Part shown: positions 1 to 64,000 of the stretch, in pieces
Numbering within the stretch: the first letter of the stretch is position 1
Layout: each line of letters opens with the position of its first letter
Assembly: GCA_020444265.1 (NCBI GenBank)
Contig: JAHLLH010000001.1
Span: forward strand, 558,001 to 622,000
Length of the DNA stretch: 64,000 nt
Direction: 5' to 3'
DNA from: a bacterium
GTDB taxonomy: Bacteria > Electryoneota > Electryoneia > Electryoneales > Electryoneaceae
The notes under the pieces: model-generated
Databases searched by the model: none
What the model saw: only the letters and a program-made list of their open reading frames with translations
Told to the model about the DNA's origin: nothing
Position numbers and translations under genes: made by a program

Positions 1-1
1 A

Positions 2-400
2 ATGGCAATTCTAATCCCGATCGCGCTCCCAATCGCGCACGACATCCCCCTTGCCGCAGGAATGGAACAAGCCGACGTATTCCACATCATACTGGGCTCC
101 ATTGGTGCTGTGCTTGCTGGAGCGACTTTTGGAGACCACTGTAGCCCCATATCGGATACAACGATTCTCTCATCCATGGCCAGCGGTTGCAACCATATTG
201 ACCATGTGCGAAGCCAGATTCCCTACGCACTCATCACAGCAGGATTTGCGATCTTGTTCGGCTATCTGCCTGCTGGCTTGGGGTTTTACCCTCTTCCCGG
301 GCTCTTGCTCGGAATCGTCCTTCTGTTTGCATTGGTGCGCTTCTTTCCCCCAACTTTAGACAGTTCCACTTCAACCCACCACCATGGAGACCACGACTGA
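2..400 (+). CDS. nhaC: Na+/H+ antiporter, NhaC-type (C-terminal fragment, 5' end outside window)
   Basis: This is the last ~132 codons of an open frame that enters from the left edge, so the true start is outside the window. The fragment carries the stretch GDHCSPISDTTILSS, which matches the conserved C-terminal half of the NhaC/DUF1504-like Na+/H+ antiporter family, followed by two hydrophobic segments and a short histidine-rich tail (HHHGDHD). The family exchanges cytoplasmic Na+ for external H+ across the inner membrane. It ends about 180 bases before the polysaccharide operon and need not be functionally linked to it. Family assignment is fairly secure; the subfamily (NhaC versus a related putative antiporter) cannot be decided from the fragment. 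Confidence 0.8.
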   Translation: MAILIPIALPIAHDIPLAAGMEQADVFHIILGSIGAVLAGATFGDHCSPISDTTILSSMASGCNHIDHVRSQIPYALITAGFAILFGYLPAGLGFYPLPGLLLGIVLLFALVRFFPPTLDSSTSTHHHGDHD

Positions 401-580
401 CCCGTTTGTGATCAGTTTTCAAACACTCGAAGCGATAGGAAAACAGCTTCCTTCAAGGGTCTGTTTGCCGTTGTCGTATTGCTTCGTTTAGTCGTGGAAT
501 GTACCTTCCACCTTCGATTTTATACGTTTCAACCGTGTCCCGTCGGCCAGTCCACGGCGGGCGAACCACATGGAGTTGGC
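401..580 (+). other. Intergenic region upstream of polysaccharide operon
   Basis: About 180 bases separate the antiporter from the Wzz-like gene. A short hairpin can be drawn at 494-511 (GTGGAA / TTCCAC, six pairs, loop of six) followed by a T-rich run, which could be a weak terminator for the antiporter gene. A promoter for the polysaccharide operon is expected here, but I see no convincing -35/-10 pair. An in-frame TTG at 479 would extend the downstream protein by 34 residues, but those residues look non-coding. Confidence 0.35.
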
Positions 581-1801
581 ATGTCGCCGTCAGGGAAGAA
601 TGAACAGGTGGGCGCCACCCTCTGGGATCATCTTGCTCTCATTATGAAATGGCGCAAGTTGTTCACCGTTGTCCTCACATTTGTTGCCATCGGTGCAGTG
701 GCATATGCTTTGGTTGCGCAGGTCTGGTTCAAAACGGAAAGTCGTATTCTCCCGCCCCCTGCGAACAATTTCGGCCTGGGCAGTATTCTTCCTGGTTTAA
801 ACATGGGAGCACTCGGTGCTGGATCGCTTCTGTCGGATGAGTCAAACCTTGTGGCGAATGTCCTTGAGAGTAGAACGTTGCGTGATGCTGTAATCGACAC
901 CTTCCAGTGGATGGAGCGCGAGGAATACAAGTACCGGATCTCAGCTTACAAACGATACACCAAGCTGATCCAATGGGAATTGACCGAAGACGGCGCCATT
1001 TCTCTTGAGGTCGAGGAGGAATCGCCTGAACTGGCCCAATCAACAGCTCAGTTCATTCTCGACTACCTCATGAGTGAATACATTCGAATTTCAACTCTCC
1101 AAGCTGGTCAGCAGCGGAGCTTCATCGAAAAACGCGTCGATGAAAACCTCAAGGCCATTGAGATAGCCGAAAACTCCATGATGGCGTTCCAGAAACAAAC
1201 AGGTGTCATCTCAGTAGAGGATCAATTACGCACATCGGTGGAAGCCGTTGCTCAACTAAGCACAGAACTCTACTCAGCAGAAGTTCAGCTTGAAGTATTC
1301 AAAAAGACACTTCCGCCCAGCTCATCGGAAGTACTAATGGCGCAGCAGCAGGTAAACGCATTGCGTGACAAGTTGGACGAGCTAAACGAGGTTGGTGAAA
1401 ACAACTCGAAGGACTTTTTCATCTCAATCAATCAGGGTCCTGAAGTCGGCATTCAGTTTTTCCGTCTGCAGCGCGAGATTGAAACTCAAGCTCTCATCCT
1501 TCAATTCCTGATCCCGCAGATGGAGCAGGCGAAGATCCTAGAAGAACAAGACAAGAGTACGATGATCGTACTCGATCAGCCCATGCTTCCTGATCGCAAA
1601 TCACGTCCCAAGCGAGCCTTGGTTGTCATCGCTGCATTGTTCGTCGCCTTTATCGTACTCTACCTGATAGTCGCGTTCATCGAATGGCTGCGTTTGATGC
1701 AGATTCGGGATAAAGAACAGTACGAAAAAGTGGACTTTGTACTCGATAGTGCGAAACCTACACGCTTTTTTGGAAAAGACAGAAACGATTCAATCGAGTG
1801 A
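581..1801 (+). CDS. Wzz-like polysaccharide co-polymerase (chain-length determinant)
   Basis: A 406-residue inner-membrane protein with the layout of Wzz/PCP proteins: a transmembrane segment near the N-terminus (around residues 23-47), a long periplasmic region rich in coiled-coil helices, and a second transmembrane segment near the C-terminus (around residues 345-370). The stretch LDQPMLPDRKSRPKRAL just before the second segment is the typical Pro-rich Wzz signature. Such proteins set the length of Wzy-polymerised polysaccharide. The ATG at 581 is chosen because GGAG lies five bases upstream; an upstream TTG gives an implausible extension. No Walker motif or tyrosine-kinase domain follows, so this is not a fused BY-kinase type. 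Its stop overlaps the next gene in GTGA. Confidence 0.85.
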   Translation: MSPSGKNEQVGATLWDHLALIMKWRKLFTVVLTFVAIGAVAYALVAQVWFKTESRILPPPANNFGLGSILPGLNMGALGAGSLLSDESNLVANVLESRTLRDAVIDTFQWMEREEYKYRISAYKRYTKLIQWELTEDGAISLEVEEESPELAQSTAQFILDYLMSEYIRISTLQAGQQRSFIEKRVDENLKAIEIAENSMMAFQKQTGVISVEDQLRTSVEAVAQLSTELYSAEVQLEVFKKTLPPSSSEVLMAQQQVNALRDKLDELNEVGENNSKDFFISINQGPEVGIQFFRLQREIETQALILQFLIPQMEQAKILEEQDKSTMIVLDQPMLPDRKSRPKRALVVIAALFVAFIVLYLIVAFIEWLRLMQIRDKEQYEKVDFVLDSAKPTRFFGKDRNDSIE

Positions 1802-3243
1802 GTGTCCTGCAGTACATTGAAGAGCGGAGCGGGATACGCCACGCACCCTTCCTCTTCCTAATTGCCCTCGGTGTGATCGGTATTGCCACACTGGGGTATT
1901 CTCAGATTGGAACCACCGCAGTCATTGCGGTGGCCGCAGGGATCCTCTTTGTCTATTTCGCAGCTTGGCGTGCAGAAACTTTCCCGTTGTTATTCCTAGT
2001 GTATGTTTCTCTCTTTCCGATCGGGATTTACGCAGCACAGTTCGGTGTTTTCCCAGTCCCCTTTCACCCCAAGGCAATTCCTCTTTTCATGGCGCTCAGT
2101 TTTATCATCCTCTTCTTGCATAAAGAACTTGATCCAAGGAGGTTGGTTGCCGAGCGACACCCAAAGGATGCGGTTGGAAAGTTTGTTGCGCTTTTTCTGA
2201 TCTGGGCATCAGCGACCATTTTATTTGGAATCAGCCAAGGCCATAAACCATTTGCACTTGAATCTGAAGTTCAGATGTACTTGCTGTTTTTCAGTTTTTT
2301 TCTTTGGCGTTCCATTTTTCGCTGGAAAGGCCAAATCGAAAACTGGTTAATCATTTTCGCCATTATCGGAGTGCTGACAGCCCTCGAATACATCACACTC
2401 GTTGCATACGTATTTCAAGATATTATCACGTTTGTATTGTTCAGAAATGTGACCCGTCAGTCGCAGGTGATCATTGGTGCATTACCGATCGTCTTGTCAC
2501 TTTTCCTGATCTACCGGAGCAAATGGGTTCGGGTTGGGGCTGCCATTTCAGTCCTGCTGTTCGTCGTTCAGGTATTCCTGACTCAGCAGCGAATCATTTG
2601 GCTATCATTTGTGTTGATGACCTACATCTACATCACGCTTTACCTCTTTCGAAAAGGAATCAAGAAATCGTCCCTGGTTCGATGGATGCTGGTTTCATTC
2701 CTGCTTCTTGCCCTCTTGCTCGGCCTATTGCTCCTTGCAGCATGGGTATTCAACACCGACATCGACGTTCTTCTATCCAGATGGGAAAAGGTTCAAAGCT
2801 TGACCGACGAATCGTTCATGATGCGAGTTTACGATTCACGTCACTTGATTGAGCTTGTAGGCAATAAATGGCTCACAGGATTGGGCGGCGGGATGGAGTT
2901 ACAAATCATCCCCTCGTCGATGTACTTTCATTTCATTGATGTCAGCTATCTGACGGCGTACCTGAAGGGTGGGATCCCCTTTGCACTTTTACTCGTTCTT
3001 GTTTACCTCGGTGGTATATACAGGGCGTTTCAGGTCTATCGCCGTACGGCTGGAACATCCACGCAATATTATGCCATTGCCATTATCACCGCTTTAAGCG
3101 GACAGATGATGGCAGGAATCACCACTGTTTCAATGATTTACTACCGATTTATCTTTATCTGGATGATGTTGATCGCTGCGGCGGTCGTACTATACGAACG
3201 AGTTAAACGACAACAATCCGAGGAAGCAACGGTCGATGCCTGA
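1798..3243 (+). CDS. O-antigen polymerase/ligase-like membrane protein
   Basis: A 481-residue protein with around ten or more hydrophobic segments and a larger loop in the second half, the architecture of Wzy polymerases and WaaL-type O-antigen ligases. It contains QQRIIWLSF near mid-protein and GLGGGMEL in the main loop, consistent with the Wzy_C/O-antigen ligase family, though these proteins are too divergent to separate polymerase from ligase by eye. The start is GTG, overlapping the stop of the Wzz-like gene (GTGA), so the two are probably translationally coupled. A Wzz-like partner next door favours the polymerase role. Substrate unknown. Confidence 0.75.
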   Translation: MSVLQYIEERSGIRHAPFLFLIALGVIGIATLGYSQIGTTAVIAVAAGILFVYFAAWRAETFPLLFLVYVSLFPIGIYAAQFGVFPVPFHPKAIPLFMALSFIILFLHKELDPRRLVAERHPKDAVGKFVALFLIWASATILFGISQGHKPFALESEVQMYLLFFSFFLWRSIFRWKGQIENWLIIFAIIGVLTALEYITLVAYVFQDIITFVLFRNVTRQSQVIIGALPIVLSLFLIYRSKWVRVGAAISVLLFVVQVFLTQQRIIWLSFVLMTYIYITLYLFRKGIKKSSLVRWMLVSFLLLALLLGLLLLAAWVFNTDIDVLLSRWEKVQSLTDESFMMRVYDSRHLIELVGNKWLTGLGGGMELQIIPSSMYFHFIDVSYLTAYLKGGIPFALLLVLVYLGGIYRAFQVYRRTAGTSTQYYAIAIITALSGQMMAGITTVSMIYYRFIFIWMMLIAAAVVLYERVKRQQSEEATVDA

Positions 3244-4459
3244 ACCACAGCCAAAACGTGTACTGATGCTCTGCTCAAGGCACAATGCTCTGGATGGACG
3301 TGTTTTTCAGCTGGAGGCGAAGGCACTTGTAGCTGCCGACCACCAGGTGACGATTGTCGCTCCGATGTATGGCGAAGAAGCCGTTCAGGAAATCGTAGAT
3401 GGTATTCGAATCCTCCGCTACAAGAAGAAATCCAACCCAATCTTGCGAAAACTCCATACCGTACTGACATTGGTCCGATTCGCCGTCCAGACCCCCGCAG
3501 ATGTCCTGCATGTTCACGAGGTAGATAGTTCACTAGTCGCTGGAGCAATTGCCAAGAAACGACTGGCACGATACGGTAGGCAGATAAAGCTGCTGTTTGA
3601 CAGCCATGAAGTTTGGCCCTATTTCTTCGCAACGTTTCGTAGGGCGGAGTTTCTGCGTAGAATCATTGTTCATATCGTGACCGAATTCGAGCATATGATG
3701 GTCCGAAAGTATGTGGATGTCATGATCGCGGCCCATGAACTCGAAACAAACTATTATTTATGGCAGGACCCCTGGACCCCAGCCTTCTGTGTTTTTGGTG
3801 CGCCTCCCCTCGAATCATGGGAAAAACCGGTTGCCAAACGTGGTGCGATTCGAACCATCGGGCATGATGGGTATTTCTCATTGCAGCGTGGAATGGATGT
3901 CATGCTCAATGCTTTCGAGCATCTGGCCGAAGATTTCCCTGATCTCAAGTTCCTTGCCGCTGGAGATTTCATGAATCCTGAGGACAAGGTATACTATGAT
4001 TCTTGGGCTGATCGTACCGGGCTCGGAGATCGTGTTGAAACGGTTGGTTGGGTCGACCGCTCCGATGTTCTCTCCTACCTAGAACGTATGGATATCGGTC
4101 TGGTGGCGAACCGCCCGGATATTCACAGCGTTCGTTGCTGGCCTGCGAACAAAATGATGTACTATATGGGTCGTGGAATTCCTGTTGTATCTACCCCCGT
4201 TCCTCTGTACAGGCGCTACATTGATGCAAACCATTGTGGACGGGTTGCTGATCAGTTTAGTGGTACCTCGCTTGCAAAGGCAATTCGTGAGCTTCTGGAC
4301 AGGCCGAAAGATACCCGAAGGATGGGTATGAATGGATACAAAGCCGTATTGAGGGACTTCAATTCCAGGGATGCGATCCGCAACCTGCATGCAGCGTACG
4401 AGGCGCTCGATAAATCGATTGAGCGACTTGACGATGAACAAGTAACCTTACAAGGGTAA
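3236..4459 (+). CDS. Glycosyltransferase family 4 (GT-B fold)
   Basis: A 407-residue GT-B-type glycosyltransferase. The N-terminal half starts with RVLMLCSRHNALDGRVF, typical of GT4 acceptor domains, and has a DSHEVWP segment in the first domain. The C-terminal half has GWVDRSDVLSYL followed by YMGRGIPVVST and an expected nucleotide-sugar binding region. It probably adds one sugar to a lipid-linked repeat unit on the cytoplasmic face. It starts inside the end of the polymerase gene (8-base overlap) and is followed after four bases by a GT2 gene. The sugar donor cannot be deduced. Confidence 0.85.
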   Translation: MPEPQPKRVLMLCSRHNALDGRVFQLEAKALVAADHQVTIVAPMYGEEAVQEIVDGIRILRYKKKSNPILRKLHTVLTLVRFAVQTPADVLHVHEVDSSLVAGAIAKKRLARYGRQIKLLFDSHEVWPYFFATFRRAEFLRRIIVHIVTEFEHMMVRKYVDVMIAAHELETNYYLWQDPWTPAFCVFGAPPLESWEKPVAKRGAIRTIGHDGYFSLQRGMDVMLNAFEHLAEDFPDLKFLAAGDFMNPEDKVYYDSWADRTGLGDRVETVGWVDRSDVLSYLERMDIGLVANRPDIHSVRCWPANKMMYYMGRGIPVVSTPVPLYRRYIDANHCGRVADQFSGTSLAKAIRELLDRPKDTRRMGMNGYKAVLRDFNSRDAIRNLHAAYEALDKSIERLDDEQVTLQG

Positions 4460-4463
4460 AACT

Positions 4464-5627
4464 GTGTTGCTGGCGTTCTTCTTTTTTATCCCCCTCGCAC
4501 TGGTTGTCTATCACCTCGTGCTCTTCCCGGCTGGGCTCCTTTATGTTGCTTCCAAGAAACCGGACACTCCTCCTCCGCCCTTGTTGGATGAAGAGTTACC
4601 AACCATCGACCTGATGATTGCTGCGCGAAACGAGGAAGCATCTATCGCGGGGAAACTGGAAAATAGCCTTGAGCTGAACTACCCGAAGGAAAAGCTGCGT
4701 ATTATCGTATTGGCCAATGGCTGTACGGATTCAACCGTCAAAATTGTCAAATCCTTTGAGGATCGTGGTGTCATCCTCTTTGAGGATGGTCCGATCGGCA
4801 AAGTGATGGCACAGAATAACGCTGTTGAGCGATCTGAAGCGGATGTCATCGTCTTCTCCGATGCCAATACCCACTACAATCTGGATGCACTACGTCTACT
4901 GGTTTCGCATTTTCAGGATGAGACTGTTGGTGTTGCGTGTGGTCGTCATATCTATGTGAATACTGATGATCCAACAGGTGCAGGCGAAGGATTCTATTGG
5001 AATGATGTCGAAACTCGTTTGAAGAAAGCAGAATCTGCATTAGGCGGTTTGATTGGTGCGAATGGCTCTATTTATGCTCTGCGCCGCGAATTATACGTAC
5101 CGATGCCGAACACGGTCATCAGCGATTTTATCGAACCACTCTCCATCGCACTAAATGGCTATCGCACAGTGTATGAGCCGCGTGCACATTCCTATGAGGA
5201 TGCAGAGCCAACCTTTAAGCAGGAATATGCCAGAAAAGCACGGACAGTCCGACGCACCGCTTATTCTCTGATCGTGATGCCTTGGCTACTTGATCCACGC
5301 AAGAGTGGTTCGCTCGCCTTCCTTATCTTCAGCCATAAAGTATTGCGCTGGTTTACACCTGTTCTTCTGCTTTTGGCCTTGTTTGCAGCGACATTAAGAA
5401 TTCTTGGTGGAAAAGAGCATCAGCTCGATAGGCTCTTCTTTGTTGGGATGACCCTTTTCGGTTTCCTCGCTCTGCTTGGGCGAGGTATTGCATCCGACAC
5501 GAAAGTACCAATTCTCACCCAGATTTATTATGTCGCACTGATGTTCCGTGCGGCCATGCAGGGATTGTACGAGGCATTTACCGAGGGCCACGAGGCTGTA
5601 TGGGATCACGCCCGTTCCGCTGGATAA
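4464..5627 (+). CDS. Membrane-associated glycosyltransferase family 2
   Basis: A 387-residue processive-type GT2. It has one N-terminal transmembrane segment, then a GT-A domain starting TIDLMIAARNEEASI with ANGCTDST and FSDANT (the DxD-like metal site). Around residue 255 comes the cluster QEYARKARTVRR, resembling the Q/RxxRW region, and then three or so C-terminal membrane segments. This is the arrangement of cellulose/hyaluronan-synthase-like GT2 proteins. The start is GTG at 4464 with AAGGG about seven bases upstream. It overlaps the next gene by 28 bases. Its role is inferred from the operon: extending a surface polysaccharide or its repeat unit. Confidence 0.85.
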   Translation: MLLAFFFFIPLALVVYHLVLFPAGLLYVASKKPDTPPPPLLDEELPTIDLMIAARNEEASIAGKLENSLELNYPKEKLRIIVLANGCTDSTVKIVKSFEDRGVILFEDGPIGKVMAQNNAVERSEADVIVFSDANTHYNLDALRLLVSHFQDETVGVACGRHIYVNTDDPTGAGEGFYWNDVETRLKKAESALGGLIGANGSIYALRRELYVPMPNTVISDFIEPLSIALNGYRTVYEPRAHSYEDAEPTFKQEYARKARTVRRTAYSLIVMPWLLDPRKSGSLAFLIFSHKVLRWFTPVLLLLALFAATLRILGGKEHQLDRLFFVGMTLFGFLALLGRGIASDTKVPILTQIYYVALMFRAAMQGLYEAFTEGHEAVWDHARSAG

Positions 5628-7009
5628 TACGTCACCGATGGCCCGCACTCCTTATCATTGATGTGCTCGCCATGCAGGTGGCTTTTGGATTAACGTATGC
5701 CCTTCGGTTTGATACGGGGTTTTTCTCTGCTCCGTTGCGTCCTGATTTCCTGCCAGTTGCTGGCCTTGCGACTCTCTACTGGATTATCCTCTTTACGTTG
5801 ACTGGCGCATACAGAAGGAAGATCAGCACCTCCAGGTACGAAGCTGTCGTGGAAATGATTAAGCCTATTTTGCTAGGGCTGGTCATCCTTTTCCTTGTGA
5901 CGATGGATCCCGAGGCTCCCCTTTCTTCCACAAGACTGGTTCTCGCGACATATGGCGCTCTGCTCTTCTTTACCACATCCTTTGGTCGCATAAGCTTCCG
6001 TTCGTTTATCCGCAATCTGTTTCGACGTCGGATTGGTCTGTTTAAGTCGATTATTGTGGGACATGGTCCTCGAGGTCAGGAATTGCTGCGCGTTCTCCAG
6101 ACACAACCCGTGTTTGGTCATGAGATCATTGCAGTCGTAACCGACAAGAGCGATAAAGACCCGTGCGAATCTCTTCCCAGTTACCATCTTGACCAATTGG
6201 AGGATGTCCTGGAGAATCCTCCTGGCGGTGAAATTGAGTACGCCCTTGTTGCGCTTGAACCGGACAAACGGGACCGGGTCCTCAGTGTTATTGACAGGAT
6301 CCATCGCCACTTCATCCGTGTGATGATCGTCCCCGACTTCTTCCAGATTCTGGTTGGGATGGCTAAAAGCCGGGAGCTGTATGGGGTCCCATTGTTGGAG
6401 GTTTTTCCTGATCTGTTGGATCCAGCCTCGCAGCTGATCAAACGAGTTATCGACCTGGTTGTCGCATTTCTTGTTTTGATCATCGGGTTCCCGATCATGG
6501 CATTGGTTGCGCTTGCAGTAAAAGTGGATAGTAAAGGCCCGGTTCTCTATCGCCAGAAGAGGGTTGGCTATCGTGGACGTGAATTCACCTTGCTCAAATT
6601 CCGAAGTATGTCCGTAGATGCGGAGAAAAAGACCGGAGCAATCTGGGCCAGTGAGGATGACCCGCGCATTACTCGTGCGGGAAAATTCCTTCGTTCTAGC
6701 CGTCTCGATGAGCTGCCACAGGCGTGGAACGTTCTACTGGGTCACATGAGCCTTGTCGGTCCGCGGCCTGAGCGAAAGGTATTTGTCGATCAGTTTGCGA
6801 AGGAAATACCTTTTTATACACGCCGTTTAAACGTCAAACCTGGCATCACTGGATGGGCTCAGGTCCGGCGTGGCTACGATGCCAGTATTGATGATGTGAA
6901 AGACAAACTCCAATACGATCTGTTTTATCTGGAAAACATGTCGATTGGTTTGGATATCAAGATCCTGATCAACACCATTTGGGTGATGTTTGCAGGAAAA
7001 GGTCAGTAG
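5600..7009 (+). CDS. WbaP/WcaJ-type undecaprenyl-phosphate sugar-phosphate transferase
   Basis: A 469-residue polyprenol phosphoglycosyltransferase of the exopolysaccharide glycosylphosphotransferase family. Four or so transmembrane segments (residues 10-125) precede a Rossmann-like CoA-binding-3 domain (about 140-255), and after a further membrane helix comes the bacterial sugar transferase domain. The latter carries YRQKRVGYRG, LKFRSM, the catalytic pair SRLDELPQ, the GPRPE motif and KPGITGWAQV. It starts synthesis of a lipid-linked polysaccharide by moving a hexose-1-phosphate to undecaprenyl phosphate. It ends the polysaccharide operon. No Wzx flippase is encoded between the antiporter and serS. 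Confidence 0.92.
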   Translation: MGSRPFRWIIRHRWPALLIIDVLAMQVAFGLTYALRFDTGFFSAPLRPDFLPVAGLATLYWIILFTLTGAYRRKISTSRYEAVVEMIKPILLGLVILFLVTMDPEAPLSSTRLVLATYGALLFFTTSFGRISFRSFIRNLFRRRIGLFKSIIVGHGPRGQELLRVLQTQPVFGHEIIAVVTDKSDKDPCESLPSYHLDQLEDVLENPPGGEIEYALVALEPDKRDRVLSVIDRIHRHFIRVMIVPDFFQILVGMAKSRELYGVPLLEVFPDLLDPASQLIKRVIDLVVAFLVLIIGFPIMALVALAVKVDSKGPVLYRQKRVGYRGREFTLLKFRSMSVDAEKKTGAIWASEDDPRITRAGKFLRSSRLDELPQAWNVLLGHMSLVGPRPERKVFVDQFAKEIPFYTRRLNVKPGITGWAQVRRGYDASIDDVKDKLQYDLFYLENMSIGLDIKILINTIWVMFAGKGQ

Positions 7010-7031
7010 ACGATTACCGTGAGTTTTCAGG

Positions 7032-8315
7032 ATGCATGACATTCGCAGGGTGCGCGAAGTACCCGAAGAGGTAAAAAAATCCATCGGCCGGAAAAACTTC
7101 CAGGCCGACGTTGATCATCTGCTCGAGATGGACAATCGCTGGCGTGACTTGACTAAATCGGGTGATGACCTCCGTGCCGAGATGAATAAAGCGAGCAAGG
7201 CCATCGGCGAGGCAAAAAAGGCTGGTCGTGATGCGGCAGAAGAGATGGAAGCATCACGACAGTTGAAAGAAAAAGGTGTACAGATCGAAGAGGAGAAACG
7301 CGATCTGCGTCAGAAGATGGATGAGCTCCTGATGAGCTGGCCTGCTGAACCTGCCGATGATGCGCCTGAAGGGTTTACTGCAGCTGATAATGTGGTCTAC
7401 AAAGAAGCTGGCTCGCTTCCGAGCTACGACTTCTCCCCTGCCGACCATCTTACCCTCGCGAAAAACCTTGGATTACTCGATATGGACCGGGGTGCCAAAG
7501 TGACCGGTTCGGGGTGGCCACTTTACACCGGAATGGGCGCATCCCTCGAACGTGCGTTGATTAATTTTATGCTCGATACGCATTCCCGGGAGAATGGGTA
7601 CCGTGAGCTCTTTGTGCCGATGGTGGTAAATCGTGATTCGGCACGTGGAACGGGTCAGCTTCCAAAGCTGGAAAACGACATGTACCACATCGATCAGGAA
7701 GACTTTTTCCTGATCCCGACCTCGGAAGTCCCGATCACCAACATGCATCGGGATGAAATTCTTGATCTGGAAGAACTTCCCCTCCGGTATACAGCATTTT
7801 CCTCCTGTTTCCGTCGTGAAGCAGGCGCGTATGGTGCAGAAACACGTGGGCTATTGCGCGTTCACCAGTTCAACAAAGTTGAACTCGTTCAGATTGTGAA
7901 ACCATCCGAGAGTGCAGAGGTTCATCAGCAAATTCTTGCGCAGGCTACCAGTATTCTCGATCGTTTGAACATTCCATATCGTGTCATCGAATTGTGCGCT
8001 GGCGACATGTCCTTTGCAGCGGCAAAATGCTTTGACATTGAAGTCTGGTCTCCTGCCAATGAAACATGGCTGGAAGCCAGCAGCGTAAGCAATTTCCTCG
8101 ATTTTCAAGCACGCAGAATGAACCTTCGGTATCGTCCAGAAGGAGGAGGTAAACCTGAGCATCCCCACACGTTGAACGGGTCTGGATTAGCAACAAGTCG
8201 TCTGATGGTCTCGCTGCTCGAATGCAATCAGACGAAAGAGGGTGAAATTGTGATACCGGAAGCCTTGCGTCCCTACCTTGGCGGGATGGAGCGAATCACG
8301 GGAGATCACCGTTGA
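7032..8315 (+). CDS. serS: Seryl-tRNA synthetase
   Basis: A 427-residue class II aminoacyl-tRNA synthetase of normal length. The N-terminal ~110 residues form the antiparallel coiled-coil that contacts the tRNA(Ser) long arm. Motif 2 is visible as SSCFRREAGAYGAETRGL, with the HQFNKVE strand after it, and motif 3 as NGSGLATSRL near the C-terminus, ending in PEALRPYLGG. It charges tRNA(Ser), and tRNA(Sec) where present, with serine in the cytoplasm. It starts 22 bases after the polysaccharide operon and overlaps trkA at its stop, so it may be co-transcribed with both. Confidence 0.97.
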   Translation: MHDIRRVREVPEEVKKSIGRKNFQADVDHLLEMDNRWRDLTKSGDDLRAEMNKASKAIGEAKKAGRDAAEEMEASRQLKEKGVQIEEEKRDLRQKMDELLMSWPAEPADDAPEGFTAADNVVYKEAGSLPSYDFSPADHLTLAKNLGLLDMDRGAKVTGSGWPLYTGMGASLERALINFMLDTHSRENGYRELFVPMVVNRDSARGTGQLPKLENDMYHIDQEDFFLIPTSEVPITNMHRDEILDLEELPLRYTAFSSCFRREAGAYGAETRGLLRVHQFNKVELVQIVKPSESAEVHQQILAQATSILDRLNIPYRVIELCAGDMSFAAAKCFDIEVWSPANETWLEASSVSNFLDFQARRMNLRYRPEGGGKPEHPHTLNGSGLATSRLMVSLLECNQTKEGEIVIPEALRPYLGGMERITGDHR

Positions 8316-9658
8316 AAATCTTGATCATCGGTGCGGGAGAAGTGGGTGGGCACCTGGCTCGGCTGTTGAGCCAGGAGAACCACGACATTACTGTCGTCGA
8401 TCAGGACCCGGAGCGTATCTCTCTACTATCCAGTACGTTGGATGTCATGGCGATTGAAGGCCAGGGCATGAGCCCCACGGTATTGCGTGAAGCAGGCATT
8501 GAAACAACGGACATGCTCATCGCGGTGACCACCGTCGATGAAGTCAACATACTCACCTGTATGATCGCTAAGCAGTTTGGCGTTAAAACCAAGATAGCAC
8601 GTGTCCGAAACCGCGAATTCAGTTCTGAACAAACCTTCCTTGATCCAGCAGATCTCGGCATCGACTTGATCATTCATCCTGAACTTGAAGCGATGCGTGA
8701 AGTCGTACGACTTGTGCGATACCCCCAGGTCCTTGAGATGATCACCTTCTGTGATGACACCATCGCCATCGCTGGACTAAAAGTGATCGAAGGCTCCCCT
8801 GTTGCCGGACGGACTCTGCTCGATATTGATAAAGGAACCAAGAATTTCCGCTTCAGGCTGGTCGCGATTAACCGTCAGGGCAAGACGATTATCCCACGCG
8901 GTACGGACAAGGTAGAAGTTGGGGATGATATTTATATATCTGCCCTACACGATGATCTGGCAACCGTTTTCAAGATGGCTGGTCATCGCCAGTGGGAAAC
9001 CCATAATGTGATGATCTATGGCGCCACTTCAATCGGACGTATGGTTGCTGAAGAGCTTGAAAAATATCGTGGGATTCGCGTCAAATTGATCGAACGAAAC
9101 CGGGACCGAGGTCAGGAAGCTGCTGAAGACCTTGAGTCAACAGAAGTTGTGATTGGTGATGCCTCCGATGTCGATTTGATCTCTGCGGAGGGGATTGTGG
9201 ACATGGATGTTTTCGCAGCTCTCAGTGATGACGACGAGGATAATGTTGTTACATCGCTTCTCGCTCGCCATCTGAAAGTACCGAAGACCATCACCCTCAT
9301 CGGAAAATCGGCCTACGTTCCAATCGTTCGAACTATTGGTCTTGATATTGCGATCAACCCACGCCTGCTAACCTCGAACGCAATTCTTAAATACATCCGC
9401 ATCGGACGGATCATCAGCTTGCGACACATGGCTGGAATCAATGCGGAGACGTACGAATTCCTTGTCACGGCAGATTCAAAGGTAGTTGGTCATAAACTCA
9501 AAGATATCAAGTTTCCGACCGGTTCGATTGTGGTGGCCGTCGAACATGAGGATAGTGGTGAAATCCCGGTTGGCGACACACATATTTATGTTGGTGACCG
9601 TGTCGTGGTCTTTTGCCTCCCGGAAGCAGTCAACAAAGTGCTGAAACTGTTCAGTTAG
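8312..9658 (+). CDS. trkA: Trk system potassium uptake regulatory protein TrkA
   Basis: A 448-residue peripheral membrane protein built as two tandem RCK units: TrkA_N/TrkA_C (1-225) and a second copy (226-448). The first NAD-binding site is IGAGEVGG near the N-terminus; the second is the degenerate YGATSIGR, as usual in TrkA. It gates the TrkH channel in response to bound nucleotide. The TTG start at 8312 overlaps the serS stop and has GGAG eight bases upstream. trkH follows after seven bases, giving a complete TrkAH pair. Confidence 0.95.
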   Translation: MKILIIGAGEVGGHLARLLSQENHDITVVDQDPERISLLSSTLDVMAIEGQGMSPTVLREAGIETTDMLIAVTTVDEVNILTCMIAKQFGVKTKIARVRNREFSSEQTFLDPADLGIDLIIHPELEAMREVVRLVRYPQVLEMITFCDDTIAIAGLKVIEGSPVAGRTLLDIDKGTKNFRFRLVAINRQGKTIIPRGTDKVEVGDDIYISALHDDLATVFKMAGHRQWETHNVMIYGATSIGRMVAEELEKYRGIRVKLIERNRDRGQEAAEDLESTEVVIGDASDVDLISAEGIVDMDVFAALSDDDEDNVVTSLLARHLKVPKTITLIGKSAYVPIVRTIGLDIAINPRLLTSNAILKYIRIGRIISLRHMAGINAETYEFLVTADSKVVGHKLKDIKFPTGSIVVAVEHEDSGEIPVGDTHIYVGDRVVVFCLPEAVNKVLKLFS

Positions 9659-9665
9659 GCCAACG

Positions 9666-11105
9666 ATGAATCCAGCTGCAGTCCTACGGCTTATCGGCTT
9701 GATCCTTTTAATGCTCGGTGCGAGCATGCTATTATCGGTCATCGTCGCCCTTTATTACAGCGATGGTGATGCGTATAGCCTCTTGCTCTCTGCGTTGATT
9801 ATCATGGCTGTTGGGACTGTGTCGGCACTTATTTTCCGCAATGCAGCAGATTTATCGGCGAGGGATGGTTTCAGCGTAGTTACTTTTGGCTGGCTGTTCA
9901 TGAGCCTCGCAGGGGCACTCCCTTTCCTCATAAGCGACTCCATTCCATCTGTTACAGACGCCTTCTTTGAGTCCGCGAGTGGATTTACCACGACTGGTGC
10001 TTCGATCCTGACCAACATTGAAGCTCTCCCGCATGGCATCCTCTTCTGGCGCAGCTTTACCCATTGGATTGGCGGCATGGGCATCATTGTCTTCTCCATC
10101 GCCATCCTCCCCTTTCTTGGCGTCGGTGGGATGCAAATGTTCAAAGCCGAGTCCCCTGGCCCGACTGCAGATAAGCTGACGCCTCGAATCAGGAATACAG
10201 CAGAAATTCTTTGGGGGGTGTACGTTCTTCTGACGTTGCTTGAAATCATCCTGCTCCGTGTCGGGGGAATGCGTTGGTTCGACAGCACCTGCCATGCGTT
10301 CGGCACCATGGCAACTGGTGGCTTTTCGACCAAGAATGCTTCCATAGGCTACTACCAGTCCCCCTACATTCATTATGTCATCACCTTTTTCATGTTTGTC
10401 GCAGGTGCCAGCTTCACTCTGCACTACCATGCTCTCCGTGGTAATCTTCGTAAATACTGGCAAAGTCCTGAGTTCAAGTTCTTTTCCGTGGTCATTGGTG
10501 CGGGTATCCTGATTGTAACAGCAGAGCGTCTGGTAGCCAATCAGCCAATCGAACTCGCCTTTCGTCAGGCGGCATTTCAGGTCGTATCCATCACAACCAC
10601 CACTGGTTATGCGACATCAAACTTTGAAGAATGGAGGTTTGTTGCCCAGGTTTTGCTTGTCGGGATGATGCTGATGGGAGGAATGGCCGGTTCGACCGGT
10701 GGTGGGATTAAGGCAGTACGTGTCCAAATCCTTTTGAAACAGGCACGTATGGAACTGCACAAAATTATTCATCCGAACACCATCTACCCCATCCGACTGG
10801 GAAGGAAGGTGTTGCAAGGGGATATCGTTCAGAACGTCCTTGCCTTCTTCCTGCTCTATGCTCTACTCGTCTTGCTGGGGACCATGGTGATGGCGCTTCT
10901 CGGGCTCGATCCAGTGTCGGCCATGACCAGTACAATCGCCTGCCTGAGCAACATTGGGCCTGGGTTGGGTGATGTTGGCCCGGCGGACAATTACAGTTCC
11001 ATCCCACTCTTCGGAAAATGGGTCCTTGCAGTCTTGATGATTGTGGGACGCCTTGAGATTTTCACCGTTCTCGTGTTGACAACACGGACCTACTGGACTC
11101 GCTAA
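9666..11105 (+). CDS. trkH: Trk-type potassium channel subunit TrkH
   Basis: A 479-residue inner-membrane protein of the TrkH/TrkG family. Four pore-loop signatures can be seen in order: SGFTTTGAS, FGTMATGGFST, TTTTGYATSN and SNIGPGLGDVGP, each contributing the selectivity-filter glycine. The region around SFTHWIGGMGIIVFS is also characteristic. It forms the K+ uptake pore and works with TrkA encoded directly upstream. It is the last + strand gene; a minus-strand gene converges on it 60 bases away. Confidence 0.95.
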   Translation: MNPAAVLRLIGLILLMLGASMLLSVIVALYYSDGDAYSLLLSALIIMAVGTVSALIFRNAADLSARDGFSVVTFGWLFMSLAGALPFLISDSIPSVTDAFFESASGFTTTGASILTNIEALPHGILFWRSFTHWIGGMGIIVFSIAILPFLGVGGMQMFKAESPGPTADKLTPRIRNTAEILWGVYVLLTLLEIILLRVGGMRWFDSTCHAFGTMATGGFSTKNASIGYYQSPYIHYVITFFMFVAGASFTLHYHALRGNLRKYWQSPEFKFFSVVIGAGILIVTAERLVANQPIELAFRQAAFQVVSITTTTGYATSNFEEWRFVAQVLLVGMMLMGGMAGSTGGGIKAVRVQILLKQARMELHKIIHPNTIYPIRLGRKVLQGDIVQNVLAFFLLYALLVLLGTMVMALLGLDPVSAMTSTIACLSNIGPGLGDVGPADNYSSIPLFGKWVLAVLMIVGRLEIFTVLVLTTRTYWTR

Positions 11106-11135
11106 ACCTTCATCCTTCACATCAGCAAACGAGTC

Positions 11136-11159
11136 AAGCTCGAGGTATGATCTCGACTT
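11136..11159. terminator. Possible hairpin between convergent trkH and dnaJ
   Basis: An inverted repeat (AAG-TCGAG / CTCGA-CTT, one bulged C, loop of seven) lies in the 60-base gap between the two convergent genes. It could act as a bidirectional terminator by position, but neither side is followed by a good T-run, so the call is weak. Confidence 0.35.
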
Positions 11160-11165
11160 CCAGGG

Positions 11166-12233
11166 TCAGCTCTTTTTCCATTCAGGCTGTTCCATCAAAT
11201 CGTCTAGCAATTCCTTGGACCGTTTTCCAAGTTGCTCCGGAAAAACCAAGTTTATCCGTACTAATAGATCCCCCACCTCGCCTGAGTCGTTGGCAATGCC
11301 TTTACCCTTCACGCGTAACATCTTTCCTTCGGGCAATCCAGCCGGGAGAGTAACCCTGACTATTCCTGTTGGAAGTGGGACACTGACCACGTCGCCTAGC
11401 AGCGCTTGTTTCAAATTGATCGAAAGTTGGTAGATCAGGTTGCTGCCATCGAGGTCAAAATCATCTTGTGGGATAACGTTTAAGGTGACATGCAGGTCAC
11501 CCGAAGGCCCCCCAAATGCCCCTTCACTACCCTCGCCCTTCAGTGTCAACGTCTGGCCTGCTTTTGAGCGCTTGGGGACTATAATTTCAACACGAGCACT
11601 GGCCCTGTTCAGAGAAGTGCCTGCGCAGTGCATACAAGGCTCCTTCGCAACACGACCTGTTCCCTCGCAGTTGCTGCAGGGAGCAAAAACTGTCTTCCCA
11701 TTCTTTGCAGACGGGATTTCACCCAGTCCATGACAAACAGTACACTGTCCCGCATCGTAGCCCGGTTTGACACCTCCGCCACCGCACACTTCACAGCGTA
11801 TGGCACGTGTCATTTTAATGGTTCGCCGAACGCCTGTAGCCAGTTCTATCGGGTTTACATCCAACGAAAGCCTGTGATCCTTACCTCGTTTCGGGGTACG
11901 GACAGCTCTATCAGGTGTTTCCCCGCCGAAACCAGCCCGAAAGACCTGCTTGAAGACATCTTTGAACGAAGCAGTACTTTTCCCCTTCGCATTCGATCTT
12001 GCCCGTGTCCTGATCTCTTCTTTCGTGTGGTATTCGAGACGATTAGCAGGATTGGAGAGGACTCGATATGCTTCGCTGATCCGCTTAAAACGCTCTTCAG
12101 CGACATGGTCTCCACGGTTGGTATCGGGGTGGTATTTTTTAGCAAGGCGGCGATACGCTTCACGAATTTCATCCGCTGACGCATCCGGTTGGACACCAAG
12201 TTCCGTGTAGTAGGCTTTCAGGTCGCTTTTCAC
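11166..12233 (-). CDS. dnaJ: DnaJ-family chaperone with zinc-finger domain
   Basis: A 355-residue Hsp40 protein. An N-terminal J domain contains HPD at residues 35-37. A cysteine-rich domain follows with four CxxCxGxG-type repeats (CEVCGGGG, CTVCHGLG, CSNCEGTG, CMHCAGTS), then C-terminal substrate-binding domains. It stimulates DnaK ATPase and binds unfolded clients. The segment between the J domain and the zinc fingers is short and not clearly Gly/Phe-rich, unlike classical DnaJ. The start is taken as the GTG at 12233, because the longer reading would begin within the T-run of the flgM terminator. It lies downstream of flgM; linkage to the flagellum may be only positional. No dnaK or grpE is in the window, so a paralogue may exist elsewhere. 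Confidence 0.88.
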   Translation of the reverse strand: MKSDLKAYYTELGVQPDASADEIREAYRRLAKKYHPDTNRGDHVAEERFKRISEAYRVLSNPANRLEYHTKEEIRTRARSNAKGKSTASFKDVFKQVFRAGFGGETPDRAVRTPKRGKDHRLSLDVNPIELATGVRRTIKMTRAIRCEVCGGGGVKPGYDAGQCTVCHGLGEIPSAKNGKTVFAPCSNCEGTGRVAKEPCMHCAGTSLNRASARVEIIVPKRSKAGQTLTLKGEGSEGAFGGPSGDLHVTLNVIPQDDFDLDGSNLIYQLSINLKQALLGDVVSVPLPTGIVRVTLPAGLPEGKMLRVKGKGIANDSGEVGDLLVRINLVFPEQLGKRSKELLDDLMEQPEWKKS

Positions 12234-12276
12234 CAGCCAGGTTCCAATCCAGCAAGACCAATTCTTCCAAACATAC

Positions 12277-12300
12277 AAAAAAGGGCCGTAGAACGGCCCT
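12277..12300 (-). terminator. Rho-independent terminator after flgM
   Basis: On the minus strand a perfect stem AGGGCCG / CGGCCCT (12282-12300, extendable by one A-T pair) is followed directly by a run of T (12277-12282). It lies 26 bases after the flgM stop and is the best intrinsic terminator in the window. It marks the end of the fliD-fliS-flgM unit. Confidence 0.88.
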
Positions 12301-12325
12301 CTCTATCGCAAAGATTGTGTTTATC

Positions 12326-12784
12326 CTACTCGCCGGGAGAACGTCCAAGCACGCGCCTGAGAACATTTTCCGCCGTCTTATCCATTACCTCCGGCTTATC
12401 GTAGAACCCATCTTCGGTTCGACGTTTTGCTGTTTCAAGATCGCTAGCACGCGCTGTTTCCGCAGCTGCACCTTCCACCAATGTTCCCGCTATCTTCTCG
12501 ACAACATCGGGACGGTCGTAGTACCCAGCTGCGAGTCGTTGACGTACTTCATCCAGCTTTGCGCTCCGGTCACTCGGACCAAATGCTTCGAGGTGGAGCT
12601 CAGCCATTTCCTGGTAACGTGCCACCTCGGCGGCATTTGCAGAAATGGTCGCACGATCCGTGCGTACCTGATGCGGCGTGTGTTCAGCCTTTGCTGGACG
12701 GCTTTGTTCAGGCCGGACCTGGTCTACCTTCTTTGGTCCACCGACTGAATTGGGTCCGCCAGCCTGGTTAATATGGTCTACCAT
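12326..12784 (-). CDS. flgM: FlgM-like anti-sigma-28 factor with a duplicated C-terminal motif
   Basis: A 152-residue hydrophilic protein. The N-terminus contains INQAGGPNSVGG, recalling the FlgM N-terminus, and DRATIS around residues 43-48 resembles the D-x-V-x-IS element of FlgM. The sigma-binding type motif (V-R-x-R-L-x-x-G-Y-Y-D-x-P-x-V-x-x-K-I-A) appears twice: GYYDRPDVVEKIA at 87-99 and GFYDKPEVMDKTA at 126-138. FlgM holds FliA inactive until it is exported through the finished hook-basal body. The protein is longer than usual FlgM (about 90-100 residues) because of the duplication. It is the last gene of the fliC-fliD-fliS unit, so sigma-28 would drive its own inhibitor. Assignment rests on motif and position. 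Confidence 0.72.
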   Translation of the reverse strand: MVDHINQAGGPNSVGGPKKVDQVRPEQSRPAKAEHTPHQVRTDRATISANAAEVARYQEMAELHLEAFGPSDRSAKLDEVRQRLAAGYYDRPDVVEKIAGTLVEGAAAETARASDLETAKRRTEDGFYDKPEVMDKTAENVLRRVLGRSPGE

Positions 12785-12816
12785 GGAGTACCTCCAGGGT
12801 CAACAATCGAAGGAAA

Positions 12817-13206
12817 TCAGCCCTCGGTCGACACACCTTTCTTACGGGCTTCATCCCATGCGCCACGAAGATCCTGCATCATGGAGATGACAGGTTTCAG
12901 ACGCTCCGGATCACCATAGGCATTTGCCATGGTGATTTCACGGGTAAAGAAGACATATAACGAGTTAAGACGTTCCGCAATTTCTCCACCCTTCTCAGGG
13001 TTCAAAGATTTTCGGAGTTCGCTGATGATACTGAATGCAAGGTCTATGTTCTTGACCCTGGATTCAAAATCATTCTCATGCATGGCGCGTGTAGCTTCCT
13101 TGAGCGCTCGAATCCCGGCATCATAGGTCGTAACGACCAGGGAACCTGGATCGGCAGTCTCAAATGTCACATCGTTATACTGGTTGTACGGGTTGAATCG
13201 TGCCAT
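12817..13206 (-). CDS. fliS: Flagellar export chaperone FliS
   Basis: A 129-residue helical protein of normal FliS length. The start ARFNPYNQYNDVTFETADPGSL matches the typical NPYxxYxxxxVxTASPxxLxxxLYDG pattern, here with VVTTYDAGIRAL, and later LNSLYVFFTREITMAN is the conserved third helix. It binds the C-terminus of unfolded flagellin, prevents premature assembly and delivers it to FlhA. It lies 73 bases downstream of fliD, the usual arrangement. Confidence 0.93.
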   Translation of the reverse strand: MARFNPYNQYNDVTFETADPGSLVVTTYDAGIRALKEATRAMHENDFESRVKNIDLAFSIISELRKSLNPEKGGEIAERLNSLYVFFTREITMANAYGDPERLKPVISMMQDLRGAWDEARKKGVSTEG

Positions 13207-13279
13207 ACCACGATTCCTTTCAGTTTACGACTCTTCAGACCGATGGTCAAGCGAATCCCAATGGACCAAACGGTAGTTA

Positions 13280-14932
13280 TCAAACTGCACCGGCCCAACT
13301 ACTCTGAGAACGGGCCTGCGAAACTGCAGTTTCCATCGCCAGGAACTGACGAACCAAGCTTTCACGCTTCTGTTCCAGACGTATTTCGTACGAATCGATC
13401 GAATCATTCAAGCTGTCAATTTGACTTTGGTACGAATCGGTGACGTTCGTAATCAAACCATCGATCGAATCGGTCAGGACCTCGACTTTGCCATCTACCT
13501 GAACACCTACACCTGCCCCAAATCGAATCGTACCGGTTGTTGATCCTGCACCCCCGCCGGGATAGGTAAACTGGATACGAATACCCTCGACTTCCGTCCC
13601 CGCTTTGCCAACCAGAACGGTTTCATTTTCGACCGTCGCAGCATAACCACCGATCGTATTTGAGGCGGTCTTGTCAATACTACCGCTCGACAACCAACTC
13701 ACCTCGACTTCGTAACTCCCACCTTCCGATTCTTCCGTATAGGCAAGCAATTCGAGAGACGATGTCGTGCTGGAGGTTGATTTCGCGAAGAGATTTGCGA
13801 CAGCTTCCGCATCCTCTTCCAATGCATCCTGCAGCTCGGATTCGTCAATTGTCAACGTGCCGTTATTGCCGATATCGATACCGATGTCACCCAGTGACTT
13901 GTAAGTAGCCGTACTCACCAGTCCTGGGATTTCGTTAATGACAACATCCGTCAGCCTGGATCGAACAACTCTTACCTGACTGTCATCAAGAAGGATTCCA
14001 CGAGTTTCTGTTTCAGCGTCGTAGCTGATATCCTTCTTGATTTCAGCCATGACATCATTGTAGGCCGAAACCCAGTCAGCAATCCTTGACTTGATCGCTG
14101 TGTAGTTGTCCGCGACAGATACTTTGACGCCCGTTGCGGATGTGTCCTTCAGCGTTAAGGTCACGCCTTCCAGGACATCATCAACATTGTTGGACTCTCG
14201 TGTGATCCACGATGACGGCGGGAAACCGTCCACACGGATTTCGGACTCCTGTGCATCCTGAGTCCTTGTCCACGATGCATCATCAAACTCGCTTCCTGTC
14301 CCCAAGTTCGTGTTCGCATCATCAATGGAAAACGAGTTAGCGCTGGCCGGATCTGCTGCTGTCAGGACCAGGTGAATCGGATCGGTGGCACCCCCATCGT
14401 CAATGGTCGAGGCGATGACCAGGGCATTGCCATCTGCGTCCTGGTTATCTTCTGAATTGTTGATAATCTGTACAAGATCCAACAACGTTGATCCACTTGG
14501 TACATCCAGGATGATTGTGTCACCATCGTAGTTGAAAGCGAATTGCCCACCCGCACCCGAGTAGATCTCGGTGGAGTTCACATCCGCCCAACCGTCAGCG
14601 TGCACATAGATCTCAGCTTGGGCCAGTTGATTGACAATGATCGAATGCGATCCAGAGATCGCGCCGGCCTCGGCTGTCGCCGTGAAGACGTCCGTGTCCG
14701 AACTGGATGCCGTCTTCTTCAGAAGCTCGGTATCCGTGTCAATTTTTTGAGAGCTTGCCTGTAGAGTCGTCAGCTTGGTTTGAAGTGCATTCCAAGCCGC
14801 GTTCTTTTGCTGGTACGCAAGCTTTCGCTCTTGCAACCGGGTGACCGGCTGACTCTCGACCTGCATAATCAGGTCAATGGTCGATTGCCAATCAATCCCG
14901 GAAGAAAGGCCACTGATCGTTGTTGAAGCCAT
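13280..14932 (-). CDS. fliD: Flagellar filament capping protein FliD (HAP2)
   Basis: A 550-residue secreted cap protein. The N-terminal part begins ASTTISGLSSGIDWQSTIDLIM, followed by a coiled-coil heptad region (QPVTRLQERKLAYQQK), matching FliD_N. The middle holds beta-rich domains with a Gly/Thr-rich insert. The C-terminal ~60 residues are coiled-coil again (SIDGLITNVTDSYQSQID and on), matching FliD_C. It caps the growing filament and helps flagellin fold in place. The ATG at 14932 is chosen because GAGGG lies six bases upstream and the family starts with this sequence; a longer TTG-initiated reading adds 22 unrelated residues. Positioned between fliC and fliS. Confidence 0.95.
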   Translation of the reverse strand: MASTTISGLSSGIDWQSTIDLIMQVESQPVTRLQERKLAYQQKNAAWNALQTKLTTLQASSQKIDTDTELLKKTASSSDTDVFTATAEAGAISGSHSIIVNQLAQAEIYVHADGWADVNSTEIYSGAGGQFAFNYDGDTIILDVPSGSTLLDLVQIINNSEDNQDADGNALVIASTIDDGGATDPIHLVLTAADPASANSFSIDDANTNLGTGSEFDDASWTRTQDAQESEIRVDGFPPSSWITRESNNVDDVLEGVTLTLKDTSATGVKVSVADNYTAIKSRIADWVSAYNDVMAEIKKDISYDAETETRGILLDDSQVRVVRSRLTDVVINEIPGLVSTATYKSLGDIGIDIGNNGTLTIDESELQDALEEDAEAVANLFAKSTSSTTSSLELLAYTEESEGGSYEVEVSWLSSGSIDKTASNTIGGYAATVENETVLVGKAGTEVEGIRIQFTYPGGGAGSTTGTIRFGAGVGVQVDGKVEVLTDSIDGLITNVTDSYQSQIDSLNDSIDSYEIRLEQKRESLVRQFLAMETAVSQARSQSSWAGAV

Positions 14933-14990
14933 GCTGCCCTCAGGTAGGCCGAAGCCAGTTCCTTGAGACAACTCCCGACAATCCTGCGCC

Positions 14991-15042
14991 AAAAACACCC
15001 ATAGTGGCGCAGTTCACCCTGAACCTGCGCCATCCATGGGTG
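14991..15042 (-). terminator. Long hairpin with T-run between fliC and fliD
   Basis: On the minus strand the arms 15042-15036/15002-14996 (CACCCAT / ATGGGTG) and 15032-15020/15016-15005 (TGGCGCA and inner GTTCA / TGAAC) form a near-continuous stem of about 18 pairs with a tiny loop, followed by TTTTT at 14995-14991. This is a strong intrinsic terminator 63 bases after the fliC stop. Partial termination here would give much more fliC than fliD-fliS-flgM mRNA. Confidence 0.88.
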
Positions 15043-15104
15043 TCGGATCAACGATCACGCCATCCCGCTCGCAACGGGAGGTGCGGCGTTAAGTCCGGCT
15101 AAGA

Positions 15105-15941
15105 TCAGCCAACGAGACCAGCTACGATTTGCGGGACCATGTTGGCCTGCGCAAGCATCGACACGCCAGTTTGCATCAGAATCTGCGCGCGAGTGAAGTT
15201 GCTCATCTCTTCGGCAATATCCGCATCGCGGATGGTTGATTCTGATGCCGTGGCATTCTCACGGCCAATCTGCAGGTTCAAGATTGTGTTCTGCAGACGC
15301 TCGACGTAGGCACCGATACGAGTCCGTTCTGTGTCCTTCGTGTCAATCGCAGTGTCGATCGAGGTGATCGCTGTCTGCGCATTGATCGTGTCGGTCAGAT
15401 CGAGACTCGAGATACCGAGTGCGCTGGACGTCATGTTCGCGAGCGTGACATAGTAATAGTCTTGGCCCGAGGTATTGTACGTTCCAATGTGGAACTTCAA
15501 GCCTGGGCTTCCACTCAGCGAACCATCCAACAGGTTAAGATTGTTGTAGTTCGTCGTCGACGCGATTCGAGTAATCTCACTCCGCAGCTGTTGGAACTCA
15601 ACATCGAGGGAGTTTCGATCGGTCGAAGTCAGCGCGCCGTTGGACGCCTGAACTGCCAGGGCGCGCATACGGACGAGCTTTTCGTCGATTACCGATAGTG
15701 CACCTTCGGCTGTCGCCATCAGGTTCACATTGTAGTTCGCGTTCCGCTCCGCTTCAGTCATTGAAGAAATCTGCGCGCGGAACCTCTCACTCACTGCCAG
15801 GCCAGCTGGATCATCCCAGCTATAGTTAATACGAAGACCTGAGGACAGGCGGGTAAGCGCCTGATCCAATTCGCCCTGCGTCCTCCAGATGTTACGCTGA
15901 GCGGTGAGCGAGAGCACGTTATGGTTGATCCGTGTGCTCAT
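15105..15941 (-). CDS. fliC: Flagellin (short, D0/D1 only)
   Basis: A 278-residue flagellin. The N-terminal D0/D1 helices are clear (TRINHNVLSLTAQRNI, LSSGLRINYSWDDPAGLAVSERFRAQI), as is the C-terminal D1/D0 (RIGAYVERLQNTILNLQIG, RDADIAEEMSNFTRAQILMQ). The centre is only about 40 residues, so surface domains D2/D3 are missing. Ser/Thr-rich stretches in the middle are possible O-glycosylation sites. The C-terminus ends NMVPQIVAGLVG instead of the common ALPQxVLxLL. A near-perfect Shine-Dalgarno (AAGGAGGTG, 15946-15954) precedes the ATG, fitting very high expression, and a sigma-28-type promoter lies at 15992-16018. The glycosyltransferase island is just upstream. Confidence 0.97.
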   Translation of the reverse strand: MSTRINHNVLSLTAQRNIWRTQGELDQALTRLSSGLRINYSWDDPAGLAVSERFRAQISSMTEAERNANYNVNLMATAEGALSVIDEKLVRMRALAVQASNGALTSTDRNSLDVEFQQLRSEITRIASTTNYNNLNLLDGSLSGSPGLKFHIGTYNTSGQDYYYVTLANMTSSALGISSLDLTDTINAQTAITSIDTAIDTKDTERTRIGAYVERLQNTILNLQIGRENATASESTIRDADIAEEMSNFTRAQILMQTGVSMLAQANMVPQIVAGLVG

Positions 15942-15991
15942 ACTGCACCTCCTTGCACCTGTGTTACCGAAAAGAACCCTTGCTATCCACT

Positions 15992-16018
15992 TTATCGGCG
16001 GATGGAAGGTGAACCTTG
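15992..16018 (-). promoter_or_regulatory. Sigma-28 (FliA) promoter of fliC
   Basis: On the minus strand CAAGGTTC (16018-16011), an 11-base spacer, and GCCGATAA (15999-15992). The -10 box is identical to the FliA consensus and the -35 box matches five of eight bases of TAAAGTTT. Transcription would start near 15985, leaving a ~44-base leader with a strong ribosome-binding site. A hairpin at 16043-16067, just upstream, may end transcription from the preceding unknown gene but lacks a T-run. Confidence 0.88.
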
Positions 16019-16135
16019 AGCGGCACTTGAGACATCGTGCAAGGAATGCCTCCTCATCGGAGCATCCTCAGACGCTAACTTCTTGAAATCAGTACATATT
16101 CGAAACGTCTGCAGCTTGTCAAAGAGCGGGTCTCT

Positions 16136-16537
16136 CTATCCGGATCGATCTACTCGAACACCGGTTTTTCCAGTTCCCAGAGCCCGAATACCCTCCATGA
16201 ACCTTCGTCCGCGCGTCACTTGAGCTTCATCCTCAATAACGCGTTTCTTTTGTGCACCCAAAGCGAGAAGAATACCACGGTCTAACTCCCTCAACCGCGT
16301 CCTGTCCTTATCGCTAATCCTGGGTAGTTTACCCCTGAGTTCATTTGCCATCTTCTGGCTAAACTCAGGCAGTTCCTTATCTTCCGGGAACCCCCAAAGC
16401 GCACAGAGTAATCTGCCACGTTCATCCATCGCAGCTTCATAAGCTGTGTGATGTTCGATCCTGGCCGCCTGTAAAGCCTCTTCACTTACACGTAGCAAGG
16501 CGCGGACGATGGATTCTTGGGGACGTGACTGGTTCAT
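16136..16537 (-). CDS. Unknown helical protein upstream of fliC (possible chaperone-like)
   Basis: I do not recognise this 133-residue protein. It is predicted largely helical and charged, with no signal peptide, membrane segment or cysteine cluster. The C-terminal part (ELDRGILLALGAQKKRVIEDE, then TRGRRFMEGIRAL) resembles the long amphipathic helix seen in FliT/FlgN-type export chaperones, which is only a loose resemblance. Its start overlaps the stop of the preceding unknown gene (ATGA), and it ends 118 bases before the fliC promoter. It is the last gene of the long run that begins at flgF. A flagellin chaperone or a filament-modification accessory factor are both possible. Confidence 0.6.
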   Translation of the reverse strand: MNQSRPQESIVRALLRVSEEALQAARIEHHTAYEAAMDERGRLLCALWGFPEDKELPEFSQKMANELRGKLPRISDKDRTRLRELDRGILLALGAQKKRVIEDEAQVTRGRRFMEGIRALGTGKTGVRVDRSG

Positions 16538-17145
16538 ACTGCCACACTGATCCCACGAAGAGATTCAACAACTCCCGTCCAATCTTCAAGCAAAGGATGA
16601 AGTTCATACTCAATCAGGTCTGCGACGAGAATAGTGTCACGATTGGTCTGAGCACTGATCAGTTCATCCAGAACTCTACTGATCTTCCGAGTGTTTTCTT
16701 CAAGTGTGCTGTCGCCGGTAACGACATCCGGCGCGCCGACCTGAAGCAGACTGGCTACACTGAGTGTTGTATTCAGCAACACCTGCATGCCATCCAGGCA
16801 GCGTGCGAAGATCTCATTCGCTTTCTCGAATGTGTCCATGCGGAACACTTCGACAGCACGGTCGAGCTCTGCCATCAATGCCTTTTGAAACTCTTCGATA
16901 CTGACCAGCGTCTCGTTGGCTAGATCACTCGCAAAACCAGTTTCCAGCGAGATGGACTTCAGGGACGCCAGGCTTCGAAGATGCTGTTCTCGCTCCCCGG
17001 TCACCTCCTGCTCATCCACAAAAACTCGCACAATGCGCTTTTTCGCGTCCAGAGTGCTGGAAACCAGCCCCACTACATCTGCCACAGTCTCCTGCCCTGC
17101 ATCGGGAAGAGTTGTTGTGACGCCATCGACGATGATTTCGGTCAT
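16534..17145 (-). CDS. Unknown flagellar-cluster protein
   Basis: A 203-residue cytoplasmic-looking protein that I cannot assign. The first ~70 residues (TEIIVDGVTTTLPDAGQETVADVVG, with KRIVRVFVDEQEV) suggest a small beta-grasp-like or ubiquitin-like fold; the rest is helical and acidic, with long amphipathic stretches. There is no signal peptide or membrane segment. It is joined by ATGA overlaps to the GT9-CgeB fusion upstream and to the 133-residue protein downstream, so the three are probably co-translated. Location suggests a role in modification or secretion of flagellin. Confidence 0.6.
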   Translation of the reverse strand: MTEIIVDGVTTTLPDAGQETVADVVGLVSSTLDAKKRIVRVFVDEQEVTGEREQHLRSLASLKSISLETGFASDLANETLVSIEEFQKALMAELDRAVEVFRMDTFEKANEIFARCLDGMQVLLNTTLSVASLLQVGAPDVVTGDSTLEENTRKISRVLDELISAQTNRDTILVADLIEYELHPLLEDWTGVVESLRGISVAV

Positions 17146-20141
17146 CGTTTTCCTCCTTCTCCCACCGGGACGATTGTCCTGTGGTGCTTCCGAACCTGTT
17201 CGACAATCGTTTTCAGTCGGTGGTTATAGGTGTGTTCGTTTTGAATCCGATTTGCTGCTTTTCGCGTACGCTTCACGGCTGGCGCGGGGTGCTTGATGAG
17301 GTATTCAACCAGGTTGGCTGCTTCATCCGCGTCCTCATAGACATTCACTTCATCCTCATCAAACAGCTCAAAAACAGCTTCTTGGCTGTCTGTAACAAGG
17401 ATGCCATCCGCGAGCGGTACATCAAACAAGCGTTGATTCACTGCCGTTGGCATCTGGAAGGATGTTGCATTGATATGCAGAGCACCACGGTAAACTGAGG
17501 CCAATTCGGTGTAATAATCCACGGGTGCGTGTACGACAACCCCATCTATCAATTGGTGCCAGCCATCGTCCCCATACAGTTCCAGCCCAAGGGGTCGTGC
17601 CGACGCAGCTAATTCAGCCCGCAAATTGCGAGTCGCAGTAAGAGCAACAGCTGAAGCATAGTGCAGGAGTTGGCCCAGACTCCATGAATCAATTGACAAC
17701 CCTTCTGCACGCGCAGCGCTTCGGACGGCTTCTGTCGGCTCAATCCGTCCCGCAAGTTGGAACGCCAGCGATCGTTCAAAGAGGGCCGACGGGTACTCAG
17801 TGACATGGGCCTTTTCACGCCACTCTGCAGAGGGGTATATCATTGAATTGGCAACCCAACGAACCTTTCCAGACCCTGTCCGGGGTCCATCCTGCGTGAA
17901 TCTTGAGGGGTCTGCAGCGAGCGGCAAGTACTCGACATGAGTAAAACCGTAGTCCCGCAATTCAGACAAGGTTGCCTTTTCCCACGTAAAGATGTAATCC
18001 TGTTCACTCGGGGGAAGCTTGTGGTCAAGCAGAATGAAACCGGGGCGATCCACATACCAGGAGACAACAGGAAGATCGATCCCATGCAGCAGTTCTGCAA
18101 GTTCACCATCCTGGTCAAAACCGAGGTGATTCACCGTTATAAGCAAATCCGCATCCACACTTGCGAGAAGCAGCCTCTCGATCACATCCCTACGCTGTTC
18201 AAAAGGAAGCGGGATAACCGTATGTCCAAGTGCCTCGCAAGCACGGATGATTTCGTCCTGCAGGTAATAACCGCTGACTGGCACGATGATTGTCAGGCGC
18301 TCTCCTCGCATCCTTGGACGACGGAGTTTGTTCAACAGGTTCTGTTTCGCGCTAAGTCCGTGGGCTGACCCGTTTGTCCCGTTACTTGAAGCAGGAATCA
18401 TGGTAGACGCTTTCGTCTGCCCCATATCGGTGCTAGCTACAGATTTTTCCTGCGCGGCTTTTGTCCACGTTAACGGTAAATGCTCGAGGACGAGGTTCAA
18501 ACTGGAAATGAGCTTATGGTAACCATCAAACAACACACTCAGCATCCCCAACTGATCACCCAATTCCGCGTCAGGAATGTTTTCCCGTTCGAAGCGGAAG
18601 AGGAGTAATAATGGACGCAGCAGTTTGTTCGAGAGATGGCGACGGGTCATCTCTTCGACTCCTCTTTCCACATCAGGTGCGAGAACAGCAAGCTGATCCG
18701 CGTTACGAACCGGATCCTTGGCAAGTTTGATCATTTTGGCCAGCACAACGCGCTTCTCATCCAGTGCATGAAGGAAACGCCCTAAATCCTCTCGAGGAGC
18801 CCCGATGAGAGCATGGAGGTTTCGCGCATCTGGTGCACCAAACAAGCTTGACGCACGCAATGCAACGAGCTCAGCAACCTCATTTGGCTCAACCATGCGC
18901 TGATCCAGATGAGCGGGTAAAAGCGATCGCAGAATCTCTTTCACGATCCCATCGACTTGTGGTACCTGCCTTGTCAGAGGTTGCTTCACCCACATACCCT
19001 GCGCATCAAAATCAGTCACCCAGCCATGTATACCACGCAGTAAATCATCACTCAGAACTTGGAGACCACCTTCTTCCAACATCTGTTCTGCAATTCCAGC
19101 AACTTGCGCAGGCTTGATCATCGAATGGCAGTTGTGATGGGGGCAATCTGTCTGAAAACTACATGGGAAACAGTCGATCCGTGGTTCAAGAATGACATGA
19201 CCACGTCCATAAGGACCTGTTTCGTCGGAAAGTGCACTTCCTAGCGTAATGACAAGGCAGCGAGTCTCAACAGCATTGGCTACATGCATGGTGCCGGTAT
19301 CATTGGTCACCAGCAGGTCGCAATTCTCCAGCAACGCAGCCAATCCCGGGATGTCACTCTTTCCGGCCAAGTTGATTGCCCCTTGACCAATCAGGGCGGC
19401 AACCTCCTCACAGACTTCCGCTTCTGTCTGGGTTCCCGTGAGTAGAATTCGAGCACCGGTATGTCGCACCAGCTGACGGCCTACCTCTGCGAATTTCGCT
19501 GCTTCCCACTGTTTGTCCTGCGCAGATGCGGAAACCTGGATGGCAACGAGGGGAACACGCTCACTTGGACTCGGTAGCATTTCTGCGATGCTATCTTTTG
19601 TCGCTCGCGGAACCTCAATCCTTGCCAGGGATTCACGCTCCTCACCCCCATCCCCTCCTGCGATACCTATTGAGAGGTCAGAGAGATGAATTGGGTTTGC
19701 GCCGCGATTGAGATTTCCTGCAAAGAAGTAACGTACCCAGCTGTTTTCGATACGGCGGTAACCTTGGTTATCCAAGGTCAATCCGGCAATAACGGGGCCC
19801 TTCATCAGACGAGTTAGCAGCGAACTGATGGTGCTGTGAGTGATGTTATAAATTGCTCCATAGTCAGCAGTCAGCAGAGGAGCAAGCTTCTTCTGAAGCT
19901 CCTGCGTGCTATTGCTCAACGAACGTCCACTCTGCCCCAGGCTGACCTGGGCTAGCTGTAGAGTATCGACAGTGATAACACGATCCACGGGAAGCAACTC
20001 TGCAACACCCTCGAAGCCACGTGTCACGATTAGATGAAGTTCGTGACCCGGATGCTGAGCACGGATTCTGCGCAGCATCGGAAGGGTCATCAGGATATCA
20101 CCCAACCTCGTCAGGTTCATGACGGCGATAGGACGAGTCAT
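17142..20141 (-). CDS. GT9-CgeB fusion glycosyltransferase
   Basis: A 999-residue cytoplasmic protein with two complete-looking GT-B modules. Residues 1-360 are a GT9 (heptosyltransferase-like) domain with NLTRLGDILMTLPML at the N-terminus and LVTNDTGTMHVANAV at the donor site, followed by a cysteine cluster (C-x2-C-x5-C-x4-C, CFPCSFQTDC then C). Residues ~360-610 are helical linker. Residues ~610-999 are a CgeB/DUF3880-type domain, with SWYVDRPG, YLPLAADPSRF and NQRLFDVPLADGILVTD. It may transfer two sugars in succession. It overlaps its neighbours at ATGA junctions on both sides. Flagellin glycosylation is inferred from context; donor and acceptor are unknown. Confidence 0.85.
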   Translation of the reverse strand: MTRPIAVMNLTRLGDILMTLPMLRRIRAQHPGHELHLIVTRGFEGVAELLPVDRVITVDTLQLAQVSLGQSGRSLSNSTQELQKKLAPLLTADYGAIYNITHSTISSLLTRLMKGPVIAGLTLDNQGYRRIENSWVRYFFAGNLNRGANPIHLSDLSIGIAGGDGGEERESLARIEVPRATKDSIAEMLPSPSERVPLVAIQVSASAQDKQWEAAKFAEVGRQLVRHTGARILLTGTQTEAEVCEEVAALIGQGAINLAGKSDIPGLAALLENCDLLVTNDTGTMHVANAVETRCLVITLGSALSDETGPYGRGHVILEPRIDCFPCSFQTDCPHHNCHSMIKPAQVAGIAEQMLEEGGLQVLSDDLLRGIHGWVTDFDAQGMWVKQPLTRQVPQVDGIVKEILRSLLPAHLDQRMVEPNEVAELVALRASSLFGAPDARNLHALIGAPREDLGRFLHALDEKRVVLAKMIKLAKDPVRNADQLAVLAPDVERGVEEMTRRHLSNKLLRPLLLLFRFERENIPDAELGDQLGMLSVLFDGYHKLISSLNLVLEHLPLTWTKAAQEKSVASTDMGQTKASTMIPASSNGTNGSAHGLSAKQNLLNKLRRPRMRGERLTIIVPVSGYYLQDEIIRACEALGHTVIPLPFEQRRDVIERLLLASVDADLLITVNHLGFDQDGELAELLHGIDLPVVSWYVDRPGFILLDHKLPPSEQDYIFTWEKATLSELRDYGFTHVEYLPLAADPSRFTQDGPRTGSGKVRWVANSMIYPSAEWREKAHVTEYPSALFERSLAFQLAGRIEPTEAVRSAARAEGLSIDSWSLGQLLHYASAVALTATRNLRAELAASARPLGLELYGDDGWHQLIDGVVVHAPVDYYTELASVYRGALHINATSFQMPTAVNQRLFDVPLADGILVTDSQEAVFELFDEDEVNVYEDADEAANLVEYLIKHPAPAVKRTRKAANRIQNEHTYNHRLKTIVEQVRKHHRTIVPVGEGGKR

Positions 20142-21688
20142 GGCATCACCTCCTCGTCCATTGTGCCCACAAACCGTGCCGTAGCGACCTTCCAGCGTTC
20201 CAGAAGTCCTCGTGCCTGGCGTTGCAGTGCGTCAAAACCTTGCACGTACAACGATTCTCGCTGGAGACGGTAGAGCAGGAGAAATGCAGCTATATCCCCT
20301 GCCTCGTGCTCGAGTTGAAACCATTCCGACTCGAGCTGTGCGAGTGTTTGTGAGTCATTATAACCTGATAGCCCTTCGATTCTCGCCACCATACGCGAAG
20401 CCAGCGCAAGGGCCTGCTCGATCACCTGTGCATCCGATTCAGAAATCGATCCGCACAGCTCATCGAGTCTGCTTCCCTTCTCCTGATCATTCAGAATGGC
20501 TTGCCAAACTGGGCGGAATGTTGCTGCAGGTTCACCGATTAGCCTGTTGCTACCAACACGATAAATCTCTTTCAGGTCGAGGCAACCATCTTCTGCGAAG
20601 CAGGTGTGAAGCAGTCTGAACTGGCCACGAGTCGACGGAAGATGCTCTTCCTCAACACCTAGCTGAACGAGAGCTGCGTTCTCAACTGCTTCAATAGGAA
20701 TGGTCTTTCCACAGCTGCACTGCGCGCAAGGTGTCGTTTCAGGACAGGGATGTGTGTCGGCCAAGGTTTCAAGAATACAATGGCCATCCGCACACGGTGC
20801 AGTGTCTTGTGGGCGTGCCATCGCAAGAAATACCGAAACCGTTTTTGTCCCCACGGCAGCGGCAACATGCAATGGACCAGTATCATTGGTCACCAGCAGA
20901 TCCACCGCTTGCAAAAGTGCGGGAAGTTGCGCCAGCCTCGTCTTGGCGGCAAGATTGTTCGGACGGCGTTTAGTTCCCTCTGCAATCACATCACAAAGTT
21001 CTATCTCACCCGGTCCTCCAACCAGTACGACTGAAACACCCTTGGCAGAAAGAGCATCCACCAGGCTGGTATAGGAAGTTGCAGGCCACTGCCGCAAGGG
21101 GTGGTTCGCCCCTGGATGAATAGCAACAATGGGCCGCGGCAAGGAGTCCAGCAGCGACTGAAATTCGAAATCTAGAGTTTCCGGGTTCAATCGAACTGGG
21201 ATCGCTCCCTTATTTACTCCTGCACCCAGACGATAAACATCCGCCAGGTTGAACGGATTGGTCGCACGGAAATGGAACATCGTAAAGAAATAGCGCATCC
21301 AGTTCCCACGAACCACAAACTCTCCATTAGGCGCACGATAACGTCCCAAGACATCTGCTTCCAGAAGCGAAACGAGGTGAGCGGAAAAGTCATCATGAGT
21401 CAGATTTACGACCCTATTAAATGATTTTCTGCGTAGCTCCTCAACCCATTGTTTCCATGCTTTCCCGGCTCGAAGCATCGATCCATTAGATTCAAGTAGA
21501 TCAGGCAAGAGGGAGGATTCATCGAAGGCAAGAATCTCATCCGCACCTAGCGATTTGGCGAAGTCAGTAAGGTTGCTGGTTACGAGCAGCGATACCCGCG
21601 TTCCAGGAATAGCCTTGAGGCCCTGGATTGCGGGTGTGCTTTGCACGAGATCGCCCATGCGGGCGAGATTAACCAGCAGTATGTTCAC
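20138..21688 (-). CDS. Glycosyltransferase family 9 with helical C-terminal domain
   Basis: A 516-residue protein. Residues 1-350 form a GT9 domain: NILLVNLARMGDLVQSTPA at the start, AIHPGANHPLRQWP in the second lobe and LVTNDTGPLHVAAAVG at the donor site. A cysteine-rich loop follows (CPETTPCAQCSC). The last ~150 residues are helical and resemble the linker of the GT9-CgeB fusion next door. The GTG at 21688 is preferred: AAAGGAG lies six bases upstream and the codon overlaps the previous stop as GTGA; an upstream ATG would add only eight residues. Substrate unknown; GT9 enzymes normally add heptose to LPS core, but position argues for flagellin. Confidence 0.87.
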   Translation of the reverse strand: MNILLVNLARMGDLVQSTPAIQGLKAIPGTRVSLLVTSNLTDFAKSLGADEILAFDESSLLPDLLESNGSMLRAGKAWKQWVEELRRKSFNRVVNLTHDDFSAHLVSLLEADVLGRYRAPNGEFVVRGNWMRYFFTMFHFRATNPFNLADVYRLGAGVNKGAIPVRLNPETLDFEFQSLLDSLPRPIVAIHPGANHPLRQWPATSYTSLVDALSAKGVSVVLVGGPGEIELCDVIAEGTKRRPNNLAAKTRLAQLPALLQAVDLLVTNDTGPLHVAAAVGTKTVSVFLAMARPQDTAPCADGHCILETLADTHPCPETTPCAQCSCGKTIPIEAVENAALVQLGVEEEHLPSTRGQFRLLHTCFAEDGCLDLKEIYRVGSNRLIGEPAATFRPVWQAILNDQEKGSRLDELCGSISESDAQVIEQALALASRMVARIEGLSGYNDSQTLAQLESEWFQLEHEAGDIAAFLLLYRLQRESLYVQGFDALQRQARGLLERWKVATARFVGTMDEEVMP

Positions 21689-23490
21689 ACAACTCCTTTT
21701 TCTTTTGCCCATTTCCCGAACTCATTCATCAGCAGGAATAGCGCTTCGGTCTCGCCCAGATCCCCCTCCTCGCGGAGAATTTTCTGGGCAATCCCATCCA
21801 GCGTCAGGACGTCATCCGGTTCGCCCATTCGCGCGAAGAAGGACGCTAATTCTTGATCGTCTCCAGCCTCTAGCACAAGTGCACGAACCATATTGGGATT
21901 CTCTTCAACAGCGGGAAATTCGCATTGGGCCGCGATCACACGAAGTGCCTCGTCCATCCTGTGACGGTACGTGTGATGCTCGAGCACCCGCCTCCGTGCC
22001 GCTACTGCGATTTCCTTTGCTTCGTCTGGATGAGCCAGGTAATAGTCGATGGCCTTCCGGCAGCTTTCGAGATCGTTGAAAGTGACCACCTCTTTGCCGG
22101 GTTCGAACAGTTCGGCTAGGAGACTTCGTTCATCAACAAGCTGAAACGCACCACACGAAGCGACTTCAAACGTTCTCGGATTAACAAAATCACCGTTGGG
22201 ATTCACCCCTTCGGTATAGGTCGAGGAATGCAGGTTCAGATTGATCCGAGTAGCATTGAAGATTCGGATAATCTCGTCCTGATCTACCCTTTCGCCATGT
22301 TTTTGCAAGTGAGCGGCCAGCAGACCAGCGCCTTCCCAGTCACTTCCCCACAATTTGAAATCGTAATCGGTTAGCCCACTGAAGAAGTGACGACGATTGA
22401 AATACCCCGCCCCCATGTGGCTGATATCTGAACCATAGATGTCCAGTTCAGAATCATTAAGTTCTAGTGATTTATGGACATCCGGATCGGCTGCCAGTGG
22501 CAAATAGTGCACGGCAGGCGCCCCAGCCTGGCGCAATCGCTTTTCGTAGCTGCCTTTCTGGATGTGGAAGAAGACATCGTAGAAGGGTGCGACTCGAACC
22601 CCGTATTCAAAGAGCTCGCCATCCTCAACAAACCAGAATGCAGTCGGAACACCAGCCCGCCTTAATTCTTCCAGCGCTTCCTGTGTGCCGGGGGACTGTG
22701 CCATGAAGAAGACAAGCTGTGCTTGCATCTCTTCGGCACGTGCCAGTACACTTTGACCGAGTAGATTGGTGTACTGTGCCAGTAGAGTTGTTCGGTGCTG
22801 TTGGTTGCTGGAAACGTTTTCCAGTACAGCCTTTGCCGGCGCGAAGGGGGTCGAATCAAAGAGTTCAGCACGATGACCGAGTTGCTTCAGCGCGCTTGTG
22901 ACATAGTGACCGATCGGAACACTGCCACCCAACAGCGCACCTACAACGAGGATTCGCAGTCCGGGGGGAACCAACCCCTTTTCCGACTTGCTGTTCTTCA
23001 CCTCGTCCAATGCGAACGGTGCATACACTCGAACCGAGGGCATCACCACGAGGCTTCCGTCCACCGTGACATCAGCCAGATTGCCTACATGAAGGGTGCA
23101 TCGTTCAAATAGCTTGCCCAGATCGCGGACCTGGATTGCTGCTGAAAACGCTTCGACCGATGGTTCGAGGATATGAATGGTGCGATTGGGCATCGCTTCG
23201 ATCAAGGCTTCTGCCAGATACCCCAACCCCATCCCTAACAGGTAGACTGGACTGTCACCCTCAGCTTGGCTCAAAAGCTTAGACGCCAGCGAACGAGCTT
23301 CTTTCTGCGGAGCATAGCGGCTGTGGACCGCTTGGCCATCACAGAGAAGTGTCGGGTTTCCATCCTTCGCCTGCTCAAGGACGAGATTCCCCAACGGGAG
23401 TGGTGCGGCAAACTGTTCGAACAGGTCGACGCGTCCAGCGTTTCTCAAAACATCCAGATTGCCTTGTAGCATGTCACCCAGCCCACTCAT
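21685..23490 (-). CDS. CgeB-type glycosyltransferase with Maf-like N-terminal region
   Basis: A 601-residue protein. Residues ~1-150 (NLVLEQAKDGNPTLL, HSRYAPQKEARSLA, YLLGMGLGYLAEALIE) look like the N-terminal Rossmann part of motility-accessory/DUF115 (Maf) proteins, which modify flagellin in other bacteria. This resemblance is by eye. Residues ~175-540 are a CgeB/DUF3880-type GT-B domain, with FWFVEDGELFEYG, YLPLAADPDVH, NPRTFEVASCGAFQLVDE and GKEVVTF. The C-terminal 60 residues are helical. It overlaps both neighbours by a few bases (ATGA at its start, GTGA at its end). A role in attaching or extending a flagellin glycan is inferred from context. Confidence 0.8.
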   Translation of the reverse strand: MSGLGDMLQGNLDVLRNAGRVDLFEQFAAPLPLGNLVLEQAKDGNPTLLCDGQAVHSRYAPQKEARSLASKLLSQAEGDSPVYLLGMGLGYLAEALIEAMPNRTIHILEPSVEAFSAAIQVRDLGKLFERCTLHVGNLADVTVDGSLVVMPSVRVYAPFALDEVKNSKSEKGLVPPGLRILVVGALLGGSVPIGHYVTSALKQLGHRAELFDSTPFAPAKAVLENVSSNQQHRTTLLAQYTNLLGQSVLARAEEMQAQLVFFMAQSPGTQEALEELRRAGVPTAFWFVEDGELFEYGVRVAPFYDVFFHIQKGSYEKRLRQAGAPAVHYLPLAADPDVHKSLELNDSELDIYGSDISHMGAGYFNRRHFFSGLTDYDFKLWGSDWEGAGLLAAHLQKHGERVDQDEIIRIFNATRINLNLHSSTYTEGVNPNGDFVNPRTFEVASCGAFQLVDERSLLAELFEPGKEVVTFNDLESCRKAIDYYLAHPDEAKEIAVAARRRVLEHHTYRHRMDEALRVIAAQCEFPAVEENPNMVRALVLEAGDDQELASFFARMGEPDDVLTLDGIAQKILREEGDLGETEALFLLMNEFGKWAKEKGVV

Positions 23491-25097
23491 CAGCTCCTCC
23501 CCGCTCCTGTTCCAGGCGATGGAATCCTTGCGGTGGTACGGCGGGAGCTTGTGCGCAAAGGGAACGACGATCCCTCCCGCGCCTGGGATCGATCCGGTTG
23601 GATCACATACCCCATCCTTGCACGCTGTTTCAGCATCGTTTCAGAATCGCGATCTTTGGGCTGGTTGAGATGGTAGCGTTGCCAGAGTGGCAAGGTGAAC
23701 TCGACTGCATTCCGCTCAACCAGAATACGATCAAGGTGTTCCATCGCTTCCAGGTTCGTCGGATCTTCACGCACAACATGCAGGAAGTGCTCAAACGCAG
23801 TCCACATGGTCACTGGAAGTATGGAACGATTAAAACCGGGTGTCATATCCTGTCCGACACCATAAAGCAGTTTTCCAAGTTCCGTATGAATATCTAGTGG
23901 GTCCGTCGACTCAAGACCGAGGAATCCAGCCGCACCCTTGCCATCGTTCTTGGAAAGTGCACGAGCAGCTTTGACCACGTTCATCATACTCGGTGATACT
24001 TCCGGAAAAGAACCATTTCCATTGCTGGGACTCGCCTTTTGCAACAAATCAGCGAGCAGGTCACGACGGAAGGGTTCAAGCCCCTCCTGCTGCTTGTAAA
24101 GTTCCTCTGCTGTATACTGACGAATCTGTTCCAGTTCGCCCCACTTCAACGAGGCCAGCATGATGCCCCAAAGCGCATCGGCCCGGCTCTCACGAGTGAA
24201 TCGTTCTTTTCTGACCCTCAAACGTTCCAGGTCATTCACAACCTGGTTCGCACGACGCCCAAGAGTGTGCTTTTCCATCACCAGGGTCGACCCGGCGTAC
24301 CCAATGTGTTCGGTCCGCGAGGGGTGATCCAGAAGGTTCTGTACGACGGCTTCGATGTTCGACTGATTAAAGGTCACCAGGGAATAGCCATCTGTGAAGA
24401 GCATCTCTTCACCACGAGCTTGCTCAGTCAGCACAACAGCACCGCAAGCCATCGCTTCGAACGTGCGCAAATTGATACCATCGAACAAAAGTTCGTTTAA
24501 AACAATCCTTGAGCGACGGTACAAATCTGCGACCTCGTTCGGACCAACAGATCGTGCCCCTCCACCATCGACAACGTGAACATCCGTGATCTGACGAAGC
24601 CGATGCAGGATCGCAGATCGTTTCGGCCTCAACTCCGAATCAATCGACCCAACAAAAAGAAGCGGAATATCTCGATCTGTTTCCCTCTTTGGCGGGTAAT
24701 AGATCTCTGGATCGGCAGACAGTGGAAGCCAACGAGCCCAACCAACACCCGCCACCGAAAGCGACCGCCACACTTCATGTTGATCGACCCATACTCGGTC
24801 AAATTGTGAGGCATAATGCCGTTGCCAGTACTCGTTGATCGGGGCGTCGACTGCGTAGAAGGCCATTGGTTGCGTGAAGCGTTCTATGCCACGAAAAAAG
24901 ACCCTACGGTTCAGGCTGTCAACCTGTAGAATGGCATCTGGCTTAAAACCTGATTCATCTACCGCTTCAAACAGGTCATCCCGATCAGGATCGAGCACGA
25001 TATTGTTGCTCGTATCAGGACCGACACGAAGCAGATCATCAACTCGATCTCGAATCGTATCACCGAAATAGGTATCGTTTAACAGAAGAAGCCTCAT
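23490..25097 (-). CDS. CgeB-type glycosyltransferase
   Basis: A 535-residue cytoplasmic protein. Residues 1-310 are a CgeB-like GT-B domain: YAVDAPINEYWQRHY, WLPLSADPEIYYPP, LLFVGSIDSELRPKR and the hallmark NLRTFEAMACGAVVLTEQ, then DGYSLVTF. Residues 310-490 are helical, TPR-like in part (GKLLYGVGQDMTPGF, EHFLHVVREDPTNLEAMEHL). The last ~35 residues are Ser/Arg/Pro-rich and look disordered. It shares ATGA overlaps with both neighbours. CgeB was first described in Bacillus spore-coat polysaccharide modification; here flagellin is the likelier target. Confidence 0.83.
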   Translation of the reverse strand: MRLLLLNDTYFGDTIRDRVDDLLRVGPDTSNNIVLDPDRDDLFEAVDESGFKPDAILQVDSLNRRVFFRGIERFTQPMAFYAVDAPINEYWQRHYASQFDRVWVDQHEVWRSLSVAGVGWARWLPLSADPEIYYPPKRETDRDIPLLFVGSIDSELRPKRSAILHRLRQITDVHVVDGGGARSVGPNEVADLYRRSRIVLNELLFDGINLRTFEAMACGAVVLTEQARGEEMLFTDGYSLVTFNQSNIEAVVQNLLDHPSRTEHIGYAGSTLVMEKHTLGRRANQVVNDLERLRVRKERFTRESRADALWGIMLASLKWGELEQIRQYTAEELYKQQEGLEPFRRDLLADLLQKASPSNGNGSFPEVSPSMMNVVKAARALSKNDGKGAAGFLGLESTDPLDIHTELGKLLYGVGQDMTPGFNRSILPVTMWTAFEHFLHVVREDPTNLEAMEHLDRILVERNAVEFTLPLWQRYHLNQPKDRDSETMLKQRARMGYVIQPDRSQAREGSSFPLRTSSRRTTARIPSPGTGAGRS

Positions 25098-25402
25098 GCC
25101 TCACCTCCCCCGCCGAGGGCGGCCTGTTCGCGCATCAGGTGACGGCTGTAGCGCCGACTGGCATATGGATAACCATCAGGACGGAAAGGCAGCCCACGCG
25201 CCACTCTTGTCCTCGCAGAAGGACGGCCTGGACGTTTTCCCTGCGGCAGTTCACTTGTGATGTAAACAGGTGAACGGTGCACAAAAACGCTGTATGGTGT
25301 TGTAGGAACTGCATAGACTCCGCGATACCCTGCAGGAACCTTTTCCTTGAGGGTCGACTGCTGAGGCTGCTCACCAAAGGTTCGTATCTGTTCACGCATC
25401 AT
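25094..25402 (-). CDS. Unknown small basic protein in the glycosyltransferase island
   Basis: A protein of about 102 residues that I do not recognise. It is strongly basic, rich in Arg, Pro and Tyr (GKRPGRPSARTRVARG, PDGYPYASRRYSRHL), and lacks a signal peptide or membrane helix. It is likely poorly ordered. A start at 25402 (tandem ATG ATG) has GGAG seven bases upstream; a longer reading runs back into the GT9 gene and is less likely. It overlaps its neighbours on both sides, which supports it being a real gene. Function unknown; it could tether island proteins or bind nucleic acid. Confidence 0.55.
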   Translation of the reverse strand: MMREQIRTFGEQPQQSTLKEKVPAGYRGVYAVPTTPYSVFVHRSPVYITSELPQGKRPGRPSARTRVARGLPFRPDGYPYASRRYSRHLMREQAALGGGGEA

Positions 25403-26861
25403 AACTTTTCTCCAACTTTGGCGTATTGCCACCGACCCACCCCAGGTAGCCGTTTGTTTCAAAAGCATGCACAATTCGCTTGATCCAGCGCTTCTCTTTA
25501 TCCCCCAACATCATCCAGCGCATGGATGCTTCATTTCCCACATCACTCAGGAGTGCTGCTGCCCCGCTTGCATTCCCCAACTGACCAGACCCCGCTTTGT
25601 GGGATTCCCCGGTCGGGACAGTGTCCGTCCGGATAAGGGACTCGAGGAGAGGGAGCCATCGTTGCCCTGCACCGAACTGAAGGCGCTTTTCGCTGGAGAC
25701 GTATCCGTACCGGATACCCAGAGATGAAGGTCTGGCCACCAACAAATCGAAGGCATTGAACTGATCGTCATCTTCGTTTACCTCTCTTCCTGGGTCGGCC
25801 AGTTTTACAGCCAATTCCGCGACCTGCTCCATCGACAATTCATTCGCATTCCCTACTGGATCATCTTCGTTCTGCTGCAAGGATCTTTTGTGAACCAACG
25901 CTACCGCACCACTACGATAAGGCCCTGTTTCAACTGGATTAGCCCCGCCAAAGAACAGGCCTAGCTGCCTTGCCCTGGTTGCCGCTGCAAGCTGCAATGT
26001 CCCCGTATCGCTCGAAATCAGCACATTGACCGCGTCAAGAATCGCGGGGAGCTCTTCAAAGCTTGTCTGCCCCACGAGATTGCGGATACGCCGATCCCCA
26101 TGCGGCAGGGCTTCCAGTATTTTCCATGCATCCGGTCTATCTGCTGGAGAACCGATGAGGTCCACTCGTTTTGCGCCACGTTTCAACAGGCTGTTCACCA
26201 ACTCGGCAAGCTTTTCCGCATGAAGTCGTCTTCCTGCCGCTCCAGCACCAATGTTTACAGCGTAAACGCTATCTGTGTCAGGAGTTCGAGCTTGCTCACC
26301 ACTATGTTTTGCAAAGGGTGTGCCCACATCTCTTCTGAGAGCCGGAGCAGACAGCGGATATCTGTCCGGTCCGTATGCCGCCCAAACTTCAACGAGATGC
26401 AACGGGTTCAATCGTCGATCAGACAAGGCATGATTCAGGTAGAGATGAGGGGCGGGCAATTGCTGTGCACCAAAAGGGCCATCATGCTGATCTGCATCGA
26501 TGGCCTTCGCGATCAAGGCAGGAACATCGCCTTGATTCAGGAGCAAAACCTTGTCTGCTACCGCCGCATCCATCCAGGGACCAGCCCATGCTTTCATTAC
26601 CTGAAGGTTTTCAGCTAACGAATGACTAGCATTGGGAAGAGGTGGACGAGACAGATCGACCCCGACTACTCTATCCACACCTTCAAGCATACGTGCTACC
26701 CGAACCACCCGCCGATCAACAACGAGTGTCAGTTCAGCAGCAGTTGATTGAAGATTCTGCAGTAATGGGGATGTTTGGATGAGGTCGCCAAAACGAGCGA
26801 GTTGGACGACCGTAAGACGGCCTCCAACTCCTCCTTCCTGATTCATCCGATGGACTTTCAT
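25392..26861 (-). CDS. Divergent glycosyltransferase family 9 protein
   Basis: A 489-residue GT9-like protein. The N-terminus has VVQLARFGDLIQTSPLLQNL, the second lobe AVNIGAGAAGRRL, and the donor-site region ISSDTGTLQLAAAT. In active GT9 enzymes the last motif is usually DTGxxHxA; here the His is Gln, so donor binding may be altered. The last ~100 residues are a variable tail with no recognised domain. Start ATG at 26861 forms a TGATG overlap with the preceding stop; an internal ATG at 26846 is an alternative. Likely acts in flagellin glycosylation, with or without catalytic activity. Confidence 0.8.
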   Translation of the reverse strand: MKVHRMNQEGGVGGRLTVVQLARFGDLIQTSPLLQNLQSTAAELTLVVDRRVVRVARMLEGVDRVVGVDLSRPPLPNASHSLAENLQVMKAWAGPWMDAAVADKVLLLNQGDVPALIAKAIDADQHDGPFGAQQLPAPHLYLNHALSDRRLNPLHLVEVWAAYGPDRYPLSAPALRRDVGTPFAKHSGEQARTPDTDSVYAVNIGAGAAGRRLHAEKLAELVNSLLKRGAKRVDLIGSPADRPDAWKILEALPHGDRRIRNLVGQTSFEELPAILDAVNVLISSDTGTLQLAAATRARQLGLFFGGANPVETGPYRSGAVALVHKRSLQQNEDDPVGNANELSMEQVAELAVKLADPGREVNEDDDQFNAFDLLVARPSSLGIRYGYVSSEKRLQFGAGQRWLPLLESLIRTDTVPTGESHKAGSGQLGNASGAAALLSDVGNEASMRWMMLGDKEKRWIKRIVHAFETNGYLGWVGGNTPKLEKSYDA

Positions 26862-29800
26862 CAGGAAACGCTCGGTTCACCGGGCAGGTGGGCAAGCAAC
26901 TCCCTGGCGCCCTTGTGCTCCGGTTTTGTTTCCAGGACACGCACAGCTTCTACCCTCGCGCGGTCTGTTTCACGTTTCCCAAACAGGACCGCTGCAAGGT
27001 GAAATCGCGCTTCAAAATCCTCGGGATGAATGGCGAGATAACGTTCCAGCGGTGGTTCAGCTTGGGACATCTCTTCTGCTTGAACCGCAGCTGCAACCAA
27101 CCCGACAATCGCAGGACGATAGCCGGGGTCAAGCTCGGAAGCTTTAACGAAGGAACCGAGGGCCTCTACCGTATTGCCCCGCCGAAGTTCGACATTCCCC
27201 TTCCCCAGGTGGCCACGCATATTCCCCGGATTCAGCTCGACAACCTTGCTGAAGATCTGGTCCGCTGCATCCAGCTCATCTTTCACAAGGTGGTACGTAC
27301 CGATACCTATCCAGGCACGTTCCGCGCTCGGGTCATCACTCACTGCTTTTCGGTAGCAGGAGTAAGCCTCATCCGTCTTGTTCAGGCGGAAGCGAGCGTC
27401 CCCAAGCAACGTCCAGTACATGACACGACTATGCACGTTTCCGTTGACCTGCTGACGCGCCTTGATAAGTGAATCTTCAGCAACATCAAAGCGGCCATCT
27501 TTGATCAACGTCTCCGCTTTAGAAAGGAGCTCATTTAGTGTGGGTGTCTTGTTGGAAGCGATATTATCAGACGACACATCTCCTGACCCACTGCTATGAG
27601 CGTTCATGTCGGACTCCTCCCCACGTTTGCGGGACGGTACAGATCGACCCATCGGGATAGTGCGTGACGTGCCTTCACTTTCTTCAACATTATACCCGTC
27701 AAGGCGTGTGTAGGCCTGAAGATCGGGTTTCACTTTCCCGATATGCAGGGTAGACCATTCATCTGGAACGGTCTCAAGCGAACGTTCACGAAGCAGTGTT
27801 CCACGTGCTGATGGTTCGTAGGCAACACGGCACCCCTTGTACCGAGCCCGGAGCGAAAGGTCCACGAAGCTGAATGCTTCAGGAACGTTCGGATCAAATC
27901 CACCGACACGATCCCACCAACTCCTTTTTAACAAAGCGAAATCCCCATCCACAGCCTGGAACAGGCGTCGCTGATAGAGGGACTTGAGTAGGGCCGTTTT
28001 TCCGTAATGCAGACGTACTGGCTCACCTTTTTGATTGAACGCAATGCCTGCATGGTCCACCTTTCCCGATTCCTGCTGAAGGAAACTACCGACAATGCCG
28101 GCGCTCTCCTCGGATGCAGCGTGAACCAGGGCTGGCAGCCATCCCGCATGTACTTCAACTGCGGTATCCAGCGTAACCAGATAGCGTCCCTGAGCTTTTT
28201 CTACTGCCAACGCAAGCTGGTCCGGCCTGACCAATTGCTGTTCGGTTTCGATCAGCAAAACACCAAGCCGATCCAATGCTGCACCCAACTCTTTCGCCAG
28301 GGTAGGTTCGAGGACGGCAATGACCTCGAAAGGAATGGTTTCGGTGTTTTCAATCACCGACTGCATAGTCCTAAGGAAGACATCCTGTTCTGTCTGACCT
28401 GTCAGTAGCACACTCGCAACCGGCTGGTTGTTGGTTCGTGCCTCTGCATAGACTTCCGCACGTCGTTCGTCGAGGATCACCTTCCTGCGCTTCCGCTCCT
28501 CTGGACTGCGGGACGGGATGGAACGATAAAAGGCTGGCATCTCTTCCAATAGGGCGAGGTCCGGTTGCAGATCATGGGCTCCCGCATCCGTTGCATCATG
28601 GTCAGGGTGAATTACCTCGCTCCAGGTGCGGTCCAACAGATTTTCTGCAATCAACGGCCACCAAGGGCGATTTCCCCGCCAGTTGGATGCTCTCGATCGA
28701 CGGCTAAGCACTGCTCGCTGAATCAGAAGATGTTCTGGGCGAATGGTAGGCTGTACACGGAGGTCCCCCATCGCCTTTGACACTTGACCGTTGTAGGCAG
28801 ACATATGGATCACCTCAGCGTCTGCAGAGGCGACGATCATACTTTGCAGGGTATCTTCAACAGGCTGGACACCTGCCGGTATGATCCATATCCAATCTGA
28901 AGTTGCCGCATCGAGAGCCAACGAAAGACGTCTGCCGGATGATGCACTGACTGGGACCTGGATTAAGGTGATTGTTTCTTGTTCTGGGACCGGAGATAGG
29001 ACTAGAGTGTTGTCAGCTACAACAATAATCTCGCACTGGTTTACCGCCTGGCGCCGTACCGCTGCTAATGTCGCTTCTACTGGCTTGCTATCCTCAAGCT
29101 GTACAATCAGCACGCTTACCTGCGGCTGCTCCTCATGGCCAGGTTGTAGCGAAGGAAGTTCTTCGACGATCAGCGCATCTGTCTTTGTCGTTTCTTGAGC
29201 TGATTCAATTGGTTTAACTGCCTCTTCTACCGGTGCGGTTTTGTTCGGTACGTTTGCATGGTCGGCTGCCTCATCTATCTGCAATAGGCGCGCTCCCAAT
29301 TCAATCCGGTGCTTGAGGGCGATAGTCGTCAGCTTGGTAGCATCTTCCGCTTCCACCGATTTCAGATAGAGCTGATTTGCCGTTTCTCGCTTTCCCATCT
29401 TTTCGAGGATAATTCCAGCTCGTGCCAGATATTCTACTGGCTGTCCTTCTGTCCAATCTGCCGTATCAGTCAGTCCGAAACTTTCGAGCTGCGAATTCAC
29501 GATATCCGCCGTACCCACATCCTGAGTCACCATACTCAGGTCTGCCAGGGCTAGTAAACCGTGTAACTGATTACCAATATCATCGCTCCATATCATACCG
29601 CGATCCAACACGGAGCGAGCACGCATCATGCCAGCATCAATGACCTGGGGGTCCTGCAGTGCCAGTCCTGCGAGGACAAGAGAGCGAGCGAGACGCAGTT
29701 CCAACTCCACAGGCTGCAATCGTGCCTGATCCCGTAGCACTCGAACGGTTCGGCGCAGCAGATCGTCAACGTCTTTCACCTCGACGGTACGCAACTTTAA

Positions 29801-30055
29801 CCCTGTAAACGCTTCGAGGGCGATAATTGTCTGGTAAGGATCATCCCAACCGCCATCACTATCACGTCCCTCAAGCAAGGTATTTGCAATCAGGAGGGCG
29901 GATTGAATTTCACCACGCTCAGCAAGGGTCGGCAGGGCAAATGATGTTGCAAGAATGGATGGAGTACCACTGGAATCGTCCACTACAAGGTGGTCCGAAC
30001 CAATCCTGCTGATCAGTTCACGCACATCATCCTGTACTATCTGCGAGTGGTTCAT
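26861..30055 (-). CDS. Large double GT2-like glycosyltransferase with C-terminal TPRs
   Basis: A 1064-residue protein. Residues 1-300 are helical repeats. A first GT2-like domain follows (QPQVSVLIVQLEDSKPVEATL, IIVVADNTLVLS, WIIPAGVQ) with no visible DxD. A second GT2-like domain (ASVLLTGQTEQDVFLRTMQSV, VTLDTAVEVHAGWL, AVDGDFALLKRSWWDRVGGFD) has LDTA where LDxD is expected. After a Ser/Gly-rich linker, about six TPR units occupy the last ~190 residues. TPRs fused to glycosyltransferases can present protein substrates, as in O-GlcNAc transferases. The ATG at 30055, eight bases after flgL with a GGTGGG ribosome site, is used; the longer frame runs into flgL. Confidence 0.78.
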   Translation of the reverse strand: MNHSQIVQDDVRELISRIGSDHLVVDDSSGTPSILATSFALPTLAERGEIQSALLIANTLLEGRDSDGGWDDPYQTIIALEAFTGLKLRTVEVKDVDDLLRRTVRVLRDQARLQPVELELRLARSLVLAGLALQDPQVIDAGMMRARSVLDRGMIWSDDIGNQLHGLLALADLSMVTQDVGTADIVNSQLESFGLTDTADWTEGQPVEYLARAGIILEKMGKRETANQLYLKSVEAEDATKLTTIALKHRIELGARLLQIDEAADHANVPNKTAPVEEAVKPIESAQETTKTDALIVEELPSLQPGHEEQPQVSVLIVQLEDSKPVEATLAAVRRQAVNQCEIIVVADNTLVLSPVPEQETITLIQVPVSASSGRRLSLALDAATSDWIWIIPAGVQPVEDTLQSMIVASADAEVIHMSAYNGQVSKAMGDLRVQPTIRPEHLLIQRAVLSRRSRASNWRGNRPWWPLIAENLLDRTWSEVIHPDHDATDAGAHDLQPDLALLEEMPAFYRSIPSRSPEERKRRKVILDERRAEVYAEARTNNQPVASVLLTGQTEQDVFLRTMQSVIENTETIPFEVIAVLEPTLAKELGAALDRLGVLLIETEQQLVRPDQLALAVEKAQGRYLVTLDTAVEVHAGWLPALVHAASEESAGIVGSFLQQESGKVDHAGIAFNQKGEPVRLHYGKTALLKSLYQRRLFQAVDGDFALLKRSWWDRVGGFDPNVPEAFSFVDLSLRARYKGCRVAYEPSARGTLLRERSLETVPDEWSTLHIGKVKPDLQAYTRLDGYNVEESEGTSRTIPMGRSVPSRKRGEESDMNAHSSGSGDVSSDNIASNKTPTLNELLSKAETLIKDGRFDVAEDSLIKARQQVNGNVHSRVMYWTLLGDARFRLNKTDEAYSCYRKAVSDDPSAERAWIGIGTYHLVKDELDAADQIFSKVVELNPGNMRGHLGKGNVELRRGNTVEALGSFVKASELDPGYRPAIVGLVAAAVQAEEMSQAEPPLERYLAIHPEDFEARFHLAAVLFGKRETDRARVEAVRVLETKPEHKGARELLAHLPGEPSVS

Positions 30056-30063
30056 GACCCACC

Positions 30064-31071
30064 TTATCCGATGAAGTTCACAAGACTTGACTGCAACACC
30101 TGACCACCGATAGACATCGCTTGCTGTAGTGCGATCATCTGCATCTGGTATTTCGATATCCATTCGGTCATATCTGCATCCTGGGTCTGGCTCATGTGTT
30201 CGTCTTCGAGGATTTTTAAGTCAATATGACGATCTTCGCTGTCCATGAGACGTCGAGTGGCACTCCCCACTTCTGTCAGTTTAGTGCGTACCCGTTCCGA
30301 TGCTTCATCCACCAAATCAAGCGTTTCTGCAATCACGGCGGCTGAATCATATTGGGGACGAGAATAAACTGGATCGCCAGGAACTGGTGGCACTGCGGGG
30401 GGATCCTGTTCGATGTCGTTTTCGATCCCATCTTCGAGGGCATCGCGAAGATTGATAAGCATCTGGAAGACATCGCCATCGTCTCCCGGATCACCAGTTT
30501 GGAATACTTCCGTTCCAAGGACGTTGATCTGGACCTGTTCACCGTCGGCCGATAGACGATAGATTTTTCCATCCATGTTATCGGGTAAGTCCTGGACGCC
30601 AATTGTCTCCCCCGTCGCAGGATCACTGATCGTTCGATAGGGTGAATCCTGAGTATTAAACCCACCGAAGATGTACTGATCCTCATGACGCGAGTTGGCG
30701 ATACTCACCATCTCGTGCATAATCTGGTCAATCCGTGTCGCGATGGACCCTCTATCCGCATCGGTAGTCGATCCGTTGGAAGCCTGTAGCGTAAGAGTCC
30801 TGACCTCTTTCAGCAGGTCGTCAGCCTGCGTAAGCTGAGTCTCAGCGTAACTGAGGCGAGCGATACCATCATCAATATTCTTCTGGTACTGATCACGTCG
30901 TTCGCCCTGGCTTCGGAGCAGCATGATCCTTCGCGCGGCGGCAGTATCATCGGATGGTTTTTCAATCTGCTTGCCCGTACTCAACACCTTCTGCGAAATG
31001 AATACATCATTTTGCAGACGATTGAGGTCAATCAGGAGCTGATTCTGTTTTATCTGGTTGGTGATCCTCAT
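30064..31071 (-). CDS. flgL: Hook-filament junction protein FlgL (HAP3)
   Basis: A 335-residue flagellin-like protein. The N-terminus MRITNQIKQNQLLIDLNRLQ and the GKQIEKPSDDTAAARRIM segment are typical of FlgL, as is the EDQYIFGGFNTQDSPY motif. The C-terminus (YQMQMIALQQAMSIGGQVLQSSLVNFIG) pairs with it to form the D0/D1 coiled coil. It is secreted and forms the second junction layer between hook and filament. It follows flgK by 15 bases and immediately precedes the glycosyltransferase island. Confidence 0.95.
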   Translation of the reverse strand: MRITNQIKQNQLLIDLNRLQNDVFISQKVLSTGKQIEKPSDDTAAARRIMLLRSQGERRDQYQKNIDDGIARLSYAETQLTQADDLLKEVRTLTLQASNGSTTDADRGSIATRIDQIMHEMVSIANSRHEDQYIFGGFNTQDSPYRTISDPATGETIGVQDLPDNMDGKIYRLSADGEQVQINVLGTEVFQTGDPGDDGDVFQMLINLRDALEDGIENDIEQDPPAVPPVPGDPVYSRPQYDSAAVIAETLDLVDEASERVRTKLTEVGSATRRLMDSEDRHIDLKILEDEHMSQTQDADMTEWISKYQMQMIALQQAMSIGGQVLQSSLVNFIG

Positions 31072-31086
31072 GCCTCAGCTCTCCGT

Positions 31087-32502
31087 TTACGCGAATCCGT
31101 TCGAGATCAGGCGCATCATTTCGTTGACCGTATTCGCGACCTTTGAAGCAGCCGTAAACGCATACTGGATGGTGATCATGTCCGCCATCTCTTCATCCAG
31201 GCTGACCCCGGTATACTGCTGCTGCCAGTTTTCAGCTTGCTGTAAACTGAGTTCAGCTGACTCAGCGTAGGTTGCAGCTTTCCCAGCTTCCGTGCCGATG
31301 GTGGTAACAATGGATTGGTAGTAATCACTCATCGTTGACTGGCCATTATTCATCAGCTCGTCGAACTGAAGATTATAGATATCATGCGCCAAGCCTGAAT
31401 CACCCGTGGCACTGGTCCTGGATGCGGCAATCTTTTCCGGGCTCGTTTCGAGGGTGGAATTCACAATGAGTGATTGTGCACCATCCACATCATCTCGGAA
31501 GAAGAGATTTCCGGTCGTACCGTCCCTCGCAACCCCTTGTTCATGAAGGGCATTCACCTGGTCGCGCAACGTGTTTGCGAAGGTGTCCATTTTGGCAAGC
31601 GCATCGTTGATCAAGGCGCGTGAATCGTAATCGCCCTTCAATTCACCGCTGGCCAGTTGCAACTCGTTCCCCGTGTCCGCCCAGACAAGATTCCCGCCTG
31701 ATTTCCCAAGGGTTCCCGTACGATCAGTCTCCCATTCTACCATGCGGGTCTCGTTACGCATCACCAACGCTTCGTTCCCGAGAAAGACAGTGACACTCCC
31801 ATTATCCTCTTCTTGGATCGTGATGTTTGCGATGGAGGAGAGTTCTTTAACGAGCTGATCGCGCTGATCCATCAGGTCGTTCGGCTGCTGTTTTCTGCTG
31901 ACGACGGTGTAGATCTGCTCATTCAGTCCAGCGATCCGTGTCGCCAGATCGTTGATCCGGGCGCCACCTTCCTGCATATGCATATTGATCTCGGTACGAA
32001 TATTGTCGAGTCGTGAATACGATGAATGCAGTGCGTACCCAAGATCCTTTGCCTTTCCGACCAGGTTGACTCGACTGGAAGAACTATCTACATCATTCGC
32101 CAGATCTTCCCACGCATTAAAGAATTCATCGAGCGCGGTTGTAACCCCCGAGTCTCCGAGTTCATTCATGACCTCTTCAACACGAGCCAGCATGTCGTTC
32201 TGCATGGTCCAACGGCCCAGCTCGCCTGATTCTGTCCGTTCCTGGCGAGTAAGGAAAGAGTGGTAGGCACGTTCCACACTTTGAACGTCCACCCCGCTAC
32301 CGTTCATACCATTGATGTCCGGCAACGCATCCCGTGTCTCGAAAATGGCGCGCTGACGGTGATATCCTTCGGTGTTGACGTTGGCGACGTTGTGACTGAC
32401 AGTATTCAACGCCTGCTGCTGAGCGAGCAGAGCATCCCTGGCCATCTTCAACTGAGAGGCTAGCGAACTGGATGATGTTCCGACGGTTCGGAAAGTCGAC
32501 AT
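31087..32502 (-). CDS. flgK: Hook-filament junction protein FlgK (HAP1)
   Basis: A 471-residue secreted axial protein. The N-terminal helix region holds ALNTVSHNVANVNTEGYHRQR, the flagellar rod/hook signature, and the C-terminus (DEEMADMITIQYAFTAASKV, NEMMRLIS) is the matching Flg_bbr_C helix. It forms the first junction layer on the hook tip. The ATG at 32502 is used because GAGG lies six bases upstream; a longer reading overlaps flgN. Order flgN-flgK-flgL is standard. Confidence 0.95.
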   Translation of the reverse strand: MSTFRTVGTSSSSLASQLKMARDALLAQQQALNTVSHNVANVNTEGYHRQRAIFETRDALPDINGMNGSGVDVQSVERAYHSFLTRQERTESGELGRWTMQNDMLARVEEVMNELGDSGVTTALDEFFNAWEDLANDVDSSSSRVNLVGKAKDLGYALHSSYSRLDNIRTEINMHMQEGGARINDLATRIAGLNEQIYTVVSRKQQPNDLMDQRDQLVKELSSIANITIQEEDNGSVTVFLGNEALVMRNETRMVEWETDRTGTLGKSGGNLVWADTGNELQLASGELKGDYDSRALINDALAKMDTFANTLRDQVNALHEQGVARDGTTGNLFFRDDVDGAQSLIVNSTLETSPEKIAASRTSATGDSGLAHDIYNLQFDELMNNGQSTMSDYYQSIVTTIGTEAGKAATYAESAELSLQQAENWQQQYTGVSLDEEMADMITIQYAFTAASKVANTVNEMMRLISNGFA

Positions 32503-32509
32503 AGCAGCC

Positions 32510-33013
32510 TCAGAGCGTCTTGTTAACAATCATGGACCGGCGATCCTGGCCACTGAGCTTGCCGGTCTGTTCGTAGACAACATCCCGCAGATTCTCGTCA
32601 ATCAGCAGATCGATGGAACGCTGGGACACATTCAACGAACGCTTAATCAGGTATTGGTTGACCTGGTTCGCCCGTTTGATCCGCTCGACAAGCTGGCTCA
32701 TGCTGCGCTTCGCCGTTTGCAATTCCGAGGAAACTTGCCCCAGGCTCATTTCAACAAGCCGTGTCAGGGTCAGTTCATTTTCCTCAACCTGCATGCCACG
32801 GGCTATCTGGTTGACCAGCTTGATCCGCTCCCCTTCGAGCGTCTTAATCTCCTGGATCAGCTCTTCCTGCTGAAGGACCGATTGGTCAAACTCCTCAACC
32901 TTGTTCTGAACAAGCAGTTGCTTCTGCGATTCGAGCAGATCGAGAAAGTCTCGAAGCAAGCCTTCTTCACGCTTGATCACGCTAACCAGGTTGGTGATGA
33001 GTTCCTGCTCCAT
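32510..33013 (-). CDS. flgN: FlgN-type export chaperone
   Basis: A 167-residue almost entirely helical protein. Long coiled-coil stretches (LLRDFLDLLESQKQLLVQNK, EFDQSVLQQEELIQEIKTLE) are typical of FlgN, the chaperone that binds FlgK and FlgL before export. It is placed directly upstream of flgK and downstream of flgJ, as in many flagellar operons. Sequence conservation in this family is low, so the call uses fold, length and position together. Confidence 0.85.
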   Translation of the reverse strand: MEQELITNLVSVIKREEGLLRDFLDLLESQKQLLVQNKVEEFDQSVLQQEELIQEIKTLEGERIKLVNQIARGMQVEENELTLTRLVEMSLGQVSSELQTAKRSMSQLVERIKRANQVNQYLIKRSLNVSQRSIDLLIDENLRDVVYEQTGKLSGQDRRSMIVNKTL

Positions 33014-33015
33014 AT

Positions 33016-33867
33016 CTATCCCTCGCTGCTGCTGTCAGGAGTCTGTTTTAGAGCGAGCTGATCGCCGCCAGTTCCGCTTGCTTCTTGCATTCCCTTCATC
33101 TGGGCGAGTTGATCCTTTAGACGCCCATAGATATTCTTCACTCGCTTGACGTAATCCTGAGTCTCCGCATACGGGGGGATCCCCCCGTATTTCCGAACTG
33201 CTCCCGGCCCAGCGTTGTAGGCCGCGAGTGCGTGTTCGAGGGTTCCAAAAGAGTCGATTTGTTGACGGAGGTATTTGGCGCCACCATGAACATTCTGCAC
33301 GGGGTCAAATACATCCTGGACACCCATTTCAGTAGCCGTTGAATCGATCAACTGCATCAATCCTTTTGCGCCGGCATGGGACTCGGCGTTCGGATCACCA
33401 CCTGATTCTTGCTGCATCACAGCAAAGAGCAGCTCAGGTTCGATTTTGTAGGCTTTCGACGCATGATCAACGGCATCGATGTATTTTGCCATCCGCAGGG
33501 GAACAAGTTCAGCGAGGGCCTTTGGTCCGAGCTGCTTGATTCCCTCGCCATCCTCCACATAAGGCTTCCGCCCTTTGTTCTGCATCACCTGGCGATAGAT
33601 CATCTCAGTGATACCCAAGCCACCATTCGTGGCGATCTGGTCTCCGAGCATGTCTTTGAACATGTCCTGGTAGATCTCGCCACCATGGCCTTTCCCGCCG
33701 ATGAAATCCGTACTGCTCAGCATCTCCTTCACGAGTTGGCGTGAGAAGTAGGATTCAAATCCACGTGCGGCCTGGTACGCATCAGGATCGGCAACATTTT
33801 TCGGAATTCGTGCCTTCATCCAGGTCGTACTGACATCCCTTGGGATTTTTGAGGTATCGATACTCAT
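33016..33867 (-). CDS. flgJ: FlgJ rod-binding protein fused to a lytic transglycosylase
   Basis: A 283-residue protein with two domains. Residues ~30-100 are the rod-binding domain (ARGFESYFSRQLVKEMLSST, DMLGDQIATNGGLGITEMI). Residues ~130-260 are a soluble lytic transglycosylase domain: FAVMQQESGGDPNAES, with the catalytic Glu, AGAKGLMQLID and ALAAYNAGPGAVRKYGG. The enteric FlgJ instead carries a glucosaminidase domain. It probably caps the rod and cuts peptidoglycan so that the rod can pass. No signal peptide, so export would be by the flagellar type III system. TGATG overlap with flgI. Confidence 0.92.
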   Translation of the reverse strand: MSIDTSKIPRDVSTTWMKARIPKNVADPDAYQAARGFESYFSRQLVKEMLSSTDFIGGKGHGGEIYQDMFKDMLGDQIATNGGLGITEMIYRQVMQNKGRKPYVEDGEGIKQLGPKALAELVPLRMAKYIDAVDHASKAYKIEPELLFAVMQQESGGDPNAESHAGAKGLMQLIDSTATEMGVQDVFDPVQNVHGGAKYLRQQIDSFGTLEHALAAYNAGPGAVRKYGGIPPYAETQDYVKRVKNIYGRLKDQLAQMKGMQEASGTGGDQLALKQTPDSSSEG

Positions 33868-34967
33868 CAGATAATCACCAGTTCTGCCTGGAGTGCCCCT
33901 GCCTTCTTAAGGGCCTGGAAAATCGCTATGATGTCACGAGGAGTAACCCCCAGGTTGTTCAATGCTCCCGCTACATCCCCCACATTCGCTGACTGTTGAA
34001 TCACCACCACACCTGTTCCCTGTTCCTGCACCTGGACCTGGGTCGAGCGCTGGACATTGGTTTGTCCCTGTGAGAAGGCGTTTGGCTGGCTGACAACAGG
34101 CGTGTTCGTAATCGAAATCGAAAGAGCACCGTGGCTGATCGCGACGCTGGAAAGGCGGACGCCATCGCCGATAATGACCGTCCCGGTACGTTCATTGATC
34201 ACCACACGAGCGTTCACATCTGGTGCAACGAGAACTGTCTCTGTATCACTGATAAGTGCCAGTGGTCCGCCGGGATAGTCTGTCGGAACAGCTACCTGGA
34301 TCGAGACGGGATCGATGGCGGTTGCAATCTGCTGTCCTATCGAAGCATTGATAGCATCTTCGATCCGTTTTGCCGTCGTGAAATCCGCATCAGACAAAGC
34401 ATAGCGGAATTCTTCGATCCCCTCGATTGAGTTTCCCTGATCCACTTCAACAAGGAAACCACCCGGAATACGACCTACTGAAGTAGCATTCTGACGGACA
34501 CTGACCCCTCCGCTTTCAACGGAAAAGCCACCAATGCTCACTGCGCCCTGCGCGATGCCATATACCTGTTCCGCTGGACTGATCAACGGGGTAAGCAACA
34601 GGGTTCCACCTTGTAGCGAACGAGCATCACCCATCGAGGAGACCATCACATCCACAGTTTGCCCAACCTTCGTGAAGGGACTGAGGCTGGCTGTGACCAT
34701 GACAGCGGCAACATTGCGGACTCGAACCCGATTGCTCTCAACCGAGATGCCGAAACGTTCGAGCATATTGGCGAGCGCCTGGTTGGTAAAAATTGACCGC
34801 GGACTGTCGCCTGTACCATCAAGACCGACCACGATGCCGTATCCAACCAATGGCAAATCGTTCAACCCCTCGAGGGTTGTCAGATCCTTCACCCTCGACT
34901 GCGCGCTCCCGTCAAAAGGCAGCGCGACAAGCAGGAGGATGGCAATTGTCATGAGGATGTTCTTCAT
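33867..34967 (-). CDS. flgI: Flagellar P-ring protein FlgI
   Basis: A 366-residue periplasmic protein with an N-terminal signal peptide (hydrophobic core IAILLLVALPF). The start of the mature chain has RVKDLTTLEGLNDLPLVGYG and VGLDGTGDSP, diagnostic for FlgI; the C-terminus has SVEDVVxAL-like GDVAGALNNLGVTPRDIIAI. It forms the peptidoglycan-level bushing around the rod. The ATG at 34967 overlaps the flgH stop (TGATG). Confidence 0.96.
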   Translation of the reverse strand: MKNILMTIAILLLVALPFDGSAQSRVKDLTTLEGLNDLPLVGYGIVVGLDGTGDSPRSIFTNQALANMLERFGISVESNRVRVRNVAAVMVTASLSPFTKVGQTVDVMVSSMGDARSLQGGTLLLTPLISPAEQVYGIAQGAVSIGGFSVESGGVSVRQNATSVGRIPGGFLVEVDQGNSIEGIEEFRYALSDADFTTAKRIEDAINASIGQQIATAIDPVSIQVAVPTDYPGGPLALISDTETVLVAPDVNARVVINERTGTVIIGDGVRLSSVAISHGALSISITNTPVVSQPNAFSQGQTNVQRSTQVQVQEQGTGVVVIQQSANVGDVAGALNNLGVTPRDIIAIFQALKKAGALQAELVII

Positions 34968-35566
34968 CAGAATATCCAGTTCCACATACGGGTCAGAAAT
35001 CCCGGTTTTCCTGCATCAGCCATCGCACCTTTTCCGCTGTACGAGATCTGGGCGTTGGCGATGTGATAACTCATGATCGAATTGTCCGACTGGACATCTT
35101 CAGGACGAACAACACCGGTGAGTACGGTTATCTGCTTGTCACCGTTCACTTCCACCACTCTTGTTCCCTGGATCGAAAGTTGACCATTGTCCAAAACTTC
35201 TGTAACAATGGCTGTCATCTTGCTTTGCAAGCTTCCTTTTGTCGTCGTCGCCCCTTCCGATTCGAAGCGGTTGGCAAGCTGGGAATCGAGACCAAAACTG
35301 GGAAGGAGGTTGTTCAGCGTACCTGAACTGGATGCGTCTGCTGTCAGCCGGTTGTCCGAATTGGTCCGTGTGTCGACCGTATTCGATCCCTGTGCGGATT
35401 CAACGATATGGACAGTAATGATGTCCCCTTCGTTGAACGCCTTTTTATCCGCGAACATGGATCGACGCACGACATCTTTGATGGTCTGCGCCTGCAAGGG
35501 TCCAGCCGCAAGCAAAAGCCCGGCCATGGCCAGTAATAACAGCCGCGTGACTCGTTGACTCATCAT
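34967..35566 (-). CDS. flgH: Flagellar L-ring protein FlgH (no lipobox)
   Basis: A 199-residue exported protein. After a signal peptide the mature part has SMFADKKAFNEGDIITVHIVE and SGTLNNLLPSFGLD, then VVEVNGDKQITVLTGVVRPEDV, all standard for FlgH. The signal peptide ends LLLAAGPLQAQT with no cysteine, so the usual lipoprotein anchor of FlgH seems to be missing. The tandem ATG near 35566 has AGGAAGGA upstream. It forms the outer-membrane ring of the basal body and is encoded between flgA and flgI as expected. Its presence is a strong sign of a diderm cell. Confidence 0.94.
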   Translation of the reverse strand: MMSQRVTRLLLLAMAGLLLAAGPLQAQTIKDVVRRSMFADKKAFNEGDIITVHIVESAQGSNTVDTRTNSDNRLTADASSSGTLNNLLPSFGLDSQLANRFESEGATTTKGSLQSKMTAIVTEVLDNGQLSIQGTRVVEVNGDKQITVLTGVVRPEDVQSDNSIMSYHIANAQISYSGKGAMADAGKPGFLTRMWNWIF

Positions 35567-35580
35567 CCAATTCCTTCCTG

Positions 35581-36285
35581 TCACCTTGATGCAGCCTGAA
35601 GGGTGACCACTCCATCACCAGAAACACGGGCTTCCAAGATCCGCCGGTACTGGGTGTTTTCTACCCGGATCATTTCGCCTTTCTGACCATCTTCCAAGGC
35701 TTTACCCGGAAGTTTGATTTCCACACTTCCTTGGGACGAGACGATTGTCACCGGTGCACCTCTCAGCACATCAGGTACTTTCTCTATGTCATGCCAGGTC
35801 AAAACATTGCCCGCTCTCAATGATCGACGTGCCCGATAACTGTCCACTGGCAACTCGCTGGCCATTTCAGGCCATCGGCCTCGGATCATCGTCACTTCCC
35901 GTCGTTCCCAGGACAAATCCGCTGGTCCCAGGACATCATTTCGCTTTAACCCTTCGCGAATAACAGGAACCCAGGCAAATGGCATCACGCGGATGCTCAA
36001 CGGAACCCGCCTGCTGACCTCAACTCCCTCTCCCAGCGATAGGTAAATGAGCGTTGTTCCGCGTGGGCTTGACGCTGCTTCAAGCTTGATCAACTCTGCG
36101 TCCGTGTCAGAAAGCACCCTCGGAACACTGTTGATCACCCACTCGACATTTCCCTTTCCCCACTCCTGTTCGAGGAATTCCTGTACCGCATCTTGGATGC
36201 CTTGCGACAGGGCTCCATTTGCTGCAGATGCGCTGCTGTTCAACGCACCGGCTGTCAGCATCAGGATGGAAAGAAGGAATCTCAT
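35581..36285 (-). CDS. flgA: Flagellar P-ring assembly chaperone FlgA
   Basis: A 234-residue periplasmic protein with an N-terminal signal peptide (LLSILMLTAGAL, then ASA). The C-terminal half is a SAF/ChapFlgA domain: REGLKRNDVLGPADLSWERR, YRARRSLRAGNVLTWHDIE and GSVEIKLPGKALEDGQKGEMIRV-like segments. It helps FlgI assemble in the periplasm. It sits between flgG and flgH, with a five-base gap upstream. Confidence 0.92.
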   Translation of the reverse strand: MRFLLSILMLTAGALNSSASAANGALSQGIQDAVQEFLEQEWGKGNVEWVINSVPRVLSDTDAELIKLEAASSPRGTTLIYLSLGEGVEVSRRVPLSIRVMPFAWVPVIREGLKRNDVLGPADLSWERREVTMIRGRWPEMASELPVDSYRARRSLRAGNVLTWHDIEKVPDVLRGAPVTIVSSQGSVEIKLPGKALEDGQKGEMIRVENTQYRRILEARVSGDGVVTLQAASR

Positions 36286-36290
36286 CTCAC

Positions 36291-37079
36291 TTACCGTTTC
36301 AGATTGTTTGCGAGGTAGAGCATGTCTTCCGCAGTCTTGATCGCCTTCGAAGAGACTTCATAGGCACGCTGGGCGACGATCATGTTGACCATCTCCTGCA
36401 CAACCTCGACATTTGACCCTTCCAGGTAGCCCTGGTGGATCTCACCAAAACCTTCCTGCCCGGGCTGTCCAAGGATTGGGATACCGGATGCATCCGTCTC
36501 GAGGAAGAGATTCTGGCCTGCGCTACGCAGTCCTGCCGGGTTGGTGAATCGCGCCAATTCAAGCTGGCCCAACTCCTGGCTTTCAGAACGCCCGTAAATC
36601 GTGGCGTAGAGATACCCTTCGCGATCAATCGAGAGATCGAGGGTATCTTCGGGAATCACCATCTCGGGATCGAGGATATAGCCATCCGATGTTACCACAC
36701 GGCCATCAGGACTACGGTTCAGGTTACCGTCACGCGTGTAGGCAATCGTTCCATCCGGACGACGGACACGAAAGAACCCTTCCCCTTCGATAGACATATC
36801 GAGGGGGTTGTCCGTTTGGATCGGGCTTCCCTGCATGAAGCTTTTTTCAATGGAAACAGGCTTTACACCATGCCCGATCTGCAGTTCGGTCGGCACAACT
36901 GTTCCGAGGTTTCGCACGGAGTGGGATGACTGGATCGTCTGGTAAATGAGGTCCTGGAATTCGACCTGCGAACGTTTGAAGCCGTTCGTATTAACGTTAG
37001 CCAGGTTGTTGGAGATCGTGTCAATGGACAACTGCTGGGCGTACATGCCACTCGCTGCTGTCCTCAATGCACGCATCAT
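36291..37079 (-). CDS. flgG: Distal rod protein FlgG
   Basis: A 262-residue axial protein of usual length. The N-terminus reads MRALRTAASGMYAQQLSID with the NNLANVNTNGFKRSQVEFQ signature; the C-terminus has GYLEGSNVEVVQEMVNMIVA followed by QRAYEVSSKAIKTAEDML. It builds the distal rod. GGGAGG lies ahead of the ATG. flgF is 35 bases upstream, the common pairing. Confidence 0.96.
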   Translation of the reverse strand: MMRALRTAASGMYAQQLSIDTISNNLANVNTNGFKRSQVEFQDLIYQTIQSSHSVRNLGTVVPTELQIGHGVKPVSIEKSFMQGSPIQTDNPLDMSIEGEGFFRVRRPDGTIAYTRDGNLNRSPDGRVVTSDGYILDPEMVIPEDTLDLSIDREGYLYATIYGRSESQELGQLELARFTNPAGLRSAGQNLFLETDASGIPILGQPGQEGFGEIHQGYLEGSNVEVVQEMVNMIVAQRAYEVSSKAIKTAEDMLYLANNLKR

Positions 37080-37114
37080 AGCAAAATCCTCCCGCTCTCA
37101 GTGGAGCGAATGGG

Positions 37115-37855
37115 TTAGAATTTCGACACTTTGTTGATCAGTTGATTCAGGGTTTGATCCTGAGCAGTCAATGCACGCTGCGAGGATTCGAACGTGCGAT
37201 TCAACTCGATCATGAACACCATTTCCTCAACCACATTGACATTGGAGGATTCGAGGTGTCCTTGCTGAACAGATGTATCTTCAGGAGTTTCGGGCGTCGC
37301 CTCTTTCTTGAGGCCAAACATGCTGTCGCCCTTTTTAATCAGGTTGGTTAAATCCTCAAACGTGGCAACCATCATCGAGCTCGATGAATTTCCACGTTGG
37401 AAAATATGCCCTTCCTCGTCTACGAAGAAGGGACGATCACGAACGATAATCGGTGCACCAGAATCATCCAGTACACGCCATCCCTGCGCGGTCACCAATT
37501 CGTGGTTTGAATTGAGTTTGAAGCGACCATCACGTGTGTACCCGCGTTCAAGGTCTTCCGGATTCTCAACAACGAAGAACCCATCCCCGCTCAGGGCAAA
37601 TTCTGTATCTACGCCTGTAGAGTAGAGTTCACCTTGACGGAATTCGGTCTTCAAACCCTTGTTAAGTTCGCCTTTTCGTTCCGGCATGCCACCTTTACCC
37701 GGCTGCACGATTTCGTTGTTTAACACCGTGCTGAAATAGCGTCGATCCGCCTTGAACGCGGTCGTTGACGCATTCGCCAGGTTGTTCGAAATGTTGATCA
37801 ACCGGTGGTAACGCGGAAGCATGCCCGCAGCAGAGTGATAGATCCCACGGATCAT
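37115..37855 (-). CDS. flgF: Proximal rod protein FlgF
   Basis: A 246-residue axial protein. It starts IRGIYHSAAGMLPRYHRLIN and carries ISNNLANASTTAFKADRRYF, then the C-terminal QGHLESSNVNVVEEMVFMIEL motif. It is paralogous to the FlgG product next door and is assigned FlgF by position and by the shorter N-terminal variant. It appears to be the first gene of a long unit running through flgL into the glycosyltransferase island, with a sigma-54-like motif 40 bases upstream. Confidence 0.9.
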   Translation of the reverse strand: MIRGIYHSAAGMLPRYHRLINISNNLANASTTAFKADRRYFSTVLNNEIVQPGKGGMPERKGELNKGLKTEFRQGELYSTGVDTEFALSGDGFFVVENPEDLERGYTRDGRFKLNSNHELVTAQGWRVLDDSGAPIIVRDRPFFVDEEGHIFQRGNSSSSMMVATFEDLTNLIKKGDSMFGLKKEATPETPEDTSVQQGHLESSNVNVVEEMVFMIELNRTFESSQRALTAQDQTLNQLINKVSKF

Positions 37856-37894
37856 CCGATGTCCCTTTCACAGAGAGTATGCAGAAGGGCTATC

Positions 37895-37910
37895 GGCAAA
37901 TGGCATGCCT
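37895..37910 (-). promoter_or_regulatory. Sigma-54-like promoter upstream of flgF
   Basis: On the minus strand AGGCATGCCATTTGCC: GG and GC elements ten bases apart, with GGCA and TTGC matching the TGGCAC-N5-TTGCW consensus. It lies about 40 bases before the flgF ATG. It resembles stronger motifs upstream of flgD and flhA. The rest of the 171-base gap before flgF shows no clear terminator. Confidence 0.6.
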
Positions 37911-38026
37911 GAACAGGAGGTTTGCTAACTGACTATATTACAAGTGGTTTGTGGGGCGTAATTCGAGACTGGATTTTGGTGGAAAGGAAGGCTTAACCGC
38001 TACGGGGTAGAAGTTGCCGTTGTTAA

Positions 38027-39532
38027 TCAGCTACCGGATGCTTCCGCAAGGTTGATCGCCATACGTACTTCATCCTGTCCGACACCGAGAGTCTCTGCGA
38101 TTTCACGAACCGTCGATCCCTGACGGTACATTGCTTCCAGTTTTTTGCGTTTCGCATCACTCAACTCTTCAGTGCCAGCATCTTCCGCTGGTGCGAGTAC
38201 TGCCAAGGCTTCCGGGTCGATCTCATCACCTGGACCAAAAGTAAGCGGTTCGGGCGCTGAAGCTTGAGTGGTCTCCTCATACGCCTTTGCGGCATTCGCA
38301 ACAGCACCTTTAGGCTTGGGGGGCGGCGCAGTTGGCATTTCGAGGACTGCGTCATCGGTGTCCATGCTCTCAAGAAGATCGTCTTCAAGAGCTAGTTCAT
38401 CCGGCATCTCCCCTTTGCGCTTGTTTATCAGTTTAACCAGGGTATAGACACCAAATCCGATTCCGCCCACCAATGCAAGCCCAACAAGGATCAGAATAAT
38501 TGTCAGCCAGAGTGGCCTCCCTCCCTCTTCCTTGTCCGCCGCATCGTCATCCCTCTGCTGGGATGAGGCAGTTTGCATAGCAATGGGACGTGATGAAGGA
38601 GTATCAACCGGGATATAGAGGGATCCACCGCTTAGTTCGAGCACCCGTGCCCACATACCGCTAGCCGCCTCAGGGTTCCCCTGTGCCTGAAACGCGAGTG
38701 CAAGATGTACGGATGCAACGGATTCCGTGCTCGGATCCGTCAGTGCCTCCCGGTAAACATCAAGCGCACGACTAAGATCACCCTGCTGTTCGATCAGCTC
38801 CCCCATCACTACACGGCTCCAACCGAACCCAGATTCGGATGGCTGGATGGTAGCGAGGTAGGCTAGAGCTCGGTCTACATCCCCCTGGTCGGCAATCTGA
38901 GCACCGATACGCACTACCTCGGGCAAGATTGACGGAACAGCGATGCTCCCCCCCTGCTGAATGCCCCTTGGCTGCATTCCGGCTCGTGATTCCAGCTCGT
39001 CTGGAGGAGTTGTTGGCTTTTGCTCGCGTGACGCTGGAGCGGAACCCCTCAAATCCTCTCCCTGAGAGCTTTTCAAGGGCTTTGTTGCAGGATTTTGTAC
39101 CGTCTCGGCTGGATTGGTAGGTGGCGGCGAGGCTGGTTTCGGCTCGGTGGCGGCTTCGAGGAAGAGGAGGTAGGCTCCTGCACCAGCAGGTGTCAACCGG
39201 CCCGCAAGATAGTGCGTGCCAATGATCTCGATACCGCCTCCTGAGGGTCTAATGGCGGCGAACAGCCCACGGGATCGAACATTTATCCCTTCCGCCGGTA
39301 AAAAACCACCCTGCAGCTCGAGAATACGGCCACGTGCGGTCGTCAATCGGACCGGGTCCGAGCTGTCGAAACGGAGTGAAAGAATAGTTTTGTCGGAACT
39401 GGAAGAACTTGCCTGGATTGAACGAAGAGTGGATGCTGTTAAACGGATCGGAACGAACAGCAGAAACGCGAGCAGCCCCACCGAAAGCAGCCATTTGCTT
39501 TCGGTGCCCTGCGCACCTCTTCTCCTCTCCAT
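38027..39532 (-). CDS. SwrB-like membrane protein with exported TPR region and cytoplasmic helix-turn-helix tail
   Basis: A ~501-residue protein. An N-terminal signal-anchor is followed by a beta-rich region (~residues 30-130), a Pro-rich linker, and a TPR-like segment (IGAQIADQGDVDRALAYLA, LIEQQGDLSRALDVYREAL). A transmembrane helix (WLTIILILVGLALVGGIGFG) and a long cytoplasmic tail come next, ending in a helix-turn-helix-like motif: KLEAMYRQGSTVREIAETLG and VGQDEVRMAINL. The tail resembles DUF6115/SwrB proteins, found after sigD in Firmicutes fla/che operons. Here it also follows fliA. Start is ambiguous: an ATG at 39589 with AAGGA upstream would add 19 residues. Role inferred: regulation of flagellar assembly or number. 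Confidence 0.7.
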   Translation of the reverse strand: MERRRGAQGTESKWLLSVGLLAFLLFVPIRLTASTLRSIQASSSSSDKTILSLRFDSSDPVRLTTARGRILELQGGFLPAEGINVRSRGLFAAIRPSGGGIEIIGTHYLAGRLTPAGAGAYLLFLEAATEPKPASPPPTNPAETVQNPATKPLKSSQGEDLRGSAPASREQKPTTPPDELESRAGMQPRGIQQGGSIAVPSILPEVVRIGAQIADQGDVDRALAYLATIQPSESGFGWSRVVMGELIEQQGDLSRALDVYREALTDPSTESVASVHLALAFQAQGNPEAASGMWARVLELSGGSLYIPVDTPSSRPIAMQTASSQQRDDDAADKEEGGRPLWLTIILILVGLALVGGIGFGVYTLVKLINKRKGEMPDELALEDDLLESMDTDDAVLEMPTAPPPKPKGAVANAAKAYEETTQASAPEPLTFGPGDEIDPEALAVLAPAEDAGTEELSDAKRKKLEAMYRQGSTVREIAETLGVGQDEVRMAINLAEASGS

Positions 39533-39548
39533 CCCGTTGTTCACCTGC

Positions 39549-39902
39549 CTACCCTTCAATATCCAGGGTATCACCCTTGCCCCGGTCATCCTCGTCCTTG
39601 CGAAACCTTAGATCACTGATAAAGTCTTCCGTACCAGACTCTTCCCCATCGGTCTCATCGTCCTCTTTCTTCTCTTTCTTGAGGAATGAGTGACGGTTTC
39701 GACCACGAGGATCAAGTGGATCCAGCTTTCCCCGTTCTTCCAAGCCAGCAGATTGTTGGCGCTGGCGCTTTTCAAGCTGACGCAGAACGGCCTCGTTTTT
39801 GGCATTGGCCTGTTTTTCAGCGCCGGTGTGCGACTCATCCGCCATCCGTTGCGCGATCCAGGTTTTGCTGAAATTGTCCTGGAGGTGGATCGGTATTACC
39901 AT
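39549..39902 (-). CDS. Small hydrophilic protein between fliA and swrB-like gene
   Basis: A 117-residue highly charged protein without signal peptide or membrane segment. The N-terminus (MVIPIHLQDNFSKTWIAQRM) is the only non-repetitive part; then comes a Lys/Arg/Glu-rich coiled-coil-like stretch and an acidic tail. Similar short proteins lie after fliA in other flagellar operons, but I know no proven function. The ATG at 39902 has a GGTGGG ribosome site; the longer reading overlaps fliA. It overlaps or nearly touches the next gene depending on that gene's start. Confidence 0.65.
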   Translation of the reverse strand: MVIPIHLQDNFSKTWIAQRMADESHTGAEKQANAKNEAVLRQLEKRQRQQSAGLEERGKLDPLDPRGRNRHSFLKKEKKEDDETDGEESGTEDFISDLRFRKDEDDRGKGDTLDIEG

Positions 39903-39918
39903 TTTCCCACCCTCACGG

Positions 39919-40710
39919 TCAGGTCTCGTCCGAATCGCCAAACAGCAGCCGCAATTTCCCCTTTAAGGTAAGGATGATACGGCTATGAATCTGGGAAACT
40001 CTCGATTCACTTATACTTAGTACTTCTCCAATCTCACGCAAAGTCAATTCTTCATAATAGTACAAGGCAATTACCAGACGTTCCTGCTGGCTAAGCTGTT
40101 CTATCATACGTCTCGCGATACGTTTCGCATCATTCCACTCAACCACCCCGGGAACATCCTCAGCCTCATCATCTTCCAGCATCTCACCAAGTGAGCTGAC
40201 CTCGCCCTCTGGCCCGGACAATGGCTGGTCAAGCGACAAGATGGAAGTCACTTTGACTTCATCCAGCATGCCATAGTAGTCATCAAGACCGATTTCAAGC
40301 TCCTCAGCGATTTCCTCGTCCGAAGGCACCCTTCCCAGGTTTCCTTCGAGCTTTACCAGAGCTGCTTCGAGGTTCTTTGCTTTTGTTCGGAGGGATCGGG
40401 GCATCCAATCGTAGTCACGCAGGCTGTCGAGGATGGATCCGCGAATACGATTGACTGCATAAGTCTCAAATTTGAAACCGCGTCCGAGGTCGAAATTGTC
40501 AATGGATCCAATCAGGCCGATGATGCCTGAGTTGATCAATTCCTGTACCTGGACCGAGTCCGGCAGGCCGATCTTCATACGCCCGGCGACCTGTTCTACG
40601 AGCGGCAGGTAGCGAAGGACGAGTTCATCTTTAATTGGCTGCTCGGGCTCTTTCACCCAAAGCTTCCAAAGCGCCCCAGCGTCAAGTTTGGATAACTCCC
40701 GTGGAGTCAT
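39919..40710 (-). CDS. fliA: RNA polymerase sigma-28 factor FliA (FliA/WhiG family)
   Basis: A 263-residue sigma factor. Region 2 has LVLRYLPLVEQVAGRM, INSGIIGLIGSIDNFDLGRG and FETYAVNRIRGSILDSLRDY. Region 3 has NLGRVPSDEEIAEEL. Region 4 has RLVIALYYYEELTLREIGEV and SESRVSQIHSRI. It directs RNA polymerase to late flagellar promoters such as the perfect GCCGATAA element at fliC, and would be held by the FlgM-like protein. It lies downstream of flhF-flhG, a common deltaproteobacterial and Firmicutes order. Confidence 0.96.
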   Translation of the reverse strand: MTPRELSKLDAGALWKLWVKEPEQPIKDELVLRYLPLVEQVAGRMKIGLPDSVQVQELINSGIIGLIGSIDNFDLGRGFKFETYAVNRIRGSILDSLRDYDWMPRSLRTKAKNLEAALVKLEGNLGRVPSDEEIAEELEIGLDDYYGMLDEVKVTSILSLDQPLSGPEGEVSSLGEMLEDDEAEDVPGVVEWNDAKRIARRMIEQLSQQERLVIALYYYEELTLREIGEVLSISESRVSQIHSRIILTLKGKLRLLFGDSDET

Positions 40711-40729
40711 CTAAGGATCGCCTCGTAGG

Positions 40730-40996
40730 TTATTCCTGCTCCAATTCCAATGGGCTCATTTCTTCTTCTTCCTCTTTCGCGCTCAATTCTTTCAGTCGAT
40801 TAAACTCATAATCGCTTAAGAGCTTTACCAACATATTGGTAATGATAATATTCAGAATACTGTAAACAAGAAATGCGACTGTACCGCGAAAGATAGCAGA
40901 GAAAATCGCGGTGCCAATCAACAGGTTGTAGGCCACCACCCCGAACAGCAGGATGAAGCCGACAATTCCGCTAAGTTCTTTCCAGCGTGGGGTCAT
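40730..40996 (-). CDS. Small two-helix membrane protein between flhG and fliA
   Basis: An 88-residue protein with two hydrophobic segments (around residues 10-30 and 35-60) and a charged, Glu-rich tail (KEEEEEMSPLELEQE). No known domain recognised. Its start overlaps the flhG stop in ATGA, and fliA starts 19 bases downstream. Function unknown; it may anchor or regulate the FlhG-FliA part of the cluster. Confidence 0.65.
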   Translation of the reverse strand: MTPRWKELSGIVGFILLFGVVAYNLLIGTAIFSAIFRGTVAFLVYSILNIIITNMLVKLLSDYEFNRLKELSAKEEEEEMSPLELEQE

Positions 40997-41874
40997 TCCT
41001 CAACCCTCTGACGGAAGATGCGCGAAATAAAACTCGCCCGGTCCGCCTCGTTTTTAACTGGCATTTTCAACAACTTATGTGCCATCATCACCATCGCTGT
41101 GGAAGCTGAACTACGTGGATTGCGAAGGATGAAGGGAGTTCGTTCAGCAACAGCCTGGGGGATATTTGGATCAATCGGCAAAGCCCCCAGGTAATTGATA
41201 TCAAACTGCAGGAAGTTCCGAACAGCAAGCTGAAGTTTGTTGAATGTTTCTTTTGCTTCCTGCGGTTTCGGTGCGAGATTAATCAAAACATGCGCGTTCA
41301 TGGTCGTATTACGATAGCTCGCGACCTTCAGCATCGCATAAGCATCTGTGATTGCAGTTGGCTCAGGATTTGTCACAAGAATCACATCGTCCGCACTGAC
41401 CACAAACTGCATAATGCTTTCCGACAACCCGGCTCCTGTGTCAATCAGCACGATGTCATACCGCTGCTCGAGATCATCAAAGGCAGCAAGAATCCGATCT
41501 CGCACCACATCGTCTTTATCGAGCATCTCAACTGCACCACTCGAACCAGGCATGATCTGGATGCCCTCTGGCCCGTCGATCAGAGTGTCAGAAAAGAATG
41601 CTGAGCCCACAATAACGTCCGCCAGCGTATTCTGAACGTGAATACCGAGCAGAATATCGATATTCGCAAGGTTGGTGTCCGCATCAACCAGCAGGACTCG
41701 TTTGCCCAGACGCCCAAACGCAATGGCCATGTTCAAGCTGACATTGGATTTCCCAACGCCACCCTTCCCGCTGGTCACAGCGATTTTTCGTGCACTATGC
41801 AACCCCTTGCTGCCTGGGGATTTCCGCATGGTACGATGCTGGTTGCGCAGGGAATCTGCCTGGTCACGCGTCAC
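40993..41874 (-). CDS. flhG: MinD-like ATPase FlhG (FleN/YlxH)
   Basis: A 293-residue P-loop ATPase with VTSGKGGVGKSNVSLN (deviant Walker A) near residue 33, VLLVDADTNLANIDIL and VLIDTGAGLSE. The N-terminus carries DQADSLR, the conserved helix that stimulates the FlhF GTPase. FlhG controls flagellar number and placement with FlhF, encoded just upstream. The GTG start has GAGGAGG about ten bases upstream. C-terminal amphipathic segment (ADRASFISRIFRQRVEE) likely touches the membrane. Confidence 0.94.
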   Translation of the reverse strand: MTRDQADSLRNQHRTMRKSPGSKGLHSARKIAVTSGKGGVGKSNVSLNMAIAFGRLGKRVLLVDADTNLANIDILLGIHVQNTLADVIVGSAFFSDTLIDGPEGIQIMPGSSGAVEMLDKDDVVRDRILAAFDDLEQRYDIVLIDTGAGLSESIMQFVVSADDVILVTNPEPTAITDAYAMLKVASYRNTTMNAHVLINLAPKPQEAKETFNKLQLAVRNFLQFDINYLGALPIDPNIPQAVAERTPFILRNPRSSASTAMVMMAHKLLKMPVKNEADRASFISRIFRQRVEE

Positions 41875-41933
41875 GATCGTGACACCCTCCTCTATCTGGA
41901 TAGACCGAATAACGACTTTGTACGTCTAGCAGC

Positions 41934-43238
41934 TTACGGTTTTGGATCGGGTAACACAAATCCGCTGGCCCGAAGCTGGTCGAAGTAATCATGTTTCGCT
42001 GCCATCGCGGCAAGCAGAATTTTATCCGCTTCTACAATATCGTCCGGGACACTCTGCCCAGTTGTCAAATAGGACCACTGCTTAGGCAGCATGGTAGAAA
42101 GACTCAACAGGTGGCCAGCCCCAGCAATCTCATCAAGTTTGGTGACAATCACGCGAGTTGCCGCCACTACACCGAATTTCCGGATCGTTTCTTGCTGATC
42201 CTCTTTGCGTGTCCCGGCTGACAGTACCAGCATGACTTCATCCGGCTGAGCGTGATCCATGAAAGCCTTCAACTCTTGTAGTGCTTCCGAATCGTTTTGG
42301 CTGCGGCCCGCTGTATCGATTAAGACGACTTCGCGGTTTTTATGCTTCTCTAAAGCAACCGGAAGTTCTTCAGGCCGATAAACCACATCGATCGGCAATC
42401 CAGCTATGCTTGCGAAGGTCTTCAGTTGCTCAACCGCAGCGACACGATAAGTGTCGGTTGAGATCATCGCAACGTCGCGTCCCCCGAAGATTGCCCGGTT
42501 GGTCGCCATCTTTGCGATAGTGGTGGTCTTCCCCACTCCAGTCGGACCGACGAGGGCAATCACCAATGGTCGACTACTTCGCGTAGATCGTTCGGGAATC
42601 GGTGAAGTCTTGAATAAATCCGCCAGGAAGTCGTGTAACTTGGACTCGACTACCTCTTCTTCCTCGTACTGCTTCGGCCCCAACTCGTTGTGAACCCTCT
42701 GCAGTAGATCTGTCGCAATCTTTTCCTCTGTCCCGTTTTCGACAAGCTGTTTCCATGCATCAGACAGGACTGGGGGCAGAGTCGGCGCATTTTTATACTT
42801 CAGATGACTCGCAAGCTGTCGGACCGTATCCTGTAACTCGTCGATCCGTTCACGCATCTCACTCACAGCTTGCGAATTTTCTTCCAGCGGGTTCGACCTC
42901 CGCGTCCTCAAGTTGGCGTCTGCTGCACCCTGCTGCCCTTCGGGACGACCGTGGTGACGCGTTCCAAGAGTAGACGGATCGAAACTTGTTCGGCTCGACG
43001 TTTTTGCGATTGTTTCACGCATTCGTTCGTCGAGCACCGGCTTCGTCGGCTTGGGGGGTGTCGGATTACGATCCGGGGTTGCCGCAGTCACCTCGATCAT
43101 CGAACGCCCCATGAAGCTGAGCAAACCATTCTTCTCCACCTTGCGCGATTGGAGAATTACAGCATCCTCACCCAGTTCATTCTTGACCTGGGCCAACGCT
43201 TCACTCATGGTGGCGGCAATGAATTTCTTGATTACCAT
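41934..43238 (-). CDS. flhF: SRP-type GTPase FlhF
   Basis: A 434-residue protein. The N-terminus VIKKFIAATMSEALAQVKNE is the FlhF B-domain start. After a variable linker and a helical N domain, the NG domain shows the P-loop VGPTGVGKTTTIAKMA, MISTDTYRVAAVEQL, VLIDTAGRS and TKLDE. It recruits early flagellar parts to the chosen cell site and interacts with FlhG. Start set at ATG 43238 by homology; a GTG at 43250 adds four residues. Confidence 0.95.
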   Translation of the reverse strand: MVIKKFIAATMSEALAQVKNELGEDAVILQSRKVEKNGLLSFMGRSMIEVTAATPDRNPTPPKPTKPVLDERMRETIAKTSSRTSFDPSTLGTRHHGRPEGQQGAADANLRTRRSNPLEENSQAVSEMRERIDELQDTVRQLASHLKYKNAPTLPPVLSDAWKQLVENGTEEKIATDLLQRVHNELGPKQYEEEEVVESKLHDFLADLFKTSPIPERSTRSSRPLVIALVGPTGVGKTTTIAKMATNRAIFGGRDVAMISTDTYRVAAVEQLKTFASIAGLPIDVVYRPEELPVALEKHKNREVVLIDTAGRSQNDSEALQELKAFMDHAQPDEVMLVLSAGTRKEDQQETIRKFGVVAATRVIVTKLDEIAGAGHLLSLSTMLPKQWSYLTTGQSVPDDIVEADKILLAAMAAKHDYFDQLRASGFVLPDPKP

Positions 43239-43293
43239 GCGGGGTACCACACTCCCTTAGTCCAGCTGACCCCCCTCAGGGCTGCCGGAACGT

Positions 43294-45435
43294 TCAGCCT
43301 GTCTTCGTCGCTTCTTCGGCAGGTGGTGTCATCGAAACAACCCCTGTCGATTCCACCTGCACGTTAACCAGCAACTCCCCGTAAGATAGTACGATAAGCT
43401 GCGGCAAAACAGGCTCAGTCAGACGTCGGAACGCCTGCCTGACAGTAGGAGATGTAACGATAATCGGTTGACGTCCCGAGCTGGTCATTGCCTCAACAAG
43501 ACGTGACAGGCTCATGTAGATCGCATTGATTGCCGCTGGAGGTAGATCCACCACGCCAAAATGCCCCTGCCTGCTGGACTGCTGGGCAGCATCTGCAATG
43601 GTCCGTTCAACTTCCGGATCAAGAGTCAAAGCGTAAATCTTGCCATCCTCATCGGCGAATTTCTGCGTAATCGTGGGTGACAATGCATACCGTACGTACT
43701 CGACCAGAACATCCGTATCCTTGGTCATGGGTGCGTAATCCGCCAGTGTCTCGAGTACTGTACCGAGGTCGCGAATCGGGATTGACTCCTTCAACAGCTT
43801 CTGCAGCACCTTATGTACTCCACCAATCGCCATCAGGTTCGGTACGAGCTCTTCGACAACAGTCGGATTGTCTGCCTTCAGGTTCTCTACCAAGTTGTTG
43901 ACATCCTTACGGGTCAGCAGCTTGTGAGCGTTGGCCTTGATCAGCTCGACAAGATGGGTGGCAAGCACAGCGGTCGGCTCAACGACAGTATACCCTGCGT
44001 TCTCGGCACGCTCTCGTGTCTGCTGATTAATCCAGAGCGCAGGCAGTCCGTACGTTGGTTCCTTCGTGGCCACACCTTGAATCTTTTCGGTCGCCGTACC
44101 AGGATCGAGTGCCAGGAAGGATCCCATCCGTAATTCACCACGGGCGATCTCGTTCCCACGAATCTTGATCACGTATTCAGAAGGCTTAAGCTGGATGTTA
44201 TCGCGAATGCGTATGGGTGGAATCACCAACCCCATCTGCATCGCCTGCTGTTTACGAATCATGGTGATTCGTGAAAGTAGATCACCCTCCTGCTCTTTGT
44301 CGACCAGGGGGATCAGCCCATACCCAATCTCGAGTTCCATCGGATCGACGTAGAGATAATCCTCAATCTTGTCTTCTTCACTTCGCGGTTTTGTAGCCAC
44401 CTCGATTGCAGTGGAATCCGCATAGTCTCGCTTTGATCGGCTCGTCATTATCCCGACATAACCTGTCACGCCTGCGAGAATGATGAACGGTAGTGTGGGC
44501 ATGCCCGGTACGAGGGCAAAGAAGGCCAGCACACCAGCAGTAATGAACACTGCTCGGGGATGCATCAACAACTGGCCGGTAAACTCACGACCCATGTTCA
44601 TTTCGGATGCAGCTCGTGAAACAATGATACCGGCGGCGACAGAGATGATGAGTGCAGGAATCTGACTAACAAGCCCATCCCCAATGGTTAAAAGCGTATA
44701 GGTGGTTAGTGCCTGTTGGAAACCCATATCACGCTGGACCATTCCGATCAACAGACCACCGAGAATGTTGATAATGGTAATTAAAATACCTGCAATCGCA
44801 TCGCCTCGAACGAACTTCGCGGCGCCATCCATCGCACCATAGAAGTCTGCTTCACGACGAATATCATCACGGCGTTGGCTCGCTTCGCCTTCATCGATCA
44901 GTCCATTGTTCAGATCGGCATCCACCGCCATCTGCTTACCGGGCATAGCATCGAGGGTAAATCGTGCGGCCACTTCCGCGATTCGTCCTGACCCCTTTGT
45001 GATCACCAGAAAGTTGATTAAGACGAGGATGAGGAAGATGACAATACCAACGATGTAATTGCCCTTTACTACGAAGGTACCAAAGGATGCAATAATGTCC
45101 CCTGCGAAGGCTTCGCCAAGGATCATTCGAGTCGAAGCAACGTTGATACCTAGTCTGAACAGGGTAAGTAGAAGGAGTAAGCCGGGGAAGACGCTGAAAT
45201 CAAGCGGGCGATCTGTGTACATCGCCACCATCAGCACGATCAGCCCGAAGGAAATATTCAAGGCAATGAGCATATCGAGAAGCGCTGCTGGGATTGGAAT
45301 AATCATCAGCACGACAACACCCACCGCCGCTACGGCGATGACTGCATCGGACCTGGACGCAATCGTATCCAGCCAGGGAATGCGCTGGAGACGTTGCTCC
45401 GTTGTCAGGAAAGATTTGCTCTGCGCTTCAGCCAT
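43294..45435 (-). CDS. flhA: Flagellar export gate protein FlhA
   Basis: A 713-residue inner-membrane protein of usual length. Eight or so transmembrane segments occupy the first ~320 residues, with the FHIPEP hallmark region (ITKGSGRIAEVAARFTLDAM, PGKQMAVDADLNNGLID). The C-terminal cytoplasmic domain binds chaperone-cargo complexes such as FliS-flagellin. A sigma-54-like promoter lies 40 bases upstream, so a new transcript probably begins here despite the operon context. flhF follows after 55 bases. Confidence 0.97.
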   Translation of the reverse strand: MAEAQSKSFLTTEQRLQRIPWLDTIASRSDAVIAVAAVGVVVLMIIPIPAALLDMLIALNISFGLIVLMVAMYTDRPLDFSVFPGLLLLLTLFRLGINVASTRMILGEAFAGDIIASFGTFVVKGNYIVGIVIFLILVLINFLVITKGSGRIAEVAARFTLDAMPGKQMAVDADLNNGLIDEGEASQRRDDIRREADFYGAMDGAAKFVRGDAIAGILITIINILGGLLIGMVQRDMGFQQALTTYTLLTIGDGLVSQIPALIISVAAGIIVSRAASEMNMGREFTGQLLMHPRAVFITAGVLAFFALVPGMPTLPFIILAGVTGYVGIMTSRSKRDYADSTAIEVATKPRSEEDKIEDYLYVDPMELEIGYGLIPLVDKEQEGDLLSRITMIRKQQAMQMGLVIPPIRIRDNIQLKPSEYVIKIRGNEIARGELRMGSFLALDPGTATEKIQGVATKEPTYGLPALWINQQTRERAENAGYTVVEPTAVLATHLVELIKANAHKLLTRKDVNNLVENLKADNPTVVEELVPNLMAIGGVHKVLQKLLKESIPIRDLGTVLETLADYAPMTKDTDVLVEYVRYALSPTITQKFADEDGKIYALTLDPEVERTIADAAQQSSRQGHFGVVDLPPAAINAIYMSLSRLVEAMTSSGRQPIIVTSPTVRQAFRRLTEPVLPQLIVLSYGELLVNVQVESTGVVSMTPPAEEATKTG

Positions 45436-45472
45436 GTCGTCCGCTTAAGTTACAGGAGTACAACGCCTAAGA

Positions 45473-45488
45473 AGCAAGCGCTGTGCCT
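45473..45488 (-). promoter_or_regulatory. Sigma-54-like promoter upstream of flhA
   Basis: On the minus strand AGGCACAGCGCTTGCT, which matches TGGCAC-N5-TTGCW at all but the first base. GG and GC are ten bases apart. It lies in the 69-base gap between flhB and flhA. A small palindrome just upstream (AACAAG / CTTGTT, 45490-45505) abuts the flhB stop and could be a terminator arm or an activator site. Confidence 0.75.
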
Positions 45489-45504
45489 GAACAAGAAACC
45501 TTGT

Positions 45505-46584
45505 TTATACAGGAGTTGACTCACCCTTGACTTGGTAAATCTGGGCCAGAATTTCCGCCACGTCCTGGTAGAATTGACCGGGGATCTCATCTCCGACATC
45601 ACAACTCTTGAAGAGTGCGCGTGCCAGGGGCGGGTCTTCCACGATCGGAATGTTGTGCTCTCGTGCGATAGCCTTGATCTTTTGAGCCAGTTTTCTCATG
45701 CCCTTTCCGATGACACGCGGCGCATCCATATTGTCTGAATCGTATTTCAGTGCTACCGCAACATGGGTCGGGTTGGTGACAATGACATCGGCATTCGGCA
45801 ACTCTTTAACCATCGTATTAAAAGCAATCTGAAACTGTACCTGGCGAATCTTCGATTTCAGCTTGGGATCACCCTCCATCATCTTGTGCTCTTCCTTCAC
45901 CTCTTGCTTACTCATCTTCAACATTTCGACATACTTCCAACGCTGATAGACGAGATCAAGCAAGGCGATTATAATCAGGATGGCGATGACCCAGATGGCA
46001 ACTTTGAGGATGGTGTGCACCAGGAAGAGAAAAATAGCCCCAATGCTGGCATCCATCAGGGGCACAAACTGCGGAAACGCGCTTCGAACCACTCGATAGG
46101 AGACGAATCCGATAACAATCAGCTTGAGGATGTTGGTAAAAAGCCGAACCACAGCCTGCTGATTAAAGAGGTTTTTTAAACCTTTGATAGGATTAAGTTT
46201 CGAAAGTTTTGGCTGGACAGCCTTGGTAGAAAACAGTGGACCGATTTGGACCAGGTTAATAAGGATTCCTGTGACAGCTACGACAAGGAAAAAGGGCATC
46301 AGGGATTTAAGCAGCCAGAAAGCGGTTCCTTTTATATAGCCCTGGAAGTTACTCGCATCCACACCTACTTCACCAAGACGCAGGTAAATGCCTACGCTGA
46401 AGGTCATCAAACGGTTCATCAACCAGCCACCGAACAGCAAGAGCGTACTCATCCCGGCAATCAACACAGCGGCGCTGTTCATCTCCATCGAACGAGGCAC
46501 ATTTCCTTCTCGGCGTGCCTCGTTTAAACGCTTATGCGTTGGTTTTTCTGTTTTTTCCTGGCCTTGCTCGTTTTCTTTGGGCAT
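45505..46584 (-). CDS. flhB: Flagellar export switch protein FlhB
   Basis: A 359-residue protein with four transmembrane segments in the first ~210 residues and a cytoplasmic C-terminus. The autocleavage site NPTH is present (VIVTNPTHVAVALKYD), as is the N-terminal EKPTHKRLNEARREGNVPRS. FlhB cleaves itself and switches export from hook-rod to filament substrates, working with FliK. It starts four bases before the end of the fliR gap and is followed by the flhA promoter. Confidence 0.97.
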   Translation of the reverse strand: MPKENEQGQEKTEKPTHKRLNEARREGNVPRSMEMNSAAVLIAGMSTLLLFGGWLMNRLMTFSVGIYLRLGEVGVDASNFQGYIKGTAFWLLKSLMPFFLVVAVTGILINLVQIGPLFSTKAVQPKLSKLNPIKGLKNLFNQQAVVRLFTNILKLIVIGFVSYRVVRSAFPQFVPLMDASIGAIFLFLVHTILKVAIWVIAILIIIALLDLVYQRWKYVEMLKMSKQEVKEEHKMMEGDPKLKSKIRQVQFQIAFNTMVKELPNADVIVTNPTHVAVALKYDSDNMDAPRVIGKGMRKLAQKIKAIAREHNIPIVEDPPLARALFKSCDVGDEIPGQFYQDVAEILAQIYQVKGESTPV

Positions 46585-46587
46585 TCC

Positions 46588-47373
46588 CTACCCTGATGTG
46601 AATGCGCGTATGAAATCCACGATGCTGCCCTGCCAGGGGCCGTACATCTTGGCGAACATATACGCAAACATGGGCAAGGATAGTGCCAATACGAGGAGAC
46701 CGATTCCGATCTTCAGCGGAAAGCCAAGGATCCAGACATTCATCTGCGGAACCGTACGCGCGATAAAGCCGAGAGCAAACTCGGCAACGAGGATGGCAAC
46801 AAGGACAGGGGCTCCGAATTTTACCCCTACGAGGAAGATTTCACTGCTTAACCGGGCAAATCCTTCCACCATCAAGGGGTTAAATGCTCCGGCACCGAGA
46901 GGAATTCGAATGAAGGATTCATCAATTGCAAGAAGCAAAAAATGATGGCCGCCTACGAGGATGAAAAACATAAGGATAAGAAGATTGAATAGCTGACCGA
47001 GAATTGGTATCTGGCTTTGGCTCATTGGGTCCATGACGTTCACAATCGCAAACCCCATGGTGCGTCCGATGACTTGTCCAGCAAACTGAACCCCGTAAAA
47101 AATCAGCGTGCTGACCAATCCGATTGAAATACCAATGACCACTTCACGAATCACAGCGCCAAAAAATGCGATCACTCCTGGATTCAGCACCAATTGCATT
47201 TCAGGGTGAAGTGGAAAGAGGATAACCGTAATGAAAAAAGCCATCGCAATCCGGATAGCAACCGGAATAGCGGTATAGCCGTAAAATGGAAAGACCATCA
47301 CCATGCTGGCAATCCGGAACAGCATAAGGAACCAGCGTTCCAGTTCGTCAAGATGATAGGTCAGAATATCCAT
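46588..47373 (-). CDS. fliR: Flagellar export gate protein FliR
   Basis: A 261-residue integral membrane protein with about six hydrophobic segments. It has the FliR pattern of FRIASMVMVFPFYGYTAIPV near the N-terminus, and NVMDPMSQSQIPILGQLFNL in the middle. It forms the export gate with FliP and FliQ. In this genome it is separated from fliP-fliQ by a sensor kinase and an HD-GYP regulator. flhB starts three bases downstream. Confidence 0.95.
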   Translation of the reverse strand: MDILTYHLDELERWFLMLFRIASMVMVFPFYGYTAIPVAIRIAMAFFITVILFPLHPEMQLVLNPGVIAFFGAVIREVVIGISIGLVSTLIFYGVQFAGQVIGRTMGFAIVNVMDPMSQSQIPILGQLFNLLILMFFILVGGHHFLLLAIDESFIRIPLGAGAFNPLMVEGFARLSSEIFLVGVKFGAPVLVAILVAEFALGFIARTVPQMNVWILGFPLKIGIGLLVLALSLPMFAYMFAKMYGPWQGSIVDFIRAFTSG

Positions 47374-47388
47374 CGAATCACTCCCGGG

Positions 47389-48675
47389 CTACGGGAGGAT
47401 GACTGAGATCATATGAGTAATCGGGTCCACCTTTTGAATATCCTGAATCGACCGGATGTGAGTCTCCTTTAATATCTGCCCTTCCGGCAAAAGGAAGATG
47501 CCCTTACCCGTCAAGAGGTTTTCGGCGAGTGTCATGCCCGGTTGGAGTTCACGCGCCATAACCTGCACCCGACGTTCGACTACTTCTTCGCTTTCCTGCT
47601 TCCGGAACGTCTTCAGAACATGCTCGGTAAGTTTTGGATCAAACTGTTGACCGATGTTGTTCTTGAAGTATTTGATGAGAAAGGTCATGCTTCGACCCTC
47701 TTCATCGTTCAGCAGGTGGTCATAAACATTGCAGATAGAGATCAGCCGAGCCTCAAGCGGGATCTCTTCCCCTTTTAATCCATCCGGGAAGCCCTGCCCA
47801 TCCCAACGCTCATGATGAGCACGAATGATCCGACCTACATTGTCGAATGCATCAATCGCCCCCAGGGTGTTCTGAGCGAGGATTGGGTGATTGTTCATCA
47901 GCTCAAGCTCGCTGTCTGCCAGCTGCTCTCGCTGCTTCATCATCACCTTTTCGGGGATACCAAGCTTGCCAATATCATGCAAAAGAGCCGCGATTTCCAG
48001 GTCACGAATCTGCGCCTCTTTCCACTTCAACTCACGTGCAATTTCCACCGCCATGTTTGTCACACGGCGTGTGTGGCTGCTGATTTTCGGGCTGGATAGC
48101 TGGATCATGTTAAGAAAAACACGTACCGTACTCAGCAGAGACCCTTCGAGTGATTTATTCAGCTTCCCTAGTTCCATATTCTTCTGTACGATCATGGCAG
48201 TTCGTTCTTTTACCTTCTGCCCAAGCTGTGCGTTCAGGCCTTCGAGCTGCTGATTTTTTTTCATCAGCTCGCTGGCAAGGTGTTCGTTTTCAAGGCTTAG
48301 GTCATAGTGATCAAGGGCACGCAGAATAACGGAGCGCAACTCCTCGTCATTCCAGGGCTTGAAGATGAACTGGTAGATCTGACCCTCGTTGATCGCCTGC
48401 ACCGCGGCATCCATATCCGCGAAACCGGTAAGGATGATCCGCATCGCTTCCGGGCGAATTTCACGAGCTCCAGCCAGTACCTCTGTGCCTGTCATACCAG
48501 GCATTCGCTGGTCGGAAACGATCACCTCCACATCGTTCTGGCGGAGGAACTCCAAAGCCTCATCGCCTTTCGTGAAGGTTTCGATCTGAAACGCATCATC
48601 AAAAAATACGCGTTTCAATGCATTCAGGATGTTGGGTTCGTCATCAACGAACATCAACAGACGTTCTTTACGCAT
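47389..48675 (-). CDS. Response regulator with HD-GYP phosphodiesterase domain (RpfG-like)
   Basis: A 428-residue protein. Residues 1-120 form a receiver domain with acidic pocket D11-D12 and phospho-acceptor D55 (VSDQRMPGMTG). After a coiled-coil (~residues 130-180) comes an HD-GYP domain: HTRRVTNMAVEIA, LLHDIGKLGIP and HHERWDGQGFP, where the name-giving GYP is GFP. HD-GYP domains hydrolyse cyclic di-GMP. It is encoded right after the REC-PAS-kinase and before fliR. ATG at 48675 used; a TTG six bases earlier is possible. Probably links a phosphorelay to second-messenger control of motility. Confidence 0.9.
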   Translation of the reverse strand: MRKERLLMFVDDEPNILNALKRVFFDDAFQIETFTKGDEALEFLRQNDVEVIVSDQRMPGMTGTEVLAGAREIRPEAMRIILTGFADMDAAVQAINEGQIYQFIFKPWNDEELRSVILRALDHYDLSLENEHLASELMKKNQQLEGLNAQLGQKVKERTAMIVQKNMELGKLNKSLEGSLLSTVRVFLNMIQLSSPKISSHTRRVTNMAVEIARELKWKEAQIRDLEIAALLHDIGKLGIPEKVMMKQREQLADSELELMNNHPILAQNTLGAIDAFDNVGRIIRAHHERWDGQGFPDGLKGEEIPLEARLISICNVYDHLLNDEEGRSMTFLIKYFKNNIGQQFDPKLTEHVLKTFRKQESEEVVERRVQVMARELQPGMTLAENLLTGKGIFLLPEGQILKETHIRSIQDIQKVDPITHMISVILP

Positions 48676-48677
48676 GC

Positions 48678-50432
48678 TCAATCCGCCGTTGCCTCAACCA
48701 TGGGACCTTCTATCGGGAGGATAAGCCTGAAGGTAGTCCCCTTCCCTACCTCGCTGTCTACCTCGATACGTCCACCATGATCTTTGATGATGCGATAACT
48801 GATCGATAATCCTAGACCAGTTCCCTCTCCGACCGCCTTTGTGGTATAAAAGGGGTCGAAAATACGTGACTTGGTCTTCTCATCCATGCCGCTGCCGTTA
48901 TCTTCAATCTCGATTGCGACAAAGCCATCGCCCATTTCACGTGTGCGGACGATTATATTCCCGGGCGGTTCTTTGATCGCCTGAGCGGCGTTCATCAGCA
49001 GGTTCAACAGTACCTGGTTGATCTGCTGGGCATTGCAGGTTACTGCTGGAATCGACGAGTACTCACGTTCGACATTCGCGTTGTACTTGATCTCGTTCCA
49101 AACAATGTTCAGTGTACTTTCAAGTCCTGCTTCCAAATCGGAGGGTTGGATTTCAGCACGGTCGATATTGCTGAAGTTCTTCATATCACGCACAATCGTC
49201 CGCACTCGTTTGGTGCCGTCCAACGATTCGGCAATGATATTCTCAAGGTCGGCAAGGATCGAATCCATCCTGCTCTTTTTCCAGAGCTCCTCGAGTTCTT
49301 CCGCCGGAAGTTGTTCTCCATTCAACGCGCCCTGGTGCAGACGGTCCAGTACTTCCCTGATACGACTGAAGTATTTACCCAGAGTGCCTAGATTCGAGTG
49401 AACAAATCCGATCGGATTGTTGATCTCATGAGCGACACCTGCCGCCAGCTGACCTATCGAAGCCAGTTTCTCTGACTGGACCAACTGCGCTTGAGTGTCA
49501 CTCAATTCTGCGAGTGTTGTTTCAAGTTCAGCATTTCTTTTCTCGAGTTCCTTTGTCCGTTCTTCAACAAGTTGCTCGAGGTTTTCAGTGTATTTCTTCA
49601 GCTCGAGTTCAAGCTTGATCTGCTCGGTAATATCTTTCGAAATGCCAAGCGTACCGACCTCTTCACCCTCCTGATCACAGAGTGCAACCAATGAGATTGA
49701 GATGGTTATTTCCTCGCCATCCTTGCGTGTAACCACTCGCTGATGTTCTTGTACCGTCCCCTGGGTCAATGCGCCTTCAAGTGCAAACGGGCTTGGATCA
49801 GATCCGCCATCGATCTTGAAAAATGAGGTTGCGGGCTTTCCTTCTACCTCGCTTGCTGTATGACCAAAAAGTCTTTCTGAACCACGGTTAAACAAGGTGA
49901 TATGACCATCCAGATCCAGGGCAACAATCGAATAATCCAGCGATGAATCGAGAACGGATTGCAGAAAGTTCTTGGTTTCGAGCAGTTCTTCGGTGCGATC
50001 ACGAACCAGCCGTTCAAGATTTTCCTGGTAAAGACGGTTTTCCTGGGCTAGACGACGTCGCTCAATCGCCTTTCCAACTGTAAGAAATAACTCTTCTACA
50101 TTTGTTGGTTTCTGCAGGTAATCGTAGGCACCCTTCTTCATTGCCTCGATAGCCGACTCATGACCACCGAAACCGGTAAGTACAATCACCTCCACATCTG
50201 GATCGTACTGCTTGGCCTGTTCGAGTACCTCCATGCCGTTCATTCTTGGCATCATGAGGTCGGTAAGAATCACTCCGATCGAGCGATCTTCCTTCAACAG
50301 AGCCAGCCCCTGTTCACCATCTTCGGCATCCCTGACCGCAAAATTACCGATTTCGAGCGCTTGAACCAGCATTGACCGGATACTCGGCTCATCATCAATG
50401 ACAAGAATTCGCGGCTGTACATCACTCTTCAC
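48678..50432 (-). CDS. Hybrid sensor histidine kinase with N-terminal receiver and PAS domain
   Basis: A 584-residue soluble kinase with no membrane segment. REC domain at 1-120 (phospho-acceptor D58, TDLMMPRMNG), a coiled-coil, a PAS/PAC domain (~150-275; LDSSLDYSIVALDLDG, GISKDITEQ), a second coiled-coil, the HisKA helix with LAAGVAHEINNPIGF, and a HATPase with NQVLLNLLMNAAQ, DNGSGMD and GEGTGLGLSI. It would sense a cytoplasmic cue and pass phosphate to the REC-HD-GYP protein encoded next. It lies between fliQ and fliR, which is unusual. Confidence 0.93.
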   Translation of the reverse strand: MKSDVQPRILVIDDEPSIRSMLVQALEIGNFAVRDAEDGEQGLALLKEDRSIGVILTDLMMPRMNGMEVLEQAKQYDPDVEVIVLTGFGGHESAIEAMKKGAYDYLQKPTNVEELFLTVGKAIERRRLAQENRLYQENLERLVRDRTEELLETKNFLQSVLDSSLDYSIVALDLDGHITLFNRGSERLFGHTASEVEGKPATSFFKIDGGSDPSPFALEGALTQGTVQEHQRVVTRKDGEEITISISLVALCDQEGEEVGTLGISKDITEQIKLELELKKYTENLEQLVEERTKELEKRNAELETTLAELSDTQAQLVQSEKLASIGQLAAGVAHEINNPIGFVHSNLGTLGKYFSRIREVLDRLHQGALNGEQLPAEELEELWKKSRMDSILADLENIIAESLDGTKRVRTIVRDMKNFSNIDRAEIQPSDLEAGLESTLNIVWNEIKYNANVEREYSSIPAVTCNAQQINQVLLNLLMNAAQAIKEPPGNIIVRTREMGDGFVAIEIEDNGSGMDEKTKSRIFDPFYTTKAVGEGTGLGLSISYRIIKDHGGRIEVDSEVGKGTTFRLILPIEGPMVEATAD

Positions 50433-50441
50433 AACAAGGCC

Positions 50442-50711
50442 TCACTGAGACATCTGTCCAATGTATCCAAGAATCATGTGAAAGTAGCCTAGCATCACAT
50501 TGGCCATCCACGGTGCAAAGAGGATCAGCACTGTGACCACGGCGAGGATTTTCGGGATAAAGGTAAGGGTCATTTCCTGCAACTGCGTCACAGATTGCAG
50601 TAGAGAGATGGTCACACCCACGATCAGACCAGCAAGCAGCATTGGTGCAGCGATCATGAGCGCCGTGAACAAGGTTTCACGTACGATAAAGATGGCAAAT
50701 TCCTGCGTCAT
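50442..50711 (-). CDS. fliQ: Flagellar export gate protein FliQ
   Basis: An 89-residue protein with two transmembrane helices, the normal size. It contains IVGVTISLLQSVTQLQEMTL and FIPKILAVV, diagnostic for FliQ. It forms part of the FliPQR export gate. It overlaps fliP at its start (ATGA); the sensor kinase gene follows after nine bases. Confidence 0.96.
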   Translation of the reverse strand: MTQEFAIFIVRETLFTALMIAAPMLLAGLIVGVTISLLQSVTQLQEMTLTFIPKILAVVTVLILFAPWMANVMLGYFHMILGYIGQMSQ

Positions 50712-51520
50712 CTGAAACTCTCAACCAGCGATTGGACAACAAGATACCAACCATCCACGAGCACAAAGAGGAGAAGTTTAAATGGTAAGCTGATCATGAT
50801 GGGTGGCAGCATCATCATACCCATTGACATCAGCACAGAGGCGACAACCATATCCACAATAAGCATGGGCATATAGATAAGGAAACCGATCTGAAAACCG
50901 ACGCGCATTTCACTGATGATAAAACCGGGAATTACCACACGCATTGGCAATTCAGCAGGGGTATCTGGCTGGTCAATGTTCGACATTTCCACAAAGAGCT
51001 GCAGGTCTTTTTCACGGGTATGCGCCAGCATAAACGCCTTGATCGGAGCTTGTGCCTCTCCCCATGCATCTGCTAGCGTGATCTCTTGTTCAGAATAGGG
51101 TTGCCAAGCATTTTCATAGATATCTGTTAGCACTGGATACATGATGAACATGGTCAGAAAGAGTGCAAGACCAACAATCAGTTGGTTCGGTGGCAAGCTT
51201 TGCGTACCTAGTGCCTGACGAAGAAAGTGAAAGGCGATCACAATCCGAATAAAAGAGGTTGTCATGATCAGGATGGAAGGCGCCAAAGTCAGTACGGTCA
51301 GCAATAATAGAATCTGTATGGTGACAGCGATATCACCTGATCCCTGGGCAGGAGTCACACCGACTTGAATACCAGGGAGTGTGGGTTGCTGCGCCTGAAC
51401 ATCACCCGAGGCAAAAAGCAGGGTCATGGTAGCAAGAAGAATCAACGGCAGCAGACGTACCACTCGTTTCAAGCCGCTCCTCGCGATTGGCACAATATGG
51501 TTTCCTGTTTGAGGCTTCAT
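50708..51520 (-). CDS. fliP: Flagellar export gate protein FliP
   Basis: A 270-residue membrane protein with a cleavable-type signal peptide followed by four transmembrane segments. Typical motifs are APSILIMTTSFIRIVIAFHF, LRQALGTQSLPPNQLIVGLA and VVIPGFIISEMRVGFQIG. FliP forms the core of the export gate. The ATG at 51520 is chosen because it places a signal peptide at the N-terminus; a longer frame would add 78 Gln/Asn-rich residues that are an out-of-frame reading of the end of the DUF342 gene. Confidence 0.95.
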   Translation of the reverse strand: MKPQTGNHIVPIARSGLKRVVRLLPLILLATMTLLFASGDVQAQQPTLPGIQVGVTPAQGSGDIAVTIQILLLLTVLTLAPSILIMTTSFIRIVIAFHFLRQALGTQSLPPNQLIVGLALFLTMFIMYPVLTDIYENAWQPYSEQEITLADAWGEAQAPIKAFMLAHTREKDLQLFVEMSNIDQPDTPAELPMRVVIPGFIISEMRVGFQIGFLIYMPMLIVDMVVASVLMSMGMMMLPPIMISLPFKLLLFVLVDGWYLVVQSLVESFR

Positions 51521-51575
51521 CTCGTTCGAGCCTGCATGGAGCACCCTCTTCCCCTTGCTTTCCTGGCTTGGATAG

Positions 51576-53249
51576 TCATCGTCTGGAACGTCCAGCGGAT
51601 CGACCACCAACAGCTTTTCTCGCCGGTTTGCCTGCTGGTTTACCTGCCGGTTTGCCTGCTGGTTTGCCACCAGACCGTCCATCACCCTCATCCTCTGCCA
51701 CGGGACGAAATTCGCCTTCAAATCCAGTTGGGCGCACGAGTTGGAGATTTCCATCTACTAACTTCAACGCAACGCGTTGCTGCTCATGGTCAATCTGTTT
51801 AATCAGGTTGTCAAATTCGATCACAACTCCTGGATAAATCTGGTGTTCCGCTTTGACGTACGCTTCCTTGTCGAGCTTGCGACGTTCCTCTGTCAGAGCT
51901 TCCTGCTTTTCAGCTAGCAGGGACAACCACTTGTCGTAATTTCCAAGGAAACGGTAAAGATTCGTCAGATGTGCCTCATTTTCTCCGCTCAGTCCTTCCG
52001 ACTTGTATTTCTGTTCAACAAAGAAATTCACCGCAGTCTGGATACGTTCACGCATCGATTCGCGAACATCCAGCACCTTCTCAATTGAATCGAGCATTTC
52101 ATCGATCCAGGGGACCTTCGCGACCTGCAACTTCGTCTTTAAATAGTGGATATTTCCTAAAATTTTAGCTTCAATCGCTTTGCGTGCAATCACCTGCCCA
52201 CCAATAATCGCACCCTTGCCAAATTTCACATAAACCTTGCCTCCGGACACCACATTTCCGTGCACGATTTCTTCGGCGATATAGACATCCCCATTTCCAA
52301 AAACAGTCTGGTTTTCAAGAAACCGGATGTGTGTTTCACCAACAACCTTGCAGACCCCTTTGCCACTACCAACGAATCCACCTCGAACGAGGAGGTTTCC
52401 TCCACAATGGATCCGGGCATCCTCGACGATCCCTTTGATTTCAATATCCTTCGACCCAACGACGACAAAACCAGATTTGACATCACCACGGACGATGACC
52501 GTCCCGTCGAAACGGATATTCCCTGTGCTATAGTTGACATCTCCTTCAACGATAAACTCACCGGTAACTTCTACTTCGCCGTTTTTATGCAACTTCGCAC
52601 AGCCGGAAATCGAAGCCCGCAGCTCGAATTTTTCCTCGTCCGCGAATACCGTCCCCGAGCCACGCATCAGTACAGCTTCTTTGCCGCTTTTTCCCTTGAT
52701 CGGAATCCCGGTAACCGACATCCCCTCGTCACCACGTTTGGCTGGTGTGCGAACGGCGAGTAGATCACCCTCTTTTACCTGTTGGATGACTCCGGTTTCA
52801 CGATAATCAACCCGCCCATCTCCCGTCGGCACAGTCTTCGGGCGTGGATCAACTTCAAAGTGATAATCGATTCGCCCATGTACTCCCGTACCTGGGCGCT
52901 CACCCTTGGCAACGACAACAGGGTGGCCACGTGTACCGTTGCGCTGGCATAGTTGGTCTATTTTTTCTTCATCCAGACCGTAAGTGATGCCCTCATTTTT
53001 AAGGGCTTCATCAACCATCTCTCTTGGGACGGGCGTACGCGGTGGGGTACGGATTGTGACGAATGCTTCGAGTGCATCCGTCGAAATGGAGACCATGACA
53101 CGGATATTTCTCGAGGAATCAGACAATTCGGAAGTAGAGAGAAAATCCTCCTCCGTCAATTCTCCGCTGGGGATCGCCCCACCCTCATGGTCAGGGAGGC
53201 GTTCTTCGCCCTCATACGAAGATTGATTTTCCTCGTAACCACGATCCAT
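51576..53249 (-). CDS. DUF342/FapA family polymer-forming protein
   Basis: A 557-residue protein. The core is a beta-helix with repeated short strands of the type GEFIVEGDVNYSTGNIRFDG and GSKDIEIKGIVEDARIHCGG, typical of DUF342 (flagellar assembly protein A). It is followed by a coiled-coil region and a GKPA-repeat tail. FapA homologues occur in flagellar and pilus loci and may help place flagella, but the mechanism is not settled. It lies between fliO and fliP. The C-terminal tail is encoded by a 12-base tandem repeat. Confidence 0.88.
   Translation of the reverse strand: MDRGYEENQSSYEGEERLPDHEGGAIPSGELTEEDFLSTSELSDSSRNIRVMVSISTDALEAFVTIRTPPRTPVPREMVDEALKNEGITYGLDEEKIDQLCQRNGTRGHPVVVAKGERPGTGVHGRIDYHFEVDPRPKTVPTGDGRVDYRETGVIQQVKEGDLLAVRTPAKRGDEGMSVTGIPIKGKSGKEAVLMRGSGTVFADEEKFELRASISGCAKLHKNGEVEVTGEFIVEGDVNYSTGNIRFDGTVIVRGDVKSGFVVVGSKDIEIKGIVEDARIHCGGNLLVRGGFVGSGKGVCKVVGETHIRFLENQTVFGNGDVYIAEEIVHGNVVSGGKVYVKFGKGAIIGGQVIARKAIEAKILGNIHYLKTKLQVAKVPWIDEMLDSIEKVLDVRESMRERIQTAVNFFVEQKYKSEGLSGENEAHLTNLYRFLGNYDKWLSLLAEKQEALTEERRKLDKEAYVKAEHQIYPGVVIEFDNLIKQIDHEQQRVALKLVDGNLQLVRPTGFEGEFRPVAEDEGDGRSGGKPAGKPAGKPAGKPARKAVGGRSAGRSRR
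51621..51668 (-). repeat. 12-base tandem repeat encoding (GKPA)n
   Basis: Four copies of a 12-base unit (GCYGGTTTRCCW on the + strand), arranged as two alternating 24-base pairs, lie in the 3' end of the DUF342 gene and encode GKPAGKPAGKPAGKPA. Such slip-prone repeats may vary in copy number between strains without shifting frame, since the unit is a multiple of three. Confidence 0.9.
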
Positions 53250-53336
53250 GTCTACATCCTGTGTCGATGACTCAATTCACCAAAGGTACGACCTGCTGGT
53301 TCTGCACGAAAGGTATGAAAGCAACGGAGATATTCT

Positions 53337-53738
53337 TCACGTATCGCTTGAGCTATCGGTATCGTCCGATTCTTCCCAGACGGATAACGCCTGCATCTGC
53401 TGTTCTGTCATCCCGATCAGTATACGTCGCCCATCAACAAGAACCAGATAAAGAAAACGTTTCCCGCCCAGTGGCCGGACAGTCAGGATGTCAATGCCGT
53501 CCCCCTTCTCAGAAGGAAGAACGGTTCCCCCAAACGCTTTGGGATAATATCGCTTCAGCAGATAAACAAGTACAAAGAACAAACCGAGAATGAACAGCAG
53601 GGCTGCGACAGTCCGCACAATCGCCCACCCCACACTCTGAGTGAGAGCCGGATTGTCCACCTGCGCGAACGCGGTGCGCGATCCGGCTGTCAGGAAAAGA
53701 AGGCCCACAAAAAATGCACCTGCTTTTATTCGCATCAT
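53337..53738 (-). CDS. fliO: Flagellar biosynthesis protein FliO
   Basis: A 133-residue protein with a signal-peptide-like N-terminus, one strong transmembrane helix (VRTVAALLFILGLFFVLVYL) and a cytoplasmic SpoA-like tail (LTVRPLGGKRFLYLVLVDGR, ILIGMTEQQM). This is the FliO pattern. FliO helps FliP assemble. The gene overlaps the fliN stop and lies 87 bases before the DUF342 gene. Confidence 0.92.
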   Translation of the reverse strand: MMRIKAGAFFVGLLFLTAGSRTAFAQVDNPALTQSVGWAIVRTVAALLFILGLFFVLVYLLKRYYPKAFGGTVLPSEKGDGIDILTVRPLGGKRFLYLVLVDGRRILIGMTEQQMQALSVWEESDDTDSSSDT

Positions 53739-54724
53739 TTCAATGCCTTGATCCGATCCTCCACACTCAACAACTCGGTAATCCGAATACCGAAGTTCTC
53801 GTCAATCACAACCACTTCGCCAAGTGCAAAACGCTTGTCGTTAATATAGAGATCAACAGGTTCCCCGGAAAGTTTCTGCAATTCGACGACCGACCCGGGC
53901 CCGATTTCGAGCACATCGCGGATCAGCATGTTGGTTCGCCCCAGCTCGATCGTGACCGGGAGGGAGATATCCAGCAGAAGGTCAAGGTTCTGAGGCCCAT
54001 CAGCCATGGCGCCCAAGACATCGTCAACATCAAATTCACCGAATTGGGCCTGCTTGACATTGGGTCGTGCCGCAGGCTTTTGACCGCCACCGGGAGGAGG
54101 TGCCGAAGCCCGTGGACCGGAGGCGGGAGATGGCGCGAAGGCTTCCGAATCCATGCTGAATTCATCGTCCTCTTCCTCCCCCTCTGAAAGCTCCACAAGG
54201 AGATCGTAGACAGACCTGGGCATCAGCTTTACGAACGTATCCTCACCCCAATCTTCGATCGAAATTTTGTAGGTAACGAGGATATACTCGTCCAGGTTCA
54301 AGTCCAGTTCTGAAACGTCGTTCAACCGTCCCTGAGCCCCACCTGACCGGACATCAGCCTTCAGCTCTTCGCTCCAGCTAGTCGCCTGTGCCCCAACAAT
54401 CTGGTTGACTGCTTCTGCAATCCCATCCAGCGATTCATGTTCGTTGAAGGGTGCGGTACCATCGCCCATAACCATCAGGTCGGTCACGCCTGCAGCAGAT
54501 CGTTGACTGAAAACGAAGTACTGGACCGCGTCAAGTGCACCTTCGAGTGGCGCTTCGACCACGACAGGAGTCTCGTCGAACATTTCGGCGAACACCTCGA
54601 TGGCTGCGTCGTCAAGGCCAGTACGTTCAAGAGTAACCGGACGATTCAGGATCGGGCCGAACACATCTTGCATGATCGACAGGCCGGCTTCCTCGAGCTG
54701 GTTGTAACGTGGATCGATAGCCAT
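53735..54724 (-). CDS. fliN: FliN/FliY-type switch protein
   Basis: A 329-residue protein, far longer than enteric FliN (~137). The C-terminal ~80 residues are the SpoA/FliN domain (LDLLLDISLPVTIELGRTNM, GSVVELQKLSGEPVDLYIND). Residues ~1-190 resemble a CheC/FliM middle domain (ALDAVQYFVFSQRSAAGVTD, ESLDGIAEAVNQIVGAQATS), with an Ala/Pro/Ser linker in between. That layout is FliY of Firmicutes and spirochaetes. It forms the C-ring and may dephosphorylate CheY-P. It lies between fliM and fliO. Confidence 0.9.
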   Translation of the reverse strand: MAIDPRYNQLEEAGLSIMQDVFGPILNRPVTLERTGLDDAAIEVFAEMFDETPVVVEAPLEGALDAVQYFVFSQRSAAGVTDLMVMGDGTAPFNEHESLDGIAEAVNQIVGAQATSWSEELKADVRSGGAQGRLNDVSELDLNLDEYILVTYKISIEDWGEDTFVKLMPRSVYDLLVELSEGEEEDDEFSMDSEAFAPSPASGPRASAPPPGGGQKPAARPNVKQAQFGEFDVDDVLGAMADGPQNLDLLLDISLPVTIELGRTNMLIRDVLEIGPGSVVELQKLSGEPVDLYINDKRFALGEVVVIDENFGIRITELLSVEDRIKALK

Positions 54725-54730
54725 AGTTCC

Positions 54731-55723
54731 TCACTTCTCCAGGGAGAGTTCTTCCTGGAAGGATATCTTTCGGGTGACACGTACCGCCATCTTCCTCCCG
54801 ATGCGGCCCGGAACACCAAAGAATTTGATCTTGTTTCCCACCTTCACCTTCAATTCGTCATCCAACTCTTTATCGAGCTGAATTACATCTCCGTTCTTCA
54901 AGGTCAGGAAATCCCGAACCGTGAGATTGGACTGCGCGAAGATGGCATTAAAATTGACTTTGGATGAACGAATCCGATCTTCCAACAGGTTTCGTTCCTG
55001 CTCAGCCACCTTTTTGACGTTCACGAAAAAAGTCTGGCTGGAAAGCTTCTGCAAAATGGGTTCGAGTACGAAATACGGGAAGCCGATATTCATCGGGTAG
55101 ACGGCACCACGCACCTTTATTTCAAAGAAGATGATCGCAATCGTTTCGCTAGAACGCGCGATTTGAACAAACTGCGGATCCGTTTCGAACGAATCAAACT
55201 GCGCGTCCAACGGGTAAATCTGGTTCCAGACTTCGTTCAGAGTATTAATCAGATTGTTGATGATGCGTTGTACGATGTTTTGTTCGATCAGGGTAATCTC
55301 ACGGATTTCAATTTCCGTCTCCCCTGTACCACCCAGCAGTCTGTCCACGACAAAAAGCAAAAACTGCGGGCTGATCTCAACGACTGCCTTCCCTTCCAGA
55401 TCTGGCATTTTCAGCAAGTAAAGACTGGACGGCATCGACAGCGACATCGTGTATTCGGAGTACGTTACCTGGTCGATCGAGATGACGTTCACATCCACAA
55501 GCGCGCGAAGATTCGTGGAGAGAAATGTCGCGAAGAGACGTGCGAAGTTCTCATGAATCGTACGCATCGTGCGGATCTGTTCCTTGCTGATGCGATCCGG
55601 GTGCTTGAAATCATACACCGTGACCGATCGGCGAGGTTCGCGCTCGATGGTATCGTAGCTCTTCCCCTTCGATACGGAAGATAGAAGGGCATCAATTTCG
55701 TCTTGTGACAAGATCCGGTTCAT
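54731..55723 (-). CDS. fliM: Flagellar motor switch protein FliM
   Basis: A 330-residue C-ring protein. The N-terminus NRILSQDEIDALLSSVSKG is the CheY-P binding segment. The middle domain contains VVDRLLGGTGE and PQFVQIARSSETIAIIFFEI, and the C-terminus is a SpoA domain (FLTLKNGDVIQLDKELDDEL). Normal length and order: fliL-fliM-fliN. Confidence 0.97.
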   Translation of the reverse strand: MNRILSQDEIDALLSSVSKGKSYDTIEREPRRSVTVYDFKHPDRISKEQIRTMRTIHENFARLFATFLSTNLRALVDVNVISIDQVTYSEYTMSLSMPSSLYLLKMPDLEGKAVVEISPQFLLFVVDRLLGGTGETEIEIREITLIEQNIVQRIINNLINTLNEVWNQIYPLDAQFDSFETDPQFVQIARSSETIAIIFFEIKVRGAVYPMNIGFPYFVLEPILQKLSSQTFFVNVKKVAEQERNLLEDRIRSSKVNFNAIFAQSNLTVRDFLTLKNGDVIQLDKELDDELKVKVGNKIKFFGVPGRIGRKMAVRVTRKISFQEELSLEK

Positions 55724-55744
55724 AGCATCCCCGGTAAAGCCTGT

Positions 55745-56278
55745 TTACTGAACCACATAGCGAATAAAGAAGACGCGGTCCACCTGGCCGCTTGCCAGGT
55801 TGTAGTTTGCAATCTCAAGCACACGATCACGTATCTTTTCGCGCATGGAAATGTCAGTCAACACATCATACCGCTGAGCGGAAAAGAAGGTGATAATGTT
55901 ATCCCGCAGAAGTACTTCACGCTCCGTCAACTCTGCAATTACTTCGGGCTCTTCAGTTTGAAACCCAATATCAACCAGGAGGTGTCGGCTCCCCTTGGCG
56001 TCTGCAGGATTGACGATGATCCCTTCAAGCTGAAAGACCTGACCAAAGGTTTCAGGAGCCTTGTTCGCCTTCGCAGGTTTCTCGGGTGGACTCGAAAAGA
56101 GAAACTGCTTCAAAATGAAATACGATGAGACCGCCTGAAAGGCGAGAACGAGGACGACAATCACCGCAAATACGATGTTGTTCCCACCTCCCCCACCACC
56201 GCCACCGGGGGCATCGAGATCGACATCTGGAAGCTCGACCCCTTCTACGCCTTCCTGCATCTGGTCAAATTCGTTCAT
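55745..56278 (-). CDS. fliL: Flagellar basal-body associated protein FliL
   Basis: A 177-residue protein with a cytoplasmic N-terminus that includes a run of nine Gly residues, one transmembrane helix (IVFAVIVVLVLAFQAVSSYFI), and a periplasmic domain (VDIGFQTEEPEVIAEL, LRDNIITFFSAQ). FliL supports the stator ring. The ATG at 56278 is used; a longer reading overlaps motB. It has the usual motB-fliL-fliM order. Confidence 0.93.
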   Translation of the reverse strand: MNEFDQMQEGVEGVELPDVDLDAPGGGGGGGGNNIVFAVIVVLVLAFQAVSSYFILKQFLFSSPPEKPAKANKAPETFGQVFQLEGIIVNPADAKGSRHLLVDIGFQTEEPEVIAELTEREVLLRDNIITFFSAQRYDVLTDISMREKIRDRVLEIANYNLASGQVDRVFFIRYVVQ

Positions 56279-56285
56279 GACCGCC

Positions 56286-56996
56286 TCAGTTCTCCTGCGA
56301 ATCCTTCTGCAGCTCGAGGAAGATCTCGACCCGTCGGTTCTGCCCCCGCCCTTCGGGGGTATCATTGCTGGCACGAGGTCGATACTCGCCGTACCCAACC
56401 GCGCTCAGCTTGGCCGGATCCATCCCGGCTTCAAACGCCATATACTTAACGACACTTAACGCACGATCAGCGCTCAACTCCCAATTACTGGGGTATTCGT
56501 CCGTTCGGATCGGTAGATTGTCTGTATGCCCCTCTACCTTGATGTCGGAAAACTTACGGTTCCCGATCAGCTCCGAAATCCCGTTCAAAATCCTGGCAAA
56601 GTCGTCCTTGATCAAAGCCCTTCCACTCTCGAACAGGACCGGATCCGAAATAATCAGCCGGACTCCTGAAGGGGTGTTGTAAACCTCAACCAAGTCTTGA
56701 AGTTCGTTTGCTTCAAGGAATTCCGTCAGTTCTTCCACTATCTCAGCCGCTTCGCGAGCTTGTTCTGTCTGGCTCTGGAAGAGTTGAATGCTTGTCAAAA
56801 TGCCCGAGTTGTCCGGCCAAATCCCCAATCCATCCTGAATACTGGAAATTGCCGCTTTGAATTTGACCTGCTCGATACTTGAAAAGGAGACAATGAGCAC
56901 GAAGAAGGTCAACAGCAGGGACATCATGTCCCCGTAGGTGACCACCCAGGCTGGCGCCCCGGGAGGCGGGCAATCCTGTTTCTTCTCACGTGCCAT
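56286..56996 (-). CDS. motB: Flagellar stator protein MotB (PomB-like)
   Basis: A 236-residue protein. The single transmembrane segment with the ion-binding Asp23 (VVTYGDMMSLLLTFFVLIVS) comes near the N-terminus, and the OmpA-like peptidoglycan-binding domain has SDIKVEGHTDNLPI, NWELSADRALSVVKYM and GRGQNRRVEIFLE. The membrane segment is closer to PomB-type, Na+-driven stators than to E. coli MotB, as far as can be judged by eye. It follows motA by 14 bases. Confidence 0.95.
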   Translation of the reverse strand: MAREKKQDCPPPGAPAWVVTYGDMMSLLLTFFVLIVSFSSIEQVKFKAAISSIQDGLGIWPDNSGILTSIQLFQSQTEQAREAAEIVEELTEFLEANELQDLVEVYNTPSGVRLIISDPVLFESGRALIKDDFARILNGISELIGNRKFSDIKVEGHTDNLPIRTDEYPSNWELSADRALSVVKYMAFEAGMDPAKLSAVGYGEYRPRASNDTPEGRGQNRRVEIFLELQKDSQEN

Positions 56997-57009
56997 CTAG
57001 TCCTGCCGT

Positions 57010-57786
57010 TTAAAATTCTTCCGCAGCCTCGCCCGACTCTCGTTGGGCTGGAGGCAGGAAGGTTTTCAGCTTCTCTCGAACAATACGAGGGTTGTCCCCC
57101 GACTGAATCGCCAGAATGCCTTCAATCACCAGTACCTTACGGCGTACCTCCTCCTCAGAGCGGAACTGTAATTTTCCCGCGAGGGGAAGGAACACGATGT
57201 TCGCTGCCATGGAACCATAGAGCGTTGTCACCAACGCAACCGCCATACCCCTTCCGATCTGAGAGGGGTCTTCAAGCGCTGCAAGCATCTGGACAAGACC
57301 AATCAGAGTACCGATCATGCCAAATGCGGGTGCATACGTGCCGAGCGCATCCAACACTCCCTTGCCAGTCTTGTGACGCTCTTCCATACTGGACAGCTCA
57401 GATTCGAGAATATCCCGAATCGTCTCCGGTTCGGTACCGTCTACTGCATACTGAATACCGAGCTTCATGAAAGGATCATCAATCTCGTCCAGCTCACGTT
57501 CGATAGCCAGAATCCCCTCGCGCCTGGCCTTCTCTGCCACATCCACCAGGCGATCAATAGTTTCTACAGCCGATGAAGATTTCGTCAGAAAAGCGTTCTT
57601 CGCGACATTTACCACCGCCAATACCTCGGCCAGCGGATAGTTCACGAGGGTTGCGCCAAACGCCCCGCCGAAAACGATCATCACGGCAGGGAGGTTGAAG
57701 AAGAATGCAACCCCCTGTCCGGTGAGAATGGAACCAAACACCAGCAGGGCCGCAGCGATAATGCCGATTAATGTGGCAATATCCAT
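57010..57786 (-). CDS. motA: Flagellar stator protein MotA (PomA-like)
   Basis: A 258-residue protein with four transmembrane helices. Typical motifs are AAFGATLVNYPL-like segment near the second helix, GTYAPAFGMIGTLIGLVQML and MAVALVTTLYGSMAANIVFL. These last two resemble PomA rather than E. coli MotA. It forms the ion channel with MotB. Its ATG directly adjoins the flbD stop, so the two are likely coupled. Confidence 0.95.
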   Translation of the reverse strand: MDIATLIGIIAAALLVFGSILTGQGVAFFFNLPAVMIVFGGAFGATLVNYPLAEVLAVVNVAKNAFLTKSSSAVETIDRLVDVAEKARREGILAIERELDEIDDPFMKLGIQYAVDGTEPETIRDILESELSSMEERHKTGKGVLDALGTYAPAFGMIGTLIGLVQMLAALEDPSQIGRGMAVALVTTLYGSMAANIVFLPLAGKLQFRSEEEVRRKVLVIEGILAIQSGDNPRIVREKLKTFLPPAQRESGEAAEEF

Positions 57787-57999
57787 CTAGGCCTCCGTCC
57801 CATCCTCTTCGGTCAACGGTTGCATCACCCTCCGCCGGAACGCGACAATCCGCTCGACGATCTCCTCGGGTGTCTCCTTTACGAGCAGCTTTTTACCATC
57901 AGTCAACGTGACAATCGTATCCGGGGTTGATTCCACAAATTCGATCATGTCACTGTTGACAATCAGGTCGCTGTCATCCAAACGGGAGACATGGATCAT
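57787..57999 (-). CDS. flbD: FlbD family small protein
   Basis: A 70-residue protein: MIHVSRLDDSDLIVNSDMIE, then TPDTIVTLTDGKKLLVKETP and EEIVERIVAFRRRV. This matches the FlbD family found between flgE and motA in Firmicutes and many Gram-negatives; it is not the Caulobacter transcription factor of the same name. Function not proven. It adjoins motA with no gap. Confidence 0.93.
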   Translation of the reverse strand: MIHVSRLDDSDLIVNSDMIEFVESTPDTIVTLTDGKKLLVKETPEEIVERIVAFRRRVMQPLTEEDGTEA

Positions 58000-58014
58000 G
58001 ATAACTCCGAAGAA

Positions 58015-58059
58015 GGGTTTCCGGACGCGGCCGTTTGCTGGCCGCGTCCAGGAAAACCC
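58015..58059 (-). promoter_or_regulatory. Very stable hairpin between flgE and flbD
   Basis: A ten-pair GC-rich stem (GGACGCGGCC / GGCCGCGTCC, 58023-58049, loop of seven) is extended by GGGTTTCC / GGAAAACCC. It has no following T-run, so it may be an RNA stabiliser, a processing site or a weak terminator that lowers flbD-motAB relative to flgE. Confidence 0.7.
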
Positions 58060-58068
58060 GAACTGTTA

Positions 58069-58092
58069 CCGTTCAGCTAAACGCTGAACCGG
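58069..58092 (-). promoter_or_regulatory. Second hairpin just after the flgE stop
   Basis: GTTCAGC / GCTGAAC (58071-58089, loop of five), extendable with one bulge, lies seven bases past the flgE stop and is followed by the larger hairpin. Again no T-run. Two stems in tandem favour a 3' mRNA-stabilising role for the hook transcript. Confidence 0.6.
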
Positions 58093-58098
58093 TTATCC

Positions 58099-60114
58099 TT
58101 ACCGCTTCAGGTTCGTGACCTCAGTCAGAATCTGGTCGGAGACGGTGATCACTCGAGCGTTGGCCTGGAAGCCACGCTGCGCGGTGATCATATCCGTAAA
58201 CTCCTTGACCAGGTCGACATTGGACATCTCGAGGAAACCACGCTGAATCGTACTGCCGAAGTTGGTCTCCGCCAGCCCGACCACCGGGTCACCCGAAGCT
58301 TCTGTTGTTGCCCAATAGTTGTCACCGGCACGCTCGAGTCCATTGTTGTTGCGGAAGTTCGCAAGCGCAATGGCGGCGAGGACAAGGTCCACCCCGTTCG
58401 AGAAGTTGCCAATGATCTCACCATTCGAATCGATGTCGATGCTTTCCAGCGTACCCATGCCGTAGCCATTCTGCGACACCGCCGTGGTGGTGAAGCTGGA
58501 CGAGGTTTGTGTGATGCCATCGAGCGCACCATAGGTACCCGGATCGATCTGGATCGAAACCGGCTGGTTGCTGGTGCCCGGATCGAATGTGAAGGCGCCA
58601 CGGTTGTTCTCATAATTCCAGGCGCGCAAGGTACCATCCGTGTTGAACTGGACGGTTCCGTAGTTACCGGAAATTGCGTTGGCCGGATCGCCAACCGTCG
58701 CTTCCCACTTCCACTCGTTCTGGACCGATGTCTTGGTGAAGGTCATGGTCATGTTGTGGCTATGACCAAGCTCATCATAGACGTTGATCGAGGTGGAGTG
58801 ATCCGTGTCTGCCGTCTCGATGATTATCGGTTCATCGGCTGAAGTAACATCGGTTGGATCATCCAGAGTGGAACCAAATCCACCATTTGCGATGATTTCG
58901 ATGCCGCCATCACCGAGACCGTTCAAACGAGTCATCAGACCTGTGGTCGGATCTGCTTCAAACTCAAGAGTCTGGCTTGTTGCAGAATTGCCGGCCGAAT
59001 CTGTGAAGGTATCGACCGCGATCAGTGTCGACGCGGTACCGTCGTTGACATCCATCGTGCCTGTGGCATCAAACAGCTTGGCCACGACATCACTGCTGGC
59101 GGACCCATCGGTCAACTGGATATTGTAAGTACCGCCGTCACCAGCGTAATCACGCTGAACCTGGATCGTCCCGAAGTTCGGGTCAGTAGCATCTGTGATG
59201 AGGCTGAATGATGCTCCCGGAACTTGATCCTCAAGCGCGTTGATCAAGTCCCCAATGGTGGATCCAGTGGTCAGGCCGGAAATCGTGTATGTGACTTCGT
59301 CATCACCGCCAACATCCATTGTCACTTGGAAGTCATCAATTGCGGTCACACCATTGGCGCCGCCGCCATTGATATCTTCGAGACGAGTTGTGATGTCGAG
59401 TCCAGCTATCGCGCTGTAACCGGTCGACTGAACGGCATTCACACCGGAGATGGAGATCGAGTGGGTTCCGCCGACACCATCATCCGCCGTACCAACCACA
59501 CTGGTGATACCTGTGCCAGCATGTGTCGCATCTGCTGAACGACCGGAATCACCCAAGCTGGCTGTCGCCATCGACGCATCCTCATCCAGGTTGCAATAGA
59601 GAGTGACATTGTCCGTCGATCGCGGCGCTGTTTTCTGCTGGAGCGGGATCACGAGGTCCTGGATCGCAGAGTTGGTGAGGTTACCATCCGCATCAGCGAT
59701 ACGGCCTTGAACAACACCGTTTCCGTTGCCAGTTACAAGACGTCCACTCGAATCAATCGTAAAGTTTCCTGCCCTGGTATACAGGTCCTGGTCCGCCGTA
59801 CTGACGATGAAGAACCCGTTACCCTGGATAGCCAAGTCTGTTGTATAGCCCGTATTTTCGAGGCTACCCTGGCCGAAATTATTGTCTACGGACTGGATTT
59901 TCATGCCCAATCCGACCTGTACCGGGTTGATACCACCACGGCTGTCGCGCGGAGCGGTACCACCACGGAGAAGCTGCGAAATCGTGTCGGAGAAGGTGAT
60001 TCGCCCACCTTTGAAGCCGAGGGTGTTGACATTGGCAATGTTATTGCCGACAACATCCATCATCAGCTGGTGGTTGCGTACACCGTTCACTCCGGCTTGC
60101 AATGACCGCATCAT
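58099..60114 (-). CDS. flgE: Flagellar hook protein FlgE (long form)
   Basis: A 671-residue hook protein. The N-terminus (RSLQAGVNGVRNHQLMMDVV, GNNIANVNTLGFKG) and C-terminus (SNVDLVKEFTDMITAQRGFQ, ANARVITVSDQILTEVTNLK) are the flagellar axial signatures. The central region, Gly/Asp/Thr-rich and beta-stranded, is about 250 residues longer than the ~400-residue enteric FlgE. Long FlgE occurs in several Gram-negatives. GGAGGA ribosome site upstream of the tandem ATG. flgD and the flagellar operon protein lie upstream. Confidence 0.96.
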   Translation of the reverse strand: MMRSLQAGVNGVRNHQLMMDVVGNNIANVNTLGFKGGRITFSDTISQLLRGGTAPRDSRGGINPVQVGLGMKIQSVDNNFGQGSLENTGYTTDLAIQGNGFFIVSTADQDLYTRAGNFTIDSSGRLVTGNGNGVVQGRIADADGNLTNSAIQDLVIPLQQKTAPRSTDNVTLYCNLDEDASMATASLGDSGRSADATHAGTGITSVVGTADDGVGGTHSISISGVNAVQSTGYSAIAGLDITTRLEDINGGGANGVTAIDDFQVTMDVGGDDEVTYTISGLTTGSTIGDLINALEDQVPGASFSLITDATDPNFGTIQVQRDYAGDGGTYNIQLTDGSASSDVVAKLFDATGTMDVNDGTASTLIAVDTFTDSAGNSATSQTLEFEADPTTGLMTRLNGLGDGGIEIIANGGFGSTLDDPTDVTSADEPIIIETADTDHSTSINVYDELGHSHNMTMTFTKTSVQNEWKWEATVGDPANAISGNYGTVQFNTDGTLRAWNYENNRGAFTFDPGTSNQPVSIQIDPGTYGALDGITQTSSSFTTTAVSQNGYGMGTLESIDIDSNGEIIGNFSNGVDLVLAAIALANFRNNNGLERAGDNYWATTEASGDPVVGLAETNFGSTIQRGFLEMSNVDLVKEFTDMITAQRGFQANARVITVSDQILTEVTNLKR

Positions 60115-60178
60115 ACGAGGATTCCTCCTTCAAGCCCAATAAGGGCTGGTTCAGGGTTGGGGTCCCGCACTATACGGG

Positions 60179-60210
60179 GGCAATGCCGCAGTCGTTTGGC
60201 AATGCCACAG
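60179..60210. repeat. Two direct copies of a 13-base dyad upstream of flgE
   Basis: GGCAATGCCGCAG (60179-60191) and GGCAATGCCACAG (60198-60210), starts 19 bases apart, each with a palindromic core GGCAATGCC. They lie 65-96 bases upstream of the flgE ATG in an otherwise featureless 149-base gap. Their spacing of about two helical turns suggests a regulator-binding site. I see no matching promoter next to them. Confidence 0.5.
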
Positions 60211-60263
60211 GCTTCCTCGTTCAGGTCCAGCCTTACCCCAAATTGTGTCTGGCTGCCGACAGC

Positions 60264-60665
60264 CTACAGCAGTACAGCGCTGTCGATCTGGGTAAAAACG
60301 TTCTCCTTAGCGTTGTCACCATGAAGCGCGGTAATCACCGTCCGGTTCTCCACGCTGACAATCAGGGCGAGATCCCGAAGGACAAACAGGGATTCCTTTG
60401 CACCTTTTTCCGCCGCCCGATCAAGCGCATCGTCGATCTTCTTCAGATCGGCCTGATCGAGCGAAATGCCACGCTGCAGCAATCTCTGCGAAGCGTGAGC
60501 GGAAACGGTGACATTCGGAACATCCTGTGTCGCCTTCGCATTTGTCAGCGCCTCTTTAAAGACGCCTGACCCTTCGCGGGTTTCACCTGGTTTCGGACTC
60601 TTGGCAGGCCCGACCGGCTGAACGCCGCCCAGGTGAGCCTGAATACGTTGCGAGTCCCAGTTCAT
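60264..60665 (-). CDS. Flagellar operon protein (TIGR02530-like)
   Basis: A 133-residue protein. The C-terminal part has VSAHASQRLLQRGISLDQAD, IDDALDRAAEKGAKESLFVL, ALIVSVENRTVIT and VFTQIDSAVLL, which matches the 'flagellar operon protein' family found between flgD and flgE in Firmicutes and many diderms. Function is not established. It starts eight bases after flgD. Confidence 0.88.
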   Translation of the reverse strand: MNWDSQRIQAHLGGVQPVGPAKSPKPGETREGSGVFKEALTNAKATQDVPNVTVSAHASQRLLQRGISLDQADLKKIDDALDRAAEKGAKESLFVLRDLALIVSVENRTVITALHGDNAKENVFTQIDSAVLL

Positions 60666-60673
60666 GATCCCTC

Positions 60674-61420
60674 CTACAAACCGATTCTGTTGAAGAGACC
60701 GGCCACGATTCCATTGGAATCGCCACCACCTTCGGACTCGGTCTGACGAATCTCGACGACATCACCGAACCCAATCCGCTGGCCATTGATCACCAGCACA
60801 GCTCCACCTGCTTCGTACCGCACTGCCTGCACCGTACCAATCAGATAGGGCGATACACGAACACTCGCACCAGAGGCATTGGTTGCCGTCAGCTGGAGGG
60901 TGTAAGACCCATCCGGAAGGGTATGACCATCGTCATCCTTGCCGTTCCAGGAAACCGATTGGTCCCCTGAGTTCAAGGTGCTAGTTTCAAACGTGCGTAC
61001 AACTTCACCGGCAGAATTGAGAATTGAGACGTTAACCTTGCCAGATGAGGCAAGATCGAACGTGATATCATTCGCGTCACCATTTTCCACCAACACCTGG
61101 TTTCCAGCTGCTTTGACCGTTTGTCCGACCAAGGTAGCTGACATGGTGTTGTTGATGGATTGGGCGAGAATGATGTCGGCTTGTAGGCCTTGTTCCGTCA
61201 CCGTGTTCAGGTTCTGCATCTCTTCGAGCTGAGTGAATTGGGCCAGGGATGCTGCGTATTCCTGTGAATCCATCGGATTCATCGGATCCTGGTTCCGCAT
61301 CTGCTCGATGAGAAGCTTAAGAAACCCGTTCTTGTCGATTTCGCCCGGGGCAGCCTCAGAGCCGAGTGTGGTCGGCAATCGGCCAACCAACCCGTTGAGT
61401 GTTGTGACTCCATCGGGCAT
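60674..61420 (-). CDS. flgD: Hook capping protein FlgD
   Basis: A 248-residue protein. The conserved N-terminal part holds KNGFLKLLIEQMRNQDPMNP and EYAASLAQFTQLEEMQNLN; the C-terminal Tudor/Fn-III-type part has VSWNGKDDDGHTLPDGSY. It scaffolds hook assembly. The ATG at 61420 has AAAGGAG at an ideal distance; the frame could extend only five residues further. A strong sigma-54-like promoter lies 86 bases upstream. Confidence 0.95.
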   Translation of the reverse strand: MPDGVTTLNGLVGRLPTTLGSEAAPGEIDKNGFLKLLIEQMRNQDPMNPMDSQEYAASLAQFTQLEEMQNLNTVTEQGLQADIILAQSINNTMSATLVGQTVKAAGNQVLVENGDANDITFDLASSGKVNVSILNSAGEVVRTFETSTLNSGDQSVSWNGKDDDGHTLPDGSYTLQLTATNASGASVRVSPYLIGTVQAVRYEAGGAVLVINGQRIGFGDVVEIRQTESEGGGDSNGIVAGLFNRIGL

Positions 61421-61505
61421 CCTGTCTCCTTTCATCTTTGTGGGCTTTCGCCCGGTGAACTAAAGAGCTGAAAACGATTTCTTTCGACTACTGCTTTAAG
61501 ATTTC

Positions 61506-61521
61506 AGCAAAGCGCATGCCA
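61506..61521 (-). promoter_or_regulatory. Sigma-54-like promoter upstream of flgD
   Basis: On the minus strand TGGCATGCGCTTTGCT, which differs from TGGCAC-N5-TTGCW at a single base and keeps the GG-N10-GC spacing. It lies in the 176-base gap between fliK and flgD. The best sigma-54 motif in the window; together with those upstream of flhA and flgF it suggests an RpoN-controlled middle class of flagellar genes. The RpoN activator is not encoded here. Confidence 0.82.
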
Positions 61522-61560
61522 CACAATCGAAGCATGATGTTCGTACTATTTCTAAGGATA

Positions 61561-61596
61561 CCTGTACCGCGCGCGGCAAAGCTTGCCGCACACAGG
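61561..61596 (-). terminator. Hairpin directly after fliK
   Basis: GCGGCAA / TTGCCGC (61573-61589, loop of three) is flanked by CCTGT / ACAGG, forming a long stem that abuts the fliK stop. There is no T-run after it, so termination is not certain. It separates the fliK transcript from the flgD promoter, and it could also be a binding site for the RpoN activator. Confidence 0.55.
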
Positions 61597-63762
61597 TTAT
61601 CCCATGTATTCAACAGTGTTCGTTCCTGTATTCAGACGGCGTGGAATCGCGGTTTCTTCAGGCGAAGCAGATTCACTGCGACTGCTTCCCTGCTGACCCT
61701 CTGCTGAGGAACCTTTACCTGATTGTCCCTCACGATCAGCGGTACGCTGGTCGTGTGCATCCTCTGAACGCTCTGCACCACTCTGGATATCGAATTTCTC
61801 AACCTGAATTCCTGATTGGGCGAGTTGTTCACGAATCATCGGCAATTGCTGTTCAATCGCACGAGCAGCCTCAGGATGCGCAGCTCGCATAGAAACATCG
61901 TATCGGCCGTCCTTCTTGTGAATCTGGACGGCTATGGAACCCAGTGATGCGGGCTTCAACCGGACGTTTATACGGGTCTCACCGTTTCCGTGCAGCACTT
62001 TAGCATTTGTTTCCAGTTTGGTTAACACTTCCTGGAGATTCGTCAATGCTTTGTGCGTTTCACCGCCTTGAGTTGTATGTGAAGACTGTGGCATTGGAGA
62101 CGAAGCTGGATGCGCTGATTGTTGGACTTGTGGTGCTTTAGCCGAGGTAGCAGCACCGTTGTCCGACACCTGCGAAACAGGATTGGAAGCCTGTGGTGTG
62201 GCTTGAGCATTGACCTTGACTTCACGGCGGGCTGCCGTGGCCTCTGCCTTGCCAAATCGGCCACCTTGTGGTTCAGTCCGTTGCTTCCCCTCACGAGTAC
62301 GACCCAGACGGCTGTCATCTCCTCGTGGAACAGCACCCGGTCGAGCTGAACGAGCTCGTGCTCGACCTGATGGCTGCAAGTCACCCGGAGTGTGCATCCG
62401 CCATCCACGTGCCTTCATCCCCTCAACACCATTATCCACAGGCTGAGCAATGGTAGATTTCGGTGTGGATTGGGTGGCGTTTTGAACGGGTGCTTCTCGT
62501 TGCTGAGCGGCACGTTCATTGGACTGAGGGCGAGCATCCGGTTTTGCCGGATTTACTTGCTTTGCCTGCTTCGCCGATTCGAAAGTCCGACCCTGTGGTG
62601 ACTCCTGCTTCCCGGTGTTTGACTGTTCTTTCGCCAGTCCTGCGGGCAGCTTCACGTCCTGGGCTGCAGCTGGTTTCGGCTTTGTTGCAGCTGGATCAGC
62701 AGCAGGTTTGGCCGTCTGCTGATTCACAGATTTCTCAGGTGCTGTATTGCCCTGACGGAGGGCCTTGACGATCTGGTTGCGTCGTTCACTTTCACTCAAC
62801 GGCGCCGCTTTTTCCTCGGTCCGCTGGAATGTAATGCGTTCTACAACTTCTCCATTGCGAGCCTGGGACGCGTCAACAGGGATCGTTTGCTTGTGACCAG
62901 CACTTTGGAGCGTTGGTTTTTCGATCTTGCCAGCTCCATTACCTGCTGCAGTCTTTTGGCCCTTCTCAGCGGGAGCTTCTGGAACTGGAAGACCCGTCCG
63001 GGAATCTATCCGCTGTGGTTTGAACTTCTTTACACGCGGCTGGGTTGGATCGGCCAGCTCGACCTTTTCCTCCCCACCACCCTTCGCTTTGATGGTTCCA
63101 TCTCTTCCTACTGCGGACTCCGCTTTCCCATCATCGCTACCTTTTTTGGCAGCATTCATCGCTTCGGCAAGCGCACGAAGGGAGCTTGCATCACCACCAC
63201 GACTTCTCGATAGATGGGATTTGACTTGCTCCAGCCAGGCTGCATCTACTGCAAAGTCTTCGTTCTTCGACTCTTCTTTAAGCTTTTTCTTGAGACGTCC
63301 ATCTTTGTTGCCGGGAGTCTCAATTTTACCAGAGAGGATGCCTAGTCTGAGCTCTTCCGTTTCTCGAAGATGGGCTTTGACCTGCTTGCGGAATTGTGGA
63401 ATGGCACGCGAAACACCGCCATTGTTACTCAGTTGAAGTTCCCTGCGCAACGCTGGATCTGCTGCTACCTTGTTCGATTTGCCAAGGCGACCTGCACGTT
63501 GAACACGAATCTTTTTCGCGCCAGCCTCCGTGCCGACCGTTTCAACCTTCAGGGGCGTACCATGTTTGTCGATAAAGGGTATTTTCTCGAACGATACCTC
63601 TCGGCCACCACGCACGTAGGCGACGGGGCGTGTGTTTTTCTTCCCGAGGATGGAGTTCAGCAGTTTCCCGAAGGGGCTGGCAGCCTTTTGTTTCCCTGAT
63701 CGACCAGCCGCTGCTGCTTCTCTGCCCCCAGGCGAGAAGAGCTGACTTAGTATCGCTTTCAT
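61597..63762 (-). CDS. fliK: Hook-length control protein FliK
   Basis: A 721-residue protein, longer than enteric FliK (~405). Most of it is a Lys/Gln/Ala/Pro-rich, low-complexity ruler region. The folded C-terminal Flg_hook domain is at about residues 580-660: GETRINVRLKPASLGSIAVQ and REQLAQSGIQVEKFDIQ. FliK measures the hook and triggers the FlhB switch. A long ruler region would fit with the large FlgE. Start ATG overlaps the preceding stop as TGATG. Confidence 0.92.
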   Translation of the reverse strand: MKAILSQLFSPGGREAAAAGRSGKQKAASPFGKLLNSILGKKNTRPVAYVRGGREVSFEKIPFIDKHGTPLKVETVGTEAGAKKIRVQRAGRLGKSNKVAADPALRRELQLSNNGGVSRAIPQFRKQVKAHLRETEELRLGILSGKIETPGNKDGRLKKKLKEESKNEDFAVDAAWLEQVKSHLSRSRGGDASSLRALAEAMNAAKKGSDDGKAESAVGRDGTIKAKGGGEEKVELADPTQPRVKKFKPQRIDSRTGLPVPEAPAEKGQKTAAGNGAGKIEKPTLQSAGHKQTIPVDASQARNGEVVERITFQRTEEKAAPLSESERRNQIVKALRQGNTAPEKSVNQQTAKPAADPAATKPKPAAAQDVKLPAGLAKEQSNTGKQESPQGRTFESAKQAKQVNPAKPDARPQSNERAAQQREAPVQNATQSTPKSTIAQPVDNGVEGMKARGWRMHTPGDLQPSGRARARSARPGAVPRGDDSRLGRTREGKQRTEPQGGRFGKAEATAARREVKVNAQATPQASNPVSQVSDNGAATSAKAPQVQQSAHPASSPMPQSSHTTQGGETHKALTNLQEVLTKLETNAKVLHGNGETRINVRLKPASLGSIAVQIHKKDGRYDVSMRAAHPEAARAIEQQLPMIREQLAQSGIQVEKFDIQSGAERSEDAHDQRTADREGQSGKGSSAEGQQGSSRSESASPEETAIPRRLNTGTNTVEYMG

Positions 63763-64000
63763 CAGATTGAGCTCCTCGCGTAGGCACGGGAGAGGTATTT
63801 CGCCACTTCTGCAGCACGCTCACGAGGCATGGCGGCGAGAATCCGTGCCGCCTGTCGCTGCTTCATCTTAAGCAGCAGTTCCGCATTGGCCTTGTCCCCA
63901 AGCCGGTTCATGATGGCTGCAGCATCGGCAGGTTTCATCTGCTCGACAATTTTTGACAGACGAGCAGCATTCGCCTGGTCCAGACTGTCCGCCTGTGTTG
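63762..64000 (-). CDS. MotE-like flagellar protein (C-terminal fragment; 5' end outside window)
   Basis: The frame that enters from the right edge and ends at the TGA overlapping the fliK start encodes 78 residues. Segments such as LSKIVEQMKPADAAAIMNRL and ILAAMPRERAAEVAKYL match the MgtE-N/MotE family C-terminal domain, usually encoded between fliJ and fliK. MotE chaperones MotC in rhizobia; in other bacteria its role is unclear. Start and N-terminal part cannot be seen. Confidence 0.8.
   Translation of the reverse strand, partial: TQADSLDQANAARLSKIVEQMKPADAAAIMNRLGDKANAELLLKMKQRQAARILAAMPRERAAEVAKYLSRAYARSSI

Follow-up and report, generated by a model that had tools for sequence, protein, structure and literature searches.

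A conserved glycosyltransferase island between flgL and fliC in Candidatus Electryoneota, with a core shared by other phyla, as a candidate system for flagellin glycosylation

Most of what is known about flagellin glycosylation comes from Pseudomonadota, Campylobacterota and Bacillota, and Maf, FlmG and a small number of further enzymes account for it. Flagellin is glycosylated in the cytoplasm before export both by Maf1 of Aeromonas caviae (PMC4065374) and by FlmG of Caulobacter (PMC7591256), and TibC, one of the TibC/AAH autotransporter heptosyltransferases, provides a precedent for a cytoplasmic heptosyltransferase that modifies protein (PMC4358343). Here we describe an island of glycosyltransferase-type genes from a bacterium belonging to Candidatus Electryoneota, which by analogy appears to fit this cytoplasmic, pre-export scheme with a different enzyme set. 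A preliminary description of the locus had proposed an undescribed modular system. In the open-access literature searched we found no paper linking CgeB/DUF3880 or GT9 with flagellin or flagella, and to that extent the proposal stands, but the system is not peculiar to this organism, as the island is phylum-wide and its core occurs in several phyla.

The window, which is the whole stretch of 64,000 nucleotides analysed, sits on a contig of 782 kb belonging to a genome of 4.33 Mb. Nine open reading frames were confirmed at 16136-30055, in frame on the minus strand and in an unbroken run starting at flgL (30064..31071, minus strand; assigned by phmmer/HMM synteny and a Flagellin_N match), with fliC on the other side. 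Six of the nine are glycosyltransferase-type genes, and the three small genes among them are the small basic protein and the two unknown genes described before. The run begins with a 1064-aa protein (26861..30055) with two GT2-like domains and C-terminal TPR, followed by GT9 protein a (25392..26861), the small basic protein (25094..25399, pI 10.7), CgeB-type glycosyltransferase 1 with an NLRTFEA motif (23490..25097), and MafCgeB (21685..23490). It continues with GT9 protein b, which is heptosyltransferase-II-like (20138..21712), GT9 protein c fused to CgeB-type domain 3 (17142..20141; VNQRLFD, of the type VNQR-F-D-V-P that is invariant in relatives), U203 (16534..17145), and the second small basic protein, U133 (16136..16537, pI 9.8). 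The glycosyltransferase genes were called by Pfam and motif checks, which bore out the earlier count for the six genes (three domains each of GT9 and CgeB type, two GT2-like): GT9 was found in three proteins (4.8e-14, 2.3e-29 and 4e-25), and three have the CgeB-type domain PF13524 (6e-22, 1.9e-43 and 3.9e-19), which DUF3880 accompanies in two of them. The 1064-aa protein matched GT2 and TPR, and its first GT2-like domain had no Pfam match. The start of the small basic gene is most probably 25399 rather than 25474, because the extra N-terminus is not shared by relatives.

The junctions from flgL onward measure +8, -1, -8, -4, -1, -28, -4, -4 and -4 bp, i.e. from an 8 bp gap to a 28 bp overlap, in agreement with the near-universal overlaps and the direct continuation from flgL reported earlier; 194 bp then separate the last gene from fliC (15105..15941, minus strand), which encodes a short flagellin of 278 aa, the presumed substrate. 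Within the island neither terminator-like sites (15, versus 13.1±4.5 in shuffled sequence) nor promoter-like sites (7, versus 9.8±3.3) were in excess. Ahead of fliC a sigma-28-like promoter is predicted from the sequence (TCAAGGTT-N12-GCCGATAA; 15992..16019, minus strand), on the basis of the sigma-28 consensus. The GC content of the island genes (0.52-0.57) matches that of the window (0.52) and thus gives no hint of recent import. No membrane segment was found in any island protein (the maximum 19-residue Kyte-Doolittle value was 1.68, and the hydrophobic stretches were too short), and no nucleotide-sugar genes lie inside the island. A DnaJ-like gene immediately follows the fliD-fliS run (11166-12278, minus strand).

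A search of related genomes for the same gene order found flgL-island-fliC in 13 additional Electryoneota genomes, that is, in all where one stretch spans both ends. The order within the phylum is (GT2/TPR) - GT9 - (CgeB) - MafCgeB - (GT9) - GT9 - CgeB - U203 - fliC - fliD - fliS, in which the bracketed genes are variable. The GT9-CgeB fusion of the window corresponds to two separate genes in most other Electryoneota, and neither the small basic gene nor U133 extends beyond the window's family. Because order and content are kept across the phylum, we take the island to be beyond chance. The nearest named relative that carries it whole is Candidatus Electryonea clarkiae (JAVCCM010000108.1), of the same family; relatives of the same GTDB phylum were deposited by their submitters as, for example, Calditrichaeota, LCP-89 and Zixibacteria. 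Elsewhere in the phylum, family f4 (loci L051-L054 and L057) has a gene of ~610 aa between two flagellin copies, and in two relatives (L146, G000:C16:367 kb; L148, G001) a second gene of CgeB type was seen away from flagella, with a ~258-aa upstream neighbour that is conserved.

MafCgeB combines a weakly Maf-N-like N-terminus, DUF3880 with a CgeB GT-B catalytic domain, and a helical C-terminus. Its predicted structure (pLDDT 90.9) has a GT-B core at residues 173-526, and the best solved matches of the model are retaining GT4 enzymes, with BshA aligned at Z 26.8 and 3.3 A over 322 residues. Alignment A1 (20 rows) shows no variation at D434 or E442, and a 33-row alignment shows none at D434; the two residues have the spacing of the EX7E pair of GT4 enzymes. 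PF13524 and DUF3880 are shared with the CgeB/DUF3880 proteins of the Bacillus subtilis spore surface, whereas the island is set apart from these by its own motifs (NPRTFE; VNQRxFDVP), an added N-terminal domain and its flagellar context. The modules called Maf-like in the preliminary description were traced to the N-terminal part of this one protein and do not extend beyond it: residues 81-133 match PF20157 (Maf_flag10_N) marginally, with 24.0 bits where the cut-off is 23.5, and the N-terminus matches Magnetospirillum Maf (PDB 5mu5) with E 0.012 over 53 residues. The Maf/MptE-like catalytic domain PF01973 had no match above cut-off in the whole genome, and none in the island; because this domain is absent, the island is not a Maf system. 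Its likeness to the Maf enzymes (A. caviae Maf1, PMC4065374; Magnetospirillum Maf, PDB 5mu5) thus lies in the cytoplasmic setting, the tie to flagellin (for MafCgeB, by gene context) and the weak N-terminal similarity, whereas the MptE-like catalytic domain of Maf is replaced in MafCgeB by a CgeB/GT4-like GT-B domain.

All three PF01075 domains score above cut-off and, apart from one substitution in protein a, carry the GD Asp and the D(T/S)GxxH motif, which places them in the GT9 family. The catalytic Asp and DTGxxH are retained in 81-82 of 82 cases and in 84-85 of 86; in the window's family GT9 protein a retains the Asp and DTG, with the His of DTGxxH changed to Gln. The GT9 proteins match ADP-heptose heptosyltransferase II (PDB 1psw), and homology with the LPS heptosyltransferases WaaC/WaaF (PDB 1psw, 3tov) is detectable, both motifs being common to the two groups; the island proteins are, however, longer, score under the NCBIfam equivalog cut-offs, and are flagellin-linked rather than LPS-linked. 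GT9 membership alone fixes no sugar. Heptose is a possible one, and the ADP-heptose gene rfaE (domain I) scores above cut-off in the genome, which shows only that the donor may be made. The sugar could conceivably also be a nonulosonic acid, given a NeuB-family gene elsewhere in the genome, but there are no nonulosonic-acid genes in the island. In TibC/AAH (PMC4358343) the substrate is an autotransporter, whereas this island has three GT9 domains plus CgeB enzymes, flagellar genes as neighbours, and no autotransporter gene in or beside it.

The 1064-aa protein does contain two GT2-like copies, but the usual metal-binding DxD motif expected of such domains is missing from both in the window (IIPAG; LDTAVEV), where relatives have LNNDT or LNSDT; since DxD is missing, the protein of the window may by now act as a scaffold or have weak enzymatic activity. 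With FlmG of Caulobacter (PMC7591256) the island shares a modular, cytoplasmic type of flagellin glycosylation (a predicted role on the side of the island), TPR repeats and a GT-B enzyme. FlmG, however, joins an N-terminal TPR and a C-terminal GT-B in one protein, an architecture that was not found in the island, whose only TPR protein is GT2-like, not universal, and has its TPR at the C-terminus.

U203, a protein of 203 aa whose gene is one of the two left as unknown in the first description, proved to be among the best-conserved parts of the island. It has no family match in Pfam or NCBIfam, and Pfam over all 32 members gave no consistent family, so that judged from sequence U203 is a new conserved accessory family. 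Its predicted structure (pLDDT 95.9) consists of a beta-grasp domain (residues 1-71) and four long helices forming a bundle (72-203), on which the conserved polar residues R102, D170, D176, Y180 and E181 are placed. A weak ThiS-like match of one member (E 0.045) fits the predicted beta-grasp. The Nitrospirota relatives comprise the helical half only (profile comparison probability 98.5%, E 1.9e-15). Foldseek against the PDB returned 545 matches with E up to 10, none under 0.001, and the VIA fold matches, with Z up to 14.5, were to four-helix bundles that are designed or unrelated; we read this as a common arrangement. FliS was not among the fold matches listed, and hhalign of U203 and U133 against FliS and FlgN gave probabilities of up to 1.1%, although the two may still share a fold with these chaperones. 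Family f8 retains U203 beside relatives of other flagellar genes with little or no flagellin (L143 10090-10731; L145 1090-1593), possibly as a remnant or in a second role.

A single-sequence scan of genome contigs with the 999-aa protein returned no relative, whereas a MafCgeB alignment scanned against 84,980 species genomes yielded 338 relatives that were confirmed; the best 80 were retained, so that the counts lean to close relatives; 20 of these loci were assigned to Electryoneota by synteny or record and set aside, leaving 60 from other phyla. Among these 60 (from the best 80 of 338) MafCgeB is directly followed by GT9 in 56, and a U203 relative comes next in 37 of the 52 with room for it. 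This core of MafCgeB, GT9 and U203 recurs in Nitrospirota, Desulfobacterota/Myxococcota, Latescibacterota and, partly, Nitrospinota, where MafCgeB-GT9 mostly lacks U203 and lies away from flagellar genes, though the genomes have flagellin; in Cloacimonadota MafCgeB alone was found. A separate CgeB with the VNQRxFDVP motif also recurs in other phyla. The MafCgeB tree groups largely by phylum (19 label changes versus 35.8 when shuffled), which indicates that vertical inheritance was common and would be compatible with an ancient hitch-hiking, in which the genes kept their place through block inheritance of the flagellar operon while serving unrelated functions. We regard this as highly improbable, because elsewhere the core stays together in differing flagellar settings (flgL-fliC, downstream of fliS, beside MotAB, beside flgB/C), for which block inheritance alone is insufficient.

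Flagellar genes were found within 10 kb in 32 of the 60 other-phylum loci (again from the best 80 of 338), and flagellin-family proteins are encoded in 22/22 other-phylum carrier genomes tested, most of which were picked because the fetched stretch held no flagellin. On a complete Nitrospirota chromosome (CP070632.1) one same-strand run reads flgK-flgL-fliW-fliC-fliD-fliS-GT2/TPR-...-CgeB3-MafCgeB-GT9-U203-MotA-MotB, with ~20 kb of same-strand genes from fliS to CgeB3. In the Nitrospirota flagellar run (L153 8689-18990; L069, CP070632.1) the stretch from fliS to the core also contains an asparagine-synthase-like and a sulfotransferase-like gene (both recognised by eye) and a second FliS-like gene; these bacteria may make a more elaborate glycan. 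When the flagellin domain was counted as PF00669, which also takes in FlgL, 40 of 61 genomes had both U203 and the domain, 2 had U203 alone, 4 the domain alone and 15 neither (Fisher 6e-9, a value inflated by shared ancestry); for the other phyla alone the corresponding counts were 5/0/3/14 (p = 0.002). The genome of the window has two more flagellins, in tandem with a MerR-like ORF between them (L035 6271-7110 and 7835-8692; G000:C9 ~721-724 kb), 150 kb from the island, and no such glycosylation genes lie alongside these.

The heptosyltransferase resemblance of the GT9 proteins, and an exopolysaccharide/O-antigen-type cluster (Wzy_C, Bac_transf) at 479-11105 on the plus strand, convergent with the flagellar cluster, would suit an LPS or exopolysaccharide operon that came to lie within the flagellar cluster by chance, with GT9 extending the core oligosaccharide. 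We consider such an origin quite unlikely: the island keeps its flgL-fliC position throughout the phylum, and contains no flippase, polymerase or membrane-anchored enzyme (by Pfam and hydrophobicity); flagellin is encoded in all of the 22 other-phylum carriers tested, and flagellin-family genes are present in 40/42 U203 genomes. In relatives the genes are not found mainly at LPS or capsule loci, given the flgL-fliC placement in the 13 genomes and the window and the 32 of 60 other-phylum loci near flagellar genes.

It is also conceivable, if unlikely, that another exported flagellar part (FlgL, FlgK, FliD or the hook), or several such parts, are glycosylated rather than mainly flagellin, as the 8 bp gap puts the block translationally close to flgL, whose flgK-flgL run it continues, while fliC seems to own a separate promoter, and as the Nitrospirota copies adjoin MotA/MotB. 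Against this, in 34 of 42 genomes no more than 3 kb separate U203 from a flagellin, the two are neighbours also in the other-phylum genomes G053 and G055, and no other exported subunit comes near flagellin in abundance. In some cases (G053) U203 is found beside flagellin without the core enzymes, which suggests flagellin as its partner. At the other-phylum locus L138 (8282-10407) a 298-aa U203 relative adjoins a 918-aa flagellin-domain protein, the core enzymes being missing.

Taken together, computation supports the gene order and conservation, the enzyme fold, the GT9 active-site motifs, the absence of membrane segments and the co-occurrence with flagellin, and we consider it probable that the island serves the stepwise O-glycosylation of flagellin in the cytoplasm, ahead of export, by which a short glycan would be built up. 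We infer flagellin to be the acceptor, and likewise the sugar, the linkage and the order of transfer. Nascent flagellin would be held by U203, as an adaptor presenting it to the enzymes, and perhaps also by the TPR protein. MafCgeB, with its Maf-N-like recognition domain and retaining GT4-like GT-B fold, would place the first sugar on Ser/Thr in the exposed loop of the short flagellin, at about residues 140-205 in the FliC of the window, and the GT9 enzymes, as relatives of the ADP-heptose heptosyltransferases, together with the other CgeB domains would extend it with further sugars. FliS would then take the completed subunit to the flagellar export gate.

More tentatively, and at slightly under even likelihood, we suggest that this machinery unlike Maf and FlmG (Maf-N-like/CgeB, GT9 and a beta-grasp/four-helix adaptor) could be the standard means of filament decoration in Electryoneota, Nitrospirota, Nitrospinota and several Desulfobacterota/Myxococcota lineages, building on flagellins of very small size a glycan of several sugars that perhaps includes heptose. 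Entire phyla of bacteria from the environment, most of them uncultured, here share another enzyme set, along with a conserved adaptor-like protein lacking a family name. If the proposed role is right, this would offer an enzyme set for in vitro tests, would allow hundreds of unknown genes to be annotated, and would give a handle on how glycosyltransferases choose flagellin.
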